Assembly (NCBI RefSeq): GCF_036345255.1
Contig: NZ_CP107783.1
Coordinates: 1,860,001 to 1,924,000, forward strand
Origin: Streptomyces sp. NBC_00569
GTDB taxonomy: Bacteria > Actinomycetota > Actinomycetes > Streptomycetales > Streptomycetaceae
Reading direction: 5' to 3'
DNA length: 64,000 bases
This document shows, one piece after another, positions 1-64,000 of the stretch. The first letter of the stretch is position 1, and the number at the start of each line of letters is the position of its first letter. Position numbers and translations under genes: made by a program. Below the pieces are notes generated by a model, which was not told the origin of the DNA, did not search any database, and saw only the letters and a list, made by a program, of their open reading frames with translations.

Positions 1-18
1 GAACAAGGGGAAGGTGTC

Positions 19-420
19 TCAGGTGCCTGGAGGTGGAGGTGGTGCCCGCGTCGGGTGACAGTCCGCCGTCTGTGCAGGGGCGGGCGGGCGCACCGCCGGA
101 AGCGGCATGGAGGTGGAATGCGGCGGGCTGTCGGCCGTGCAGCACGGAGTGAGGGTGGCGGGGACGGGCGGTGAAGGACGCTCGCCGATGGTGTCACGAT
201 GGCAACGGGCCGCGGCTGGATGTCCGTCGTCTGTGTGAGGTCCGTTGCCGGCCCGCATCGTCGCGGAAGTGAGTGCCGCGTCGTCCGGCACGTGGGGGTG
301 TGTGCTGCCGGTCGCCGGTGGGCTGAACAGGGTGGCCAGGAGGGCGAGCAGGGCAGCGATCAGCAGCGCTGCCGGGCCGAGCCCACCGGCGCGCGGGACG
401 GTGTGCGTGGAGCGTGCCAT
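19..420 (-). CDS. Small membrane or exported protein, unknown function
   Basis: A 133-residue protein with an N-terminal hydrophobic segment (about residues 13-35, rich in Ala and Leu) after a short Arg/Thr-containing start. This looks like a signal peptide or membrane anchor. The rest is Pro/His/Thr-rich and low in complexity, with a Cys-Cys pair near residue 93 and two other cysteines. No enzymatic motif is visible. It lies downstream of the two-component pair on the same strand with a gap of about 110 bp, so co-transcription is possible but not shown. Function unassigned. Confidence 0.4.
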   Translation of the reverse strand: MARSTHTVPRAGGLGPAALLIAALLALLATLFSPPATGSTHPHVPDDAALTSATMRAGNGPHTDDGHPAAARCHRDTIGERPSPPVPATLTPCCTADSPPHSTSMPLPAVRPPAPAQTADCHPTRAPPPPPGT

Positions 421-531
421 GCCCGTCCCCCTCTTCGGCGCGTGTCGGTGTGGCTGACTTGCGGCGGGCCGTGGGGCCCCAAGGTCCCGGCTGGGGAGTG
501 GCAGCCGGAGCCTTGAGGCGGTCAGGGAAGG

Positions 532-1191
532 TCAGGGTTCGATGAGGCCGACCCGGATGGCGTAGCGGGTGAGCTCCAGGCGGTCGCGCAGGCCGAGTTT
601 GTGCAGGAGGTTCGCCCGGTGCCGGTGGACGGTCTTGATGCTGATGAAGAGCACCTCGGCGATCTCCTTGGAGGAGTGGCCTTCGGCCACGAGTTTGAGG
701 ACCTCTTCTTCGCGGGCGGTCAGCACCTGGTCCGGGGGTTCCTCGCCCTGGCGGACGCGGTCGAGGTAGTTGCGGATGAGGGCGGTGACCGCGCCCGGGT
801 AGAGGAAGGGCTCGTCGCGCATGGCGGCCCGGCAGGCTGCGACCAGGTCGCGGTCGGCCACGGACTTCAGGACGTATCCGCTGGCGCCGGCCTTCAGCGC
901 CTGGAAGAAGTACTGCTCGTTGTCGTGCATCGTCAGCATCAGCACACGCAGTCCCGGTCTGAGCGCGATGAGCTCCCGTGCGGCCTGCAGGCCGGTCATG
1001 CGGGGCATGGCGACATCCAGCACGGCCAGGTCGACATCGTGGGTGCGGGCCATGTCGATGGCTTCGGCGCCGTCCCCGGCCTCGGCGACGACCTCGAGGT
1101 CCGGCTCCCGGTCGAGGATGAGCCGCACACCGCGACGTACCAGGGCATGGTCGTCGGCGAGGAGGATACGGATCGTGGGCGTCTGGGTCAT
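532..1191 (-). CDS. NarL/LuxR-family response regulator
   Basis: A 219-residue response regulator. An N-terminal receiver domain has the acidic pair near residues 13-14 (LADDH), the phosphoacceptor Asp at about 59 (AVLDVAMPR) and the conserved Lys in GYVLKSV. It is followed by a C-terminal LuxR-type helix-turn-helix (LTAREEEVLKLVAEG ... ISIKTVHRH). The reading frame is open for 67 codons further upstream, but the ATG at 1191 is preferred because it overlaps the TGA of the kinase gene by 4 bp (ATGA), the usual arrangement for a coupled kinase/regulator pair. It should bind DNA when phosphorylated by the neighbouring kinase. Target genes are unknown; the divergent DksA-like/MreB-like operon is a plausible one. 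Confidence 0.93.
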   Translation of the reverse strand: MTQTPTIRILLADDHALVRRGVRLILDREPDLEVVAEAGDGAEAIDMARTHDVDLAVLDVAMPRMTGLQAARELIALRPGLRVLMLTMHDNEQYFFQALKAGASGYVLKSVADRDLVAACRAAMRDEPFLYPGAVTALIRNYLDRVRQGEEPPDQVLTAREEEVLKLVAEGHSSKEIAEVLFISIKTVHRHRANLLHKLGLRDRLELTRYAIRVGLIEP

Positions 1192-2144
1192 GATCGTGGC
1201 TTTCTGGGGATGGGCACGGTCAGCCGGACCTGCGTACCGGCCTTCGGCTGGGAGGTGAGGTCCAGGGTGGCCCCGATGAGCAGGGCCCTCTCGCGCATGC
1301 CGCGGATCCCCGCGCCTTCGTGCGGGACGCCGGTTCCGCGGCCGTCGTCGGTGACTGCCAGGACCACCGCGCTGTCGGTGTGGTGCAGGCACACCTCGAC
1401 ACCGTCCGCTTCGGCGTGCCGGGCCGCATTGGTCAGTGCTTCCTGGGCGACGCGGTACAGCACGAGTTCCGTCTGCTGATCCAGGGCGGGCAGGTCGGGG
1501 GCGAAGCTTCGCCGCACGCGTAGTCCGGTGTGGGTGGCGATCTGGCTGGTCAGCGAGGTCAGGGCGCTGATCAGGCCGAGATCGTCCAGCACGCCCGGAC
1601 GGAGCCGTCGCACCAGGTGGCGCACCTCGTCCAGGCTCCCGCGGGTGATCTCCTGGGCCTGCCGCAGTTCACCGCGCAGGGGTTCGTCCGCCTCGCTCGC
1701 CGCCCGCTCCAAAGACAGCAGGATCGCGGTCATGCTCTGGCCGACCTCGTCGTGGAGTTCCTGGGCGATGCGGCGCCGTTCGCCTTCCTGCGCGAGCAGG
1801 ACGCGGGCGCTGCTGGTGGCCCGTTCGTGCTCCAGCCTCTCCAGCATGGCGTTGAAGGCGCGGATCAGTTCGGCTATGTCGCCACGGCCACGCTCTGGCA
1901 GCCGCTGGCCGGGGCGCAGCAGGTCGACGGTGGTCATCAGCCTCATGAGCCGGTCCAGTGGAGCCAGCCCGATCCGCAGCAGGGCCGCGTTGGCGACCAG
2001 CATGATCACCAGGCCGGTCACGAGAATGACCGCCTCGGTCAGCACGACCGGCACCGAGACGGTCACGGGGGCCCACAGCAGAAGCGCGGTGGCGGCGCTC
2101 AGCACCACTGCGTTGAGAGCGAAGATCCGCCAGAACAGAGACAC
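1188..2144 (-). CDS. NarL-type sensor histidine kinase with HAMP domain
   Basis: A 318-residue membrane kinase. Two N-terminal hydrophobic segments (about residues 7-25 and 33-53) are followed by a HAMP linker, a HisKA_3 dimerisation domain with the phospho-accepting His at about 131 (QELHDEVGQ), and a HATPase_c domain (RVAQEALTNAARHA; DDGRGTG; GAGIRGMRERA). The short extracytoplasmic part suggests sensing within or close to the membrane. It is translationally coupled to the response regulator gene downstream. This DevS/NreB-like architecture is common in actinomycetes; the ligand cannot be inferred from the sequence. Confidence 0.92.
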   Translation of the reverse strand: MSLFWRIFALNAVVLSAATALLLWAPVTVSVPVVLTEAVILVTGLVIMLVANAALLRIGLAPLDRLMRLMTTVDLLRPGQRLPERGRGDIAELIRAFNAMLERLEHERATSSARVLLAQEGERRRIAQELHDEVGQSMTAILLSLERAASEADEPLRGELRQAQEITRGSLDEVRHLVRRLRPGVLDDLGLISALTSLTSQIATHTGLRVRRSFAPDLPALDQQTELVLYRVAQEALTNAARHAEADGVEVCLHHTDSAVVLAVTDDGRGTGVPHEGAGIRGMRERALLIGATLDLTSQPKAGTQVRLTVPIPRKPRS

Positions 2145-2486
2145 CGGGATGACGCCTTCCTTTCATGACACGGCTGTGCCTCTACTGTCGGTCACCGCTC
2201 ACCTCGATCATGAGCCGCGGCCACTGGTCTTGACCAGCCTGACCCAGGCTGCCCGCCCCCTTGCCGTGCCGTCGATGGGTGCCGGACCCCATTTCCGGGC
2301 GTGTGCCCTGCCCACGGCCGGATGGGCTCCGGGACCTGCCACAGATGGGTATCGCGCCCGATGGGCTTCTCGCGGCGGATCGGCCACGGTGGGCCATGGC
2401 ACACCCACCGTGATCCCTGACCGTCACCGCACCGGCCCCGCCGCATCACACCTTTCCGTACGCCCCTGTAGAGAGAAGGACGCACC
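2145..2486. promoter_or_regulatory. Divergent intergenic region between kinase and DksA-like operon
   Basis: This 342-bp region separates two operons transcribed away from each other and must hold both promoters. A purine-rich ribosome binding site (AGAGAGAAGGA) lies just before the ATG at 2487. I could not identify convincing -35/-10 elements or a clear operator. Confidence 0.4.
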
Positions 2487-2810
2487 ATGTCGCTCGACAC
2501 GTCCCGGACCGAAGCCCGCCCCGAGCGCCTGACGGCCCACGAGACCCGCCAGCGCCTCGCGCACGAACGCAACTCCCGGCTGACGCAACTGCAGACCATC
2601 GGTGAGGCAGGACAGGGCACGGAGGAGGTGATGTCGGCGCAGCGAGACACCCTCGAGCGTGTCCTCAAGGAGATCGAGGCCGCGTTCACCCGCGTCGAGG
2701 ACGGCAGCTACGGCATCTGCCTGGGCTGCTCCAGGACCATCCCGGTCGAGCGCCTGGAGATCCTGCCCTACACGCGGTTCTGCGTCCCCTGCCAGCGCGC
2801 CACGGCCTGA
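2487..2810 (+). CDS. DksA/TraR-family zinc-finger protein
   Basis: A 107-residue protein with an N-terminal helical hairpin (about residues 15-70) and a C-terminal four-cysteine zinc finger, CLGC ... CVPC, spaced as in the DksA/TraR family. The sequence EDGSYGICLGC is the typical entry to the zinc finger. Family members bind the RNA polymerase secondary channel and modulate initiation in stringent or stress responses; that role is inferred here. A strong ribosome binding site precedes the ATG. A second DksA-like gene and an MreB-like gene follow on the same strand, so this is probably the first gene of a three-gene operon. Confidence 0.9.
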   Translation: MSLDTSRTEARPERLTAHETRQRLAHERNSRLTQLQTIGEAGQGTEEVMSAQRDTLERVLKEIEAAFTRVEDGSYGICLGCSRTIPVERLEILPYTRFCVPCQRATA

Positions 2811-2859
2811 CAGCCACCTGCCCATTCTCTGTCTCCCGCTGTGCCCGAGGGGTGAAGTG

Positions 2860-3231
2860 ATGAACCATCAGATCGCCGTCGGCCGCCACACGATCCTTTC
2901 GATCGACGACCTCGCAGCACTGCGCGCAAACCTGGAAGAGCAGCGCCTGTTCCGCCAGGAGCAGCTGCAGCAGATCGCAGGTACCGCCACGGTCCGCACG
3001 GACGCGGTCCCCGAGCGGCAAGCTGACTCCCACCTCGCGGTCCGCGACAAACTCGCCGCCTCCGCCCGCATGGTCCTCACCGACGTGGAAGCAGCACTCA
3101 CGCGCATGGACCAGGGGCGTTACGGCGCCTGCCAGTTGTGCTGCCGACCCATCGCCCTCGAGCGGCTGATGATCGTGCCGCAGGCCCGCTACTGCGCCCA
3201 TTGCCAGCAGGTCAGGGAGGCCGGCCGATGA
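2860..3231 (+). CDS. Second DksA/TraR-family zinc-finger protein
   Basis: A 123-residue paralogue of the upstream protein: a long helical region with many Glu/Gln/Arg residues, then DQGRYGACQLCCRPI and a distal CAHC, giving the four zinc ligands. The ATG at 2860 is chosen because GAGGGG lies just upstream and because the earlier in-frame codons overlap the previous gene in a different frame. The stop overlaps the start of the MreB-like gene (ATGA), implying translational coupling. Two DksA-like genes side by side suggest a heterodimer or two regulators tuned to different signals; neither is demonstrated. Confidence 0.88.
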   Translation: MNHQIAVGRHTILSIDDLAALRANLEEQRLFRQEQLQQIAGTATVRTDAVPERQADSHLAVRDKLAASARMVLTDVEAALTRMDQGRYGACQLCCRPIALERLMIVPQARYCAHCQQVREAGR

Positions 3232-4088
3232 CCACCACAGCCCGACCGCGTGCCGTGCATGCCCCGCCGAGGCCTGGGCCCTTGGACCGCCAATGGTCAG
3301 GCATCGCCCTTGACCTGGGCAGCGCCCGCACCCGGGCCTGGATCTCCGGCCGGCGAAGCATCCTCGACGTGCCCACGGTGACCTTCCCCGGCGACGGCGA
3401 CATCCACCCCGTCCAACGCGGCACCATCGTCGACACCCCCGCAACCGCCCGGATGCTCGACCGCCTGCTCGGCCACCGCCTGCCCCGCTTCAGCCGCCGC
3501 CTGATCGTCGTGACTGCCCCCGCACTCGGAGGAGTCGCCTTCCGGACCGAGGCCCGCACCGCGGTCGAGGTCCTGCGGCCGTACAGCGTGCTGACCATCC
3601 CCACCGCACGAGCCGTGGCCATGACCGCCGGGGCCGACCTGACCCGTCCCCTGCTCGTGGTGGACATCGGCGCCCACCTCACCGAGGTCACCCTCCTCAC
3701 CGACGGCGCGGTGACCGACGCCCGCCACACCGCGCTGGGCACCAGCGACGTGGACGGCCTCACTCCACCGACGCGGATCACCGACGCCATCGTCGCGATG
3801 GTGACCGCGATGCTGGAACAGGACGCCACCGCCCAGACGCTCAACGCCTTGCAGGCAGGCGCACTCCTGGCCGGCGGAGGCGCTTTGCGCCCCTATATCA
3901 CCTACCACCTCACCCGTCAACTCGACGCCCCTGTCAAGCCCGTGCCCGCCCCCCACACCGCGGCCGTCCGAGGCGCAGCCCAACTCCTCGAGGCCGCGCG
4001 CACCCATCCCTCGATCAACGGAAACACCGAACCCGCCGCGCACCCCTGCCAGGGAAAGGTGACAGCGCGGCGGCGCCCCGGCTCATGA
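3228..4088 (+). CDS. Short MreB/Mbl-like actin-fold ATPase
   Basis: A 286-residue protein with actin-fold signature segments: phosphate-1 (GIALDLGSARTRAW), phosphate-2 (LLVVDIGAHLTEVTLL) and an adenosine-binding motif near the C-terminus (LLAGGGALRPY). MreB and Mbl are usually about 335-345 residues, so this is a shortened variant lacking some insertions. The start at 3228 overlaps the stop of the preceding DksA-like gene by 4 bp. True MreB polymerises under the membrane; here, coupled to RNA-polymerase-associated DksA-like proteins and next to a two-component system, a non-cell-shape role is possible. The Pro/His-rich C-terminal tail looks disordered. Confidence 0.8.
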   Translation: MTTTARPRAVHAPPRPGPLDRQWSGIALDLGSARTRAWISGRRSILDVPTVTFPGDGDIHPVQRGTIVDTPATARMLDRLLGHRLPRFSRRLIVVTAPALGGVAFRTEARTAVEVLRPYSVLTIPTARAVAMTAGADLTRPLLVVDIGAHLTEVTLLTDGAVTDARHTALGTSDVDGLTPPTRITDAIVAMVTAMLEQDATAQTLNALQAGALLAGGGALRPYITYHLTRQLDAPVKPVPAPHTAAVRGAAQLLEAARTHPSINGNTEPAAHPCQGKVTARRRPGS

Positions 4089-4275
4089 GCGCTCATGAGC
4101 GCGAAAGCAGGAGGCCGCACTCAAACTGATCGGCGACTCAGCGTGCTTCGCTCCTCCCACACGCGATGGGTGACATAGGTGGCCGGTCCGGTTGTGCCGT
4201 GTCGGCCGAGCGCCAGGGAGTTGCCCAATACCCGTCGAGTGACGCCCCGTTCGGCAGTCCCGCACGCATGGGCTC

Positions 4276-4392
4276 GTGTTCGAGAGCATCGAGGAACGCG
4301 TACTCACCGGAGAGCACAAGGCCGGGGGCCGGTTGCCGCCCGAGCGCGAGCTGACGGCGCCGGTCCTGGGTGCCCGGTCCGCGCTGCGCTAG
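4276..4392 (+). pseudogene. Remnant of GntR-family regulator N-terminus
   Basis: Read from 4276, the frame gives the beginning of a GntR winged helix (VFESIEERVLTGEHKAGG, then RLPPERELT ... RSALR) and stops with TAG at 4390-4392, exactly where the family normally continues into its recognition helix. No upstream start codon with a full N-terminus and no downstream ligand-binding domain are present. It abuts the phospholipase-D remnant on the opposite strand, so both genes were truncated at or near the same breakpoint. Confidence 0.7.
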
Positions 4393-4429
4393 GCGCCACG
4401 GGTTCCCAGCGGCGAAGCAGCGGGCAGGC

Positions 4430-4765
4430 CGTCAGGTCCTCGTAGTACCGCTGCCCCGCCAACTGGCACACCCGCTTGTCAGTGTGCGAACCGGGCAGCA
4501 GGACCTCCACCTCCATCCCACGGCGGGCGGCGGGCGGCGGGCGGCGGGCGGCGGCACAAAGCAGCCCGATGAAGTAGGCGTCGAAGGCGAAGTAGGCGGT
4601 GGTGAGGCGAACCCGCTCCTCGGCGGATTCCAGAACGACCCGCAGCAGGGTCTGCATGTCCTGCCAGCCGAAGGAAGCCGAGCCGCGCACGACCTGGACG
4701 ACGGAGTCGCCATGGTGCTCGCTGCGGACGAACCGGTCGCGCTCGTCGAACAGTTCGGCGACCAC
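4430..4765 (-). pseudogene. Truncated phospholipase D / cardiolipin synthase-like gene
   Basis: The frame from a GTG at 4765 encodes VQVVRGSASFGWQDMQ, then RVRLTTAYFAFDAYF, EVEVLLPGSHTDKRVCQL and RYYEDLTAC, all typical of the region before the first HKD motif in bacterial cardiolipin synthase/PLD enzymes. Sequence similarity ends after LTAC at about 4430, before either HKD motif, and an in-frame TGA precedes the GTG. The gene therefore lacks its catalytic residues. A heptanucleotide repeat expands it between LLCAAA and MEVEVLL. Treated as a pseudogene. Confidence 0.7.
4521..4554. repeat. Heptanucleotide tandem repeat (CGGCGGG), 4.9 copies
   Basis: Four perfect CGGCGGG units followed by six bases of a fifth. 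The array lies inside the phospholipase-D remnant and inserts extra Arg/Pro/Ala residues in a segment that is otherwise conserved. A 7-bp unit changes reading frame with every gain or loss. Confidence 0.9.
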
Positions 4766-5025
4766 TCACTCCGACGCTCCCGCGGTGACCTGAGCACGAA
4801 AGTCCGCCTGGCCAGCGACAGCCGAGCACGGCCGTTGTCCGGCCAGTCTTGGTCGAGCACGCCGAGCGCGGCATATGGCCGGCGTTGCGGGCATGCCGCA
4901 TGGTGGAAGCAGTCAACAACTACACGCCGCGACGAATACTCTACGCAACCAGGACGCCACTGAAAGTATTGCAACCGACCACCTGCCGTCAGCAGGTGAC
5001 TGACAAGGGATCAACTGACCTCCTG

Positions 5026-5862
5026 ATGCTGGACACCAGGAGTGACATCCCGGAATGGATGCCCGTGACCAGCACCGACCACGTCCGCCTGAAAGCCGGA
5101 GACGCCGAGCTGACAGTCGACCCCGAGAGCGGTTGCCGAATCAGCAGCCTCCGCATCCGCGGCACCGAGGTCCTGCGGCAAGGAGCCAAGTATGGATCCT
5201 TCCCGATGGTGCCTTGGTGCGGCCGCATCACGCTCGGACAGTTCGCCAACGGCACGGAACGCCACCAGATGCCCGTCAAGGGCGAACCGCACAGCATCCA
5301 CGGAACCGGACGCGATACCCCCTGGCGCACAGTCCGCACCGACACGGACTCCGCCGCGTTCACCTACGACCTCGCCCAACCCTGGCCCTACTCCGGCCGC
5401 GTCACACAGGTGGTGGAACTCGCCGAAAACGCCGTCACCCTCACAATGAGGGTGGAGAGCGACGGAGACAGCTTCCCGGCTCAGGTCGGCTGGCACCCCT
5501 GGTTCCTGCGCAACCTCGGCACCGGCGGCGACGTCGAGCTCGGTTTCGACGCCGCATGGCAGGAGGAACGAGGCGATGATCACGCGCCCACCGGCCGCCG
5601 CGTCGACCCCAAACCTGGCCCCTGGGACGACTCCTTCGGCATGCCCAACGGTGTGGACGTCACTCTCACCTGGCCCGGCGCCCTGGAGCTGAAGGTCACC
5701 AGCCGTGCCGAATGGGTCACCATCTTGAACAAGCAGCCCGAGGCCGTCGCCGTCGCACCTCAGTCCGGACCCCCGAACGGGCTCAACACCCTCCCCCGCC
5801 TGATCACCACGATCGACCCTCTAGAGGTGTCCACCTCCTGGGCCTGGCGCCCCCTCAACTAG
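5026..5862 (+). CDS. Aldose 1-epimerase family protein
   Basis: About 278 residues of a galactose-mutarotase-like beta-sandwich. Family marks include SGCRISSLRI near the N-terminus, PMVPWCGRI, the HSIHGTGRDTPW segment with a conserved His, QVGWHPWF with the second conserved His, and NKQPEAVAVAPQSGPPNGLN near the end, where the catalytic Glu usually lies. It probably interconverts anomers of a sugar or binds a related substrate. The frame is open further upstream; ATG 5026 is the outer plausible start and ATG 5059 the inner one, neither with an ideal ribosome binding site. The next gene converges on it. It may serve the sugars released by the glycosidase cluster, but it is 15 kb away. Confidence 0.85.
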   Translation: MLDTRSDIPEWMPVTSTDHVRLKAGDAELTVDPESGCRISSLRIRGTEVLRQGAKYGSFPMVPWCGRITLGQFANGTERHQMPVKGEPHSIHGTGRDTPWRTVRTDTDSAAFTYDLAQPWPYSGRVTQVVELAENAVTLTMRVESDGDSFPAQVGWHPWFLRNLGTGGDVELGFDAAWQEERGDDHAPTGRRVDPKPGPWDDSFGMPNGVDVTLTWPGALELKVTSRAEWVTILNKQPEAVAVAPQSGPPNGLNTLPRLITTIDPLEVSTSWAWRPLN

Positions 5863-5878
5863 ACACCTCGGGCCGACG

Positions 5879-5910
5879 GCGCCCCCAAGGTCTCGTAGAG
5901 GCGGGGGCGC
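5879..5910. terminator. Hairpin between convergent genes
   Basis: GCGCCCCC at 5879-5886 pairs with GGGGGCGC at 5903-5910 around a 16-base loop. It lies 17 bp after the epimerase stop and before the convergent Smr gene, so it probably serves as a terminator in both directions. No strong T-run follows, as is common in streptomycetes. Confidence 0.55.
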
Positions 5911-5969
5911 TGCGGTGCCAAGCTCCTTCTGGACACCGTCTCGGAGTGAACTGTCCAGCGAGCGTCCAT

Positions 5970-6218
5970 TTACGACCTGAGGTGGACCACGATCCTGCCG
6001 TCGTTACTCGGGTCCGTCTCGAATCGTTCGTACAGCTTCTTGATGTGCGGCTGGTTGAGGAACGCGACCACGCGCTTCTTCAGCTTGCCCGAGCCCTTGC
6101 CCGGAATGATCTCCATGCTGGTCTCGCCGCTGCGCGCCGCCTTGAAAATGGCCTGGCGCAGGGCCAGTTCGATGTCCCGGTTGTTGCGGAAGATCGGGTG
6201 CAGATCCAGGGTGAGCAA
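5970..6218 (-). CDS. Stand-alone Smr-domain protein
   Basis: An 82-residue protein that is essentially one Smr (MutS2 C-terminal) domain: LDLHP near the N-terminus, and IIPGKGSGKLKKRV, the Gly-rich loop that replaces HGxGxG in this subfamily, followed by the terminal strand RIVVHLRS. Smr domains bind or nick branched DNA or cleave RNA at stalled ribosomes; which applies here is unknown. It is a single gene with an ATG at 6218 and a long upstream region. Confidence 0.8.
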   Translation of the reverse strand: MLTLDLHPIFRNNRDIELALRQAIFKAARSGETSMEIIPGKGSGKLKKRVVAFLNQPHIKKLYERFETDPSNDGRIVVHLRS

Positions 6219-6771
6219 CGCGGAGCCTCCTGTTGCGTCCGGCGGCTCGGAAGGCCGCGGCTTGTCGGCCCAAGGCTATGCGGGATCGACAATTGAGGCA
6301 GCGGCGGTGGCAGACTGAGCAGCCGACGGGGTCCCTCGCAGACAGTCGGATCTTGATCGTTCGATCCCCCGTCCTACCGGGAACCCTGTTACCCCCGTCC
6401 TGAGATCATTTGACATATCATCAGATCGTGGTGCATCTCGCCATACATTCCAGGCGCACCCACTCATCCAAAAGAGCCATCAGTACGCGCTCTCTGCACG
6501 GATGAGCCAAAATCACCGGCATTGCCGGTCAGGGGCACTTTCAGCTGTTCTGATCACCTGCTGGACAGCCCGCTCCATGAAAGCGCGAGGTTAGGTGCTC
6601 AGGAACCATCCTCGGTCTTCTATGAGCTTGGCACTTAACTTCTGAGCTCAAACGACGAGCCACCCAGACGTGTTTGCCTGGCGGCATTTGTGGGACGAGC
6701 AGACGGCCCTTGCATGTGGATGCGACATCATCCATGGACATTCGCAAGGGGAATTTGGCACGGTTGCGCGC
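6219..6771. other. Long intergenic region, locally AT-richer
   Basis: 553 bp with no convincing gene. The stretch 6400-6480 is noticeably less GC-rich than its surroundings and contains a TTGACA box at 6410-6415, followed by weak -10 candidates; GATC repeats flank this box. It may hold the promoters for the Smr gene (minus) and the transglutaminase-like gene (plus). Confidence 0.3.
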
Positions 6772-7722
6772 ATGCCAATCCCTAGCCTCGCCTCCGACAC
6801 CGCCGCCTTCTACGCCGCGCAGAGCCCGTTCTCTGACCCCGGAGACCTCGCAGGGCTGTACGCCGCTTTGCCCGCCGATCCGCGCGAGCTCGCCCGGATC
6901 GCCAGGGACCTGGTGGTCCACCGCCTGGAGGGTGACCTCTTCGAGTACGCCGCCCCTAAAGATCGTCTCCACAACGACGCCGAGACGCGCTACATCGATG
7001 ACATCCTGCGGATCGTCATCGCGCGCAACGACGCCCCGCTGTCCCTGCGCCGCGAGTTCGGCGACCGCTTCGTCGGCATCTGCCGCGACTTTGCGCTGCT
7101 GCACTGCTCATTCCTGCGCCACGCGGGCATACCCGCCCGGATCCGGTCCGGCTTCGTCGACTACTTCGGTGCGGACGGCTTCCACTTCGACCATGTGGTC
7201 ACTGAGTACTGGGACCCGACGCGAGGCTGGCTGCTCGCCGATCCGGAGCTGGCAGACCCACTCGTCGTGGAGACTCACAAGGTGGGCTTCGATCCCATGG
7301 ACGTCCCGCGCGACCGCTTCCAGGTCGCCGGTGACGTCTGGCGGCGGATCCGCGCTGGCGAGGCGGATCCAAAGTCATACGGGCTTCCCCTACCAGGCGG
7401 CCCACTGACCGGAGAGTGGTTCGTGACGGGCAATATCCGCCTCGACCTCGCGGCGCTCAACAAGGTCGAGACGCTCCTCTGGGACGTCTGGGGTGTCGGG
7501 GCCGGCAGTGACGAGGCGATGACGGACACCATCCGCGAGCTGTACGACGAAGCCGCGGAGGTGACGGCTGGCGATGTGTCCTTCACTGCGGCGCGGCAGC
7601 TCTTCGCGGGCAACGACGGGTTGCGGACACCGCAGACGGTGACCTCGCTCGCCCCGTTCAACGGCCCGAGCGAGGTCACCCTTCGCGGCTGGCCGCTGCC
7701 CGACTCTGAGCTTGTCCTCTGA
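6772..7722 (+). CDS. Transglutaminase-like (papain-fold) protein
   Basis: A 316-residue cytoplasmic protein with a transglutaminase-like core. The putative nucleophile is Cys104 in VGICRDFALLHCSFLRHAGI, followed by PARIRSGFVDYFG, His141 in FHFDHVVTEYW and Asp157 in WLLADPEL, which together form the Cys-His-Asp triad. The pattern CRDxxxLxCSFLRHxGIPAR is typical of the family. The C-terminal 100 residues have no recognised domain. ATG 6772 is chosen because upstream in-frame codons do not look protein-coding; no strong ribosome binding site is seen. The enzyme may be a protease, amidase or cross-linking enzyme; the substrate is unknown. Confidence 0.82.
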   Translation: MPIPSLASDTAAFYAAQSPFSDPGDLAGLYAALPADPRELARIARDLVVHRLEGDLFEYAAPKDRLHNDAETRYIDDILRIVIARNDAPLSLRREFGDRFVGICRDFALLHCSFLRHAGIPARIRSGFVDYFGADGFHFDHVVTEYWDPTRGWLLADPELADPLVVETHKVGFDPMDVPRDRFQVAGDVWRRIRAGEADPKSYGLPLPGGPLTGEWFVTGNIRLDLAALNKVETLLWDVWGVGAGSDEAMTDTIRELYDEAAEVTAGDVSFTAARQLFAGNDGLRTPQTVTSLAPFNGPSEVTLRGWPLPDSELVL

Positions 7723-7837
7723 CCTCGAACGTCGCCTCGTACGTGCTCACTAGTTGGGGAGTTCGCCGTGCACGCTGACGGCCCTCGCATAGGCATGCGT
7801 TCCGCCAAGGAAACACGTTCATACGAAGGCCGCAGGA

Positions 7838-8212
7838 GTGAGCTTGCTGCATCATGACGCCCGGCGCGATGCGTTCGACTTCGCGTCACACTTCCGGGAA
7901 GACTTCTACGCCTGCCTCACTCGACGCGGTGACACCCTGTTCGAGCTGTGCGACGCGATGTTGTGCGAGAACGGGCCGGTCACGTCACCGGTGGACCTGA
8001 CGCTGCTGGCCGAACACCGGCGTGGGAACGGCGCGTTGCACGACGCGCTGAACTGCGGCCGCATCGACGTGGGCCGGCTGCGCAGGGCTCTGGCGATGCT
8101 GCCGCAACCCAAGGCCGCCGACGGGCGTCTGGTCCTGGCGGTCGATGTCTCGGCGTGGCTGCGGCCGAATGCGCCGACCAGTCCGGACCGTCTGTTCTGC
8201 CACGTCTACTGA
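7838..8212 (+). pseudogene. Truncated transposase (Streptomyces DDE-type, N-terminal third)
   Basis: The 124-residue frame begins MSLLHHDARRDAFDF and ends RLVLAVDVSAWLRP ... SPDRLFCHVY followed directly by TGA. This is the N-terminal part of a common streptomycete transposase of roughly 400 residues or more (compare the family pattern EHRRGxGALxDALNxGRI). The catalytic remainder is absent, and sequence beyond 8212 does not resume it in any frame. The recombinase trio begins about 190 bp downstream, so insertion or deletion at this junction probably removed the rest. Confidence 0.72.
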
Positions 8213-8400
8213 CGCTCGGGACGGTCCAGCGACCAGCCTCATACACAACTGGAGTACGCACGGGTTCGTCCATCGCCAGTAGGGCCGTGAGCGGACGAAG
8301 TCGGCTGGTGGAGGACCAGTGTTCGAGGCATCCCTCAAGGGCGTGAGATTCCCGTAGTTGCTCGCAGATTTCGCGAGTGGCCTTCGTAATCTGCTGGTTC

Positions 8401-9552
8401 ATGGGGGAATTCGAAACCCGTTCCATGGCCCCTGGGCGTGATGCGGTCGGTCTGGCGGAGGTCTTCTCTCTTCATACCTACCGATCGAGCCGATCGGGGC
8501 AGCAGGACGAGCAGGCATATTTCTTCGACACACTCGCGGAGTATCAGTGGGCGAGGGATGCGGCGGGGCTGATGCCTGCGTCGATCGACCAGCTGGTCAA
8601 GCCAGTGATCGAGCTGTGCGACCACTACGACGTCGTGCCGTGGCAGCTCACGCCGGCGGCGTTGGACCGGTACTTCGCCGGGCCGGGCAAGAGGGCACGG
8701 TCGACGGTCCTGGCGAAGATCAACAAGATCGACGCGTACTTCGCGTTCCTGGAGCAGCCGTACGCCGGAGAGATCCACCGACTGTTCGGCGTGGTCATCG
8801 AGTCGCCGGTCGATCCGTTCAACCGGCCGCGCCACCGTGGGGACTTCGGGCTGCGGGTGCCTCCATCGCAGCGTGCGATGCGGGAGTTCTTCGCCGTGTG
8901 GCGGAATGAGTTGCCGCAGGCGCGCAAGGAGGCGGTGGCATGTCGGGACTACGTGATGGCGAAGATCGCCTACCTGTCCGGGGTGCGGGCGGCGGAGCTG
9001 TGTGGCGTCGCGGTAAAGGACGTGCACTGGGAGTCGGGACGGTGGGGCCGGTTTGTGGTTCAGGGCAAGGGCGCCCGCGGGTCCGGGCCCCGGCCGCGGG
9101 AGGCGTTCCTGTTCGAAGAGGGGCGCGAGTTGTTGTGGTGGTACGTGGAGGAGGTGCGGGGCATGTTCCGGGACGATCCGGAGCATCCGGCGGCCCTGCT
9201 CTTTCCCTCCGAGCGGTTGCCCAAGCCGGTGGCGGCGTTGAACATGCCCATCGCGCCGGCGGTCGTCCCGGCGACGTTCCGTCGGGCGCTGAAGTCGGCG
9301 TCGCGGCTGTACCTGCCCGGGCCGGTGGCGGAGCTGTTCCCGCATCTGCTGCGGCACGCGTGCGCGACCCACAACTACGAGCGGGGGATGACGTTGTGGG
9401 AGGTGCAGCGGTTGCTCGGGCATAGCTGGACGACTACGACGGTCAATTATCTGGCGACGGCCCAGGCCGATCCGGAGCACGCGGACCGCTCGCGGTCGTC
9501 GGCGGCGCGGGCCGGGCAGCGGTTGGTCGCGGACATGGGGAGCTTGCGGTGA
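8401..9552 (+). CDS. Tyrosine recombinase, first gene of a recombinase trio
   Basis: About 383 residues with a SAM-like core-binding N-terminal domain and a C-terminal tyrosine recombinase domain. Catalytic residues are intact: Arg196 (SGVRAAEL), His315-x-x-Arg318 (HLLRHACATHN), His341 (LLGHSWTTT) and Tyr350 (VNYLATA). It cuts and rejoins DNA at specific sites by a 3'-phosphotyrosyl intermediate. ATG 8401 is used; ATG 8425 is an alternative. The stop overlaps the GTG of the next gene (GTGA), so the three genes 8401-12259 are one coupled unit. The trio recalls Tn554 (TnpA, TnpB, TnpC) and other multi-recombinase elements. Confidence 0.9.
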   Translation: MGEFETRSMAPGRDAVGLAEVFSLHTYRSSRSGQQDEQAYFFDTLAEYQWARDAAGLMPASIDQLVKPVIELCDHYDVVPWQLTPAALDRYFAGPGKRARSTVLAKINKIDAYFAFLEQPYAGEIHRLFGVVIESPVDPFNRPRHRGDFGLRVPPSQRAMREFFAVWRNELPQARKEAVACRDYVMAKIAYLSGVRAAELCGVAVKDVHWESGRWGRFVVQGKGARGSGPRPREAFLFEEGRELLWWYVEEVRGMFRDDPEHPAALLFPSERLPKPVAALNMPIAPAVVPATFRRALKSASRLYLPGPVAELFPHLLRHACATHNYERGMTLWEVQRLLGHSWTTTTVNYLATAQADPEHADRSRSSAARAGQRLVADMGSLR

Positions 9553-9875
9553 AGTGGAATCTGCGCTGGGCGGCGGCCAAGCGCGACATCTGGCGGCCGG
9601 TCGATCTGCAGGCGGCCTTCGCGAAGGTGGGATTTACGCCGTCGCTGAGCAAGGTAGCTGCCCTGTGGGGCGGCACTCCGGTGACGGTACGGCTGGATGA
9701 TCTGGACAAGATCTGCACGGCGTTGGAGTGCACAGTGGCCGATCTGATGGAGGCCGAGCCGGTGGCGACCGCTGCGGGCCAGGACGAGCAGGAGCGGGTG
9801 GTCGGCGGCGAGGCGGGGCCGGTGCGCCCGGTTGCGCGCCGGGATGGTCCGCGCCGGCTGCGGCCGCCGAACTGA
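9549..9875 (+). CDS. Small XRE/Cro-type helix-turn-helix protein of the trio
   Basis: A 108-residue protein starting at the GTG that overlaps the recombinase stop. It carries a Cro/C1-type HTH: LQAAFAKVGFTPSLSKVAALW, then PVTVRLDDLDKICTALEC and DLMEAEP, the HTH_26-like pattern in which the DNA-binding helix is followed by a leucine-rich last helix. The C-terminal 30 residues are charged and disordered. It may set the specificity or directionality of recombination, or repress the operon. The next reading frame begins within about 10 bp of its stop. Confidence 0.8.
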   Translation: MKWNLRWAAAKRDIWRPVDLQAAFAKVGFTPSLSKVAALWGGTPVTVRLDDLDKICTALECTVADLMEAEPVATAAGQDEQERVVGGEAGPVRPVARRDGPRRLRPPN

Positions 9876-9883
9876 CGGCGGCC

Positions 9884-12259
9884 GTGGTGGCGGCGCGGCA
9901 GTGCGCGCTCTGTCTGGACTGGGGAGTGCCCCGCCTGCTTGACGGGCTGTGTTGGAGCTGCGGCGGGTGGCTGAAACAGCGTGCCGTACGGGCGGGTTGT
10001 GCGCGGTGCCGCCGGATCGAGTACCTGGACGGCGACGGACTGTGCCGGCCCTGCGTGATCGCAGTACGCGAAGCGATCCGGGACGGCGTCGATGCTGTGT
10101 TTCCGGGCCCGCACCAGCTGCACCTGTATGTGCTGGGGCTCGGTCGGCAGGGGGCACGAAATCTCCAGCGCCCCCGTGGTGCGGCCAGCCCCTATCTCGG
10201 GCCGCGGGAGGTGAAGCGCCTGGTCGACGACCCTCGGATCTGTCCTGCGGTGATCCGTGGGCAGCAGACGCTGTTTCCCGTCCGGCGGCGCATCGAACCC
10301 CTCCATGCCCGGCGCATCAGCGCCCGGAGGTGGCCCGAGGAAGCAGCCCTGTACGCGCTCGCCGAGCAGCGGGCGGTCAGGGCGGGCCTGACGACGGCGT
10401 GGCCACGTACGGTGATGCGGTTGATCCGCTGTGCGCTGGCGATCCGGGACGCCGAGGGCGAGGCCCTGGTTGCGCAGGAGTTCCTTGACCAGGTGCGGCT
10501 GCCGCTGAAGGCGGCCGCCGCCGAGATCCTCGCCCAGGCCGGAATGCTGCGGCCCCGCACGGCCCCGCCTCCCGCGCTGTGGCCGGTGGGGGCGTGTGCG
10601 GACTGCGCCAGCTGGGGCATCTCCACGGCGCGGTGCAGGGGCTGCAGCGATTGGTGGTACAACCCAGACCGTTATCCCGTGAGCCGATGCCCGCGGTGCC
10701 TGCGCGACGAACTGCCCGTGCACCGCGAGGAGGGCCTGTGCCGTGGCTGCCTGGCGTACGTGCGTGAATGCGGTCCCGAGACGGCGGCGCCCTTCACGCA
10801 ACTCACCTTCGCCCCACCGCTCGCGCATCCCCTCAAACGACGGGCCGGGGAGCTGGGATTCGTCGTGCACAACCGGTCCGGCCCCGTCATGCGCGCCCAC
10901 GCACGCGCACGTACGTCGGACGCCGCAGACGGCCGCGTGGTGCTGGCGCCGACCGGCCCAGGGCAGCTGTGTCTGTTCGCGATGCCCCGCTCCTGGCGGC
11001 GCGATCACGTTGCCGCCGCCGTTGTGTCCTCGCTGCCGCCTCCGGCGCAGGAGTTACTGAACGCGTTCACCGTCGGCTTGCCGCATGCTTGGCCCGTCGA
11101 CAAGCGCAGTGTGCCGGGCAGTGCGGCCGTCGTCCTGCACGCTCTACTGGCTTGCCTGGGGCCGCACGCGGCGATCCCCGAGCGGGAGGTGCGCTCCCTG
11201 GCCAGGACAGTGCCAGCAGGTGCCGCCGCGATTCGCCGGGTGATCGACTTCCTCGACGGGCGCGCTCTTCTCGCACCGGACGCCCTCTCCGAGACTCCGG
11301 CCCAGTTACTCACCGATGTCCAGAGGCACGTCCGCTCACATGTCCCGGACCTGAGCGCGGAGCGACGCGACCGGCACGGCGAGAAGGCCTTGCACGAGCG
11401 GATCGCACAGTTTCCCGAGCCGATGGCCGAACAACTACGCGCCTGGGCAATGGTCATGCGCGGGCTCGGCCGCTACCGGCACGCGCCCGCCGACTACCCG
11501 CGCATCCGCCGCTACCTGCGCACCGCATCGCCCGCCCTTGCCTTGTGGTCAGCAGCCGGGATGGACCTGCGACAGGTCACGACCGAGCATGCGCGGACGG
11601 AGCTCGCCAAATGCCCCGGCGGCCCGGGGCGCGAGCTACTCACCGCGCTGCGCAGCATCTTCCGGGCCGTCAAACAGGAACGGCTGATCTTCCGCAACCC
11701 CATCGCTGGGCTGCGGCTGCACGCCGGGAGCCATCTGCCGCTTCCGCTGTCCAGCGACCGGTTGGCCGGCGCCCTCGAACGGCTCGACGGGCCTGCAGCA
11801 CGGCTCATTGTCGGGCTGGTCGCCATTCACGCCATGCGCGCCGTAGAGGTTGCCCGGCTCGTCCTGGCCGACGCCGACCTCGCCCATCGGACCCTCGCGG
11901 TTCGGCGGGGCGAACACACCCATACTGTCTACCTCGACGACCTGAGCACCGATCTCGCAGCCGACTGGCTGCGCGAACGGCGACGACGCTGGCCACAGGC
12001 CACCAACCCGCATCTGCTCATCACTTCCCATAGCTACCGTCACCCGGCCTCGCCGCCGATCAGCTACTGCGCACGCAGGGCTGCCTTCGACCAGATCGGA
12101 CTGCTGCCCCGCCAGGTATGGGCCGACCGCATCCTCTACGAGGCCCAGCAGACCGCCGACCCGGTCCACTTGGTCCGTCTCTTCGGCATCCACCCCGGGG
12201 TCGCCGTGAAGTACGTGCAGACCGCGCACCCGGACAAGGCCCTGCCCCGCATCCGCTGA
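9884..12259 (+). CDS. Large zinc-ribbon protein with degenerate tyrosine-recombinase C-terminus
   Basis: A 791-residue protein. The N-terminal 330 residues contain five CxxC-type clusters (CALC, CWSC, CARC, CRPC; then CADC, CRGC, CPRC, CRGC), arranged as tandem zinc ribbons. The C-terminal 200 residues resemble a tyrosine recombinase: Arg652 (HAMRAVEVARL), Arg749 (WADRILYEA), His770 (LFGIHP) and Tyr777 (AVKYVQTA). The first His of the HxxR box is Trp, so catalysis may be impaired. GTG 9884 is selected as the first in-frame start after the HTH gene. It probably acts with the upstream recombinase as a DNA-binding or structural subunit. Confidence 0.8.
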   Translation: MVAARQCALCLDWGVPRLLDGLCWSCGGWLKQRAVRAGCARCRRIEYLDGDGLCRPCVIAVREAIRDGVDAVFPGPHQLHLYVLGLGRQGARNLQRPRGAASPYLGPREVKRLVDDPRICPAVIRGQQTLFPVRRRIEPLHARRISARRWPEEAALYALAEQRAVRAGLTTAWPRTVMRLIRCALAIRDAEGEALVAQEFLDQVRLPLKAAAAEILAQAGMLRPRTAPPPALWPVGACADCASWGISTARCRGCSDWWYNPDRYPVSRCPRCLRDELPVHREEGLCRGCLAYVRECGPETAAPFTQLTFAPPLAHPLKRRAGELGFVVHNRSGPVMRAHARARTSDAADGRVVLAPTGPGQLCLFAMPRSWRRDHVAAAVVSSLPPPAQELLNAFTVGLPHAWPVDKRSVPGSAAVVLHALLACLGPHAAIPEREVRSLARTVPAGAAAIRRVIDFLDGRALLAPDALSETPAQLLTDVQRHVRSHVPDLSAERRDRHGEKALHERIAQFPEPMAEQLRAWAMVMRGLGRYRHAPADYPRIRRYLRTASPALALWSAAGMDLRQVTTEHARTELAKCPGGPGRELLTALRSIFRAVKQERLIFRNPIAGLRLHAGSHLPLPLSSDRLAGALERLDGPAARLIVGLVAIHAMRAVEVARLVLADADLAHRTLAVRRGEHTHTVYLDDLSTDLAADWLRERRRRWPQATNPHLLITSHSYRHPASPPISYCARRAAFDQIGLLPRQVWADRILYEAQQTADPVHLVRLFGIHPGVAVKYVQTAHPDKALPRIR

Positions 12260-12277
12260 CCGGGCGACACCGCCCGG
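12260..12277. terminator. Hairpin directly after the recombinase trio
   Basis: CCGGGCG (12260-12266) and CGCCCGG (12271-12277) form a perfect 7-bp stem with a 4-base loop immediately after the TGA of the large trio protein. It is a likely terminator, or possibly part of the element end. Confidence 0.5.
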
Positions 12278-12307
12278 CGCCGCTTACTCAAGGGGAAGGC
12301 GTCGCTC

Positions 12308-12406
12308 ATGTCCTCGACGTGGTCCCTGCCGGAGCCGATACTCGCCACCCCCACCACCGATCCCACGCTCCACCCGCGGCACGCGGCCGAACCTGAAAGG
12401 CATTGA
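12308..12406 (+). pseudogene. N-terminal remnant of ATP-dependent DNA ligase
   Basis: A 32-codon frame starting at ATG 12308 with AAGGGG upstream reads WSLPEPILATPTTDPTLHP ... AAEPERH and stops at the point where DNA ligases normally continue into the EPKWDG-type adenylation motif. The pattern LPEPMLA...AAEPKW is characteristic of actinomycete LigD-type and LigC-type ligases. The lysine nucleophile is lost. A second ligase fragment lies on the same strand at 14618. Confidence 0.6.
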
Positions 12407-12447
12407 GCAAGTGCTCCCCGTGCCGGAGAGATCCGGGATCATGAAGC

Positions 12448-13338
12448 ATGCTCCCGGATGACTGGCACCTTACCCAAGACGTTGACGACTTCCTCGCCCG
12501 AGCCGGGGACTTCCTGCGCTCGCGCCCCGCCCTGCACAACACGCCGCTGACGGACATCGAGAAACTGCGGATACGCGGGGCGGCCGAACCTGACGCCGCA
12601 GCACCCGTCTTCGGTCGACTGCAGTCAGGAGGTGAAGTCCACGCGGTCTTCTATCTCACTCCAGGCGGCCGCCTGGGCCTCACCCCCCTCTCTGTCGAGC
12701 AGACCGACGCCCTCGCCACCCACCTGGCCGGCCTCGGCCACTCGCCCGCCAACGTCATCGCGGACCGCGACACTGCCGGCGCTTTCGCCGAGTCCTGGCA
12801 GCGGCACACGGGAGCGGCGCCGGTACCGCCTTTCTGGCGAACGCATCTCTACCGTCTCGGCACGCTCACCCCACCACAGCCGCGCCCGGAGGGCCGGGGG
12901 CGCATCACAGGCGGACAGGACCGTGAGCAAGTCGTGCACTGGTGCCGTGAGTTCTGTGTCGACGTCGGGGAACAGCCCTCCATCGACTTGATTGACGCCG
13001 GCTCCTGGGACGACTCGCGTTTCGGCGACAGGCACTTCACGTTCTGGGAGACCCCGGACGGCACCCCCGTCGCCATGGCGGCCGCGACCTCGATGGTCGG
13101 CGGCATGGTCCGGGTGGACCCCGTCTACACCCCGGCCCACCTCCGGGGCCGCGGCTACGCGGGCGCCGCGACGGTCGAGGCGAGCCGGGCAGCACTAGCC
13201 GCGGGTGCGACTGACGTCGTCCTGTTCACGGACCCGGACAACCCCACCAGCAATGCCCTCTACCAGCGCATCGGATACGTCCACGTCGCCGACTTCGCCG
13301 GGTACAAGTTCTCCCACGGCGCACCACAAGCCAGGTGA
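12448..13338 (+). CDS. GNAT-family N-acetyltransferase
   Basis: A 296-residue protein whose C-terminal half carries GNAT motifs: VRVDPVYTPAHLRGRGYAGA is the acetyl-CoA pyrophosphate loop (RGRGYA), followed by VVLFTDPDNPTSNALYQRIG, the motif B region, and YVHVADF. The N-terminal half looks like a second, degenerate GNAT fold, as in the two-domain streptomycete family. The acceptor substrate is unknown. The ATG at 12448 lacks a good ribosome binding site and could be leaderless. It is a single gene between ligase remnants and a HAD-type gene; codon use and length look normal, so it is likely functional. Confidence 0.85.
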   Translation: MLPDDWHLTQDVDDFLARAGDFLRSRPALHNTPLTDIEKLRIRGAAEPDAAAPVFGRLQSGGEVHAVFYLTPGGRLGLTPLSVEQTDALATHLAGLGHSPANVIADRDTAGAFAESWQRHTGAAPVPPFWRTHLYRLGTLTPPQPRPEGRGRITGGQDREQVVHWCREFCVDVGEQPSIDLIDAGSWDDSRFGDRHFTFWETPDGTPVAMAAATSMVGGMVRVDPVYTPAHLRGRGYAGAATVEASRAALAAGATDVVLFTDPDNPTSNALYQRIGYVHVADFAGYKFSHGAPQAR

Positions 13339-13501
13339 GGGACATGACCGACACAAACGCATCTGCCACTAGGACCGGCTGCGACCGCCGCGAAGCGGCT
13401 GACCAGTGGTGGCGTGCAAGGTGATCAGCGCCCTGGTCGGTGACGGTCAGTCCTGCTCGCCGTCGTCGTTCTCGCCATCGGCAAGCTGGCTTCGTTCACT
13501 T

Positions 13502-13729
13502 TCAGCAGCAGCGTTTGTCCAGCACTTCGGGCAGCAGATGTAGATCGACGGGCTCGGGAATGTTCACGAGAAATGACTCAGTGCATGGAGGGCCCGCCGC
13601 CCGTGAGGGCGGCAGGCCCTCGAGACTGAACCCGGAAGAGAGAAGTTCGACACCGTAGCGGTCGAGTTCCGCGTGGCCGACGGTATCGGTGTAGGGCGGG
13701 AAACCCACCCGCCCGAAGCCAGTGCGCAT
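13502..13729 (-). CDS. Possible small protein, unknown
   Basis: A 75-residue frame that looks protein-like at its N-terminus (GRVGFPPYTDTVGHAELDRYG) and C-terminus (ESFLVNIPEPVDLHLLPEVL). It begins 10 bp from the divergent HAD gene. A strong hairpin lies inside it, which argues for a remnant or a chance frame. No family recognised. Confidence 0.25.
   Translation of the reverse strand: MRTGFGRVGFPPYTDTVGHAELDRYGVELLSSGFSLEGLPPSRAAGPPCTESFLVNIPEPVDLHLLPEVLDKRCC
13589..13621. terminator. Compound GC-rich hairpin
   Basis: GAGGGC and GCCCTC form the outer stem, and GCCGCCC with GGGCGGC the inner stem around a GTGA loop. It lies about 250 bp after the acetyltransferase stop and may terminate that transcript. 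It overlaps a doubtful small frame on the other strand. Confidence 0.45.
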
Positions 13730-13738
13730 GATCTACTG

Positions 13739-14395
13739 ATGGTCATGTCGTTGCTGCTGCTGGACCTCGACAACACTCTGGTCGACCGCGATGCGGCCTT
13801 CCGCGCCGCTGTCGCTGACTTCCTGGCCCAGCACGGCCTGCCCGACTCCGACCTCACGTGGGTGACGACTATTGACGCCAGCGGCTATACCGCGCGGCAG
13901 GAAGTCGCCGCAGCCCTGAGCGACCGATACGGCGACATGGTGCCAATCTCCTCTATCCGTGCCCTTCTCGACAATGGCGTTGCCGACCACGTCGTGCTGA
14001 CGCACTCCTCCCGCGAAGCGTTGAGGAAAGCCCAGGCTGACGGATGGACCTGCGTGATCGTCACCAATGGCCGCACCGTTCAGCAGGAAGCGAAGATCCG
14101 CAACACCGGGCTCGACCAACTCGTCCAGGGCTGGGTCGTCTCCGAATCCATCGGTCACAAGAAGCCCGAACCGGAAATCTTCCATGCGGCAGCAGCAACC
14201 GTCAGCATTCCTCTGCCTGGCGCGTGGGTCATCGGCGATTCACCGCATGCTGACATCGCCGGCGCCGAAGCACTCGGGCTTCGAAGCGTGTGGGTGACGG
14301 ATGGCCGACCCTGGTCCCAGGACTCCTACCAGCCAACCCACGTCGCCAAAGACGTCGCCTCCGCGATCAGCCACGCCATGCGGAAACAGGGATAA
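13739..14395 (+). CDS. HAD-superfamily hydrolase
   Basis: A 218-residue HAD phosphatase. Motif I is LLLLDLDNTLVDRD (nucleophile Asp9, acid/base Asp11), motif II is VIVTNGRT, motif III is the Lys in GHKKPEPEIF, and motif IV is VIGDSPHADIAGA. A helical cap (about residues 16-85) places it in subfamily I. It probably dephosphorylates a small phosphometabolite. The start is ATG 13739 or ATG 13745; the motif I spacing fits either. All catalytic residues are present, so the gene is expected to be active despite its decayed surroundings. Confidence 0.88.
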   Translation: MVMSLLLLDLDNTLVDRDAAFRAAVADFLAQHGLPDSDLTWVTTIDASGYTARQEVAAALSDRYGDMVPISSIRALLDNGVADHVVLTHSSREALRKAQADGWTCVIVTNGRTVQQEAKIRNTGLDQLVQGWVVSESIGHKKPEPEIFHAAAATVSIPLPGAWVIGDSPHADIAGAEALGLRSVWVTDGRPWSQDSYQPTHVAKDVASAISHAMRKQG

Positions 14396-14617
14396 GGCAC
14401 CGCCCCCGTCGAACCCCGAAGCCGGACAGAGTGACTTCCGTGCTGGGACGGCTTGCCGTTGCAACTGAACCGCAGCAGTCAGCTGGCCGTCGCAGGCTGT
14501 TCCCGTCGCGCTCGCGTGCTGGCGAGGCGATAGGAGTCGTTCTGAGTCGGAAACACCAGGCTGGCGGACGGGTTCCCCGTTAGGCCGATACCAGATTCCA
14601 CTAACCCGCGCGCTTCG

Positions 14618-14740
14618 GTGTGGGACCTCCTCGCCCACCCCGAACTCGGCGACGTCCGCAGCCGCCCGTACACCGAGCGGCGCGCGCTCCTGCTCGACCT
14701 GCTCCACGACGTACCGCTTCCGGTCCAGGGGCCCGAGGCG
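14618..14740 (+). pseudogene. Internal fragment of ATP-dependent DNA ligase
   Basis: From 14618 the frame reads VWDLLAHPELGDVRSRPYTE then RRALLLDLLHDVPLPVQ, a segment of the actinomycete DNA ligase adenylation domain (the WDLL ... RPYxERRALLxxLL ... PPxQ pattern). Flanking sequence does not continue the gene. It is downstream of, and on the same strand as, the ligase N-terminal remnant at 12308, so both may derive from one gene. Confidence 0.6.
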
Positions 14741-14834
14741 TTGCCGGTCGACGGATTACTGCGACTGGTCGACTGGGACGAGCGTCACTGCCGGACTCAT
14801 CGAGGGCACCACGAGATAAGGGCGGGCGGTGGCA

Positions 14835-15239
14835 TCAGGGGCGGCTTAGGGCCATGAACACGTGCTCGGCGTGTCCATGCAGCGCCGCAACGAGCACCTC
14901 GCCCTGGGCCGATGTGCACTCCATGATCAAGAAGTGGCCATTGAGACGGGTGCTCTCCTTTAGCCCCAGGTCCCGTACACGTGCCACTTCCAGATCAGGA
15001 GGCAACATCAACGGGTTCTTTTGACGCCGACGAGGCTCCCAGGACCAGGCCCCGGACTCGATCACAAAATGCCCGCGTGTCCATCTGGGCGCTTGAGGGT
15101 CTTTCAGGACACAGACGACCTTGATGCGCCGTCCATCGATGAGGTGACGGGTGATCTTGCGTTGCTGCCGCCTGAGGTGCGAGACAGCAAGCCCTGCACC
15201 ACCGACGAACAAGCCGAAGAACACCGGAATCTGATCCAT
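14835..15239 (-). CDS. Small membrane-anchored protein, unknown
   Basis: A 134-residue protein beginning MDQIPVFFGLFVGGAGLAV, one predicted transmembrane segment at the N-terminus, followed by a basic stretch (HLRRQQRK) and a soluble domain of alternating beta-strand-like sequence (RIKVVCVLKD, GHFVIESGAWSW, LNGHFLIMECT, GEVLVAAL). The arrangement resembles single-pass proteins with a PH-like beta-barrel, such as DUF2550, but I cannot assign it. Codon pattern supports a real gene. It lies alone among remnants. Confidence 0.5.
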   Translation of the reverse strand: MDQIPVFFGLFVGGAGLAVSHLRRQQRKITRHLIDGRRIKVVCVLKDPQAPRWTRGHFVIESGAWSWEPRRRQKNPLMLPPDLEVARVRDLGLKESTRLNGHFLIMECTSAQGEVLVAALHGHAEHVFMALSRP

Positions 15240-15280
15240 GCGCGCATTGAAGCAGGGCCGAGAGCACTGGAGGAACCCTG

Positions 15281-15481
15281 TTGCGCATCCCGTATGCCAC
15301 CGCCGACCAGCTCGCCGCGTGGACCGGAATGCGGCGGAAACGCGCCGAGGAGGAGCAGCGGCTCGGGGAGATCGAGGGCATCAACCTGACCCTTACCTTC
15401 CTGCGGACCAAGCAAGCCGAGGCCATCCGCTCGCAACGACGAACCACCGTTGACCTTGGGTTTCCGCGCCCTCGCGGCTGA
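15281..15481 (+). CDS. Short hypothetical protein or fragment
   Basis: A frame of about 66 residues containing IPYATADQLAAWTGMRRKRA, then a charged helical stretch (EEEQRLGEIEGINLTLTFL). It looks protein-like but has no clear ribosome binding site and no family I recognise. It may be the tail of a lost gene. Confidence 0.25.
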   Translation: MRIPYATADQLAAWTGMRRKRAEEEQRLGEIEGINLTLTFLRTKQAEAIRSQRRTTVDLGFPRPRG

Positions 15482-15509
15482 GAGGCTGTCCTCATGATGG
15501 ACAAAAGAG

Positions 15510-16056
15510 GTGGAGTCGAAGGCGAAGCGGTTCGCCCCGGCAGTACGCACGTGTCGAGCGGGAGAGGCGATTCCTGCTGGCCGAGCCGCCAGCGCCGTCG
15601 GCGGTGACCATCATTCGCGTGATCAACGATCGCTACGTGACAGGAACGCGCCTGGCTGCGCCGGGCCGACTTCTCGGATGGCCGCTGTGAGCTCAAACTC
15701 ACCCAGAAAGTCCCGATTCCTCAGTCCGGCGCCATCCAGGGCCTCATCACGAATACGTACTTGTCGCCAGCCGAGTACAACGTGATCGCCTCACTTCCCG
15801 CCGCCTGGTTGTCGAAGACCCGCTTCAGTGTCCCCCCTTGGGCGTTGATATTTTCGAAGGCCATCTGCAGGGCTTGGTCCTAGCAGAGGCCGAGTTCACC
15901 ACAGATGAAGAGGCACAGTCCTTCGTTCCCCCTGCCGAGTGCGTGGCAGAGGTCACCGACGACACCCGCTTCACAGGAGGGCACCTCGTCCAAGCATCCC
16001 GCCCCGAGCTGCTCAGGTGGCTAGCCGAATACGGACTCCACCCGCGAGACTCCTAA
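15510..16056 (+). pseudogene. Frameshifted CYTH-domain (triphosphate tunnel) protein
   Basis: A complete CYTH gene can be read only by joining several frames. From GTG 15510: ESKAKRFAPAV; shift; YARVERERRFLLAEPPAPSA ... INDRYVTGTRL, with the ExExK-like ERERRF start; shift near 15657; LRRADFSDGRCELKLTQKVP and GLITNTYLSPAEY; shift near 15835; LGVDIFEGHLQGLVLAEAEF and CVAEVTDDTRFTGG to the stop at 16054-16056. CYTH proteins hydrolyse or bind triphosphates in a beta-barrel tunnel, and these segments are in normal order. At least three 1-bp shifts mark this as decayed rather than a sequencing slip. Confidence 0.8.
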
Positions 16057-16119
16057 CAGCTCCCCACCACCCCGAACGTCATCGCCGCCCATTCAGGTGA
16101 AGTGCAGAGAAGGAAGAAG

Positions 16120-16455
16120 ATGCGGCACTCGGACATCGTCGACACCGATGTCGTCGGCTACGTCGGCCCGGCATCCCGGCCCCACCGCGTGGCGGTCCGG
16201 CTGCGGGACGGGAGTCGTGTCCTGTCGCAGGCGTTGATGGCTCCGGTCGCTGCGGAGATCGCCCGGCGGCGTCCTCGACGCGGGGCCGGGGCGCAGGGCG
16301 CGGACGTCGAGCGGGGAGGCTTACGTGACGACCGGCCGCGGCCTTGTGGTGGAGGTCCTCGCGGGGACGACCAGGCACGCTGTGGTGTTCCCTGTCAAGT
16401 TCTTGGGTTCACAAGCTGTGAACGACCCCGAGCTGTGAACCAGCCGACCCTTTGA
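16120..16455 (+). CDS. Hypothetical protein, probably frame-disrupted
   Basis: AGAAGGAAG precedes ATG 16120. The first 45 residues are protein-like (RHSDIVDTDVVGYVGPA then RPHRVAVRLRDGSRVLSQAL), but the rest becomes Arg/Gly-rich and unnatural. A neighbouring frame (EAYVTTGRGLVVEVLAG, HAVVFPVKFL) looks like the proper continuation, so a frameshift is likely near 16300. The VGYVG...RP...DG..VLSQ pattern recurs at 19023. Function unknown. Confidence 0.35.
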   Translation: MRHSDIVDTDVVGYVGPASRPHRVAVRLRDGSRVLSQALMAPVAAEIARRRPRRGAGAQGADVERGGLRDDRPRPCGGGPRGDDQARCGVPCQVLGFTSCERPRAVNQPTL

Positions 16456-16495
16456 TGGCAGATGGGTGTAGCCCTCCCCGGGGGACGCCTGCGGT

Positions 16496-16759
16496 TCAGA
16501 CCGTGAGGTCGTAGTCGTGCTGGTCAGAGGTGGAATAGAGCCGTTCGTACTCGCGGGCGAGATGGAAGGCGAAGTAGGCGTCGAGGTCACCGTTGTCCTT
16601 CACCGCCCGGAGTTTGAGGACGGCCTCGGCGCCGCTCAGCCCCCACCTTGCCCCGGTGATCTCCAGACGGTCGCCGATGAGATGCCTGCATGCGCCCTCG
16701 ATCGGGCCGGTGGCGATCGGCCAGCCCTCGGCCAACGCGGTGTCGCCTCCTCCACCCAC
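16496..16759 (-). pseudogene. ISKra4-family transposase, C-terminal fragment
   Basis: Reads [20 protein letters not shown], then [38 protein letters not shown] and a stop. This is the well-conserved C-terminal end of ISKra4-type transposases. The upstream part is missing and replaced at about 16742 by a 43-bp sequence repeated 1.2 kb away. The downstream flank at 16455-16485 resembles an IS end (GAGGGCTACACCCATC on the minus strand). Confidence 0.75.
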
Positions 16760-16784
16760 ACGGTCGGGACCCGACCACGCCGCC
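16742..16784 (+). repeat. 43-bp direct repeat, copy 1
   Basis: Begins GTCGCCTCCTCCACCCACAC and ends ACCACGCCGCC. Copy 2 at 17956-17998 has the same orientation and differs at two positions by eye. The pair brackets the frameshifted lipoprotein gene. Confidence 0.85.
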
Positions 16785-16806
16785 GCCTCTCATGCGCAGT
16801 CGTACG

Positions 16807-17741
16807 TCAGCCCGCCCGCTCATAGGTAAGGACGGTCTTCGGGTGGTTGCCGATCGTGCGTAGGCGCAGCGGGCCGTCCGAGGACTTCACGTCGAAGTCG
16901 TACTCGGTCCCCTTCGGCAGGCAGTTGACGGTCCCGTGGCCCTGATCGAGCTTGAAGTTGCCCATGATGGACAGGTTGTGCGGGTCGTCGCCGGAGACAA
17001 CGGCGCTGCCCTTGCATCGCGGGCCAGTGCGGGACTCGATGACCACGCGTGCCCATCTGCCCGGCTCGACCTGGTGGAGGGTCAGCTGCTGGCTGCCGTC
17101 CGTGGCTCGCCACCGGCCCACGAACCAGGGGTGGATGGGCTTGTACTTCGTGGCCACCTCGGCGAATCCGGAGCCTTTGCGCCAGGTCAGCGTGGTGGTT
17201 TGCAGCATGCTGGGATCGACGAAGTCCACTCGGGCGCCACCGTCTCGGATGCGGGCCTTCGGCCAGGGGATGGTGTTTTTGGTCGGGTCGGTGGTCCAGG
17301 AGGAGAGGTCCCCGGTGGCGACGGCCGCGATCACCTCTTGCGGTTCTTCGCCGTCCCTGCAGTACGCGCCGAAGCCGGCCGCGAGCCATACGGTGTCCCG
17401 GTACGCCTTTGCCCTGATGCCGTGGCACGGTTTGGTGCCGGTCTCATAGACCGTCTTCCGGGCGGACCAGGCGTCGTCAGAGGCGTGGCGATGCTGTGCC
17501 TCCAGGCCGCGGCGAGTGAAGCGGAGGGACACCTGCCGGCCGTCGGACAGTTCGAGGACGGTGTGGTCGTCGTCGTCCTCGACGACCCGTGAATCAGGCT
17601 TGTCCTCGGGTTCGCGGTGGGACTTCGTGTGCTTCGCGCTGCTGCCGGACGGCCCTTGTCCGATTGCTCGGCGCAGCCGCCGACGGCTGCGCCGAGCATC
17701 AGCACCGCTACCGCCCACGCCGCCGCGCTCTTCGTTCTCAT
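16807..17741 (-). pseudogene. Frameshifted exported lipoprotein, unknown function
   Basis: ATG 17741 begins a textbook lipoprotein signal (MRTKSAAAWAVAVLML, then GAAVGGCAEQSDKG, with the lipobox Cys after VGG). The body of the protein lies in another frame (SGSSAKHTKSHREPEDKPD to LTYERAG at 16807), with beta-rich segments such as DHTVLELSDGRQVSLRFTR and HPWFVGRWRATDGSQQLTL. One single-base shift near 17650 joins them; the interval of 935 bp is not a multiple of three. It is either a recent pseudogene or a sequencing error. The body also has an open frame running upstream to 17796, but that start lacks the signal. The 43-bp direct repeats lie on both sides. Confidence 0.65.
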
Positions 17742-17955
17742 GCCGTGCCAGCTCCCCTGTACGCCGTGCCGCGATGCCCGGGCCTGTGGGTGGCACGAAC
17801 TCGGCGATGCTAGTCGGTGGGCGGCCCGCCCCGCCCGGCCCCCGGCACGGTGCGGCCCGGCGGTTCCGTCACTCGTCGAGGACGGCGGCGACCGCACCCG
17901 GGCCCGGGCCGCCGCCTCCCGCGCCTCCAACTCCCCGATCAACGACCCCATCAGC

Positions 17956-17998
17956 GTCGCCTCCTCCACCCACACGGTAGAGACCCGACCACGCCGCC
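17956..17998 (+). repeat. 43-bp direct repeat, copy 2
   Basis: Matches 16742-16784 at 41 of 43 positions by eye. Just downstream, 18042-18066 carries a sequence related to an IS end (GAGAGCTACACCCATGG) that occurs in inverted orientation at 16460-16485. Confidence 0.85.
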
Positions 17999-18086
17999 AT
18001 CACCCACAACCACGATCTCCCAGCTCAAACCATCGGGGCCGTCCCCGGAAGAGAGCTACACCCATGGCAGATCGTGGGTGTGCGGG

Positions 18087-18780
18087 TCAGGACGTTGGTG
18101 ACGGCGCATAGTGGTGGGCGAGGTCGGTGGCGAGGTCGCGAAGGTGAGCTCTGACTTCGGCGGGGCCGTGCACAGTGATGGTGCTCCCGAACGGCAGCAG
18201 TGTCCGTACGTCCTCCAGGTGCGGGAAGCGGATCCGCACCCTGTGGCCGGTGGTGGATTCCTCGTGGTCGTCCTGGACGAGTCGTTGGCCGAGGACCCGT
18301 CGCGCTCGCTCGATCTGGGTCTGGTCGATGGTGGCGCTGACCTCTATCGCGTGGTGGTGTTCCCACTGATCAATGAGCGCTGCAGAGACGGTGGCCAGGG
18401 TCTGGCCCTTGCGGATCCGTCGTGGCTGATCGACGTCTTTCCACGTGGTGATCCGTTCGAGTCGGTACATCCGTGGCACTCGGGCACAGTCGGCGACGAG
18501 GTACCAGATGCCGGCTTTGGCGACCAGCCCGTAGGGATCCACGACCAGGTCGCGTGGGCATGACTCGCGTGTGCTGTTGTACTCGATCCGTAGCCGGCGA
18601 CCTCGCCGCACCGGGCCGATCAGCGAAGCCGGAGTCGTGCCGGAAACTCGTTCCTGGAGCCAGGGACGGCTGTCCACGTGCACTACGTCGGTGAGCGGCA
18701 GGAGCTCATCAACTCGACGTGGCCGTGCAGTGGCGACCTTGGAGAGCGCGCGCCGGCTTTCGACCGACGTTGCCCGTGGG
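18087..18780 (-). pseudogene. WYL-domain regulator lacking its N-terminal HTH
   Basis: Contains a WYL-type domain (RRLRIEYNSTRES, PRDLVVDPYGLVAKAGIWYL with the hallmark W-Y-L, YRLERITTW) and a WCX-like C-terminus. Translating upstream of GTG 18683 continues the family sequence (SVESRRALSKVATARPRRVD, ELLPLTDVVHVD) to about 18780, but the N-terminal winged helix that normally precedes it is absent. WYL proteins sense nucleotides or ssDNA and regulate defence and repair genes. Without the HTH this is probably a remnant; a 198-residue WYL-only product from GTG 18683 cannot be excluded. Confidence 0.7.
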
Positions 18781-18867
18781 TGGCGAAACCGTCGGATGTC
18801 GCGCCACGGAACACCCGGCCCCGCATGGGAATCCTGACCGCTCCCCCTTCACCGTCGGGGACCGCCC

Positions 18868-18951
18868 GTGACCTATGTACGCCCTCACTTCCGCTCCGAC
18901 GGCACCTACGTCAGACGCCACAACCGCCGCTCTCGGCCGCGCAGGGAGTAA
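18868..18951 (+). CDS. 27-residue small protein, possible
   Basis: GTG 18868 starts MTYVRPHFRSDGTYVRRHNR, then RSRPRRE and TAA at 18949. Short basic proteins with repeated xYVRxHxR motifs are frequent in actinomycete genomes. The very short length makes this tentative; there is no clear ribosome binding site. Confidence 0.35.
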   Translation: MTYVRPHFRSDGTYVRRHNRRSRPRRE

Positions 18952-19022
18952 CCCGTCGCTGTCGCCATCGCCGAGCCCATGCCGGCGCTGCCCCGCGGCA
19001 AGGGCTGGTGGTACGAGATCTG

Positions 19023-19312
19023 TCGACCGCGACGGCGTCGGCTACGTCGGCCATGTGGCGCGGCCGAAGCACTTGGCCGCGCCCATACCCGACGGGCGAA
19101 TCGTGCTGTCGCAGACACTGACCGGCCTCTGGCCGCGGGAGTCGCTGAGCGTTTGGCCGCGGCCGGCCCGGGGCGCCTCAGCATGCGCGACCTCCGCACA
19201 AACGCCGGCCGACGCACCGCGAGCCGTGACGGTGGCTGACGGCCGTCCCCTGCGGGTATCGCACGCCCGCCTGATCCATTGGCTCAAACACGAGGCGGCA
19301 GAACCTCGATGA
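19023..19312 (+). pseudogene. Remnant with VGYVG motif, related to 16120-16290
   Basis: The frame reads VDRDGVGYVGHVARPKHLAA then IPDGRIVLSQTLTGLWPRE, matching the spacing of the 16.1-kb protein. No start is visible and the end overlaps the convergent EF-Tu-like remnant. Likely a fragment of the same unknown family. Confidence 0.4.
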
Positions 19313-19535
19313 TCTCGGCGATGCCGACGGCAGGTTGGGCGTCGTGCATGGTGATCACGTCACCGGGCTTCAGATGCTGCCACTGCTCGGGGTGCAGGGG
19401 AGCCAGGCGAACGTCGGCTGTCTCTCCAGGCCCGAGCTGCGGCGCGAACTCCACCCAAAGCCGCGCGAGATTCACATCTTGTTTTCCCTCTGCGGTGCGG
19501 TTGCCAATGTCCCACAGAGGTCTGAGCCGACCATC
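19284..19535 (-). pseudogene. Truncated EF-Tu-like beta-barrel protein
   Basis: The C-terminal 80 residues read LRPLWDIGNRTAEGKQD, VNLARLWVEF, ADVRLAPLHPEQWQHLKPGD and a final beta-strand region (AVGIAEIIEV). This is the domain-3-like fold of elongation-factor-Tu-related small proteins of streptomycetes. Upstream of about 19535 the frame becomes the antisense of an MFS transporter fragment, so the N-terminus is missing. Confidence 0.5.
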
Positions 19536-19563
19536 TCGTGAGAAGGAACTCCGCCGTCCGCCC

Positions 19564-19809
19564 TCGCCGGGCTGCCCACCACACATGCTCGGCCGGGTCA
19601 ACGCCGCCGCACGCTGGATCAACTGGGGCACACTGCCGCTGGGCGGCCTGGTCGGCGGCGCGCTCGCCACCGCCCTCGGAGTCCGGACCACCATGTGGAT
19701 CGCCGTCGTCGGAGGCTGCAGCGCGGGACTGTGGCTGTTCTTCTCACCCCTGCGCGGCATGCACGACAACCCACTCGGACAACCCGATCCTGTCGCCAGA
19801 AGACCGTAA
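19564..19809 (+). pseudogene. MFS transporter, C-terminal fragment
   Basis: Reads LGRVNAAARWINWGTLPLGG, LVGGALATALGVRTTMWIAV and GLWLFFSPLRGM before TAA. These are the last two transmembrane helices of a major-facilitator drug/metabolite exporter. It is joined at its 5' side to an unrelated remnant on the other strand. Confidence 0.7.
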
Positions 19810-19924
19810 TCGCCACCTCAGGGCAGCGACGCCAACGGCGAGATACTCGACATCAAGATCGCCGACCTGAAGACGGCGGCTCCGCATTTCCACATGCACA
19901 GCAGCGACCTCGCAAAGGCACTGA

Positions 19925-20148
19925 GCTCGCGTGCCTTGACGTCGCTCATCACCACGACCGCAGCGGCGCCGTCATTCAGCGGACAGCAATTGCCCGCAGT
20001 CACAGTGCTGTTCTCCCGGAGGGCCGGTGCGAGCTGGGCGAGCTTTCCGTACGTCGTCCCGGCCCGCGGCCCGTCGTCCGCACGGCTCACGGTGCCGTCC
20101 GGCAGGGTAAAGGGAATGATCTCCCGGTCGAAGAAGCCGTCGGCCAGT
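19925..20148 (-). pseudogene. Thiolase (acetyl-CoA acetyltransferase) internal fragment
   Basis: Minus-strand translation gives ADGFFDREIIPFTLPDGT, ADDGPRAGTTYGKLAQL, STVTAGNCCPLNDGAAAVVV and MSDVKAREL, a central thiolase segment with the TAGNxxPLNDGAAA hallmark. Both ends are cut; the upstream end is fused at 20148/20149 to the glycosidase duplication. Confidence 0.75.
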
Positions 20149-20440
20149 GACAAGGACAACTGGTTCCCCGAGTCCTTCGACCCCGTTCCCGACCAGCCGA
20201 TCACGGACTCCGCCTGGCGCACCTACTCCTGGTCCAACGCCATGGCCGTGCAGAGCCTGCACGAACTGATCTCCGACAACCCCTGAGAAGGCGACCCGTC
20301 GGGCATCATGTTCGGCACCCTCTCGCTGCCCGGCACCAACAGCATCGCCAACGTGCGACTGCGTGGGCACACGTATGCCGTCTCCGCCGGGCCGAACCGG
20401 ACCACGCTCGTCCGGGACGGCAGCGTTCGCGTCCGGCCTG
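20149..20440 (+). pseudogene. Duplicated C-terminal fragment of the 849-residue glycosidase
   Basis: Nearly identical to 39495-39795 in inverted orientation: DKDNWFPESFDPVP, SAWRTYSWSNAMAVQSLHEL, SDNP, FGTLSLPGTN, RLRGHTYAVSAGP. Differences visible by eye include a 12-bp deletion after the GACTCC near 20207 and a TGG-to-TGA change that stops the frame at 20284-20286. It is a partial gene copy at the left edge of the glycosidase cluster, not functional. Confidence 0.9.
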
Positions 20441-20481
20441 TCGCCGCTACGGACGTGGACGACGTCCGGTTCTTGCGCCGG

Positions 20482-22707
20482 TCACAAGGCGGGCGTGAGG
20501 CTCTCCCAACAGACCGTCCAACCCTGGTCCGGGAATCCCGGGGTCACGCCCTGCGGGCCAGGACGCCCCCGCTCGCCCGCAGGGCCGCCAGGAGAGTCGC
20601 GCCAGCCGGCGCACATCATCGCGACGGCGTAGAGCAGGCCTCCCGCGGCCGGGAAGTACGGGGACGGCACCCCGCTCTTCCCGCTGGCGGGCAGGCCGGT
20701 GCCGGTGAACCCGAACCGCTCGTGGAGCAAGTACTCCACGGCCGAGTCCGGGTCGCCTAGGCGGGCGGCGTTCATCGCGAGGAGCGGGAAGTCCCAGCTG
20801 TACAGGTCAGTGACCGGCCAAGTCTCGCGGACCTTTTGGGTCGTCGCCCGCATGGTCTCCACGTCGACGCCGTCACCGGGCAGCATCCCGAACGGCGCGA
20901 CGGGATCGGGGTGGTTGGTGTTGTACTTGGTCCACATATCGGGCACGCCCTCGTACAGCACGTACACGCCGTCCTCGACGGGCAGCGGCGCCAGGCCGTC
21001 GAGGACCTCGTCCCAGTACGGCTCACGCGCCATGTCGAGGCGCTCGCGCCACTCCTGGGCGATGCGCAGACCGAAGCGCCAGTAGGACAGTTCGAAGGCC
21101 GGGTTCAGGGTCTGGGCGGGCGGGTTGCGTTCGTTGCAGCACATGATCGGCGGGCCGATCACGTAGCGGCCGCTCTCCTCGCGGTGGGCGAACGAGGCGA
21201 TAAGCTCCGCGCTCTCGTGGACGACTTCGCGCCACTTGAGCAGGGTGCTGCGTCCCGGGTGGGCCTGATGGTCGAGTTCCGCGAGGAAGAGGGGGTGGGG
21301 CTGCTGCCAGATCAGCAGACAGGTCGGGGTGCCGGGCGACTCGCGGCCGATCGCGTCGTCGTATGTCGTCGTCATCTTCGGCCAGCGGGCGCCGCGGAAG
21401 CCCTGGGACGTGGCGAGGCGTCGCGCCGTAGGCAGGAACCGTTCGTAGATGTCGGTGCCGCGGTCCAGGAGCGGCCAGCGGTTCCAGAGCGCGTACTGGA
21501 AGGCATGCCACCAGTACATCTCCATGTGGAACTTGCCGTACCAGCCGTTGTTGACGAGTCCTGACTCCTGGGCGGGGTCGTTGCCGGCGTCGTTCACGGC
21601 CAGGTGGTACTGGCTCAGGACGATGCGGCGCTCCAGCTCGCGCCAGCGCGGGTCCTCGCTCGCCGAGAGGTCGACCGCCCCGCCGGTCCGCCAGAACCGC
21701 GGCCACCAGATCTCGCTCTGGCGCACCACTTCGCCGGCCCTCGGCACGGCGCCTCGCACCTCGGGCGCGAAGAGGGCAGCTACGTCCAACTGGTCGCCTT
21801 CGCCCATGACTTCGTAGCGGTGTCGACCCGGATCACTGCGGCTGACGCGGGCGCCCGGCGACAGCGCCAGGCCGACCTCGTAGCGGGTGGCGTCCAGGGT
21901 GTGGGTGACGACCGGTGTGCGGCCGCGGCGGCGCAGCACAGTGGTGTGCAGCTCTGGACGGTCCCAGAGGCCGACGTACGGCGCCTCGAACTTGTTGCCT
22001 CCGGCCGCGGTGGCGTACGGGAAGTCCAGGAAGACCGAGAGGCGCCCGAGCCGGACGAGTGCGGACTCGATGCGTACGCCCATGACGTCCTGGCCGGGGT
22101 GGCAGGCGGTCTCGACGGTGACCCGGTGTCCTTCGAGGCGGAACGCGCTGCGCAGGACGCCCGTCCACGGGTCGAGTTCCTGCACGGTGTCCGTGAGGTC
22201 GGCCTCGGCCGCCTCGGTCCCGTCCGCCTTGAGCAGCCGCATGCCGATGCGGCCGAGGTTCGCCCGGTGGGGGTTCTCGCGCAGCCAGTTGTGGAGTTCG
22301 GGCTCGTTGTCGTCGTCCGTCCAGTAGGAGACGTCGCGGCCGTACGTGTCCCAGACGGTGCCCCGGTAGTCCGCAATCTTCTTGCCCGGCGGCAGGGCGT
22401 CCGCGTGCCAGCCCCAGTCGGAGAGGGTGTTGAACGGTACGAAGGTCTGCAGCCCGGTCACGTCGGCGCCGAAGGCGAACCGGCCGTTGCCGACCTGGAC
22501 GGGCAGATCGAGGTCGCTGCTGTGCCGGACGACGCGGTGCCGGGACACCAGCGCGTGCCGGTCGATGCGGGTTCCGGTGCCGTCCGTACCGGGTTCGGCG
22601 GCCACCGCCGACTCCGCTTGCAGGACGCGGGACATCAGCGTCGCGGAGGTCAGGGCGGCGACTCCCCCGACGAAGGCTCTGCGTGAGACGTGCGGCTGGT
22701 CGGTCAT
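20482..22707 (-). CDS. Secreted six-hairpin-type glycosidase, family unassigned
   Basis: A 741-residue protein with a twin-arginine leader (VSRRAFVGGVAALTSATL). After a beta-sandwich-like N-terminal region (LPVQVGNGRFAFGADVTG) comes a helical domain with many aromatic/acidic motifs: NNGWYGKFHMEMYWWHAFQY, PIMCCNERNPPAQTLNPAFE, LSYWRFGLRIAQEW and LYSWDFPLLAMNAARLG, consistent with an (alpha/alpha)6 catalytic barrel as in GH65, GH78 or GH95 enzymes. I cannot place it in a numbered family. Its ATG overlaps the stop of the upstream GH28 gene by 4 bp, so it is the last gene of the operon 28311-20482 and likely acts on the same glycan. Confidence 0.75.
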   Translation of the reverse strand: MTDQPHVSRRAFVGGVAALTSATLMSRVLQAESAVAAEPGTDGTGTRIDRHALVSRHRVVRHSSDLDLPVQVGNGRFAFGADVTGLQTFVPFNTLSDWGWHADALPPGKKIADYRGTVWDTYGRDVSYWTDDDNEPELHNWLRENPHRANLGRIGMRLLKADGTEAAEADLTDTVQELDPWTGVLRSAFRLEGHRVTVETACHPGQDVMGVRIESALVRLGRLSVFLDFPYATAAGGNKFEAPYVGLWDRPELHTTVLRRRGRTPVVTHTLDATRYEVGLALSPGARVSRSDPGRHRYEVMGEGDQLDVAALFAPEVRGAVPRAGEVVRQSEIWWPRFWRTGGAVDLSASEDPRWRELERRIVLSQYHLAVNDAGNDPAQESGLVNNGWYGKFHMEMYWWHAFQYALWNRWPLLDRGTDIYERFLPTARRLATSQGFRGARWPKMTTTYDDAIGRESPGTPTCLLIWQQPHPLFLAELDHQAHPGRSTLLKWREVVHESAELIASFAHREESGRYVIGPPIMCCNERNPPAQTLNPAFELSYWRFGLRIAQEWRERLDMAREPYWDEVLDGLAPLPVEDGVYVLYEGVPDMWTKYNTNHPDPVAPFGMLPGDGVDVETMRATTQKVRETWPVTDLYSWDFPLLAMNAARLGDPDSAVEYLLHERFGFTGTGLPASGKSGVPSPYFPAAGGLLYAVAMMCAGWRDSPGGPAGERGRPGPQGVTPGFPDQGWTVCWESLTPAL

Positions 22708-25199
22708 GAACGGTTCCTTCCTCGCTGGGTGGACACTGCCACCTGGTAGACGCTCGTGTTGATGTCGATGCCGTTGTCCGCCCAGAAGTTCACGGCCACG
22801 TAGTGCCGGTCGCGGTACCAGCTCTGGTCGTCGTCCAGGGTGACGGGTTCGCTGAGGAAGGTGCCGTCGGCCCGGACGTGTACCGGGACGGGTGTGTCGT
22901 CGCGGTCGACGAGGATGCGCAGCGTGCCGGCGCGGGGGAAGTCGGGTGCCGTGGAGAGGTCCACCGCGCCGGCGATCCGGAACGTGCGCCCGGCAACCGG
23001 GGTGACGGTGTCGGGGCGGCCGGCGTCGGCTGCGATCAGGCTGATCGCGTCACCGGTGTCCGGGACTGCCCGCGTCGCGTCGAGGAGGCGCAGCGGTGTG
23101 GTGTCGTAGCGGGTGGTCGCGCCGGTCTGCGGGTTGATGTAGGTGACGTTGTCGACAACGAGGTCCTTGATGTTCTTGTTGTCCGCGAAGCCAGCCGCGA
23201 GGGTGCTGGTCGAGTGGTAGACGGAGTCGCGGTAGCGGACGTTCTCCACCGGGGAGCGGGACGCGGCGCTGCGGAAGGAGAAGCTGGTCGTGGCGGGCGG
23301 CATGCCGGGGCCTGTGTCGACACGGTCCACATAGATGTTGCGGACCTGAGGGTCGAACGCGTCCGCGTTCGGGAACGGCACGGTTTCGTTGTAGTCGCTG
23401 TCGAGTTCGACCAGGGACCGGACGGCGTACTGCAGCAGGCTGTCGCGCAGATAGATGTTCTCCACGGCGCCGCCGCGGGTGGAGTTCGTCTTGATCTTCA
23501 GGGCCATGGCGAGGCCGTGACCGCCAAAGACGTTGTCGTGGATGAAGACGTCGCGGATTCCGCCCGACATCTCACTTCCCATGGAGATGGCGGCGGAGTT
23601 CCCGGCCTCGTTGCGATAGTCGGAGTCGCGGATGATGATGCGTTCGCTCGGCGTCCGGTGCTCGCGCCCGTTGACGTTGCGGCCGGCCTTGACTGCGGCG
23701 CCGTCGTCACTGACGGTGACGTGGTTGTCCTCCATGACCACATCGTGGCTCGACTCGGGGTCGATGCCGTCGTCGTTGTTCCAGCCCTTGGCCTCGAAGC
23801 CCTTCGTCTTGTCGCTGTAGATGTCGAGGCCGCGGACGAGAACGTTGGCCGAGCTGAGGGGATGGACGATCCAGAATGGCGTGTTGCGAATCTTCACGTC
23901 CTCGATCAGTACGTTCGTCGATTCGTTGGGCTGGATGAAGGAGGGGCGGAACGTCGACTTCATGGCCTTGGCTCCGGCGGGCGGTGTGACGTGGCGGACC
24001 TGGCCGTCCTCGACGACGGGAATCGTCTTCGGCAGGTGGCCGTCGTCGCTGAAGAGGCGCTGTTCGACCGGGGTGTCCTCGAAGTTCATGCGGTTGAGAA
24101 CACCGTTCTGCCCGTAGGTGCCGTCCGGGTCCTTGTCCTCCACCGAGGGTTCGCCCCAGTAACCCTTCTTCCAGGGGCGCCAGTTCCACATGTCCTCCTG
24201 GCCGTCGAGCGTCCCTCCGCCGCTCACCGCGATGTCGTGCTGATGCAGGGCGTAGATGAGCGGCGAGTAGCTGTAGAGGTCGGTTCCTTCGTAGCTGGTG
24301 CGCACGACCGGGTAGAACTGGTTGGTCCTGTCCCGCATGAACTTCACTACGGCGCCGGTCTCGACGCGCAGGTTGACGCCGCTGAGCAGGTTGATGGCGC
24401 CGGAGTAGTAGGCCCCGTTCTCGTTCAGGGAGCCTCCCGGCGGGACGACGACGGTGCCGCCGCCCGCGTCGTGGCAGTCCTTGATCGCCGCGTTGAGGGC
24501 GTTGCCGTAGAACCACACCCGCTGGGAGTCGTACACAAGGGGCGAGGTCTTGGCCGCGGGGTCACCGGCCTCGTTCCCTACGGCGTACCGCTCCGTGACC
24601 CGGCGGACCTGGGACCGGTAGGCGGGGTCGGTGATGTCGCAGCGGCGGTCGGGGAAGACCGGGACGTGGGCGTTGACGGTGGAGTCGATCCGGTCGTAGA
24701 GCGGCTGGTTCCAGTAGGCGCCGTCGCGCCCCGCGGCCCCCGGGTCGTACACGGCCAGCGCGTAACTCCCCTCGGTGCGGCCGTCCTCGGCATGGACAGC
24801 GAGCCGGTCGCCCGCCACGACCGGGCCGTCGCGCCGCACGGCACCCGACGCGTCGACGATCGTGCGGCTCTGGTGGGAGCGGTCGGATGCGGTCAGGCGG
24901 CCGAGTGTCTGCCGCACGGTCGCGCCGGGGCGCACGGTGACGGTGGATGTGCCGACGTTGCGGATCACGCGCGTGGATCCGGGCTTCGCCACCACGACCG
25001 TGCCCGTGGACGAGACGACGCCGCCGTCAAGGTCTGAACTCGCGGCCACAGCAACGGAGTTACCGGCCGGCACCAGGCCCGTAAGGGCCACGGCGGTGCA
25101 CAGGCCGAGGACGGCCCGGGCCAGTACGCGCGCCACCGGCCGGCCCGCGCCGTGCCGTTCTCCGTGCCGTACTTCTCGCTGCTCTCTGTACTCGTTCAT
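22704..25199 (-). CDS. Secreted GH28 polygalacturonase-type enzyme
   Basis: An 831-residue protein with a Sec-type leader (ARAVLGLCTAVALTG) and a right-handed parallel beta-helix of the GH28 type. Acidic motifs are NNDDGIDPESSHDV (about residues 472-485) and SDDGAAVKAGR (about 494-504), followed by GNSAAISMGSEMSGG and ALKIKTN, corresponding to the family NTD, DD, G-[HS]-[GE] and RIK positions. It should hydrolyse galacturonic-acid or rhamnogalacturonan linkages by inversion. ATG 25199 is chosen since it places the signal peptide normally; the frame is open to 25304. It is 16 bp downstream of a GH78 gene and overlaps the next gene, so it is in the middle of a three-gene operon. Confidence 0.85.
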   Translation of the reverse strand: MNEYREQREVRHGERHGAGRPVARVLARAVLGLCTAVALTGLVPAGNSVAVAASSDLDGGVVSSTGTVVVAKPGSTRVIRNVGTSTVTVRPGATVRQTLGRLTASDRSHQSRTIVDASGAVRRDGPVVAGDRLAVHAEDGRTEGSYALAVYDPGAAGRDGAYWNQPLYDRIDSTVNAHVPVFPDRRCDITDPAYRSQVRRVTERYAVGNEAGDPAAKTSPLVYDSQRVWFYGNALNAAIKDCHDAGGGTVVVPPGGSLNENGAYYSGAINLLSGVNLRVETGAVVKFMRDRTNQFYPVVRTSYEGTDLYSYSPLIYALHQHDIAVSGGGTLDGQEDMWNWRPWKKGYWGEPSVEDKDPDGTYGQNGVLNRMNFEDTPVEQRLFSDDGHLPKTIPVVEDGQVRHVTPPAGAKAMKSTFRPSFIQPNESTNVLIEDVKIRNTPFWIVHPLSSANVLVRGLDIYSDKTKGFEAKGWNNDDGIDPESSHDVVMEDNHVTVSDDGAAVKAGRNVNGREHRTPSERIIIRDSDYRNEAGNSAAISMGSEMSGGIRDVFIHDNVFGGHGLAMALKIKTNSTRGGAVENIYLRDSLLQYAVRSLVELDSDYNETVPFPNADAFDPQVRNIYVDRVDTGPGMPPATTSFSFRSAASRSPVENVRYRDSVYHSTSTLAAGFADNKNIKDLVVDNVTYINPQTGATTRYDTTPLRLLDATRAVPDTGDAISLIAADAGRPDTVTPVAGRTFRIAGAVDLSTAPDFPRAGTLRILVDRDDTPVPVHVRADGTFLSEPVTLDDDQSWYRDRHYVAVNFWADNGIDINTSVYQVAVSTQRGRNRS

Positions 25200-25215
25200 A
25201 GCTGGGCCTTCGCGT

Positions 25216-28200
25216 TCAGTCGGTGGACCGGGCGTGGAACGACACATGTCCGGACCCGACGCGGTAGGCGGCGCGGCCGTCCTCGATGCCGAGGTAGCGG
25301 ACACCTTGGCCCGTGACGTGGTAGGCGCCGCCGTGAACCACCGGCAGGGCGACGGTCGCCGTCACATTGACGGGGACGGTGACCTCGGTGTCCACGCCAT
25401 GGCGGTTCCTGCGCCAGTCGACGCCGACGGTGCCGCGCTCTGTCCACTGCGTGCCGGAGGCGTGGTCGAGGCCCTTGTCCGCCGGGGCGATTCGGACCGT
25501 GGCGGCGCCCGGCGAGGTGACGGTCAGGCCGAGGACGCTCTCGATGACGCCATTAATCCCTGCTCCGCCCCACCCGTGGGAGAGGCTTTCGCTGCTGCTC
25601 TGGGACACCTGGGCACCGGTGCAGTCGGAGGTCTCGCAGCCGGGGGTCCACTGCTCCCACAGGAAGGTGCCGCCCTCGGCGAGCACCTGGGCCGGGCCGT
25701 CGTGGTGCGGGTCGGTGAGGAGATCCACCACGGTGTCCGGGCGGTCGGTGACGCGCAGGGCTTCGAGCAGCGTGCGCAGGGTCATCGGCCCTTGCTGCAT
25801 GCCGAGTGCGGAGATGCGCTCGCCGAGTTCCGGGTACTCGGCGGAAGTTGCGGCTCCGTAGGCGACAGGGAAGGTCTGCGCGTGCTGGCCGGAGTGGTCG
25901 ATGCGGCTGCCGGTGGCGGTCAGGCCGTCGGACCAGGCGCCGCTCCCGGGGTCGCGCAGCTGGGCTCGCATCGCGGCGGTCAGGTGCTCCGCCCGGTCGC
26001 CATACAGGGTGTGGGCGTCCGCGTCGCCGAGGGCGTCGGCGGCCTCGGCCGTCGAGCGCAGCGCACCCAGAGCGAGAGCGTTGACGACGGTGCGGTTAAC
26101 GTTGCCGTCCGTGACGTAGCCGTAGCGCATCGGGGCGGGCCAGTCGATGATTCCGTACTGGTACGCGCCACTGCCGCCGGGAAGGTCGGCCACCAGCCCG
26201 CGGCTGTCGACGGCGGACGAGATGTAGTCGGAAATGTTCTTCATCACGGGCTGGGCCTGCGCCAGCAATTCCCGGTCGCCGGTGGTCCGGTAGTAGCGCA
26301 GCACCCACTCAGGGAACATCTCGGTGTAGTCGGGGATGTCCCGTTTGCCGTCCCCATTGGGGTAGACGGCGTTCATGGCACCGTTCTTCCAGTACCGCGC
26401 CTGGGAGTTCATGAAGGAGACGATCGCCTGCCGGGTCAGGCTCCGCTCCCCGGAGGCCGCCATGGTCGCGTACGACTCGTCGATGGCGTCGCCGAGGAAC
26501 TGGCCCTTCTCCCGGGTCGGGGTGTCGAGGAAGACGTTCTGCGCCGACTGCAGGGCCGAGTGCTGCATGAGCGCGAAGACGTCATCGAGGGTGTCGTCGC
26601 TGCTGGAGAAGGTGGCCGGGTGGGCGGCGTCGGTGTGCTGCACAACGGCCGTGATGTCGTCGGTGGTCAGCTTCTCGCCGGGGTCGCTGATCTGCAGATA
26701 GCGCCAGCCCCAGTAGGTGAACGGCTGCGCGATCTGGGCGCCGTCCCGCTGGGTGTGGAAGAAGCGCATGTTACTGCCCTGGGTGTCGAGGGCCGACGTG
26801 CCGGCGCGGGAGTTCTCCACCCAGCTCCCGGCGGCGTGGTCCTTGCCTAGGGCCCGGTCGACAGTGGCGGTCTTCCCGTCCACCGCCGTTACGGTGCGGG
26901 TTTCCGGGTCGCCCGCGCCGTATCCGGTCGCGGGGGCGTCGACGGTGACACGGTCGCCGACGTGCAGGTTGCCCGTACTGGCGAGGGTCACCGTGGTGTC
27001 CCCGGCGCGTACGGCCGCTGTCAGCGTGGAGTTGCTGCGCCGGTAGCTGGTAGTGAAGGTCAACTGCCGCCCTGCCACGCCGTGCTGGAAGCTCACCGAG
27101 GGAACGGCGGAGTTGACCTTGCCGAAGTCGGCGAAGACGGTGCCGTCCGGGAGGCGGAGCAGGGACTTCGGGTGGACCACCGTGCGGGTCAGGTGGGCGT
27201 TCGTTGCGGACAGGTGGGTGAAGGCACAGGGTGATGAACCGGACGCGTACGAGGAGCAGTCGGCCGGGTTCGGTCGCGGGTGCGGGCCGACCACCGTGGC
27301 GCCGGACCAACTACCGTCGTCGTAACCGGCCTTGTCCCAGCCCGTCAGCTCCGCCCGGGCGTCGTAGTACTCGATCCGGTCGCCCGCGTCCTTGTTCCGG
27401 AATGCCACGGTGTCGACGGTCTGCGGGTCGTAGCGGCGTACCTTCCAGGATCCGTCGGAGACCATCACGTCCCGGGTGCCGTCCGCGTGCTCGACCACGA
27501 CCTTCACTAGCAGACCGTCAGGGCCGTCCGGACCGGCAGGGCCATTGGCGCGCCCCTGGCACTTGCAGTTCCAGTAGTGAGTGACGACGCCGACCGGCAG
27601 TTCTTCTCCCGCCTCAACACCCTTGAGTTCCGCGACGTCGTAGAACCCCTCGCCCGCGTATTCGTACGACGAGCCGCGCTGCACCGTGCGCCCGTTTGCC
27701 TGGACCTGCCAGTCCCCCACGGCGGCGGTGTAGACGCGGGCAGCGGTCACCGGACTGCCTGCGGACACCCGCATCACCTTGCGGGCGGCGGTCCACTGGT
27801 TGTCCGCGTCGTTGCCGGTGGCGGGCCTGCGGATCCACTGCGCGCCCGCCCAGTCCGTGTCACCGAGGCCGGTGACGAACGTCGCGGGGCCCGCGTACGG
27901 CGACACCGCGCCCTGGCGGTCCCAGGTCCGCACCGTCCAGCGGTACTGCGTGCCCGGCGCGAGGCCGGGACCGGCGTAGGGAACCCAGGACTGGCGCGCG
28001 CCGGGCACCTTGCCGCTGTCCCAGACCGTGTGCCCCGCGCCGTCGCGCACGACCAGTTCGTACGCCGACTGCACCTCGTCGCTGTCGACGTCGCGCGGCA
28101 GCCAGCCGAACGGGGGTGTCCCGTCGACGGCCGACGGGTTGACCCTGTCACCGACCGTGAGACCGGCCGGCGCCTGGGGGCTGTGATCGGGCCCTGCGCG

Positions 28201-28311
28201 GTCCGCGACCGCGGGCGGGGCAAGGGCAAGCGTCAGCCCGAAGGCCGTCGCGACAACACCGAACCGAAGACTGGACCGGGACGGGAACGGCCACTGAAGG
28301 CTCATGCACAT
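25216..28311 (-). CDS. Secreted GH78 alpha-L-rhamnosidase
   Basis: A 1,031-residue protein with a Sec leader (RFGVVATAFGLTLALAPP). The layout is typical GH78: an Ig-like N-terminal domain (TPPFGWLPRDVDSDEVQSAY), a rhamnosidase N domain (AARVYTAAVGDWQVQANG), a concanavalin-like domain, and a six-hairpin catalytic domain beginning near FLDTPTREKGQFLGDAIDES, where the conserved acidic residues for inverting hydrolysis lie, then DYTEMFPEW and GGTFLWEQWTPG. A C-terminal beta-sandwich closes the protein. An insert around residues 430-520 is unusual. It is the first gene of the operon to 20482, with LacI-type palindromes just upstream. Confidence 0.9.
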   Translation of the reverse strand: MCMSLQWPFPSRSSLRFGVVATAFGLTLALAPPAVADRAGPDHSPQAPAGLTVGDRVNPSAVDGTPPFGWLPRDVDSDEVQSAYELVVRDGAGHTVWDSGKVPGARQSWVPYAGPGLAPGTQYRWTVRTWDRQGAVSPYAGPATFVTGLGDTDWAGAQWIRRPATGNDADNQWTAARKVMRVSAGSPVTAARVYTAAVGDWQVQANGRTVQRGSSYEYAGEGFYDVAELKGVEAGEELPVGVVTHYWNCKCQGRANGPAGPDGPDGLLVKVVVEHADGTRDVMVSDGSWKVRRYDPQTVDTVAFRNKDAGDRIEYYDARAELTGWDKAGYDDGSWSGATVVGPHPRPNPADCSSYASGSSPCAFTHLSATNAHLTRTVVHPKSLLRLPDGTVFADFGKVNSAVPSVSFQHGVAGRQLTFTTSYRRSNSTLTAAVRAGDTTVTLASTGNLHVGDRVTVDAPATGYGAGDPETRTVTAVDGKTATVDRALGKDHAAGSWVENSRAGTSALDTQGSNMRFFHTQRDGAQIAQPFTYWGWRYLQISDPGEKLTTDDITAVVQHTDAAHPATFSSSDDTLDDVFALMQHSALQSAQNVFLDTPTREKGQFLGDAIDESYATMAASGERSLTRQAIVSFMNSQARYWKNGAMNAVYPNGDGKRDIPDYTEMFPEWVLRYYRTTGDRELLAQAQPVMKNISDYISSAVDSRGLVADLPGGSGAYQYGIIDWPAPMRYGYVTDGNVNRTVVNALALGALRSTAEAADALGDADAHTLYGDRAEHLTAAMRAQLRDPGSGAWSDGLTATGSRIDHSGQHAQTFPVAYGAATSAEYPELGERISALGMQQGPMTLRTLLEALRVTDRPDTVVDLLTDPHHDGPAQVLAEGGTFLWEQWTPGCETSDCTGAQVSQSSSESLSHGWGGAGINGVIESVLGLTVTSPGAATVRIAPADKGLDHASGTQWTERGTVGVDWRRNRHGVDTEVTVPVNVTATVALPVVHGGAYHVTGQGVRYLGIEDGRAAYRVGSGHVSFHARSTD

Positions 28312-28327
28312 GCTCCCAGGAAGGGAT

Positions 28328-28340
28328 TTGAATGATTCAA
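28328..28340. promoter_or_regulatory. Palindromic operator candidate upstream of GH78 operon
   Basis: TTGAATGATTCAA, a perfect 6-1-6 inverted repeat, lies 17 bp before the ATG at 28311. A related site is at 28447, and two more lie in the promoter region of the other glycosidase operon. AT-rich palindromes stand out strongly in this GC-rich DNA. Confidence 0.55.
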
Positions 28341-28446
28341 CTGGACACGACTACTGCCACTTCCGCGGAAGACAGGAAGCGCAGTTGGAGCGACGTGAAG
28401 TGCAACAAGTGTGTCAACTCGGGAGTCATGGGCTTGGCTTGCCGAA

Positions 28447-28460
28447 TTGAAACGTATCAA
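28447..28460. promoter_or_regulatory. LacI-type operator candidate
   Basis: TTGAAACGTATCAA has a central CG and near-symmetric half-sites, the usual form of LacI-family operators in actinomycetes. It is about 140 bp upstream of the GH78 start. Confidence 0.5.
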
Positions 28461-28544
28461 TACCTTCTGCCTCGGACCCTATGAAGAGGCCGAGGACAGT
28501 GTCAATGGGTGTGCACAGGAGTGGCAGAAGTGCCGCCCCCGCCG

Positions 28545-28785
28545 ACTGCCTGGGCTCCGGCAACGACCTGAAGCTCAAAAGAGCCTTGGGAGTAGTTGCG
28601 GACGATGCGAGGTGGGCACCGGCGCCGATGGAGGAACCGGCTGGTTTCGGCGGTGAGTTCGGCCCAGTCTCAGACTCGGCTGTGCATCGGAAGGCTGCGC
28701 TCGAGGTCAGCGTTGACCAGCCCGTCGGGGTCCAACGGGGCGTAGGACGGCACAAAATGCAGCTCGATCCGTGCGGCATGCCAGG
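28545..28785 (-). pseudogene. IS630-family transposase, C-terminal fragment
   Basis: Minus-strand reading gives RIELHFVPSYAPLDPDGL, NADLERSLPMHSRV, an in-frame TGA, then DWAELTAETSRFLHRRR and PRIVRNY. This is the DDE C-terminus of an IS630-type transposase (the LPSYAPxLNPxE ... LNADLKRSLP pattern), already mutated. It lies between the two minus-strand glycosidase operons. Confidence 0.75.
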
Positions 28786-28841
28786 CCGGCCAACCAGCAC
28801 AGGCCCGAGGTCCCCCAGGACACCACCCGGCGGTGCCGGAA

Positions 28842-31800
28842 TCAGTCCCCGGCCGGGGTGTAGACGGAGGCGAAGGACCAGTCGCCGGAGCCGACCTCGT
28901 ACACCGCCGTGCCGCCCTCGGTGCGCAGCATGCGGGCGCCCCGGTCGGCCCGGACGGCCCCTGAGGTGACCGGCACGTGGACCTCCGCCGTGGCCCCCGC
29001 CGGCACGGTCACCCGCAAGCGGTAGGCCGAGCCGTCGCGGTGCCAGGAGGTGGAGACCTTGCCGTACGGCGTCGTGTAGGAGCCGGAAGCGGAGGCCAGG
29101 TCCCCTACGACGGCCGGCGCGACGAGCAGCTTTTGGTAGCCGGCCGCGCCGGGCGCCTGCTGGATCCCGGCGAGGCGGCTGGTGAACCACGAGTCGATCG
29201 CGCCGAGCATGAAGTGGTCCTGTGACTGGCCGGGGCCGCCGTCCCAGGACTCGCCGAGCGCCGTGTTGCCGTGCACCACCTGATAGCCGTAGCTGGGGCT
29301 GGTGGTCTGCGTGGCGATCTTGTACACGATGTCGTCGTGGCCCGCCCCGGACAGCACCCGGAACGCCGCCGGCAGTGAGATCTCACCGAGGTTCAGGTGG
29401 TAGCCCGCGTCCCGGATGCTGCCGACGAGGTGGTCGAGGAGCCGCTGCCGCTGGTCGTCGGGGACCGCACCCATGTCGAGGGCGAGGACCTCGGCGCCCT
29501 GGCCGCCGCCGCCGAAGGTCCCCGTCGCCGCGTCGTAGTACTTCCGGGTGAGCGCCTGGGCGCTCGCGTCGGCCTCGCTGCGGTAGGACGCCGCGTCGGC
29601 GTCGTCACCGAGCACGCCGGCGATCCGGCTGAGCGCGTCCACCACCCGCCAGTAGCCGTAGGTGCCCGCGACCGCACGCGGGAAGGACTTGTCGGGGGTG
29701 AACCAGTCGCCGAGCCCGTAGTCGAGGATGCCGTCGGAGACCTGGGTCTTCAGGAACGCCGCGTACCTCTTCATGGCCGGGTAGTAGGTGCGCAGCGTGT
29801 CGGTGTCTCCGTACGTGGTGTAGAGCTGCCAGGGCACGAGGACGAAGGCGCCGCCCCAGTTGGAGTCGTTGCGGTAGGCGCCCGGCAGGCTGGTGTATTC
29901 CGGCACGGTGCTCGGGACCAGGCCCTCGGTGGTCTGTGCGTCGGCCATGTCCCGCACGATCTTGCGCAGGTAGGCCTCCATGTCGTAGTTGGCGGCCAGG
30001 GCCGGGAAGACGAGCTGGTCCTGCTCCAGCCAGCCGAGCTTCTCCCGGCTCGGGCAGTCGGTGAGCACGCTCATCATGTTGTTCTCGATGGCGTTGCGGG
30101 TGATCGAGTGGATGCCGTTGACCAGGTCGTTGGAGCTCTTGAAGTCACCCGCGGAAGCGTTGTCGGTGTGCAGTGCCTTTCCGCGCACGGAGACGGTGGC
30201 TCCGGCCGGCAGGCCCTTGATCTCCAGGTAGCGGAAGCCGTGGTAGGAGAACTGCGGGTGCCAGGTCTCGCTCTTTGCGCCGCGTGCGGTGTAGCTGTCC
30301 CACAGGGGGGCGCCCACGTTGCTGATGGACTGGAAGGCGTGGCCGTCCTTGAGGCTTTCCGCGGGGTAGATGCGCACGGTCGTGCCGGCCGGTGCGTCCA
30401 GTGTGATCTCAGGCCAGCCGGCGATGTTGCGGCCGAGGTCGAAGATGCGGCTGCCCGGGGCGGCGCCGGAGACCTCGGTGCCCTTGAGGTTCTCTTCGAC
30501 GCGGATCGGCTCGGTCTCGCGGGCGCTGAGCTGTGCCGGGTGGCCGGGCGTGCCGGGCCCGTCCACGGTGACCGCGTGCGACCAGGCCGAGCGCTCCTGG
30601 TGTGGCTGGTCCCAGTGCGGTATCTCGCGGCGGGCGTCGTAGTCCTCGCCCCCGTACCAGTTCGAGGACGTGGTCGGCCCCAGCACCGTACGCCAGTCCG
30701 CGCCACTGGCGATGCGCTTGACGGTGCCGTCGGCGAGGGTCACCTCCAGCTGAGCGATCAGCTTGGGGTCGCTGAGGTTCCCGTAGAGCTTGCGGTACCG
30801 GTCGGCGGTGCTGACCACGTTCGACATGCCGTTGCCGAGGGCGACGCCGATGGTGTTGTCGCCGTGCCGCAGCAGGTCGGTGACATCGTACGTGGCGTAC
30901 TGCACACGGTCCGCGAACGTGGTGTTCGCGGGCTCCAGCACGGCGTCGCCGACCGGCCGGCCGTTGACATCGGCCGTGTAGATGCCCAGCCCGGCCACGT
31001 GGAGACGGGCGCTGCGCACCTTCGTGCCAAGCGCGAAGTCCTTGGTGAACAGCGGGAGGCTGGAGGGCAGGTACGGCTTCGGGGGCTGCTGGCCCGTGAC
31101 CTTCGCGGCGGAGGCGAACGGCCCGGTGGCCGCGTCCCCGGTGGAGAGGGTGTAGTCGACAGGGAAGTTCGGTACGCGGCCATCGTCGGTGAGGACGTCG
31201 GACCGCGGATAGAGCACGACCTGGTCGAAGGTCCGGGCGGACTTGAGGTCGAGGGTGAGGGTGATCGGCGAGGACGACAGGTCGGCGCCAAAGTGGGCCT
31301 GGCTGGAGTACCCGGCCGCGGTCTGCAGGGCGCTGTTGGTCATCCCGTCGACGGCGAGAGCGGGTTCCCAGGTCTTGCGCAGGGTGTTGGACTCCGAGGC
31401 GGTGACGGCCGCGCCCTGGGCGAGGTCCGTGTCCGGCGCGGCGGAGTCGCGCACCTCGATCTCCCCCAACTGCAGCCGCCAGGACCGGTTCGGGAAGTCG
31501 TCGGCCAGCGGCAGGCCGAGCTTGGTGACGTCGAGCCGGACGTAGCGGGCGGTGGTCTTCGGCAGCCGGACGACGACCGGCTCCACCTTTCGGGTGCTCA
31601 GCTTCCAGTCGGGGTTGGTAATCCACTGCGCGGACCAGTCCTGCGGGTTCGTCAGTCCGGTCTCGAAGACGGCGGTGTCGCTCCAGCGGGACGGGCGGTT
31701 CGTGGTGTTCGACCACACCGTCACGCGCCAGTAGACATGGGCGCGCGATCCGAGCTTCTTGCCGGCGTAGGTCGTGCTCGGCGCGTCGGAGTCGACACGG

Positions 31801-32105
31801 CCCGAGTCCCACAGGTCGGGACGGCCGCTGGTGAGCAGAGCGCGGCTGGTGGCCGCCTGGACGCGGTACGCCTGCTGGATGACGTCCGTGCCGCTTCCGC
31901 TGAGCTGCCAGCTCAGGCCAGGAGTGGTGTCGTCGATGCCGAGTGCCTGGCTCAGGTGCTGGGTGCGCAGCGTGACGGGGGCGATGCCGGCGGGTGCTGC
32001 CTGGGCGGTCACAGCCAGGGGCAGGATGGTGACCAGTGTGGTCAGGACGGAGGCGGTGACGAGGGCCGGGCGGCGCCGGACACGTCGGGGGAAGGCTGCG
32101 GACAC
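28842..32105 (-). CDS. Secreted GH78 alpha-L-rhamnosidase with discoidin-like insert
   Basis: A 1,087-residue protein with a Sec leader (ALVTASVLTTLVTILPLAVT). Domains: Ig-like (LSWQLSGSGTDVIQQAYRVQ), an inserted F5/8-type-C-like carbohydrate-binding module (about residues 190-345, with ASESNTLRKTWEPALAVDG), the rhamnosidase N domain (LHVAGLGIYTADVNGRPVGD), then the six-hairpin catalytic barrel with TDCPSREKLGWLEQDQL, NWGGAFVLVPW and GLGDWFTPD, and a C-terminal domain (SWHRDGSAYRLRVTVPAGAT). It removes alpha-L-rhamnosyl residues from a polymer. The gene is the last of the 41883-28842 run; its stop is followed by an IS630 remnant. Confidence 0.92.
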   Translation of the reverse strand: MSAAFPRRVRRRPALVTASVLTTLVTILPLAVTAQAAPAGIAPVTLRTQHLSQALGIDDTTPGLSWQLSGSGTDVIQQAYRVQAATSRALLTSGRPDLWDSGRVDSDAPSTTYAGKKLGSRAHVYWRVTVWSNTTNRPSRWSDTAVFETGLTNPQDWSAQWITNPDWKLSTRKVEPVVVRLPKTTARYVRLDVTKLGLPLADDFPNRSWRLQLGEIEVRDSAAPDTDLAQGAAVTASESNTLRKTWEPALAVDGMTNSALQTAAGYSSQAHFGADLSSSPITLTLDLKSARTFDQVVLYPRSDVLTDDGRVPNFPVDYTLSTGDAATGPFASAAKVTGQQPPKPYLPSSLPLFTKDFALGTKVRSARLHVAGLGIYTADVNGRPVGDAVLEPANTTFADRVQYATYDVTDLLRHGDNTIGVALGNGMSNVVSTADRYRKLYGNLSDPKLIAQLEVTLADGTVKRIASGADWRTVLGPTTSSNWYGGEDYDARREIPHWDQPHQERSAWSHAVTVDGPGTPGHPAQLSARETEPIRVEENLKGTEVSGAAPGSRIFDLGRNIAGWPEITLDAPAGTTVRIYPAESLKDGHAFQSISNVGAPLWDSYTARGAKSETWHPQFSYHGFRYLEIKGLPAGATVSVRGKALHTDNASAGDFKSSNDLVNGIHSITRNAIENNMMSVLTDCPSREKLGWLEQDQLVFPALAANYDMEAYLRKIVRDMADAQTTEGLVPSTVPEYTSLPGAYRNDSNWGGAFVLVPWQLYTTYGDTDTLRTYYPAMKRYAAFLKTQVSDGILDYGLGDWFTPDKSFPRAVAGTYGYWRVVDALSRIAGVLGDDADAASYRSEADASAQALTRKYYDAATGTFGGGGQGAEVLALDMGAVPDDQRQRLLDHLVGSIRDAGYHLNLGEISLPAAFRVLSGAGHDDIVYKIATQTTSPSYGYQVVHGNTALGESWDGGPGQSQDHFMLGAIDSWFTSRLAGIQQAPGAAGYQKLLVAPAVVGDLASASGSYTTPYGKVSTSWHRDGSAYRLRVTVPAGATAEVHVPVTSGAVRADRGARMLRTEGGTAVYEVGSGDWSFASVYTPAGD

Positions 32106-32157
32106 GGGGTCTCCTGGCTCGGGTGCGATGGACGGGGTGTGGCGTGGAGGCGCGGGA

Positions 32158-34731
32158 TCAGGCGTCCGCGCGGAACAGCGCGGCGACGTCCGTGGCGGAC
32201 AGAGCCCGGTTGTGGACGCGGAAGCTGTCGATGGCGCCCTGCAGGTACGGGTGCTTGGAGTTCTGCGAGCGGCCGAGGTAGTTGTGCGTGGTGGTGCCCA
32301 GCAGCAACGGACTGCTCACCATCGCGTCGTTGCGCCCGGACTCCACGCCATCGACGTACAGCACGCCGGTGCCGTCGCCGACGGTCAGGGCAACATGGGT
32401 CCAACGGCCCTGCGGCAGGGCATCGGAGGCGTCGATGAAGTCCTCGGCCTCCATACCTGCGATCTTCAGGGCAGCGCGGGCCTTCCCGGTGCCGGTGCGC
32501 ACGGCGAGGAAGAGGTAGGTGTCCTTGTGGTAGCCGAGGTCGAACACCCGGGCGGAGTTGCTGAGCGAGTCGACACGCACCCAGGCGCTGACGGTCAGCT
32601 CCTCCAGACCGGTGAGCAGACCGGGCGGCAGGACCACGTGGCCGCCGGCGACGCTGTCCAGGGCGATGGCGGCGCCGGTACGGCCCGCCGTCCAGCCGGC
32701 GCCCGCGGCCAACTCTCCGTCTGGGAAGGAACGCTGGGAGTCCGCGGTGGTGCTTCCGTGGCCCTCGTCGAAGGCGTAGTGGGCGAGCTCGCGCTCGCGG
32801 CCGGCCTTGGGCGAGACGGCCCAGTACACGTTGTAGTGCTGGTGCTGGATCCGATGGAAGGGCAGCAGCGACACCTGGGCGCCATCGGCGGTGGCGGTGA
32901 AGGCCGTCGAAGACCGCGGCAGCCGCCGCACTGAGGCGGGATCGATGTGAGGGATGGTCGGGGACACGGTGCTGCCGTACGTGCCGGCCAGGACCACCGG
33001 GCCGTGGGACAGGGAGCGCACCTGCGGGTTGTCCGGCGCCGGACGCCAGACCGGCTCCATCGGCAGCGCCACCTCGACCACGTCTCCGGAGCGCCAGTTC
33101 CTGGTCAGCGCAAGGTACGTACCCGGTTTGCAGTGGGCGCCGGCCGGACGCCCGTTGACCCGGACCCGGGCGTGAGAGCGATGGTCGGCCAGCCAGCCGG
33201 GGATCCGTACCTTTAGGGTGAACCGGCCGCCTCCGGAGGTGACTGTGAGCCTGGTGGTGTCCGCGTCGGGGTAGCGGGTCTCCTGGCGCAGCGTCACCCC
33301 TCGCTCGGCCCATGTCACCTGGGACGGGATGAACAGGTTGACCCACAGTGCGTCCGCGGAGCGGAAGTAGATGCTGTCGGCGAACTTGGTGTGGGTCTCC
33401 ATGCCCGTGCCGTGATCGCAGGAGAAGTTGTCGTAGTCGCTGCTGTAACTGCCGGGCGCGGTCCCGAGCCCGCCCTTGACCTGGCGCTGCGAGCCCGCCC
33501 ACAGACCCGTGTAGTACGTCACGAAGCCGTGCTCGGCGTCGGGGTCCTGCTCGCCGAGCATCTGGTTGTACAGGGTCCACTCGTAGTGGTCCATGTACAC
33601 GGCGTTGCCCGGGTCGTGAAGGAAAAGCTGCCGGCCCAGCTTGAGCATGTTGTAGGAGTTGCAGTTCTCGCAGGTCACCTCGGAGAGACGGCTGACGATC
33701 TCGCCGGGAGGACCGAAGAACTCCTGACTGGAGTTGCCGCCGATGGCGTACGAGTGGTGATGTACAACCGTGTCCCAGAAGTAGGCGGCGATGTCGCGGT
33801 AGCGCTGCTCACCGGTGGCCTCGTACTCGCGCGCGGCGCCGACGATCTTGGCGATCTCAGTGTTGGCGTGGCGACCGTCCAGTTCGTCGCGGCCCGCGGC
33901 CAGCGGCCCGTACAGGTCCTCGTGGTCGAACCGACGGGCGGTGCGCAGATGTGCCGGGTCACCGGTGACCAGGTACAGGTTCGACAGGACCTCGTTCATG
34001 CCGCCGAACTCCACCCGGAGGACCAGCGTCTGCATCTGGCTCACTGTCAGGCGCGAGGTGCGGGTCTCCACCCAGGCGGCCATCGAACGCACCACGTCCA
34101 GGGCCTGGTAGTTGCCGCTGAGCAGATACTGATCGAGCAGACCGGCCATGATCTTGTGGATCGTGTAGTACGGGGCCCAGGGTCGGCCGCCGGCCTCCAG
34201 CTGGTCGAAGACCTGCTCAGGGAAGGCGGAGAGGTATCCGGGCGTGTAGCGGGCGGCGGGGGAGGCGGCCTGGCAGGCCGCGAGGGCGTCGACGATGATC
34301 CGCCCCTTGGCGGCGTAGGCGTCGTCCCCGGTGTTGGCGTGGGCCTGGGCCAGCCCGGAGAGCAGATGGCCGGTGCTGTGACCGCGCAGTTGGACCGCCG
34401 GGTCCTCCCACCCGCCGCAGGGTTCGGCGGACGACGGCAGGCCGGCGTTGAGACGGAAGGTGTGCAGCAGGCGATCCGGATCGACGAACAGCAGATACGC
34501 GCAGGTGCGCCGCATGTTCTCGCGGAAGGGGCTGTTCAGGAGCGTGACGGATGACAGGGGGAGCGGGGTGAGCCGCGGCGGGACCGTGCCGGCGGGGACC
34601 GGGCGGCCACGGTCGGCGGGGCGGGCCGTGGCCCCGGCGGGGGCGCCCAGGCTCAGCGCGATGGCGGAGGCTCCGGCGGCGGCGATGACGTGGCGGCGGT
34701 TGGGGCGTGCCGGATGGTGCGATGCGTTCAT
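32158..34731 (-). CDS. Secreted GH127-type beta-L-arabinofuranosidase with LamG domain
   Basis: An 857-residue protein with a twin-arginine-like leader (NRRHVIAAAGASAIALSLG). The catalytic part is the DUF1680/GH127 (alpha/alpha)6 barrel: RGHSTGHLLSGLAQA, HANTEIAKIVG, E351-V-T-C354-E-N-C357 in SEVTCENCNSYNMLKLGRQL, and FSCDHGTGMETHTKFADS. In characterised GH127 enzymes a Cys is the nucleophile and Glu/Cys residues bind zinc; here the usual Cys-Cys pair reads Cys-Asp, a variant. Residues about 650-857 form a LamG/concanavalin-like sugar-binding domain. ATG 34731 has AGGAG upstream. It lies downstream of a hairpin after the next gene, so it may have its own promoter. Confidence 0.9.
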   Translation of the reverse strand: MNASHHPARPNRRHVIAAAGASAIALSLGAPAGATARPADRGRPVPAGTVPPRLTPLPLSSVTLLNSPFRENMRRTCAYLLFVDPDRLLHTFRLNAGLPSSAEPCGGWEDPAVQLRGHSTGHLLSGLAQAHANTGDDAYAAKGRIIVDALAACQAASPAARYTPGYLSAFPEQVFDQLEAGGRPWAPYYTIHKIMAGLLDQYLLSGNYQALDVVRSMAAWVETRTSRLTVSQMQTLVLRVEFGGMNEVLSNLYLVTGDPAHLRTARRFDHEDLYGPLAAGRDELDGRHANTEIAKIVGAAREYEATGEQRYRDIAAYFWDTVVHHHSYAIGGNSSQEFFGPPGEIVSRLSEVTCENCNSYNMLKLGRQLFLHDPGNAVYMDHYEWTLYNQMLGEQDPDAEHGFVTYYTGLWAGSQRQVKGGLGTAPGSYSSDYDNFSCDHGTGMETHTKFADSIYFRSADALWVNLFIPSQVTWAERGVTLRQETRYPDADTTRLTVTSGGGRFTLKVRIPGWLADHRSHARVRVNGRPAGAHCKPGTYLALTRNWRSGDVVEVALPMEPVWRPAPDNPQVRSLSHGPVVLAGTYGSTVSPTIPHIDPASVRRLPRSSTAFTATADGAQVSLLPFHRIQHQHYNVYWAVSPKAGRERELAHYAFDEGHGSTTADSQRSFPDGELAAGAGWTAGRTGAAIALDSVAGGHVVLPPGLLTGLEELTVSAWVRVDSLSNSARVFDLGYHKDTYLFLAVRTGTGKARAALKIAGMEAEDFIDASDALPQGRWTHVALTVGDGTGVLYVDGVESGRNDAMVSSPLLLGTTTHNYLGRSQNSKHPYLQGAIDSFRVHNRALSATDVAALFRADA

Positions 34732-34914
34732 GACGGCAGGACTCCTGGTGGATGCGGGGAATCCGCCGAGCGAGGGGGCGCGGGGTGTGGCTCGGCGGCG
34801 GCAGGCGCGAACGGGCGCGCGGTGGCCCGATCCGCGAACCGGGTCGGCGGCGTGCAGCGGACAGCCGCGGCGCGCTCTGTGCGACGGGGAGCGGAGCCCG
34901 AGCTGCTCCGAAGG

Positions 34915-34954
34915 CCGCGCACGCCTCACGCGGGCCGGCGCGAGGCGTGCGCGG
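34915..34954 (-). terminator. Strong hairpin after the 690-residue rhamnosidase gene
   Basis: CCGCGCACGCCTC (34915-34927) pairs perfectly with GAGGCGTGCGCGG (34942-34954) across a 14-base loop. It begins 10 bp beyond the stop of the minus-strand gene ending at 34965, as expected for an intrinsic terminator, and would separate that gene from the GH127 gene. Confidence 0.65.
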
Positions 34955-34964
34955 CGTGATCGTC

Positions 34965-37037
34965 TCAGCTGTCGTGCTGGTGGCTGTCGATCACGTGGTG
35001 TCCGGAGAGCGCTTCCAGGTAGACGTACTCACCGTCGGTGTGCGCGTCGTAGGCCTTGGCCTTTGTGCCGTTCCAGGCCAACTTGCCGTCGACGAAGACC
35101 GAGATGTGCTTTCCGAAGGTGGGCACCGCGACTCGCCCCTCACTGCCCTTGGGGGCGGTGAGCTCCGCGTGGTATTTCCCCTCCTTCCGGTTGACGCGCC
35201 ACGAGGCGTCGACCGGGCCCAGCATGGTGGTGATCCGCCCCTGGGCGAAGCTGAGGTCGGCGGTGTGCGGGACGAAGTCGAAGGCGCGGCCGCCCGCGCT
35301 GGTCGGCTGGAGTCCCAGCACGGCGAACGTGAGCGCCGTGGTCGGCCCGGTCGCCCAGGCGTGGGCGAGGCTGACGTAGGTGCTGCAGATGCAGCCGTCC
35401 GGACGCGACGACTCCCAGAACGTGCTCCTGGTGCCGAGCGGGTCGTCGAGCATGGCGCCCCACTGCCGCCGGATCAGATCGACTCCCGCCTGGTCGGCGG
35501 TCGTTCCGCCCGCGGCAAAGTGGGCGTTGACCTCCATGGACCCGGCGAAGACGCCCAGGTTCCCCTTGTTCTCCGGGGAGGTTGACCCGCGGTCGTTCCA
35601 GTTGGTCATGAGGTACGAGCTGATGCGGCGTGCCTTGCTCTGGTCGGCCAGGCCATACCACACCGCGAGCGCGTTGCCGTCCTGGGCGTGAACGTCCGAG
35701 TCGGGGTAGAACCGGTACGCCCCCTTCTTCTCGTCCCACAGACGGCTGTCGATCGCGGTGCGCAGCGCCGCCGCCCGGTGCGCATAGGACTGGGCGAGCG
35801 TGGTGTCGCCCTCGACCTTCGCCAGCTGCGAGCCGGTCGTGAGCACGCGCCACATCAGGACATTGGCGATCAGGTTCTCGCCCTTCGGCAGGCTCCGCAC
35901 CGAGTCGGCGGTCTCGGTGATCGAGAGCAACCCCTGGTCGTCCGTCTTCGCGCCGATGTAGTCGACGCCCCGCTTGTACTGGTCCCAGATGCCGTCGACC
36001 CACTTCCGGTGGCCGGTGTACTGGTAGTAGTCCCAGGACGCCGCCAGGGTCCACATGTGGTAGGTGTCGGACCCGTACTTGTTCATCATGGGCCCGGAGT
36101 ACGGCAGTTCGCCCGTGATCTTCTGGTGCTGGTAGAGCGTCGTGAGGGCGTTGCGGGCCGATTCGGTGTCGTCGAAGGCCGCGTAGGCGGAGGGGATCTC
36201 GACCCCGAGGTCACCCGGCCAGACCGTGCGGTCCCGCTTCGCGCCGTCCACCAGGATGGTGTCGCCCACGCCCACGTCGCCGGTGTTGTCCCATGTCTGG
36301 GCGGGAGCCTCCCAGACCCGTCCGGTCTTCGGGGCGATGGTGTTGAGCTGGATCGTGTAAGCCCCGGCGTACCAGATCCTGTTGAGCAGGTCGTCGCTGG
36401 AGTAAAAGTAGTTCGCGTAGGCGCGCGGGTCCTGCATCTTCGGTGCGGCCGTGAAGTGCGCGGTGATGCCATCGAGATCGGCACTGCCGGCGGAGTCCAT
36501 GAAGACGGTCAGGTACCGGAACCCACCGCGCAGGTTCTTCGCCGGCATGGTGTAAGTGGTCGCCCCGTCGACGTCGGCGTAGAGCGCTCCGTCCCGGCTT
36601 CGCGGACCACCGGTGGAGGCGTCGCTCGTGGTGCCCACGTACTGCGAAGACTCGTTGAACGCGAGACCCACGCGTTGCGGGCCGTCTGAAGCCGCGAAGT
36701 GGAGCGTAACCAGACCGCTGACGTCCTTGCCGAAGTCGAAGGTGACGGCGGATCCGGTGCCGCTCAATCGGGTGGACTTGCCCGAGAGTACGGCGGAGCT
36801 GTCCGTCACCGAACCCACGGTGCTGTGGATCGCCACGGGCTTCAGTGTCCGGGACTGCGGCGAGTAGTTGTAGGCATCCCAGGGATGCCGGGCCGCTGAA
36901 GGCAGGGCCCCGGAGAAAGCGGCGCCGGGGGCGGTGGCCCCATCCGCCGCCTGTGGTGCGATAAGGGCCATCACCACAAGCGCTGCCGAGGTCGCGGTGG
37001 TGAGGGCGGTCTTGTGTCTCCTCTTCCAAGTGGTCAT
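34965..37037 (-). CDS. Secreted GH78-like six-hairpin glycosidase
   Basis: A 690-residue protein with a Sec leader (TALTTATSAALVVMALIAPQ). It has a beta-sandwich domain (VTFDFGKDVSGLVTLHF), then a six-hairpin domain with WYAGAYTIQLNTIAPKTGR, VGDTILVDGAKRDRTVWPGD (acidic residues at the position of the GH78 catalytic Glu/Asp), SGPMMNKYGSDTYHMW and GSMEVNAHFAAGGTTADQAG, and a C-terminal beta domain. This is the short alpha-L-rhamnosidase-related type. ATG 37037 is used since the upstream codons do not look coding. Probably exo-acting on rhamnose or a similar deoxy-sugar; specificity unproven. Confidence 0.85.
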   Translation of the reverse strand: MTTWKRRHKTALTTATSAALVVMALIAPQAADGATAPGAAFSGALPSAARHPWDAYNYSPQSRTLKPVAIHSTVGSVTDSSAVLSGKSTRLSGTGSAVTFDFGKDVSGLVTLHFAASDGPQRVGLAFNESSQYVGTTSDASTGGPRSRDGALYADVDGATTYTMPAKNLRGGFRYLTVFMDSAGSADLDGITAHFTAAPKMQDPRAYANYFYSSDDLLNRIWYAGAYTIQLNTIAPKTGRVWEAPAQTWDNTGDVGVGDTILVDGAKRDRTVWPGDLGVEIPSAYAAFDDTESARNALTTLYQHQKITGELPYSGPMMNKYGSDTYHMWTLAASWDYYQYTGHRKWVDGIWDQYKRGVDYIGAKTDDQGLLSITETADSVRSLPKGENLIANVLMWRVLTTGSQLAKVEGDTTLAQSYAHRAAALRTAIDSRLWDEKKGAYRFYPDSDVHAQDGNALAVWYGLADQSKARRISSYLMTNWNDRGSTSPENKGNLGVFAGSMEVNAHFAAGGTTADQAGVDLIRRQWGAMLDDPLGTRSTFWESSRPDGCICSTYVSLAHAWATGPTTALTFAVLGLQPTSAGGRAFDFVPHTADLSFAQGRITTMLGPVDASWRVNRKEGKYHAELTAPKGSEGRVAVPTFGKHISVFVDGKLAWNGTKAKAYDAHTDGEYVYLEALSGHHVIDSHQHDS

Positions 37038-37241
37038 ACATGCCTCGCAAAGCTGGATGAACGCGGAGAACGAGTGGGTGGAACGGGCGCGTGGCCCGAG
37101 GCGGGCCGCTGCCACGCCATGGGCGGTCGGCAGGCACCAGGCAGCGCCCACCTCCGCATACCTGACTGCGGGTGCCGCCCAGGTGTGGCGTTACCCCTTG
37201 GTGTCTCACCGGCGGGATGCGGACCGGCGTTCGGTTGCGAC

Positions 37242-39299
37242 CTACCGGTTCGGCTCCGGTGCGACCGCCACGTCGTCGAACTGGGAGGACTGATAGGAGT
37301 CGAGCCCCAGACCGGCCTGGCCGTGGTCGTACGTGGTGTCGGTGACCTCGGCGACCGGGGTGCCGTCGACCGTCGCGGTGATCCGCTCCCCGGAGAAGTC
37401 GAGTGCGAGCCGGTGCCAGGTGTCCGCTCCGGCGGTCGGCAGGTCGCCCTGGTCCAGGGTCCGCTTGGTCTTGTCCGGCATGACGGCCTCCAGGGCCCAG
37501 GAGCCGGTGTCCGACAGCTTCAGGTAGTAGCCCTCCCACACGTTGGAGTGGTCGGGCCCGACCGAGTTGAGCTGGTTCACCACCCGGCCGAGCAGCGATG
37601 CCGTGCCGGACTGGTGGATCATCACCTTGGCGGACACGGTGTAGTCGGTCCACTGGCTGTCCCCGACGAGGGTGAGCGGGCTGGGGACCTTCGACCACCT
37701 GATGGGCTGGGTCGTGATGGCCTGCTGCAGACAACCACCGGTGCCCCCGCTGCCGGGTGCGGCCTGCGGTGCGGCGGAGCAGGGCGCCACCTGGAACGCG
37801 CCCTCCATGTCCGACAGGTATCGGGGGGTGGCACCGTCGCGGTATCCGTCGAAGGTGTCGCGGTAGGGCAGCGGCATCGTCGTCGACGCAGGCGCCGTCC
37901 TCGCGGCCCGGCCCTCCCCGCCGGGCATCGTGGTGAGCGTCGTGACAGTGCCGGGCTGCAGGGTGACGGTGTTACTGCCCCGGGCGTCCGGAGACACGTC
38001 GGCGCCGCGGACGAACCAGTCCGCCGGGTCGGTGGATCCCAGTGTGGTCGACCACCGGTGCAGCGCGCCGCGGGGAAGGTGCCCGGCCGGTGTGACCGCG
38101 ACAGTCTGCGGGGCCGTCGCAGCGGTCGTCTCGAAAACCGTCGTGTAGGCCCGCGGCTTGCCCGGCGACTGCAACGTCACGTAGGTGCCGCCGCCGTCGA
38201 GGTAGCCGCTGGCCGAGTCGACGTAGCGCCAGCCGGGACGCGTGAACTGCGCGGTCTGGGCCATGGTCCACAGCGTCGGGCCTAGTTCATAGTGGCCGCT
38301 CCATGGTTCGTTGGCGCGCAGCAGGCCGCTGCCCTGCATCTGGACGGTGGGGTACCAGGCGTACGCGGCCGGCCAGTTGATGAACCCCGTGATGCGGGAA
38401 TCGACGTACTCGTGGTTCATCTCCGCGGCGAGCCGGGGCGCTCCGGTGAGGTAGTTGTTCCAGCCCGATTCGCTGGCGAACAGCGGCTTGTCCAGACCGA
38501 GGGCGTCCGGTGAGCTCGAGCAGTGGATCTCCGAGCAGGGGTAGTGGATGCCGACGACGTCCACGGCCTTGGCGAAGGCCGGGTCGTTCTTCATGTCGGT
38601 GGCCACCTTCCAGCCCGCGTTGTCGGCGGCGACCACCTTGACGTCGGGGTAGCCGTTCTTCACGAGCGCGGCCTTCAGCTTCCCGTACCAGGCGGCGTCC
38701 CAGCCCTTCTCGTTCCAGCCGCCGAGATAGTTGACGTCCAGGTGGTGCTTTTTCGCGCAGCCCAGCCACTGCATCAGGTAGTTGATGTTGTCCGTCGACC
38801 AGAATCCACCGTCGAACCACCCGGGAGCGCCCCACTCGAGTCCGTAGAACTGGATCTGCGGGTTGCGTTTCTTCGCCTGGTCCATCAGCCACCACTCGTA
38901 CCCGCGCTCGCAGTTGACGTCGGTCGGCGTGCGCATGTGGCTGGGTTCGGCTCCGTTGCTGGAGTTGGTGTCGGAGCCGATCTCCACCTTCAGAATCTGC
39001 AGCGAGGCTCCGTATCCGGGTTTGAAGAGGTAGTCGAGGATCTGGTCGCGCTGCCGCTTCGGGTAGTCGACGAGCAGCCGGGATGTGCCGCCGCCCCCGC
39101 TGATAGCCCCGATTCCGTCGAAGACTCGTCCTGTGCCGCGGCTATCGACGCTGATCGACTGGACCGTGCCGGTGCCGGCACTGGCCGTGGGTGTGAGGAG
39201 CGCTGCCAGGCAGGCGATGAGTAGGGCGCCCACCGCCCACAGGGAACGGCAGGCCGGCTGCCACCATCGGCCGGAAGACGGTGTTCTGGCGCTGGGCAT
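37242..39299 (-). CDS. Secreted GH59 galactocerebrosidase-like beta-galactosidase
   Basis: A 685-residue protein with a Sec leader (WAVGALLIACLAALLTPTAS). The (beta/alpha)8 barrel shows FDGIGAISGGGGTSRLL, LEWGAPGWFDGGFWS, the acid/base Glu197 in LGGWNEKGWD, and the nucleophile Glu277 in LFASESGWN, exactly as in GH59. A beta-sandwich and a C-terminal lectin-like domain (DGATPRYLSDMEGAFQV ... DTWHRLALDFSGERITA) follow. Bacterial GH59 enzymes release beta-linked galactose; here, in a rhamnose/arabinose cluster, a pectic or arabinogalactan side chain is the likely target. ATG 39299 has GAGAGG upstream and lies 34 bp after the previous gene. Confidence 0.9.
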   Translation of the reverse strand: MPSARTPSSGRWWQPACRSLWAVGALLIACLAALLTPTASAGTGTVQSISVDSRGTGRVFDGIGAISGGGGTSRLLVDYPKRQRDQILDYLFKPGYGASLQILKVEIGSDTNSSNGAEPSHMRTPTDVNCERGYEWWLMDQAKKRNPQIQFYGLEWGAPGWFDGGFWSTDNINYLMQWLGCAKKHHLDVNYLGGWNEKGWDAAWYGKLKAALVKNGYPDVKVVAADNAGWKVATDMKNDPAFAKAVDVVGIHYPCSEIHCSSSPDALGLDKPLFASESGWNNYLTGAPRLAAEMNHEYVDSRITGFINWPAAYAWYPTVQMQGSGLLRANEPWSGHYELGPTLWTMAQTAQFTRPGWRYVDSASGYLDGGGTYVTLQSPGKPRAYTTVFETTAATAPQTVAVTPAGHLPRGALHRWSTTLGSTDPADWFVRGADVSPDARGSNTVTLQPGTVTTLTTMPGGEGRAARTAPASTTMPLPYRDTFDGYRDGATPRYLSDMEGAFQVAPCSAAPQAAPGSGGTGGCLQQAITTQPIRWSKVPSPLTLVGDSQWTDYTVSAKVMIHQSGTASLLGRVVNQLNSVGPDHSNVWEGYYLKLSDTGSWALEAVMPDKTKRTLDQGDLPTAGADTWHRLALDFSGERITATVDGTPVAEVTDTTYDHGQAGLGLDSYQSSQFDDVAVAPEPNR

Positions 39300-39333
39300 G
39301 GGACCTCTCTTCTCGTTGCGAGGGGTACGGGTG

Positions 39334-41883
39334 TCACAGCTCGACATGGGTCCATCCCGCGCGCACCTGTGTCCGGCGCGCCCGGCCGCGCTCCGGGGAC
39401 ACCTCGATGTCAACCCGGCCGTCCGCGTTGACGTCGAAGGAGACCCCGGACGCTCGAAGCAGGAAGTTGCGTACCGCGACGCGCGCGCCGGTGGCCCGGA
39501 ACACAACGCTGCCGTCCCGGACGAGTGTGGTGCGGGACGGCCCGGCGGAGACGGCATACGTGTGCCCACGCAGTCGCACGTTGGCGATGGCGTTGGTGCC
39601 GGGCAGCGAGAGGGTGCCGAACATGATGCCCGACGGGTCGCCTCCCCAGGGGTTGTCGGAGATCAGTTCGTGCAGGCTCTGCACGGCCATGGCGTTGGAC
39701 CAGGAGTAGGTGCGCCAGGCGGAGTCGACGGCGGAGTCCATGATGGACTGGCCGGGAACGGGGTCGAAGGACTCGGGGAACCAGTTGTCCTTGTCCCAGG
39801 CATCGAGGTACATCGCGGTGCTCCGCGCGGCGAATTCGCCGGCGACGTCGTCGAAGCCGTACCGCTTGAGACCGTCGTACACGGTGGCATTCATGGGGGG
39901 CCACACCGCGCCCTTCCACTGCTCGGGGGCGGTGTCCTCGCCGTATCGGTCGAAGAACTTGAAGTGTTCGGAGCGTGGGTGCACCGGGCCGCCGCTGCAG
40001 TAGGCCGGGTCGTTGCGCGCGACGCTGGGCACGACGTACTCGCCCCAGAACTCCTGCGGGTCGAGCAGGTGCTCCCGCACCAGGATCTTCGCCCGGTCCT
40101 GCGTCGCGATGCCGGCGAACAGCGGGTAGAAGACGGTCGGCGTGACCACCTCGTTCCAGGTTCCGTCCAGGTAGCGGCTCAGGTAGAGGCGCCGCTGCGG
40201 GTGCCACAGCCTGTCGTTGAGCAGCCGCCGGATCGTCTCGTGGTGCGCGGTAAACCGTGCCGCGTCCGCCGTTCTGCCCAGCACTTCGGCCATCTTCGCC
40301 AGCGTCTCGGCGAGCAGTGCGTAGTACGAGTTGAGCGCCACGTCGGTGAGGTCGGTGTTGTCGCGGCCGTCCCCGCTGCCGCCCACTTTGGGGATGCGCC
40401 GGTAGTTGGCGTACACGGGGCTGTCGTCCAGCCCGAGGTGGTTGCCCCGGCCGCCGACCCGGTCTCCGAAGTAGGGAGATTCCAGCAGCCCGTCGCCGTC
40501 CGCGTCCCACTCCGGCAGTAGGTCGTAGTAAGCGACGAGCGTGGGGTACGCCTTCTTCAGGACCGCCACCTCGCCGAACTTGGTGTACAGCCGCCAAGCG
40601 GCGTATGCGTGCATCGGGCCGGAGTTCTGCTGGTCGTAGCGCGGCCCCTTCAGCGGGACCTGGTTGGGCGGTGCGTCCGCGTCGAAGATGTCCGTCTCGT
40701 GCTGCGTGGCCAGTGGCCGGCTCACGAGTGCGGCGTCGATGGCGTCGAAGGCCGAGTCCCACCCCGTGAAGAGGCCGCCCCCGCCGCCCCATCCCCACAT
40801 CACGAAGGCGCGTTGATGGTTCTTGTCGTAGTTGGTGTTGAGAGACAGCGCGTCGCGCACGGCGTCCGCCGCCCGCCCCGCCGGACCCGAGCCGGTCAGG
40901 TTGTCCCTGCGAACCGATGCCTCGGCGGTGGCGAGTGCCCGCTCCACTTCATGTGGCTCCGGCGGGTCGAGCCGCGGCGGCCGTCCGCCGACGGTGGCGG
41001 CGAAGGTGAGGGCCTGACCCTTGCTCAGCCGGTACCGCAGGGCGGCTGCCGCGGTGCCGGGGGCACCGGTGGTGGCGCCGGTCATGTCGGCGATCATGTC
41101 GGCGATGGAGGCGTAGCAGCCACTGCTGTCGGCGGGTTCGGCGGGCGCCAGCCGGAAGTGGCCGGTGCGGGACGTCTGCAGCAGACCCGGCGCGGTGCCG
41201 GTCACGTTCTGGCCGTCCAGCGCGAAGGCCGCGTCCTCGCCCCAGGGCGTCGCGACCTCAAGGAAAACCGTCGTGTCGTCGTCGAGTGCGGTGACGGATC
41301 CGACCACGGAACTGCCGTCGTCGGCACGGGCGTAGCGGACCCGGATGGTGTGCTTCTGGCTCTGCGTGTCGTCGTACTGCTTCTGCAGGGACGGCAGTTT
41401 CGAGGTGGCGTCGGAGACTTCGGCGGCGGACCACTGCTGCGGGTGTGCGATCACCTCGCGCAGGGCTTCGAGATGCGTCGGTGTGACCTTGCGTTCGTCG
41501 GTGCTGACCTGGACCTCTTTGTAGGCGCCGTCGGGTGCCATCGGCCCCATGCGCCAGAGGTTGTTCGTCATCTTCTCGCGGATGACCTTGCCCGTCTCGG
41601 TGAGCAGGCCTATGCGGAGCGCGAATCTGGACTCTCCCTCACCGACGAAGAGCGCGCCTGTCCAGTCCTGGTCCTTGATGCCAGGCATCGCGAACGGTCG
41701 TTGCACCGTTGGATACGGCAGGGCCGTCTCGCGATCTTGAGCGGGGCGGCCTCCGGATGCCGAGCCCGGCGGGGCGGCCTGAGCAATGCCGGAGCCGGCA
41801 GCCAGGGCGGCCGCCGATGCGCCGAGTCCGGTGGCGCCCACCGTCCTGAGAAATTGACGTCTGGGAACATGACCGTGCGTCAT
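39334..41883 (-). CDS. Secreted MGH1/GH63-like glycosidase
   Basis: An 849-residue protein with a twin-arginine leader (PRRQFLRTVGATGLGASAAA). After a beta-sandwich, the catalytic (alpha/alpha)6 domain has WGWGGGGGLFTGWDSAFDAI, YYDLLPEWDADGDGLLESPY, GNHLGLDDSPVY, the SEHFKFFDRYGEDTAPEQWK segment, and AWRTYSWSNAMAVQSLHELI. This matches the mannosylglycerate-hydrolase/GH63-like group, whose members cleave varied alpha-linkages. It is the promoter-proximal gene of the minus-strand run. A partial copy of its 3' third lies inverted at 20149-20440. The C-terminal beta domain (VSFDVNADGRVDIEVSPERG) ends the protein. Confidence 0.87.
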   Translation of the reverse strand: MTHGHVPRRQFLRTVGATGLGASAAALAAGSGIAQAAPPGSASGGRPAQDRETALPYPTVQRPFAMPGIKDQDWTGALFVGEGESRFALRIGLLTETGKVIREKMTNNLWRMGPMAPDGAYKEVQVSTDERKVTPTHLEALREVIAHPQQWSAAEVSDATSKLPSLQKQYDDTQSQKHTIRVRYARADDGSSVVGSVTALDDDTTVFLEVATPWGEDAAFALDGQNVTGTAPGLLQTSRTGHFRLAPAEPADSSGCYASIADMIADMTGATTGAPGTAAAALRYRLSKGQALTFAATVGGRPPRLDPPEPHEVERALATAEASVRRDNLTGSGPAGRAADAVRDALSLNTNYDKNHQRAFVMWGWGGGGGLFTGWDSAFDAIDAALVSRPLATQHETDIFDADAPPNQVPLKGPRYDQQNSGPMHAYAAWRLYTKFGEVAVLKKAYPTLVAYYDLLPEWDADGDGLLESPYFGDRVGGRGNHLGLDDSPVYANYRRIPKVGGSGDGRDNTDLTDVALNSYYALLAETLAKMAEVLGRTADAARFTAHHETIRRLLNDRLWHPQRRLYLSRYLDGTWNEVVTPTVFYPLFAGIATQDRAKILVREHLLDPQEFWGEYVVPSVARNDPAYCSGGPVHPRSEHFKFFDRYGEDTAPEQWKGAVWPPMNATVYDGLKRYGFDDVAGEFAARSTAMYLDAWDKDNWFPESFDPVPGQSIMDSAVDSAWRTYSWSNAMAVQSLHELISDNPWGGDPSGIMFGTLSLPGTNAIANVRLRGHTYAVSAGPSRTTLVRDGSVVFRATGARVAVRNFLLRASGVSFDVNADGRVDIEVSPERGRARRTQVRAGWTHVEL

Positions 41884-41981
41884 CTGACCTCTCGTTTCCG
41901 CGCACAGGTACAGGTCACCGTCTGGACATGGAGGACTGACCGCCCACGCGACGCGCGTGACGGCGACCTGACGGACGGATA

Positions 41982-41993
41982 TGAAATGTTTCA
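41982..41993. promoter_or_regulatory. LacI-type operator candidate
   Basis: TGAAATGTTTCA, a perfect 5-2-5 inverted repeat about 100 bp upstream of the minus-strand start at 41883. Confidence 0.5.
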
Positions 41994-42155
41994 GTCGCGG
42001 CATCATTCTCAGCACCCTCCATCGAAGCCGTCAACGGGGAGTGCTGTCGTGATTACCAAGACATGAGCTCACTACCTGCAAGTAACCGCTCAATTTCGCT
42101 TGTTGGGCGCAGACCCCTTGCTTCCCAAGCCGTGTCGCCCTAACGTCCCGGTCCG

Positions 42156-42169
42156 TTAAAACGATTCAA
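42156..42169. promoter_or_regulatory. LacI-type operator candidate
   Basis: TTAAAACGATTCAA, with a central CG and symmetric at 10 of 14 positions, about 105 bp upstream of the GH106 start. It resembles 28447-28460. Confidence 0.45.
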
Positions 42170-42272
42170 ATCTTCCTCAGAAAGCGTCGCCGGTCCATCC
42201 GTAGTGGCTTCGCTCATGCGTGCGCCCGGTCGGTTCGCCGGCGTGGCACGTGCAGCAAGGAGAGACACCACG

Positions 42273-45200
42273 ATGAGTGACACCGACGCCCAGGACGACC
42301 ACAGCTTCACCCGCCGACGACTGCTGCGGACCGCGGCCGTCGCGGGAGCAGGCACCGCGCTGGCCTGGAGCACCCCAACCGGCACCGCGCTGGCCGCCTC
42401 CCCCGGGTCCGCGGCCACCCCAGCGTCCGCAGCGGCCCAGGTCGACCGCACAGGCTGGCTCGCGCACCCCGGACGGCCGGTGCAGCCGAGGTTCCGCTGG
42501 TGGTGGCCGGACGGCCTGGTGGACCCGCGCGAGATCAGACGCGAGGTGGACCAGATCGCCGACGCCGGGTTCGGCGGCGTGGAGATCGCCGCAGTCACCC
42601 ACAGCCTGGACGACAAGACGGTGCTCCACGTAGCCGAGAACGGTTGGGGCACCCCGGTGTGGACGGCCCGCGTCGAGGCCGCCCTGGACCAGGCCGCCAA
42701 ACGCGGGATCACCATCGACCTCACAGCGGGTCCCAGCTGGCCCACGGCAGTCCCCTCCATCACTGCGGACAGCGAGGCCGCCGTCAAGGAACTCGCTCAT
42801 GGTTCAGTGCAGGTGGCCGGCGGAGCGACCTACACGGGACCAGTCCCGGCGCCCCTCGTCGCCGCCGCGTCGGGCGTCACACGCCAACAGCTGATCCTCG
42901 TACAGGCAGCGCGGGTCGACACCGCCAACTCCACGCGCAAGGAGACCGGACTCAGCTTCTCCTCCGTGCGCGATCTGACCGACCAGGTCGCCGACGGATC
43001 CATCAGCTGGACCGCACCGCCGGACGGCGAATGGGTCCTCATCGCCTACTGGCTGCGCGGCTCCGGCCAGACCCCGGAGTCCGGTCCCCACACCTCCCCC
43101 ACCGCGTACGTCGTGGACCACTTCAGCGAGGCCGGCGCCCAGGCAGTGATCGACTTCTGGGAAGCGCACATCCTGACCGCCCCGGTCCGCAGGCTACTCA
43201 AGAAGGCCGGAGGCGCCCTCTTCGAGGACTCGCTCGAGATCGAGACCGCCGCACTCCAGTGGACCCCCGGCCTGCCCGCCGCATTCGAGAAGCACTGCGG
43301 TTACGCGTTGGAGCCGTATCTGCCCGCAGTGATCCTCAACAAGAGCAACCAGGTCTTCGCCTTCGACGCCGCACTCACCCGCCAGGTCCGGCACGACTTC
43401 TGGGAGACCGTCTCCAGGCTCTTCGACGACCACCATGTCGCGGTGCTGAAGAAGTGGGCGCACTCCCTCGGCCTGAAGCTGCGGATGCAGCCGTACGGAT
43501 TGCAGACCGACGCGATCACCACCGCTTCGATCCTGGACATACCCGAAGGCGAATCACTCGGATTCAAGAACCTCGACGACTACCGTTGCCTGGCGGGCGG
43601 ACGCGACATGGCCGGCCAGACCATCCTGTCCTGCGAGTCGGGCGCCTACACGGGAGGCGCCTACAACACGACATGGCAGAAGTTCCTGACCACGATGGGC
43701 GGAGCCTACGCAGCCGGGGTCAACCAGACCGTGGTGCACGGTTTCTCGTACGCCACGGCGCCCGGCGTCAAGTGGCCGGGCTACGCGGCGTTCACCCCCT
43801 ACCACGGCAAGGTCGGTTACGGGGAATCCTGGGGACCTCGGCAGCCGACCTGGCAGCATGTCCCGGACATCTCCGGCTACCTCAGCCGCATCCACCAAGT
43901 TCTGCAGTCCGGCACCGCCCGAGCCGACGTCGCGGTGTTTCGCCAGACCGGGTACACCGCGACCGGGATCGGCGCCTCGTGGTTCACCGCGAGCGGCGTT
44001 CCCCTCGGCTGGGCCCACCAGTTCATCAGCGCCCCACTGCTGGAACTGCCGGGCGCGAAAGTTTCGGGCGGCCGGCTCGCTCCCCAAGGCCCCGCCTACA
44101 AGGCGCTGTTCATCGAGGGTGACTTCTTCTCCGGTTCCGCCTGCACACTCCGGGTGCGGGACGCCGAACGGCTCCTGGACTTCACCAAAGCCGGCCTTCC
44201 CATCGTCATGCTGGGCGCCTGGGACACCGCGACGGTGCCCGGCCTGCCCGCCGACGGCGAGAACGAGCGACTGCGGACGCTCATCGGCGAGCTGCTCACC
44301 CAGCCACGGGTGCGCAGGGTGTCAGACAAGGCCGACGTCCCGGCGGCCTTGGCCGACCTGGGTGTACAGCCGGACGTCCGGTACGCGACTGCTTCCACGC
44401 TACTCAATGCCCATCGGGTCGCCAACGGCGTCGACTACTACTACCTGTGCAACGGCAAGCACGCCGAGAACGTGAAGCCACCGGTCGCCCCCATAGACCA
44501 CGAGGTCACTCTGCGCCGGACCGGATACGACGGCGTCCCCTATCTACTCGACCCGTGGACCGGAAACGCTCGCCGCATCGGCCGGTATGCGGAGGACGGC
44601 GACTCCATCCAGCTGCGCGTGGCCCTCCACCCCGCCGAGACGCTGCTCGTGGCCATCGGCCGGCCGGGCCTCTTCGGCGACCGCGGCGGCAAACAGCCGC
44701 ACGCCGTGAGCAGCCAGGCCGAGTCCGTGCAGTTCGTGAACGGTGATCTGACGGTCCGCCACTCAGCCGCCGTCACCTTCGACACCGTGCTGTCCCAGGA
44801 CGCTTCCACAACGACCGTCAGCACCACGATCGGTGAGGTGCCGGAGCCCAGGGTGCTGTCGGCCTGGCAGCTGCACGTGGAGGACTGGCGACCGGGAGGT
44901 GCCCCGACCACGACCACCGTGACGGGGCACGACCTGAAGCTCGACGCTCTGGCGCCCTGGTCGCAGCTGGAGGGCCTGGAGGACGTCTCTGGGGTGGGCC
45001 GCTATCGCACCACCGTCACCCTGGAACGGCCATGGACCGGCGGATACGGCGCCTACCTGGAACTGGGCACGCCGAGCGGTACCTGCCGCGTGACCGTCAA
45101 CGGCAGACAGCTCGACCCCGTCGACCAGATCAACCCGGTGGTGGACGTCGGCCCGTGGCTGAAGCGAGGTGACAACACGATCGAGGTGGAGGTGGCATCC

Positions 45201-45320
45201 ACCCTCGCCAACCGGCTGCGGGTGAGCGACCCCGATGTCTACGGCGGGCTCGCTCGCCAGCAGTACGGCCTGACCGGCCCGGTCCGACTGGTGCCGTACG
45301 GACAGGCCCGCATCGGCTGA
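42273..45320 (+). CDS. Secreted GH106 alpha-L-rhamnosidase
   Basis: A 1,015-residue protein with a twin-arginine leader (TRRRLLRTAAVAGAGTALAW). Family GH106 features: RFRWWWPDGLVDPREIRREV, DQIADAGFGGVEIAAVTHS, GITIDLTAGPSWPTAVP in the N-terminal barrel, then KAGGALFEDSLEIETAALQW, the acidic QTILSCESGAYTGGAYNTTW region and GGAYAAGVNQTVVHGFSYAT. C-terminal beta-sandwiches include LKRGDNTIEVEVASTLANRL. GH106 enzymes remove alpha-L-rhamnose, for example in rhamnogalacturonan II breakdown. ATG 42273 has a good ribosome binding site. It is divergent from the main cluster and shares its operator region, so it is likely co-regulated. Confidence 0.92.
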   Translation: MSDTDAQDDHSFTRRRLLRTAAVAGAGTALAWSTPTGTALAASPGSAATPASAAAQVDRTGWLAHPGRPVQPRFRWWWPDGLVDPREIRREVDQIADAGFGGVEIAAVTHSLDDKTVLHVAENGWGTPVWTARVEAALDQAAKRGITIDLTAGPSWPTAVPSITADSEAAVKELAHGSVQVAGGATYTGPVPAPLVAAASGVTRQQLILVQAARVDTANSTRKETGLSFSSVRDLTDQVADGSISWTAPPDGEWVLIAYWLRGSGQTPESGPHTSPTAYVVDHFSEAGAQAVIDFWEAHILTAPVRRLLKKAGGALFEDSLEIETAALQWTPGLPAAFEKHCGYALEPYLPAVILNKSNQVFAFDAALTRQVRHDFWETVSRLFDDHHVAVLKKWAHSLGLKLRMQPYGLQTDAITTASILDIPEGESLGFKNLDDYRCLAGGRDMAGQTILSCESGAYTGGAYNTTWQKFLTTMGGAYAAGVNQTVVHGFSYATAPGVKWPGYAAFTPYHGKVGYGESWGPRQPTWQHVPDISGYLSRIHQVLQSGTARADVAVFRQTGYTATGIGASWFTASGVPLGWAHQFISAPLLELPGAKVSGGRLAPQGPAYKALFIEGDFFSGSACTLRVRDAERLLDFTKAGLPIVMLGAWDTATVPGLPADGENERLRTLIGELLTQPRVRRVSDKADVPAALADLGVQPDVRYATASTLLNAHRVANGVDYYYLCNGKHAENVKPPVAPIDHEVTLRRTGYDGVPYLLDPWTGNARRIGRYAEDGDSIQLRVALHPAETLLVAIGRPGLFGDRGGKQPHAVSSQAESVQFVNGDLTVRHSAAVTFDTVLSQDASTTTVSTTIGEVPEPRVLSAWQLHVEDWRPGGAPTTTTVTGHDLKLDALAPWSQLEGLEDVSGVGRYRTTVTLERPWTGGYGAYLELGTPSGTCRVTVNGRQLDPVDQINPVVDVGPWLKRGDNTIEVEVASTLANRLRVSDPDVYGGLARQQYGLTGPVRLVPYGQARIG

Positions 45321-45443
45321 CACCTCGGGGCGCGCCCGGGCCTCTCGTGATCAGCCGGGGTGACGACAAGCCGACTCCCCGTAGGGTGCCAAAACTACTT
45401 CACCGCGGCTGACCTTGAGCGATGCGCCAAGCCACGGGCTGGG

Positions 45444-45760
45444 CGTGATCAGACTCGTGCCCGTACGGTCTTCACCACTCGTACCGGCCGCCAGGTCGAG
45501 CCGCGCAACATCAATCGCTCGTTCACGCGCGTCGCCGAGTCCGCCGGCATCCAGGTCATCCGCCTCCACGATGCCGACACGGCACGGCGACCCTTCTCCC
45601 GGCGGCCGGAGTCGCGCCCCGCGTCGTGATGGAGATCCTCGGGCACTCCCAGATCAGCATCACGATGGACGTGTACACGCACGTCGTGCAGGACACGCAG
45701 CGCGAGGCTATGAGCCACATGGACCGGCTGCCTGGGAAGAGGCGTCCCGGTCGTCAGTGA
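45444..45760 (+). pseudogene. Tyrosine integrase C-terminal remnant, frameshifted
   Basis: The first frame gives TVFTTRTGRQVEPRNINRSF and TRVAESAGIQVIRLHDA; after a shift near 45585 the frame gives TLLPAAGVAPRVVMEILGHS and SITMDVYTHVVQDTQREAM, ending at TGA 45758. The LGHS His and VYTHV Tyr of the recombinase active site are present, but the HxxR box (RLHDA..) is broken by the frameshift. It points towards the tRNA-like fragment 70 bp downstream, as integrase genes of integrated elements do. Confidence 0.8.
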
Positions 45761-45790
45761 CCGACCCCGTTGATGTCAGAAGCAGATGTC

Positions 45791-45824
45791 AAAGGCCACC
45801 TACCAAGATCGGTAGGTGGCCTTT
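45791..45824. terminator. Perfect 14-bp hairpin
   Basis: AAAGGCCACCTACC (45791-45804), loop AAGATC, GGTAGGTGGCCTTT (45811-45824). The flanking A and T runs make this a bidirectional intrinsic terminator. It lies between the integrase remnant and the tRNA-like fragment, a common position next to attachment sites. Confidence 0.8.
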
Positions 45825-45828
45825 CGCC

Positions 45829-45874
45829 TGGTGCCCCCGGCAGGATTCGAATCTGCGACACCCGCTTTAGGAGT
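45829..45874 (-). other. 3' part of tRNA-Arg-like sequence (probable attachment-site scar)
   Basis: On the minus strand: an anticodon-loop-like CTCCTAA (anticodon CCU), a T-arm-like GCAGATTCGAATCCTGC, then an acceptor-like end GGGGGCACCA. The 5' half of a tRNA does not follow upstream, and the T stem has one A/C mismatch, so this is not an intact gene. Integrases recreate exactly such 3' fragments when they insert into tRNA genes. Confidence 0.65.
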
Positions 45875-45876
45875 TG

Positions 45877-46194
45877 TCAGCCGGTGATGTCAGGCGACAC
45901 TGCCTGGTCGGTTACGGACGGCGGTAGGCGGCACGGTCGGTTCCGGGTACCGGGGGTGTGCAGGGCTCCGCTGGCTTTGACGGTGAGGCTGACGGCCGCC
46001 ATGGAGACCGGGTCGGGGAAGTCGACGATAAGTACGATGTCGTCCTCCCCGAAGGCGAAGTACATGGCCTCGACCTGCCCGCCGAGGTTGGTGACGACAT
46101 GGTCGACGGCGGCGCGACGGCTGCTCGCGCCTTCCTTGAGCAGACCCTTGGTGCCCTCGGGCGTGTAGGTGGCCCGGATGAGGAACTTCGGCAT
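45877..46194 (-). pseudogene. GYD-domain protein with altered C-terminus
   Basis: The first 80 residues match a GYD protein (MPKFLIRATYTPEGTKGLLK, DHVVTNLGGQVEAMYFAFGE, VLIVDFPD, SLTVKASGAL). After about residue 82 the sequence turns into Arg/Pro-rich residues (RNRPCRLPPSV), while a neighbouring frame gives a more natural ending (TVPPTAVRNRPGS). A frameshift near 45955 or truncation by the adjacent element end is likely. GYD proteins are small alpha/beta proteins of unclear function. Confidence 0.6.
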
Positions 46195-46428
46195 CGGGAT
46201 GCTTCCTGCCCATCGTTTGTCCGGTGTGGAATGACCTTCCCGCTGTCACATCGGCCGCTACGCGCGGAACGGCTGGGTTCACTCGTTAGAACCTGGACTT
46301 TTCCGCTGACCGCGGCATCATGAATTGCAGTGGTGGCTCTGTCTGCTGATGGGCGGGGTGTCAACCGACGGTCGGTCAATCAGCGGCGAAGAGACCTTCG
46401 CCTTCCAACGGCACATCGTCCACCCACC

Positions 46429-47661
46429 TCAACTCACCACTCTCCCCCGCTTCGATCCCGTCCGCCGTCGACCCACACACTGTGGAGCGGGCCAGGGTGT
46501 CCTGCCAGGACCTGGGACGAGGGGTTTTACGACGGCCGGGACGGCGACGCCGGCCGCCGCGTCACAGGAGATCACCGAGACCAGGTCGCGCCGCCCGCCG
46601 ACGGCCCGCGAGATCGCCGCGACCTCGAGGAGCGCGCTGCCCAGCTCGGCGTCGCTCACCGAGCCGGAGGTGTCGATGACGACGCAGACGCGGGGCGGCG
46701 TACGGCGAAGGCTCGGCAGCACCACTCCAGGGACGCTTGCCGAGCGGCGGGACGGGCGCCGGTAGGTGTGGTTCTCCCCCACTCCGGGCGCACTCGCCGC
46801 CGAGCGGACTGCCGCGCCCAGCAACTGCCGCCACGGCTGCGGTGGTTGGAACGCCTCGTCGGCCCAGCGCCGCCACCCTTCCGGCGCGTCGCCGGGCCGG
46901 CCCTTGATGCCCTCAGCGACCCGGAAGCGAACCGCGTCTCGCTGCTGGCGGGTGAGTCCGTTCGCCCCGTCGGGCCCCAGCTCCCACGGCCGGTCGTGCC
47001 CGTCGGCACCACTGCCGCAGTCGAGCCAGGCCAATTCCGCGGCGAGCCCGGACATCGACGCCGTCCGCAGGTATTCCTCCATCAGCAGGCCGTCGGGCAG
47101 TCGCAGCAGCGACGGCACGACCGCCCCGAAGGGCTGCGGCAGTCCGTCACCGTAGATGTCGTCGTTGATCTCGAAGTCGGCGGCGATGTTCCGACGCAGC
47201 CTCCCCCAGCCTTCGGCCGGGGGGACCCCCATCTCGCTTCGCTCGCCCGGCCCGGACTCCTCATGCTCCCGCGCGTACCGCTCGCCGCGCCCGTGATGGT
47301 CACGGAGCAGATGGGAGACCTCGTGCACCCAGACGCCCGCCAGCTCCTCCAGCGGTGTGCGGTCCACGAATCCGGGCGACACGTAGCAGCGCCAGTGCGC
47401 GTCGACCGCCATCGTCGGCACCGCACGGTCCTCCACCACATGCAGCGCGAAGAGCGCGTCGGCCAGGTAGGGGCGGACCTTCACCGCGTGCAGCCGTGCG
47501 GCCAGCAACTTCTCCCAGTCCAGACGTAGTTTGTGCCGGTCGCCAGACCCTCCGTGGCCGTCCGGTCGCTCCGGCGGTGTCGCCCGCACCGCACTCGGGG
47601 GCGCGGGCGGGGACATGGGGCGCAGCGGCGGGCGTGGTCCCGGGCGCTTCGCGGCAGCCAT
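46429..47661 (-). CDS. DUF2201/VWA-like putative metallopeptidase, damaged C-terminus
   Basis: About 410 residues from ATG 47661 (earlier in-frame codons belong to another remnant). N-terminal part: LAARLHAVKVRPYLADALFA, HWRCYVSPGFVDRTPLEELA, HEVSH (an HExxH zinc motif), NIAADFEINDD. C-terminal part: a VWA-like fold with CVVIDTSGSVSDAELGSAL and VGGRRDLVSVISCDAA. The usual following segment with GGGGTDLR and the long C-terminus is missing; the protein jumps to a short GRTPWPAPQCV and an unnatural tail. A palindromic repeat is inserted within the coding sequence at 47198-47246. Such proteins normally partner a MoxR-type ATPase, absent here. Possibly non-functional. Confidence 0.65.
   Translation of the reverse strand: MAAAKRPGPRPPLRPMSPPAPPSAVRATPPERPDGHGGSGDRHKLRLDWEKLLAARLHAVKVRPYLADALFALHVVEDRAVPTMAVDAHWRCYVSPGFVDRTPLEELAGVWVHEVSHLLRDHHGRGERYAREHEESGPGERSEMGVPPAEGWGRLRRNIAADFEINDDIYGDGLPQPFGAVVPSLLRLPDGLLMEEYLRTASMSGLAAELAWLDCGSGADGHDRPWELGPDGANGLTRQQRDAVRFRVAEGIKGRPGDAPEGWRRWADEAFQPPQPWRQLLGAAVRSAASAPGVGENHTYRRPSRRSASVPGVVLPSLRRTPPRVCVVIDTSGSVSDAELGSALLEVAAISRAVGGRRDLVSVISCDAAAGVAVPAVVKPLVPGPGRTPWPAPQCVGRRRTGSKRGRVVS
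47198..47246. repeat. Dispersed palindromic repeat inside DUF2201 gene
   Basis: CTCCCCCAGCCTTCGGCCGG and GGGGACCCCCATCTCGCTTC are the two halves of a palindromic element scattered through streptomycete genomes. It adds residues GVPPAEGWG in frame between GERSEM and RLRRNIAAD, which are adjacent in normal relatives. Confidence 0.6.
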
Positions 47662-47689
47662 CGCCGCTCGCACGAGCGGGCACGGGCGC

Positions 47690-47815
47690 GGTCCGGGCCC
47701 CCACCACACTGTCCGTAGCCAAGTTGAGCTCTTCCTCAAGAGCCCCAACGGCCTCCGCCGTCGACGCATCGAAGACGCCGTCGTTGTCTACGGGGTGGCC
47801 GTGCACGGCAAGCAG
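47690..47815 (-). pseudogene. Peptidoglycan-binding-domain remnant
   Basis: The minus-strand frame reads GHPVDNDGVFDASTAEAVGA then LEEELNLATDSVVGART, the repeat pattern of PG_binding_1 domains (DGVFGPxTExAVxxFQ...LxxDGVVGxxT). Both sides diverge. It is a fragment of a secreted cell-wall protein. Confidence 0.55.
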
Positions 47816-48330
47816 GACGCGATGACCGGCTCGCTGTGGGGGTTCGCCCCGTATAGTCCGCGCCGAAGCTCAGGGCTCGTTCGCGGGCGCTGGGCAGTGG
47901 CTGCGCTTCATCCTCGTCGAAGCCGCCAACCGAGTCCTGCCCGAGATGGGTGGGATACTCAGTCGCTGAATCCCAAGTGAGCGAAGACGACATCCCGTAC
48001 CCACAGGACGGCATCGGAGTCGATCGCGGCGAGCACCGGTACCGCGTGATGCCAGCCCCCGGGGTGAAGGCCTCCGTGAGGAGGGCCCGTGCGCGCGGGA
48101 GGTCAGGGCCGGCGGGGGGACGAGGAGGCTTGCCAGGCGGCGGGCGAGCGGCGTGATGCAGAGCGTCGACGGTGGCTGCGATGCGCACGCGCAGCGGGTG
48201 TCGTCAGAACGTCTGGATTAGGTCAGGAGAACATTCCCTCCCAAGTGATCGATGCACTGGGACCTGCCCTTATCCTTGCCTCAAGTAGTGTTCGTAGAAG
48301 GCCACTTGAATAGTCCATGCTGGGGGTCCC
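47816..48330. other. Decayed intergenic region
   Basis: 515 bp without an intact gene. Minus-strand translation shows short protein-like pieces: LPRARALLTEAFTPGAG, and in another frame PVLAAIDSDAVLWVRDVV and FAHLGFSD followed by a stop. These may be one frameshifted gene, but I do not recognise the family. The promoter for the operon starting at 48331 should lie near 48230-48330. Confidence 0.3.
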
Positions 48331-48816
48331 GTGGACACGCTGACGCTCTTGCTGCTGGGCGCGGCGGGTGGGTCGTTGCGGGCTCTGGTGGATTTCTACA
48401 ACCAAACGATGGAGTGGCGAACCGCTCGCCGAAGGCATCGCCAAGAGAACCCCTCCGGCGGAGCCACCGAGGTGCCATCGTTCCGGGACTTTGTCGATCC
48501 ATGGCCAGATGGCCTGGCAGCAGCCTTTCATACCGCGCTTGGCGCTGGCGCCGCTGCGATGCTCGGCAGTACCGGACAGATTGATGGTGCGTACGCGGCC
48601 ATCGCGGTGGGGATCTCAGCACCCGCCCTACTGGCCCAGATCGGACAAGTACAAAGCGTGAGCGACGCTGTCGCCGGCCCGCCTGCACCCGACTCTCCAC
48701 CTTCACCAGTGCATAGAACTGAAGGTTCCCTCGATGACAGGCCGGATCAGTCGCCCTCCGGGGCAGGCCCCCATCGCACGCCGGAGCCTGGTCCTGGACG
48801 GCAGGAGGCGGTGTGA
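48331..48816 (+). CDS. Small membrane protein coupled to HtpX-like protease
   Basis: A 161-residue protein starting at GTG 48331. It has a hydrophobic N-terminus (TLTLLLLGAAGGSLRALVDF) and a second hydrophobic region (AAAFHTALGAGAAAML ... AIAVGISAPALLAQIG), so probably two to three membrane passes, and a Pro/Ser/Asp-rich disordered C-terminal tail. No family recognised. The stop overlaps the GTG of the downstream HtpX-like gene by 4 bp, implying that the two proteins are made together and may work together at the membrane. Confidence 0.6.
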   Translation: MDTLTLLLLGAAGGSLRALVDFYNQTMEWRTARRRHRQENPSGGATEVPSFRDFVDPWPDGLAAAFHTALGAGAAAMLGSTGQIDGAYAAIAVGISAPALLAQIGQVQSVSDAVAGPPAPDSPPSPVHRTEGSLDDRPDQSPSGAGPHRTPEPGPGRQEAV

Positions 48817-49973
48817 AATCCGGGAACTTTGGTCGCAGAGCCCTATCAACAGCCCTTGGACTCGGCAAACGTCATCGTGTCTCGCCCACGCGTGGCCAAC
48901 TTCGCGATCACTACAGTCTGTCGCGTCGCGTCATTGCGGCCATGCTGAGCGTCACCCTCCCCGCTCCGCAAGGCGACAGGAGAGCTATCGCAGCAGGTAC
49001 AGGTGCGCTCAGACAACAAGCGGACGCAGGCGCGGAGGGCACGGCCACCCGGTGGCCTCACCAGCGATGGCGTGCCCAGCGCAATGCATTGAAGACCGTG
49101 ATGCTCCTCGGTGGCCTATTCGCGCTGGCCACCGCGATCGGGAGCACGTTCGGTCACGCGGGCATCATCGTGGGCGCCGTCGCCGCGCTGGGTACCGGCA
49201 TTTACGTTTACTGGAACAGCGGCAAACTGGCGCTTCGCGCCATGCGGGCTCGCCCCGTCGGCGAGTTCGAGGCGCCGCACCTGTACCGCATGGTGCGCGA
49301 GATCTCGGCCATTGCGCATCAACCCATGCCGCGCATCTACATCTCACCGACCGAGGCCCCCAATGCCTTCGCCACTGGTCGCGATCCCGGTCACGCCGCC
49401 GTCTGTTTTACGGAAGGAATCCTGCAGATCCTTGATGAACGTGAGCTGCGCGGCGTCATCGGGCATGAACTCAGCCATGTATACAACCGAGACATCCTGA
49501 CATCCACGGTTTTGGGCGGTCTCGCCTCGGCGGTGATGTTCCTGCCCATCCTCGGCCTGATCCCCATAGGGCGCTCGAAGGACGGTGACGCCACGACGGG
49601 AATATTCGGAGTACTTCTCGCAATCTTGCTCGGTCCTATCGCATACGCCATGATCCGGCTGTCCATCGGTCGGTACCGGGAGTACGAGGCGGACGTAGCA
49701 GGTGCCCATGTGACGGGCGACCCACTTGCACTCGCATCCGCGCTTCGCAAACTCCAAGCCGGTGCCCGCGCGCTGCCTCTCCCCCCGGAGCCTCGCCTGG
49801 AGGCCATGAGCCACATGCTGATCACGTACCCATTCCGGCCAGACGACGTTCTGTCCAGGCTTTTCTCCACCCACCCACCGATGGCCGAGCGCCTCAGCCG
49901 ACTTGAACGAATGGCCGGTGCGAACAACTCCAAGGGGCAGCAAGTCACCGGGGAACGGCCCCCGGATCTCTGA
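48813..49973 (+). CDS. htpX: HtpX-like M48 membrane metalloprotease with N-terminal extension
   Basis: A 386-residue protein. From about residue 90 it matches HtpX: NALKTVMLLGGLFALATAIG, YVYWNSGKLALRAMRARPVG, MPRIYISPTEAPNAFATGRD, AAVCFTEGILQILDERELRG, the zinc motif H218-E219-L-S-H222 (IGHELSHVYNRD), two membrane helices (LGGLASAVMFLPILGLIP; GVLLAILLGPIAYAMIRLS) and REYEADVAGA with the third ligand Glu. The usual length is about 290 residues; the 90 extra N-terminal residues are charged and unlike the family. HtpX degrades misfolded membrane proteins with its active site in the cytoplasm. The start overlaps the preceding gene. Confidence 0.85.
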   Translation: MKSGNFGRRALSTALGLGKRHRVSPTRGQLRDHYSLSRRVIAAMLSVTLPAPQGDRRAIAAGTGALRQQADAGAEGTATRWPHQRWRAQRNALKTVMLLGGLFALATAIGSTFGHAGIIVGAVAALGTGIYVYWNSGKLALRAMRARPVGEFEAPHLYRMVREISAIAHQPMPRIYISPTEAPNAFATGRDPGHAAVCFTEGILQILDERELRGVIGHELSHVYNRDILTSTVLGGLASAVMFLPILGLIPIGRSKDGDATTGIFGVLLAILLGPIAYAMIRLSIGRYREYEADVAGAHVTGDPLALASALRKLQAGARALPLPPEPRLEAMSHMLITYPFRPDDVLSRLFSTHPPMAERLSRLERMAGANNSKGQQVTGERPPDL

Positions 49974-50387
49974 CCACCCGGACTTGCAGTGCGTGGGCGA
50001 CGCACCCCAAGGCGGCGGGTGCTCCTCCTGCCACCGAAGGGCCGCCCCGGCAAGAACAGAGCATCCTGCTTTGGCAGTCAGCTGGTCGGCACCCTCAAGC
50101 CGTGGGACGACCCGGAGCGCACCCATCTGTAGATCGCTGCGCGTGGATCGCCTGCGGCGTCCCAGTCCACAGAGTGCGCAAGCCCAATGTTCCGGCGATG
50201 CACTGCGGCTCCGGAGGCCAGGACCAGTGCTGAGAGCCCTGTCTGGGCACGCTTGCGGGGAGCAGCATCAGGGGCGCTGAGGAAGTTCGTGCGCCGATGA
50301 ACCCGGCAACTCCCCCACCGCAGGTAGAAAGTTCGGCGCGCCCGCACGCCGATGCTTGTGTCTGATGCGCACAAAACACAGAACTAG
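49974..50387. other. Intergenic region before the XRE/DptF-like operon
   Basis: 414 bp with no gene I can support. The last 50 bp before 50388 are A-rich (CGCACAAAACACAGAACTAG) and probably hold the promoter of the four-gene operon. The start has no ribosome binding site, so the mRNA could be leaderless. Confidence 0.3.
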
Positions 50388-51230
50388 ATGGAGATCTCGC
50401 AGGGAGCCTGGCACGGTTTGTCCATGGCTGGTGATGAGCGGGCCGAGTCGCCCGCTGAGACTTTCGCACGCGCCCTGGTGGCGATTCGCACAGCAGCCGG
50501 CTTGACACGCGCGCAGCTGGCGGAAGCCGCGCGGATCGACCGGAGCGTGCTGTCACGGCTGGAGAGCGGGCGTTACGCGCACAGGCTCAGTACTCAGAGC
50601 CTTGAGCGCCTGAGTGCAGCACTCTCCTGCGGGGACGCGCTGTATGCGGCTGGAGGATTTCCGCTGCCGGAAGTCCGGGAGCTGACTGGTGATGCGCGCC
50701 TTGGCCTCGCGTTCGCTGATATTCCAGCTGCCCGCAAGGCTCTGTCGCGGCTGCACATGACCCAGGTCGCGCTGTCTGCCGTTGCTCCTGCGCTCACCGG
50801 TGAGGAACCGGGGGTGGATGTGGGCCGTCTGTGGGGCGCTGTCCGGAGGCAGGCGGGACTTGACCCGGCGCCGGCTCCCGCCTCCGGTCCGGGCAGCCGG
50901 GAGGGAAGCGTGGCCGGCCGGCGTTTCCTCATCGCTCACGGGTCGGCCCACATCCTGTTGCAGACCACATGCCACTGGCCATACGGCACTGACGCTGAGG
51001 TTGAAGCGAGCGAGCTGGCCGGCATCCTTCTGACTCCGCCGGGCCCCCTCACTCAGGCGGTGCGTGCTGCGTTCAGGTCCGGGATAGATCCGTGGGACCC
51101 GGACACCGGCGGGCTCGTGGCAGCGGTGTCTGACTCATTACTGATCCCTGGATGGCTGGCCGCGTACAGGCTGGCTGACTTCAACGGCCTGCACCTGCAG
51201 CTAATCCCGGACGACGAGGAGAACATGTGA
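50388..51230 (+). CDS. XRE regulator with degenerate IrrE/ImmA-type domain
   Basis: A 280-residue protein. Residues 25-85 are a Cro/C1 HTH (ALVAIRTAAGLTRAQLAEAA, IDRSVLSRLESGRYAHRLS). Residues 175-225 match the core of an ImmA/IrrE (M78) domain: RRFLIAHGSAHILLQ aligns with the usual RFTLAHEIGHxLL, and EVEASELAGILLTPP with ExEAxxFAxxLLMP. The HExxH glutamate is replaced by Gly (H184-G-S-A-H188), so zinc might still be bound but proteolysis is unlikely. ATG 50424 is an alternative start. Its stop overlaps the GTG of the DptF-like gene, so it is the probable regulator or sensor of this operon. Confidence 0.8.
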   Translation: MEISQGAWHGLSMAGDERAESPAETFARALVAIRTAAGLTRAQLAEAARIDRSVLSRLESGRYAHRLSTQSLERLSAALSCGDALYAAGGFPLPEVRELTGDARLGLAFADIPAARKALSRLHMTQVALSAVAPALTGEEPGVDVGRLWGAVRRQAGLDPAPAPASGPGSREGSVAGRRFLIAHGSAHILLQTTCHWPYGTDAEVEASELAGILLTPPGPLTQAVRAAFRSGIDPWDPDTGGLVAAVSDSLLIPGWLAAYRLADFNGLHLQLIPDDEENM

Positions 51231-52984
51231 GTACAGCCCCAGCCCCCTTCGACAGCTCGCTGCCAAGTCCTTTGGAGGCCCTGGTGGCACTGCGCTCCTC
51301 GGGAGAGGAGAGCGTGGTCGCCACTGACCGGATCTCACCGCGCCAACAGGCCATGTATGTGTCAACTGACCTCGACGAGGCACTCGTCGCCCATGTATCC
51401 GAGAACACCGGGCTCCGGCTCGTGTTGCTGACGGGCAGTGCGGGCGGCGGCAAGAGCGCGCTGATCCGCCAATTGCAGAGCAGGCTGCCGCAGGGGACTA
51501 TCAGCCGTGTCGTGGAGGATGCGACGCATGCGGACAGCCCGAGCGAGCGGCAGACCGAGCGACTGGCCGGAGTTCTCGCCGGATTCAGCAACGGCGTTCC
51601 GCCTGCCGGGGATCTCACAGTCATCGCGGCTAATACCGGTCTGCTGCTGGAGCTGCACCGTGAGTTCACCGAGCGGGGGCAGCCCGCCCTGGCGGACGTG
51701 ATCGCCTATGCCCTTCACGTTCTCGGTGTTCCCGGCAAGCGGAGTCTCACGGAGGCCCGCAGGGAAGAGCTTGGCGCCGCTGTGCTGGTCGTCGACCTTG
51801 ACCAGCGTCCGACTTCCGGCGGCGAGGGGCGGCTGTTGCGGCGGATGCTGGCTGGCTTCCACCCTGATCTGCCCGGAGGGGTGCTGGCGGGCGCGGCTCG
51901 CTGCGGGACGTGCGCGGTCAAGGCATGGTGTGCACCGCGGACCAATGCCGAGCTGCTTGCTGACCCTCAGATTGGCGCGGCACTGGACGAGGCTGTCGAA
52001 CAGATCGCCATGCGGCGGGGGCGTGACGTCGCTCCCCGGCAACTGTGGGACGGCGTCAGTGAACTCGCCCTCGGCGGAATCAGCGCTGAAGGGGATCCCT
52101 GCAATTCTGTGGCCGGCCTTGCAGGTGAGAAGGACGGAGCCGCTGTCTGGCAGGCGCTGCTCCCTAACGGAGTGTTCGGCTGGGCGCAGGGCGCTCTGGC
52201 CAGGGAGATCCAGGCACTTGATCCGTCGTTCCGAGCGAGCAGCGAAACCCACACGGTCATTGCTTCGGCCGGCATCCTGCCCGCGGAGGACGCAAGGATG
52301 CTGGAGGACCTTCTGGGCTCCGCGGACGGCGAGGCGCGGCAAGCCGTTACGACCGCGGCGTCTGCTCTGGCGGCAAGCTCAGCTGGCGAGGGTGCCCGTG
52401 GCCTTGTGCGCGCCCACTGGCTCATGGGACGGCTGCCCCTCGGGCCAGTGGTGCCCGAGGAGTTCAAGGAGGCGGTGTCTATGCAGGATGATGCTCGGGA
52501 GCAGGTGATCCAGGTGGTGTCCGACGGGCTGGTGCAGGCTTTCGGACAGACGGCGGAGCGCAGGAGCTATCTCCCGACGGAAAGCCTGGGAGAGAGCCGC
52601 GATGCCCGTGTCCTGGTACAGGTCGATGTCGATGAGCACGTGGAAGTCCTGCCGCAGCGCGCTCAGCACTTCAATCGGCAAGGGTCCCGTGTGGTCGGGC
52701 TGCGCCCGCTGACAGCCCGTCTGAAGATCGGCAAGTCAGTGATCGATCTGGACCTTCCTCTCTACCGGCTCCTGCAGATGGCAGCCGAGGGCGCCCTTCC
52801 CGCGACCGTGGACATCGAGAGATTTCATGCGCTGCGCTATGCCGCCGAACGGCTGGGCAGGCAGCAGGCTGATAACACCGATCTGCCGCTGCTCGTCACT
52901 GACGATGCCCGCGGCACAGCTTTCGTCGTGACGCCCCGCCATCGCCGCGGCCAGGAGCAGTTGAAGATTGAGAAGGTGGCCTGA
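51227..52984 (+). CDS. DptF-like P-loop ATPase
   Basis: A 585-residue protein. The Walker A motif is LTGSAGGGKSALIR (Lys76), followed by VVEDATHADSPSERQTERLA and DLTVIAANTGLLLELHREF, which match the order and wording of DptF, the ATPase of phosphorothioate-dependent restriction (DATHSxxP...; INIGML). VLVVDLDQR (Asp190) is a likely Walker B. Cys226, Cys229 and Cys235 (RCGTCAVKAWC) form a metal-binding or Fe-S-like cluster in the same place as in DptF proteins. It is coupled by GTGA overlap to the regulator upstream and separated by 2 bp from the next gene. It probably powers or gates the large FtsK-like protein. Confidence 0.68.
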   Translation: MSTAPAPFDSSLPSPLEALVALRSSGEESVVATDRISPRQQAMYVSTDLDEALVAHVSENTGLRLVLLTGSAGGGKSALIRQLQSRLPQGTISRVVEDATHADSPSERQTERLAGVLAGFSNGVPPAGDLTVIAANTGLLLELHREFTERGQPALADVIAYALHVLGVPGKRSLTEARREELGAAVLVVDLDQRPTSGGEGRLLRRMLAGFHPDLPGGVLAGAARCGTCAVKAWCAPRTNAELLADPQIGAALDEAVEQIAMRRGRDVAPRQLWDGVSELALGGISAEGDPCNSVAGLAGEKDGAAVWQALLPNGVFGWAQGALAREIQALDPSFRASSETHTVIASAGILPAEDARMLEDLLGSADGEARQAVTTAASALAASSAGEGARGLVRAHWLMGRLPLGPVVPEEFKEAVSMQDDAREQVIQVVSDGLVQAFGQTAERRSYLPTESLGESRDARVLVQVDVDEHVEVLPQRAQHFNRQGSRVVGLRPLTARLKIGKSVIDLDLPLYRLLQMAAEGALPATVDIERFHALRYAAERLGRQQADNTDLPLLVTDDARGTAFVVTPRHRRGQEQLKIEKVA

Positions 52985-52986
52985 GA

Positions 52987-54666
52987 ATGACCAGTGATCC
53001 CAGGGACCTCAAGGCGCTGGCGGACCAGCTGCCCGGTGCAGCTGAGGGCGTTTCGCTGGACGGGGACCGGATCTGCGTGCGCGGTGCTCCGGGCATGGCC
53101 GTACCCCAGGACCCCAAAGGGTGGATGCTGCACGAGGCCCCGGCCGTGTGGCCAAACACTCCGCACGGTGAGGCCCGCCCCACTCTGTTGTTCGGCATCG
53201 TAAAGGACGCGGGACCGTCTGGCGGGGTGCAGCCTCTGGACAGTGTCCTGCGTAACGCTCTCGAGAGCGATCTGCCCGGGGATTCCCCCCAGCAGCGGCA
53301 TGCTCTCGCGGCCGCTATGCGGTCAAAGTTCTGGACCACTGCTACCGGAGGCGGGACGAAGAACTCCAAGTTCTATCTGCTCCCGCTCCATGCACAACTG
53401 CCGCTGTCCTTCCGGCAGGAGAAGGCGGTTGGCGGCAAGACAGCTTTCCGCTACAAGATGTTCCGCGGCACCCTCCTGCCATTTCTGCTGAGCGGGGCCA
53501 CCGGAGAAGTCGACCGGGAACTGCTGGACGAGGTGCTGGGAATATTCAGTGACGAGAGGGACCTGACCCGGCTGGACAGGAAGGTCCTGGAGATCGCTTC
53601 GGTAATCGCCCCGCGGGTTTCCAGTCTTGACGCGGAGACCCTGCTCAGCAGTTCCCGCGAGGTCCTCAATCGTCTTGAAGAAGCCGGTGGTCCGTTCTGC
53701 ACGCCCTCGCTTGACGAGTTCCGCCGTGACCTCAAGCAAGTACTGACTCTCGACTTGCCCCGGCGCGACCTCATTCACCAGCTGACGCTGCTGCTGGCAC
53801 TGCACCTGACCACCCGCCTCTACCGGGCCGGTCTTGTCCTGAGTCTGCGGCTGGACCGCTGCGTTGCGCTCTTTGACGGCGGCAAGGACGCTGATCCCGC
53901 CGGTGCCTCCTGCGCTGTCCAGTGCTGCGGATCACCTGGAGCATGCGATCTCTCTGCAAAAATGCGTTTCCGTGTCGGCTCGGGGTCATTCAGATCTGTC
54001 AGGCTCACTGATCCCTGTGTGACCAGCTATCGCGATCTCACCAGCAATTACCTGCTGCCTCTGCCTGTAACGATCAGCACGGCCAACTTCGCGCGGCGGG
54101 CGCTTGAGGCAGCCGGCGGACCGGTCCTGGCACCCGCTGATCTGGAGGGCCTGTACGCGTCCCTGGCCGCGGACTCCCGACTGCGCCTGCGCTTCGATGC
54201 TGTCGTGCGGCTCCTGGCCGTCTGCAAGCGGTATCAGACGCGACAGAAGAGCACCATGGGCGCTCAGGTACAGACCGGGCTTCCCGGGCTGCACGCGCTG
54301 AGGCTGGCGCTGCTGGAGTCCCGCAGGACCACCATGCGTCACGAAGGGCGCGACATCGTGCACCAGCTGGCCAAGGAGGTGCGTACCGGCCGCCTCATCG
54401 CCAGCAATGGCAATGCCGCCACGTTCTTCGAAGTAGACGAGGACATGCTTCACCTGCTCGTGCGCCTGGTTTGCGGAAGCGAACTGCTGTCCTATGGACG
54501 CTTCCTCGAAGGGCTGCGCCGGTACGGTCTCGCACCGCAGAACCAGGCGGAGGAGCAGCTTCTGCAGTCGGCGCTGTCCCGTCTGGGGATGCTCCGGCGC
54601 TACTCCGACGCAGGCGAAAGCGCATACGTCCACCACTCCGACGCAAGTAACGAGGAAGCCCTGTGA
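52987..54666 (+). CDS. Cysteine-cluster protein in the DptG position
   Basis: A 559-residue protein with no catalytic motif I recognise. It is mostly helical, with a central cysteine group: Cys292, Cys309, Cys313, Cys314, Cys320 and Cys344 (SCAVQCCGSPGACDL), suitable for zinc or an Fe-S cluster. Other segments are TKNSKFYLLPLHAQLPLSFR and RGTLLPFLLSG near the N-terminus and TGLPGLHALRLALLESRRT near the C-terminus. Its place between a DptF-like ATPase and a very large FtsK-like protein, and its size, make DptG the best guess, but this rests on synteny. It overlaps the next gene by 4 bp. Confidence 0.5.
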   Translation: MTSDPRDLKALADQLPGAAEGVSLDGDRICVRGAPGMAVPQDPKGWMLHEAPAVWPNTPHGEARPTLLFGIVKDAGPSGGVQPLDSVLRNALESDLPGDSPQQRHALAAAMRSKFWTTATGGGTKNSKFYLLPLHAQLPLSFRQEKAVGGKTAFRYKMFRGTLLPFLLSGATGEVDRELLDEVLGIFSDERDLTRLDRKVLEIASVIAPRVSSLDAETLLSSSREVLNRLEEAGGPFCTPSLDEFRRDLKQVLTLDLPRRDLIHQLTLLLALHLTTRLYRAGLVLSLRLDRCVALFDGGKDADPAGASCAVQCCGSPGACDLSAKMRFRVGSGSFRSVRLTDPCVTSYRDLTSNYLLPLPVTISTANFARRALEAAGGPVLAPADLEGLYASLAADSRLRLRFDAVVRLLAVCKRYQTRQKSTMGAQVQTGLPGLHALRLALLESRRTTMRHEGRDIVHQLAKEVRTGRLIASNGNAATFFEVDEDMLHLLVRLVCGSELLSYGRFLEGLRRYGLAPQNQAEEQLLQSALSRLGMLRRYSDAGESAYVHHSDASNEEAL

Positions 54667-57600
54667 CCGGCCCCCAGGACGCCACCGCCGCCGCCGCGAT
54701 CGCCTCCGCGCTGACCGCCGCAGCCGCGGATAGCACTGCTCACCGCCGCCTATACCTGCGCAGCCACTACGCCGTGACGCCGACGGCCGTGTTCGCCGCC
54801 CTCGAAGCCGGCCTGAGCCAGCACGTGACGGTCGGTGCAGGCCGCACACTCGCAGCCCTTCCTGCAAGCAACGCGCTGCTCATTCCCTACCTCGTCGATG
54901 ACGGGCGTTCCGGCGGGAACCGGGGCCTTCGTGGCTATGCCGGTACCCTGCGCACCGACTTCACTGAACATGCTGCTCCGGGGACACCCCATGTCCTGCT
55001 AGTGCTCGATGAGAACCCCTTTGAGACGGTCCTGACCGCCGCGCAAGACGCAGCCGGACTTCCCCAGCTGCAGTGGCGGCAGTTGGTCCAACAGATCGCG
55101 CAGGGGGCGTCAGGCCCGGCAGCACCACTTGTGGCAACTGTTGCAAATGACCTGGCCGTCATCCCCGAAGCACTGCGCGAGGGGGCCCTGCTTGACAGGT
55201 TCGCCGCCTTCACCCAAGCCCCCTGGCACAGCACCGAGGAAGCCGGCTCTGCGCTCGCCGGCCTGGGACCGTATCTGGCGGACGAGGCACCCACTGCCTC
55301 CCGGCTGCAGCAGTCCCGCGAGTGGCGCCACTGGCTGCAGACATGGTCCCGCCCCGACCGGGACCTCGCAGCCGAGCTCGTGCGCTACGCCGGCGAACGG
55401 ACGCCCGGAGTGGAGAAGGTGCTCGCCGCCCGCGGCGTGAGCGGGCTGGACTGGAACGGCTTCACACTCGGCGACCTTCCCTCCCGGCCCGACAAGTCGA
55501 AAGCCGCTCTCGTAGCCCCGGCACGACTGCACGGAGTGCGGTCTTTTCTCCCGCGCGGGAGCTCGGTAGCCGCATGGCTTGGCCTGGACGATGTCTCCGT
55601 GGCCGTCAGCTTCACCGGCAACCCGAAAGGCACGGCAGCATCGGCAGGTGTCCGGTGGGGCGGCGGTGAGATGGAGCCGGCCTCCGTGGACGAGGCGGAA
55701 CTCGTCGTGCGTCTGCATGTCCCCGGGGCGGGCAGTACTGGCTGGCATTTCGGTCAACTGCAGCTGGGCCGCGGGCAGTTGCTGGACCTCGCTGTCTTCC
55801 GGGGCGAGGGCACCTGGTTCCCGGTCGAGCAGGGCCTGGTGATCGACCGGCTCAGCGGGGCATTCGTCGCCACCGACCCGCCTGGCATCGCAGCAGTCGG
55901 CCCGGACGGCGTTGTCCTGGGCAACGCCCGCCCGGAAACCGACCTCTCCGAGAGTGATCCCGGTGTGCGCACCCAGGTAACGGCTGAGTATGCGGGAACC
56001 GTGCAGCCCATCCCCCTGCTTTCCGACATCGCTCCTGAGGCAGAGGACCCGTCAGAACAGCCTGAGGGCCCAGAACTCACCGGGGAAACCGGCGACGGCG
56101 ATGAAGAGGAAGCGGACCCCGGGGAAGGCCCTCTGCAGGGCAGGGCTCCCACAGCAGCTCATGCGCTGCTGGCCTTCGCTGCCGCCCGGGCGCGCAGCAA
56201 CCTGGGCATCGAGACGGGAAGCCTGCGTTTCACGGGGGGCGGCTCCCCCAACTTCAGCCGAGAGAAAGGGGGTCTGTTCCAGGAGCTGGAAAGCCAGTCC
56301 CTGCACCGTGACCTCAACGGGCTGGCCCTTGAGCAGGCGGTGCTGCAGCAGCCCGGAATTCTGGCCTCCGCAGTCTCCCGTGAAGGCCGTACCCCCAAGC
56401 TGGTTCCCGACCGCGTCCTGGAAGCCCTCAGTCTCAGTTCGCTCGACGCCACCCTGGTGCAGGCGTTCGAACATGCCCGTGCCGAATTCTTCGCCAGCCT
56501 CACCGAGCAGGGATCCGTCCACGCGCTGCTCTGTGGCACAGGCAGGGACGAGGCCCGCTCCTACGTCGATGCCTACCAGGAACTCCTGTTGTCTGTAGCC
56601 ATAACGGAGCGCTACCAGCCGGAGTACAACCGCCTGCTCCTGTGTGATCTGGTGACCGACGAATCCACTCAGCAGTGCTGGTTCGCTCCCACTAATCCGG
56701 TCACCGTCGCCTGGGCACTTGAACTGGCCGACACCGCAGAGCGATGGGCGCGGGAGGGTGCACAGCTCCCTTCCCGCGACCTGGACGCCCTGACACCCGC
56801 CTTCCTTCTGCCGCTGCTGCACCATGCGCAGGGCTGGTGGGAAACCGATCCGCGCTCACCGCGTCTGTGGCGCCGCTACCGGCCACTTGGCTCCTCTCTG
56901 GCCCTGGGCGGCGGGGACCCGCGCACCATCACACGCCAGCTGGAGAAGTTCCTTTCCGTCTTCGGCCACTACAAGGACCCCCGCCAGCGCCTTGCCGTCG
57001 CGCTCCATGAACCCGGCGACGGCGGCAGCGCGGCACAGGCCCTGCGCACGTTCTATGCCGCGGAGCGCATGCCCGGTGCCGACCAGTACCGGCCCGGCCT
57101 GGACATCACCGTATACACGGGTGACGGGCGGGTACCGGAGAAGCTCGCGAAGCTCGTTGCGCCGGACAACGATGCCGACGTCGACAAACTCGTGCGCAGC
57201 CGTACCAGCATGAGATGCGTGCCCAGAGAACAGGAGCCTGAATTTGCGCACCTGTCCTTCGTCTTCCGCTCACCGGCCCAGCGTGAGCCGCGTTCCGCGA
57301 AACTGACCGAGCGCGCGTCCACAGCCTGGATCAGCGGGCTCGCCGCCGCGCCGGGCCGCACTGCCCGCCGGGGCGCCAACGAGATGGCATTCGCCTCTGG
57401 GCTGTTCATCGGTCCCGACAGCGGACCGCTCGGCCCGCTGCTCACCCGCTGCCTCGAACTCGTCGGCGGGCAGCCGCACGGGCAGTTGGCACCAGGCATC
57501 ACTCAGGTAACCACCACCGTCATCGAGCCGGACGCCATGGCCGGCATCTATTCGGCCAGCGTGTGGACCACGCACGCCGACCGGCTTCTTGGACCGGAAG

Positions 57601-59795
57601 CCTTCACACCGCAGCCGGGCCATGCACCGAGCATCGTCGACTTCGACGACCGCAGCAGTTACTGGCAGGCCGGGCTGAACAGCATCACCGTGACCGAACG
57701 GGTGGAGCCCTACCGCACAGCGCTCACCCGTGCGTTCGCGCCAGCAGCACAGCTCGAAGACACAGCTCTGGCCGGGTTGATCGACCTCGGGAACGCGGTC
57801 AGCGGCCGCTGGAACATGGACCTGCTTTCCCTGCCCCTCAACAAAGTGCGCGAGCGGGTTGGCGTACTGGCTGCTATCGCCGCCCTCAAAGATCTGGACA
57901 GCGCATTCGCTCCTGTCGACAGCCCCGGCGATCTCGGCGGTGTGCTGCTGTCCCTCGAAGAACTGTTCCGGCTCCTCAAAGCCAGCGGAGTGAAACGGCC
58001 CTCCGTCCGTCTGTGCGACGACCTGCTCTACCTGCGCGTGCATGAAACCGGCGACGGTCGGATCGACCTGCGCGGGCGCCTGATCGAAGTCAAGTTCGCC
58101 ACCGCGGGGCGCCCCGACCTGGCCATAGCACGCGGCGAGATCGAGGCAACCCGCACCTGGCTCCAGCAGGTCTACAACCACCCCAGTGCTGCCCGGCCCT
58201 TCCGGCTGCGGGACCTGGCGGAGTTCATCCGCACCGGCGCTGCACGCAACGCAAGTTTCGGCCTGCCCGGACTGGCACCCACAGCGGTCGAGAAGATCGC
58301 CGAAGCTGTGGCATCCGGCCACTTCGGCCTGGCCCTGTCGTTCACCAGCGCAGACAAGTGGCTGCACGGGGACGTAATCAGCCTGGAACTGGACAACCCG
58401 GAAATGCCCCACCGTCAGAGCCTGCCCGGCGGCACCCACTCCCCGATGGGTTACGTCCGGCTCGGCGCGCCCGCACTGCAGCAGCTCGCACAGGGCACAC
58501 CGCTGCGCCGCTCCCAGCAGTGGAACCGCATCAGTTTCCCTCCTCAGCCCGACGACACCACCCCGCCAGAAGTCGGCACGCCCCACAGCAGCGAGCCGCC
58601 CCCGGGACCTGCCCCCCAAGGCAGCGAAAGCCCCGAAACGGACGGCTCCGCTGCTGACAATCCAGACAGCATGCCGCCTGCCGCCAGCCCGCTCTCAATA
58701 GGCCTGGCCCGCGAGGTCGAGACCAAGGCCGCCGAACTCGACGACGCCGCAGCCAAGTACGAGCTGAACCTGGCGCCGTTCTCCACTGGCGCCGCCCAGA
58801 TCGGCCCATCCGTTATCCGGTACCGGACCCGCCTCCTCGGCAAACAGACCATCGCAGGAGTGCGCAGCAAAGCCCTGGACCTAGGAAGGGAAATCGGGGT
58901 CGCGGAAGGCGTGCTGATCGACCAGGAGCCCTACTACCTCACCGTCGATGTCCCCCGCCGTGAACGCGTCGTGGTCCCTCTGGCCGGTGCGCTTCACGAA
59001 CTGCAGGCGGTCCGCGAACCCGGAGCACTGCCTTTCCTTCTCGGCGTAGCTCCCAGCGGCGAGGTCCGTGTGGCTGACCTCGCCCGTCTGCCTCACCTGC
59101 TGGTTGCCGGGGCGACCGGCTCCGGCAAAAGCGTCCTGCTGCGGGGACTTCTGTGCTGCCTCTCCCGCGAACGGAGCCCGCAGCAGCTCAGGGTCCTGAT
59201 CGTGGACCCGAAACAGGTCGACTTCATGCCCTTCGATGACCTCCCGCATCTAGTCGACCATCGCATCGTGACCGACCCGGCCGAAGCAATCACCGTTCTG
59301 GCCCAGACACTTGAGGACGAGATCGCCTGGCGTCGCACCACACTGAAAGAGGCGGGAGCGACCAGCGCCCTAGAGTTCTATGAAATGGGCAACTCGCTGG
59401 AAGACCTGCCTCAGATGGTGGTGCTCGTAGACGAGTTCGCGGACCTCGCTGCCAGCCTCGGCAGGCGCGAACGCCAGACCTTCATGACTCTCATTCAGCG
59501 GTACGGGCAGCTGACACGGGCATTCGGCATCTACCTCGTACTGGCGACGCAGCGTCCCAGCGTCCAGGTCATCACCGGGGACATCAAAGCCAACCTGACT
59601 GCGCGCGTCGCCATGAAGGTGCAGTCCGCCGTGGACAGCACGACCATCCTCGGGCGCGGCGGAGCAGAGGCGCTGCGCGACCGGGGGGACCTCCTGTTCG
59701 ACCACGGCGGCGTCACCGAGCGGCTGCAGGCGTACTACACCACCCTGGACGATGTGCGGGCCGCAACCGCCCAGTGGCGGGACCAGGCGCACTGA
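54663..59795 (+). CDS. Giant DptH-like FtsK/HerA translocase with PD-(D/E)XK-like motif
   Basis: A 1,710-residue protein from GTG 54663. The C-terminal 350 residues are an FtsK/SpoIIIE-type motor: Walker A GATGSGKSVLLR (Lys1489), LRVLIVDPKQVDFMPFDDL, Walker B MVVLVDEFADL (Asp1590, Glu1591), YGQLTRAFGIYLVLATQRPS and ANLTARVAMKVQS. At residues 1115-1175 LCDDLLYLRV ... RLIEVKFATA carries Asp1119/Asp1120 and Glu1142-x-Lys1144, the spacing of a PD-(D/E)XK nuclease. A Pro/Ser-rich linker (about 1285-1345) separates the two. The first 1,000 residues are unassigned. Size, order and motor match DptH. It ends the operon before a hairpin. Confidence 0.7.
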   Translation: MTGPQDATAAAAIASALTAAAADSTAHRRLYLRSHYAVTPTAVFAALEAGLSQHVTVGAGRTLAALPASNALLIPYLVDDGRSGGNRGLRGYAGTLRTDFTEHAAPGTPHVLLVLDENPFETVLTAAQDAAGLPQLQWRQLVQQIAQGASGPAAPLVATVANDLAVIPEALREGALLDRFAAFTQAPWHSTEEAGSALAGLGPYLADEAPTASRLQQSREWRHWLQTWSRPDRDLAAELVRYAGERTPGVEKVLAARGVSGLDWNGFTLGDLPSRPDKSKAALVAPARLHGVRSFLPRGSSVAAWLGLDDVSVAVSFTGNPKGTAASAGVRWGGGEMEPASVDEAELVVRLHVPGAGSTGWHFGQLQLGRGQLLDLAVFRGEGTWFPVEQGLVIDRLSGAFVATDPPGIAAVGPDGVVLGNARPETDLSESDPGVRTQVTAEYAGTVQPIPLLSDIAPEAEDPSEQPEGPELTGETGDGDEEEADPGEGPLQGRAPTAAHALLAFAAARARSNLGIETGSLRFTGGGSPNFSREKGGLFQELESQSLHRDLNGLALEQAVLQQPGILASAVSREGRTPKLVPDRVLEALSLSSLDATLVQAFEHARAEFFASLTEQGSVHALLCGTGRDEARSYVDAYQELLLSVAITERYQPEYNRLLLCDLVTDESTQQCWFAPTNPVTVAWALELADTAERWAREGAQLPSRDLDALTPAFLLPLLHHAQGWWETDPRSPRLWRRYRPLGSSLALGGGDPRTITRQLEKFLSVFGHYKDPRQRLAVALHEPGDGGSAAQALRTFYAAERMPGADQYRPGLDITVYTGDGRVPEKLAKLVAPDNDADVDKLVRSRTSMRCVPREQEPEFAHLSFVFRSPAQREPRSAKLTERASTAWISGLAAAPGRTARRGANEMAFASGLFIGPDSGPLGPLLTRCLELVGGQPHGQLAPGITQVTTTVIEPDAMAGIYSASVWTTHADRLLGPEAFTPQPGHAPSIVDFDDRSSYWQAGLNSITVTERVEPYRTALTRAFAPAAQLEDTALAGLIDLGNAVSGRWNMDLLSLPLNKVRERVGVLAAIAALKDLDSAFAPVDSPGDLGGVLLSLEELFRLLKASGVKRPSVRLCDDLLYLRVHETGDGRIDLRGRLIEVKFATAGRPDLAIARGEIEATRTWLQQVYNHPSAARPFRLRDLAEFIRTGAARNASFGLPGLAPTAVEKIAEAVASGHFGLALSFTSADKWLHGDVISLELDNPEMPHRQSLPGGTHSPMGYVRLGAPALQQLAQGTPLRRSQQWNRISFPPQPDDTTPPEVGTPHSSEPPPGPAPQGSESPETDGSAADNPDSMPPAASPLSIGLAREVETKAAELDDAAAKYELNLAPFSTGAAQIGPSVIRYRTRLLGKQTIAGVRSKALDLGREIGVAEGVLIDQEPYYLTVDVPRRERVVVPLAGALHELQAVREPGALPFLLGVAPSGEVRVADLARLPHLLVAGATGSGKSVLLRGLLCCLSRERSPQQLRVLIVDPKQVDFMPFDDLPHLVDHRIVTDPAEAITVLAQTLEDEIAWRRTTLKEAGATSALEFYEMGNSLEDLPQMVVLVDEFADLAASLGRRERQTFMTLIQRYGQLTRAFGIYLVLATQRPSVQVITGDIKANLTARVAMKVQSAVDSTTILGRGGAEALRDRGDLLFDHGGVTERLQAYYTTLDDVRAATAQWRDQAH

Positions 59796-59806
59796 CACGG
59801 CTTCCT

Positions 59807-59844
59807 GGGCCCAGGACACCTGCAGCCGCAGACGTCCTGGGCCC
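59807..59844. terminator. Hairpin after the DptH-like gene
   Basis: GGGCCCAGGAC (59807-59817) pairs with GTCCTGGGCCC (59834-59844) around a 16-base loop, 11 bp after the stop of the plus-strand operon and before the convergent minus-strand operon ending at 60089. The remaining 240 bp to 60089 show no gene. Confidence 0.7.
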
Positions 59845-60088
59845 GGCCTGCCGGCCCTGTCCGGGAGCAGCCGCCGGAGGAGCCCCTGCAGAGAGGCAGA
59901 GAAGTCAACGGCCCGAGGCCACGCCGCACGTACAGGAGGACGCGCCGGCCTGGATAAGGCCGCTCGGCTATGGCCACTCCGCGCATGCCCAGGCCCCGCT
60001 GAAGTGCAAGACATCGTCGATGAGTTCTGCCTTACCCCCTTGCGGGTCGGGCTGAGCTGCAGCCGAAGGAGGACAGTAGCCATGTGCG

Positions 60089-61369
60089 TCAGGCTTTTCC
60101 GTCGCTGCCGCGCAGGGAAGACATGACCAGTCGCCCGTACCGGGTGGTCAGGACTGCCGCAGTGGCGGCGACAGACAGACCGACTCCGACGAGCAGGTGT
60201 GCCAAGGAGTGGTCGTCAACGACCTGAAGGATGCCGAGCGCGGTGCCGAGCGGCAGGCCGAGAACGGTGAGGACCCCGAGAGCCCCGCTGATCTGCTGAC
60301 TCTCCTGTGTCTGCACGAGCCTGCTGTAGTCGGCGGCTTCGGCGAGGATCTCGTGGAAGCGGGCAGGCAGTCGGTGCTGGTTCTGGAAGGCGAGAAGCAG
60401 ATCGTTTGCCGCGCCGTGAGCAGTGAGGTGCTGCCGCCAGTAGGTGCTGCGGAAGACGGCGATGTTTCTCTCCAAGGTGGCGACGCGGCGTGCCAGTCGT
60501 GAGGAGGTGAACACTTCGGAGAGTTCGTCGGTGAGCTCGTCGACGTGATCTCGCTGCAGCGCGCCGAGGAGCAGCGCGTCGAGATAGACGGTACGAGAGT
60601 GCAGTGCGCCGAACTCGAAGAAATCGCCACTGCCGGTGTCGGCACGATGGCCAAGGAAGGCAGCTCCCTGCCGCAGGACGAGGGCGCTCCAGTCCGCCGA
60701 AATCCGCACAACGTCCTTGAGCTGTTCGGCCGCGGTTTCCGGCGGGAGGGGGAAGTCTTCCGGCGTGGAGCGTGACGCCAATCGCCACAGCCATCGGTCC
60801 GCGGTTGCAGGGAGCTCCCCTTCGAGGCCACTTCGGAGAGCGGGGGCGTCCTGTGCTGTTGGAGCCATGAAGGCAATGGAATAGGGCCGGGCGATGGCGA
60901 ACGGTGCGCTGAGGCTCCGTACGTCGGCGATGCCCGCGAGAAGTCCGGCCGGGTCGAACGGCCCGACTAATGGTTCATCGGCGGAGTTCGGCTGCCGTCC
61001 GGCCAGGGCCCGCAGTACGGGCAGTAGGGGTCTTTCCACCGTGAAGTGCAAGACGGCGAGGGCGTGTTCGGGACGGCGGACCGTGGATGCGCGCAGGAGT
61101 TCCATGCCGAGTAGATGCAGCCCGTCATGCTTGATGTCCAGCGGGAGGTACCAGCGGCAGGGCCGCCCGGGAGTCCCGTAGAGGGCGCGCGCGGAGGCCG
61201 GAGCGAAGTAGGTGGATCGGGTCTCGGCGTCGGTGCGGCGGCTGCCCAGCTCAAACGGAAAGGGGCCCTCGGGCCAGGCGGGAACACGCAGCAGCCGTAC
61301 GGGCAGGACAACCGTCAGTTCCTGGCGCGCCCCGGTGACATCGTCCAGCTGCACAACACTGCCGGTCAC
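60089..61369 (-). CDS. CorA-like membrane protein of the NACHT operon
   Basis: A 426-residue protein starting at GTG 61369, which overlaps the previous stop (GTGA). A long soluble N-terminal part (beta-strands VVLPVRLLRVPAW; acidic and helical region LDALLLGALQRDHVDELTDE, LSEVFTSSRLARRVATLERN) leads to two C-terminal membrane helices (LGVLTVLGLPLGTALGILQV; HLLVGVGLSVAATAAVL) and a short basic tail. This shape, a large cytoplasmic domain with a long helix and two terminal helices, is that of CorA-type channels, but the GMN selectivity motif is absent. It may be a membrane effector triggered by the NACHT protein. Confidence 0.6.
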   Translation of the reverse strand: MTGSVVQLDDVTGARQELTVVLPVRLLRVPAWPEGPFPFELGSRRTDAETRSTYFAPASARALYGTPGRPCRWYLPLDIKHDGLHLLGMELLRASTVRRPEHALAVLHFTVERPLLPVLRALAGRQPNSADEPLVGPFDPAGLLAGIADVRSLSAPFAIARPYSIAFMAPTAQDAPALRSGLEGELPATADRWLWRLASRSTPEDFPLPPETAAEQLKDVVRISADWSALVLRQGAAFLGHRADTGSGDFFEFGALHSRTVYLDALLLGALQRDHVDELTDELSEVFTSSRLARRVATLERNIAVFRSTYWRQHLTAHGAANDLLLAFQNQHRLPARFHEILAEAADYSRLVQTQESQQISGALGVLTVLGLPLGTALGILQVVDDHSLAHLLVGVGLSVAATAAVLTTRYGRLVMSSLRGSDGKA

Positions 61370-61632
61370 CGGTAGTACTCGGCTGGGTCGGGCTGGTCGA
61401 GGCGGATGACGAACTCCGCCCGGTCGGGGCTCTCGGCGTGGACATGGAAGCGGACGCGTTCGCCGGTGCGGACGGTCCGGAATCCCTCGGTCACAATCTG
61501 CCGGTAGTCGAAGCCGTAGTACCGCTCGTCCTCGTCGTCCCGGACGATGTACAACCCGGCGGACCCGCCGAGTCCTCCCCCGCTGGGGCGCCTGTCGACG
61601 ATAGTTCCGTGGCGCGCTCCGCCGCCCGTCAT
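61366..61632 (-). CDS. Cold-shock-fold (OB) small protein
   Basis: An 88-residue protein from ATG 61632, which overlaps the stop of the large upstream gene (ATGA). HGTIVDRRPSGG ... AGLYIVRDDEDERYYGFDYR, IVTEGFRTVRTGERVRFHV and DRAEFVIRLDQPD follow the five-strand layout of a cold-shock domain, with the aromatic pair YYGFDYR where CSD proteins have FFHxSDI. It could bind RNA or ssDNA. Its stop overlaps the start of the CorA-like gene, so all three genes are translated as a unit. Confidence 0.62.
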   Translation of the reverse strand: MTGGGARHGTIVDRRPSGGGLGGSAGLYIVRDDEDERYYGFDYRQIVTEGFRTVRTGERVRFHVHAESPDRAEFVIRLDQPDPAEYYR

Positions 61633-64000
61633 GCGGTCGTCTCCTCTGCTTCGGAGCTGTCGGTCATGTCCTGCACACAACGGAAGCCGACAGCGTTGCT
61701 TCCACCCCGCTTGCGGTAGATGCCCTTGGTGCTGGTCTGCACCGCCCGCATGGGGTTGTCGTAGCTGCCGCCGCAGATGACAGCCTCACTGGTGTCGGCG
61801 AGGCTGGTAGAGGTCCATTCCCAGCAGTTGCCCACCATGTCGCGTACGCCGAACGGCGAGTGGTTGCCGGTGCGTTCGCCGTCGGGCGTCACCCCGGCAT
61901 GGCGCAGTGCGTCGCCGGCGAAGTCCCGGTACCACGCCTGGTACGTCACGACAGGTCGGCCGACCCATGAGTCGGCGCAGTTGACGTGGCGTTCGTCGGG
62001 CATGTCCCCCCAGGGGAACAGCCGCCCGTCCGTGCCGCGTGCGGCAGCCTCCCATTCGATGACCGTCGGCAGACGTTTACCCTCGAACGAGGCGAAAGCG
62101 TGGGCGCTCCACCAGCTGACGCAGATCGCCGGGTGGGCGTCGTAGTGCGGGTTCTCGTAGTAGTCGGGCCGTCGCAGCCGGTCGGTCCAGGGGTGGTGTG
62201 TGACGTGGGCGGGCTGGTCGGGGTGGTCCCACCGTGAAGTACCGTCCGCGCCAAGGGCGTCGAGGAAGCGGCGATAGCGTGCGACAGTCACGGCATGGCG
62301 GTCGAAACGTACAGGGCGCGGGACCCGCCGCATCAGCAGCCGTTCGGCCGGGCCGACCAGGTACGTCCCTGCGCGTAGCACGCAGTCGTCCGTCTTAGGA
62401 CTGCCGGACATCTGGGCAAGGAAGGCACGCACTTGCTCGGTGAGGAAGGCGCCGCCGGGAATGTCTGCTGCAGTGTCACGGTGAACTGCCTCGGTAAGGT
62501 ACCGGGCCGCCAGCAGCTCCTGGTACGCCGTGTGTACGAAGGCGACGTGATCCGGACCGGCGGGCCGCAGTAGCGGGGAGAGGACACACGTGTCGAGACC
62601 GAAACTCCCGTCCGTGAAGGCGTCGGCCCCCAGTAGCCGGTGCACGTCGAGGAGGGAGAAGACCGTTCGATCGGTGAGGAAGGCCTGTCCGAACGCGGCG
62701 GGTAACCGTTCTTCCAGACCAGGCCGCCCGCGCTCGGCCAAGGCCCGCGTGATGTGCGTGCCGAGGACGTCTGCGAGCGGCTGACCTGACGGCAGCGCGA
62801 GTTCGGCGGCCAGGTGCCTTTCCAGGGGTGTGGCGCCGGGCTCGGCCAGGCGCACCACATGGAAGTGCGGAACGCGCGCCGGGTCGACGCCGTTCGCGTA
62901 CATCTGCTCGACCAATTGCTCGGAACGCCCCGCGCCGCTGTCCAGCAGCTGACGCACTTGTGGCGAGTCAGCAAGGAAAGACACGCGGGAACTCATGATC
63001 ACCGCCGACTCGGCGGACAGCACGGCGGCGAGGTCGGTGAAGAGCCGCAGGAACCCGGCCGCGCTTGGTTCCTCGACCCCTTCGTCGACGGCGTCGAGCA
63101 CGCACAGTGCGACCCCGGAACGGATCAGGTAGAGAAAGAGGTCGTAGGCACGAGAGCGGTCGGTTGTCATGGCCGGCGCCAGCAGGCGCGCCGCGTACTC
63201 GGAGAACGGCTCGTCCTTCGGTTTGAGACCGAGGTCGAAGTAGAAACGGAAGCGGCGGATGCCCGGGCTCAGGGCGAGAGAGCGCAGAAGGGTGCTCTTC
63301 CCGCTGCCCGGACGACCGGTGACCAGAACGTTCGCACTCCCGCATGCCAAGCGCGTCAACAGCTCAGCCGCATCTTCGGACTGCACCACCTTCGACCCGC
63401 CGGTGTACGGGTCGGTGGTCATGACCGCCGCCGTCACGGCCATGCGTGGTTCGGCAGGGGCCGGGGTGGCCAGAGCGGCAAGGTGGGCTTCGAGATTGAC
63501 GATGGTGTCGACAAAGCCGTCGTAACGCACGATCCGGAAATCCACACCCAGCATCTGATGGAGCGGCCCCGTCGCCGTGCCGCCGCCGACATCGTCCAAG
63601 ATGACGAACCGGGTGAGCTTGGGCAGCCGGGTGCGCAGCAACTCACCCCCGCTGGAGGCAAGAACGGTACCCAGATCGTCCGCGTCCTTGGAGAGCATCA
63701 GCTCCACGTACTCCAGGCGCATCCCCGACTCACGGCAGAACAGCAAGTACACCGTGTCGGAGCTCAGGACGAACCGCTTGGCCTGGCGATAGCCGAGGGT
63801 GACGTACAGCCCGGCCAAAAACTCGCACCTGCGTGCCACCTCGAGCGCCATGTCCGGCTCACCACCGAGAAGCGCCGCGCTTCCGGTGTCGGTGAACCAG
63901 ACCAGTACGTCGACGAGCCGGCGGACCGCCAGCAGCCCGTCCTCGTCGCTGATGTCGTACCCGTCGTGTGTGGATCGGTTGCGCAGCCGCCGGATGTCTT
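61629..64000 (-). CDS. HEPN-NACHT-FGE-sulfatase conflict protein, 5' end outside window
   Basis: At least 789 residues; the frame is still open at 64000. N-terminal visible part: DIRRLRNRSTHDGYDISDED contains R-N-x-x-x-H (63966-63983), the active-site signature of HEPN RNases. Then an alpha/beta region (RFVLSSDTVYLLFC, LTRFVILDDVGGGTA), a NACHT-type STAND ATPase with Walker A NVLVTGRPGSGKSTLLR and Walker B VALCVLDAVDEG, a sensor arginine region (AVIMSSRVSFLAD), and a C-terminal formylglycine-generating-enzyme-like domain (RLPTVIEWEAAARGTDGRLF, GNCWEWTSTS, CGGSYDNPMRA, GFRCVQD). Such fusions are predicted defence sensors: the FGE/lectin-like end may bind the trigger and the HEPN end cut RNA. 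Confidence 0.78.
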   Translation of the reverse strand, partial: DIRRLRNRSTHDGYDISDEDGLLAVRRLVDVLVWFTDTGSAALLGGEPDMALEVARRCEFLAGLYVTLGYRQAKRFVLSSDTVYLLFCRESGMRLEYVELMLSKDADDLGTVLASSGGELLRTRLPKLTRFVILDDVGGGTATGPLHQMLGVDFRIVRYDGFVDTIVNLEAHLAALATPAPAEPRMAVTAAVMTTDPYTGGSKVVQSEDAAELLTRLACGSANVLVTGRPGSGKSTLLRSLALSPGIRRFRFYFDLGLKPKDEPFSEYAARLLAPAMTTDRSRAYDLFLYLIRSGVALCVLDAVDEGVEEPSAAGFLRLFTDLAAVLSAESAVIMSSRVSFLADSPQVRQLLDSGAGRSEQLVEQMYANGVDPARVPHFHVVRLAEPGATPLERHLAAELALPSGQPLADVLGTHITRALAERGRPGLEERLPAAFGQAFLTDRTVFSLLDVHRLLGADAFTDGSFGLDTCVLSPLLRPAGPDHVAFVHTAYQELLAARYLTEAVHRDTAADIPGGAFLTEQVRAFLAQMSGSPKTDDCVLRAGTYLVGPAERLLMRRVPRPVRFDRHAVTVARYRRFLDALGADGTSRWDHPDQPAHVTHHPWTDRLRRPDYYENPHYDAHPAICVSWWSAHAFASFEGKRLPTVIEWEAAARGTDGRLFPWGDMPDERHVNCADSWVGRPVVTYQAWYRDFAGDALRHAGVTPDGERTGNHSPFGVRDMVGNCWEWTSTSLADTSEAVICGGSYDNPMRAVQTSTKGIYRKRGGSNAVGFRCVQDMTDSSEAEETTA

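Follow-up and report, generated by a model that had tools for sequence, protein, structure and literature searches.

We analysed a stretch of 64,000 nucleotides (hereafter, the window) from a host genome assembled as a single contig of 10,324,489 bases with a completeness of 100. Four genes, here called the regulator gene, F, G and H, and their main features are located in it as follows.

50357–50380, no strand assigned: candidate operator, a 24-bp palindrome, 44–67 bases before the likely start at 50424
50388–51230, plus strand: regulator gene, 280 aa, XRE helix-turn-helix and IrrE-like domain
51227–52984, plus strand: F, 585 aa, DptF/DndF-like P-loop protein
51434–51457, plus strand: Walker A motif of F, GSAGGGKS
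52987–54666, plus strand: G, 559 aa, DptG/DndG-like DNA-binding subunit
54663–59795, plus strand: H, 1710 aa, DndH-like body and FtsK-like motor
58020–58094, plus strand: PD-(D/E)xK nuclease residues of H, D1120, E1142 and K1144
58680–59792, plus strand: FtsK-like motor of H (residues 1340–1710), FtsK_SpoIIIE at 124.9 bits

A preliminary description of this DNA had reported four near-touching genes, and we observed the same: the open reading frames (280, 585, 559 and 1710 aa, all on the plus strand) follow each other closely: the regulator gene and F share the 4 bp GTGA, F and G are 2 bp apart, and G and H again overlap by the 4 bp GTGA. Comparison with orthologues suggests that 50424 is a more likely start of the regulator than 50388. 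No tRNA gene was found in the window. The region is adjoined by relics of tRNA ends and by an integrase-like fragment.

The order regulator–F–G–H was the same in all the eight loci compared, namely the window and L007–L013 (Streptomyces spiralis, two Actinomadura, Streptomyces sp. G44, which is L010, a Frankiaceae MAG, Amycolatopsis orientalis and Actinoplanes rectilineatus). The dN/dS values across the four genes were 0.11–0.15 between the window and L007 and 0.11–0.20 in two locus pairs; those of the regulator alone were 0.14–0.16 in two locus pairs. The recurrence of the order in L007–L013 together with the low dN/dS confirmed that the arrangement is more than a chance association. In L070, a ninth locus from actinobacteria, the XRE gene is split: an XRE frame precedes F and the IrrE-like end lies in a different frame. 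On a short contig of a proteobacterial MAG (L014) we found F, G and a part of H, and nothing there matched the regulator. The family is rare. Within the genus, three genomes out of 392 had G (own genome included; one match weak, E = 3.7e-4); it was also detected in 2/394 genomes of the class (own included) and in 4/345 genomes of one order (one weak, E = 1.8e-4), while F was detected at E 0.001 in five of 100 relatives, the four besides the own genome being short, weak matches. A pattern search of genome contigs returned 90 stretches that yielded eight loci of the G family; of 25 stretches from viral contigs, none was confirmed. Among plasmids, there was no match for G and one record matched F.

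We compared F, G and H with models of the known phosphorothioation (PT)-linked restriction proteins. On the NCBIfam models, G reached the cut-off of DptG (TIGR03236; 23.8 bits, cut-off 20), whereas F did not reach that of DptF (TIGR03238; 38.1 bits, cut-off 50) nor H that of DptH (TIGR03237; 31.5 bits, cut-off 620.65). The kinship with DptFGH that had been proposed for the locus was upheld by profile comparisons of all three proteins and by the DndG fold of G. F matched the PADLOC DndF model at 6.7e-12, and its profile aligned with an annotated DptF over 570 columns (E = 5.6e-33). The motif GSAGGGKS, D98 and N136 are invariant in nine of nine F proteins and align with DptF, and Cys226, Cys229, Cys235 and Cys292 are likewise conserved (9/9). 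N136 would occupy the Walker B position. An intact Walker A, an Asn replacing the Walker B Asp and an acidic end of strand 2 are given as DndF traits in the passages of PMC10853773, and F has an intact Walker A, an Asn at the probable Walker B place and an acidic strand 2 end. The Cys cluster described earlier in G is real: all 25 sequences compared share C238, C309, C320 and C344 without exception. Residues 540–1290 of H aligned with the third gene product of a dptF–dptG locus over 674 columns (E = 1.6e-41), and the body of H matched only DndH models in PADLOC. Its D1120, E1142 and K1144 are kept in 9/9 H proteins, with the E-V-K aligned to the same motif of a Priestia protein. The motor of H matched PADLOC SspH (1.1e-59) and the solved FtsK structure 2ius, including the part that precedes the ATPase core, and its Walker A, GATGSGKS, is present in all nine proteins. 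H thus combines, as DndH does, a REase domain having its active residues with a C-terminal HerA/FtsK ATPase. DndH is further characterised by target-recognition and inactive methylase domains ahead of the REase, and by an inactive SWI2/SNF2 domain, an HTH and beta-sandwiches at its N-terminus; the structural model of the middle of H was too poor to assign domains firmly. The profiles of F and of the middle of H gave no useful match against the PDB.

The first gene had been described as a modified XRE/IrrE-type protein, and this holds. HTH_31 and HTH_3 were above the Pfam cut-off, and the IrrE model, Peptidase_M78, scored 13.9 bits, under its cut-off of 22; therefore, the label IrrE-like is based on the residue pattern and on weak RmrA-type matches. 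We take the relevant His and Glu positions to be those of the HExxH motif of IrrE peptidases. The catalytic Glu after the first His is absent in 20/20 regulators (Ala in 14, Gly in three, and Val, Cys and Thr in one each). All 20 retain both His and Cys195, and 19 retain Glu204, the remaining one having a gap. Weak matches were obtained to RmrA, presumably the antitoxin of RosmerTA, over both halves of the protein, to similar models and to PADLOC capH (8.5e-5). Among the solved structures matched by the regulator profile were DdrO, C.BclI and C.AhdI. The regulator is a conserved part of the operon whose IrrE-like domain lacks the catalytic Glu, and we consider it the strongest feature of the locus. 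It would probably act as a dimeric XRE repressor.

A candidate site for such a repressor is present upstream of the regulator gene. When 250 bp before the regulator were searched, the 24-mer of the window was the best one common to L007, L008 and L009, with 20, 19 and 18 of 24 positions identical (maxima in 40 shuffles: 18, 17 and 17, respectively). It is positioned at −67 to −70 in all four loci of the subclade to which the window belongs, is a perfect palindrome in L009, and its pattern occurs at a single site in the whole window. L010–L013, which form the second subclade, have a different palindrome in common: that of L010 shares 22, 20 and 20 of 24 positions with L011, L012 and L013 (shuffle maxima 18, 17 and 20), the L013 match not being significant alone because it equals the shuffle maximum. 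The two forms of the palindrome thus track the regulator subclades. Symmetry of the palindrome by itself was not significant in the window, where 106 of 300 shuffles reached it, nor in L012 and L013. L070 has no palindrome at the corresponding place, and a scan of one promoter type found none.

The preliminary description had noted that no dndB–E gene lies in the 50 kb upstream or the 4 kb downstream of the operon, and had left it between a modification encoded elsewhere and a stand-alone relative. This absence extends to the whole genome, where genes of the dndC/sspD type were not found. The DndC model gave no match in the complete own genome; over 199 genomes of the genus it exceeded its cut-off in six and matched at E 0.001 in 13. 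PF01507 matched two places in the own genome, both adjoining sulfate-assimilation genes as judged from the sequence of the neighbours. This model can detect DndC, since a genuine DndC from the genus scored 41.3 bits; this DndC was the sole positive control. SspD is stated to correspond to DndC (PMC10853773, in part), and with PF01507 occurring only beside sulfate-assimilation genes, no sspD-type gene was found in the own genome. In seven operon-bearing genomes, a set that leaves out the genome of L013 and G802, 15 of the 17 PF01507 places were or adjoined sulfate-assimilation genes by sequence reading without a profile; the other two, left unassigned, are L056, a lone CysH-like frame, and L061, a short piece at a contig end. 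No dnd genes adjoined the homologous loci in the stretches examined, so that the locus does not look like an ordinary dnd system interrupted by the border of the window. Thus, we rejected the location of PT genes of the known enzyme type elsewhere in the genome, and the stand-alone reading is favoured.

Stand-alone DndFGH has already been proposed by Rakesh et al. 2024 (PMC10853773), as far as its passages go, which makes the finding less surprising than the earlier description held. The operon resembles the DndFGH/DptFGH described there in having three subunits in the same order, the DndG fold, no modification genes, and a DndH-type body carrying a REase with a HerA/FtsK-type motor. It differs in its divergence, two of the three NCBIfam cut-offs being missed, and in the XRE/pseudo-IrrE gene that leads it. 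The main text of that paper does not mention XRE or IrrE (the string 'irre' occurs just within 'irrefutably'), and in main-text passages of the open-licence literature, supplements aside, we found no description of a dedicated XRE/pseudo-IrrE regulator for DndFGH; what appears to be new is this controller. The SspABCD–SspFGH system (PMC8092258, in part) likewise contains a module of three genes, one product having a Walker A motif and the third being FtsK-like, and the motor of H matches SspH. In contrast, F, G and the body of H are closer to the Dnd than to the Ssp models, with DndF and DndG ranking above SspF and SspG in PADLOC, and there is no sspD-type gene.

The controller has parallels as well. 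In the passages of PMC13373217, immune operons controlled by CapH+CapP are headed by an HTH repressor together with an IrrE-type peptidase function; here, a single chain carries the repressor and the IrrE-like part, and 20/20 regulators lack the peptidase Glu. Deinococcus DdrO and PprI/IrrE (PMC10904395, in part) similarly link an XRE repressor to an IrrE domain, whereas in our case the two are fused, without the catalytic Glu and with no sign of repressor cleavage. According to parts of the same two papers, CapW and CapH+CapP respond to ssDNA (PMC13373217) and PprI is an ssDNA-binding protease (PMC10904395). The C-proteins of restriction–modification systems and RptR, as presented in portions of PMC12255303, are operon-encoded regulators with palindromic sites; unlike the present one, they serve systems with a methylase, which this operon does not encode, and they lack the additional domain of our regulator.

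The sequences establish the gene content and homology of the operon, its intact catalytic residues, the purifying selection on it, the absence of the known PT enzymes, and a conserved regulator with an upstream palindrome; repression, a signal, cutting and defence against phages or plasmids belong to the model proposed below. With moderate confidence, we read the four genes as an actinobacterial restriction operon of the DndFGH type that stands alone and carries its own switch. The regulator would bind the palindrome before its own gene and hold down transcription of the four genes. Its IrrE-like half, which keeps the likely metal ligands and the invariant Cys without the catalytic Glu, probably senses an infection or DNA-damage signal; as the peptidase centre looks dead, release would occur by a change of shape and not by cutting of the repressor. 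G would then read DNA, F would serve as an NTP-dependent sensor or gate, and H would run along invading double-stranded DNA by its FtsK-type motor and cut it with the PD-(D/E)xK domain. Restraint would be needed because, in published passages, unrestrained SspFGH harms cells lacking PT, an effect likened there to that of unrestrained DndFGH (PMC8092258). The host would accordingly be protected by control of expression and not by a chemical self-mark. The stricter version, that no self-mark exists at all and that the dead peptidase of the XRE/pseudo-IrrE controller senses ssDNA or a metal/redox change and releases the palindrome only when infection occurs, we put forward tentatively, as possible rather than probable.

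The main rival is pairing with 5-methylcytosine, in which the complex would spare DNA methylated by an enzyme beside the operon, such as the HhH-GPD/C5-methylase fusion of some relatives, or encoded elsewhere in the genome. Such a fusion adjoins H in L008, L009 and L011, in L011 on the same strand and about 50 bases after H, and its presence in three of nine loci speaks against our preferred reading, as a purely expression-gated system would need none. These methylases are 51–63% identical to each other, as against 37–42% for F, G and H of L009/L011, and in one order the fusion was found in 3/342 genomes, two of them having FGH (P = 1.5e-4). On a Priestia plasmid, too, dptFGH stands next to genes for Dam and a type II nuclease. 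We dropped the occurrence of a C5 methylase in all seven operon genomes as evidence, the background being 159/199. This pairing deserves serious weight, and we still judge it rather unlikely.

The regulator could instead be antitoxin-like, binding F, G or H to keep the complex idle, with the palindrome providing secondary autoregulation. Its weak RmrA match over both halves and its tight coupling to F agree with such a role, which the two palindrome forms following the regulator subclades argue against; we regard it as improbable. Homology of F, G and H to PT-dependent restriction proteins would fit a system that depends on PT and has its modification genes at another place in the genome, yet the DndC model found none in the own genome and the PF01507 places there, like 15 of 17 in the seven genomes, stand by sulfate-assimilation genes. 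This makes it highly improbable, though a PT enzyme of another fold may exist. Equally little credence goes to a decayed, functionless remnant: the rarity of the family (three of 392 genomes in the genus, the own genome included and one match being weak) and the adjacent tRNA-end relics and integrase-like fragment would suit it, but the frames are open, the Walker and nuclease residues are intact, the order is conserved in 8/8 loci and dN/dS is 0.11–0.20.

Portions of PMC10853773 state that DndFGH is often present without PT genes. A stand-alone operon with its own switch bears on how such systems spare their hosts, to which expression control is one answer that can be tested cheaply. If true, control free of any self-mark would explain the tolerance of stand-alone DndFGH systems, and a dead-peptidase sensor fused to a repressor may add to the known controllers of immune operons.

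Upstream of the reg-F-G-H operon, we identified the following features, the first two by reading of the sequence and the last two by domain matches:

45360-45629, integrase-like fragment
45829-45872, relic resembling a tRNA 3' end
46429-47769, minus strand, peptidase-like gene (DUF2201_N)
48813-49973, plus strand, peptidase-like gene (Peptidase_M48)

The relic and the integrase-like fragment lie side by side, 4.5 kb upstream of the operon. Two similar tRNA-end-like relics were observed on the same contig (C1), one at ~1856846, 49 kb to the left of the window relic, and the other at ~2119905, ~214 kb to the right and on the other strand. A tRNA search of the 64-kb window found none. These relics and the integrase-like fragment are likely to be integration scars. 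The two peptidase-like genes directly precede the operon.

Downstream of H, we observed two genes:

60089-61369, minus strand, neighbour of H, oriented towards it (weak PADLOC matches)
61629-63998, minus strand, open at the window's end, P-loop NTPase and FGE-sulfatase protein (Pfam)

The product of the former weakly resembles the CorA-like proteins that occur in type III CRISPR loci (PADLOC, 4.4e-10), and nothing in Pfam exceeded the cut-off. In the latter, the FGE-sulfatase domain scored above the cut-off, while the P-loop NTPase part is NACHT-like, below cut-offs. This is the neighbour described in the preliminary description as 'HEPN-NACHT'; its N-terminal part lies outside the window.

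The HhH-GPD/C5-methylase fusion, which adjoins H in some actinobacterial loci, was found as follows:

L009, 16943-18832
L068 and L079 (G1064)

Besides FGH operons, this fusion also accompanies DISARM-type genes.

Related F-G loci were found outside actinobacteria:

L082, 14452-23718, dptF-dptG-DUF87 locus of Priestia megaterium plasmid NZ_CP026738.1
L014, 1021-3903, F protein gene of a proteobacterial MAG, preceding G and part of H

The Priestia plasmid is mobilizable. Next to its locus lie genes for a methylase of the Dam family and a nuclease of the AlwI family, and no dnd genes were found within the 31 kb examined. The L014 F protein carries a long N-terminal extension, which by its sequence looks like a kinase.
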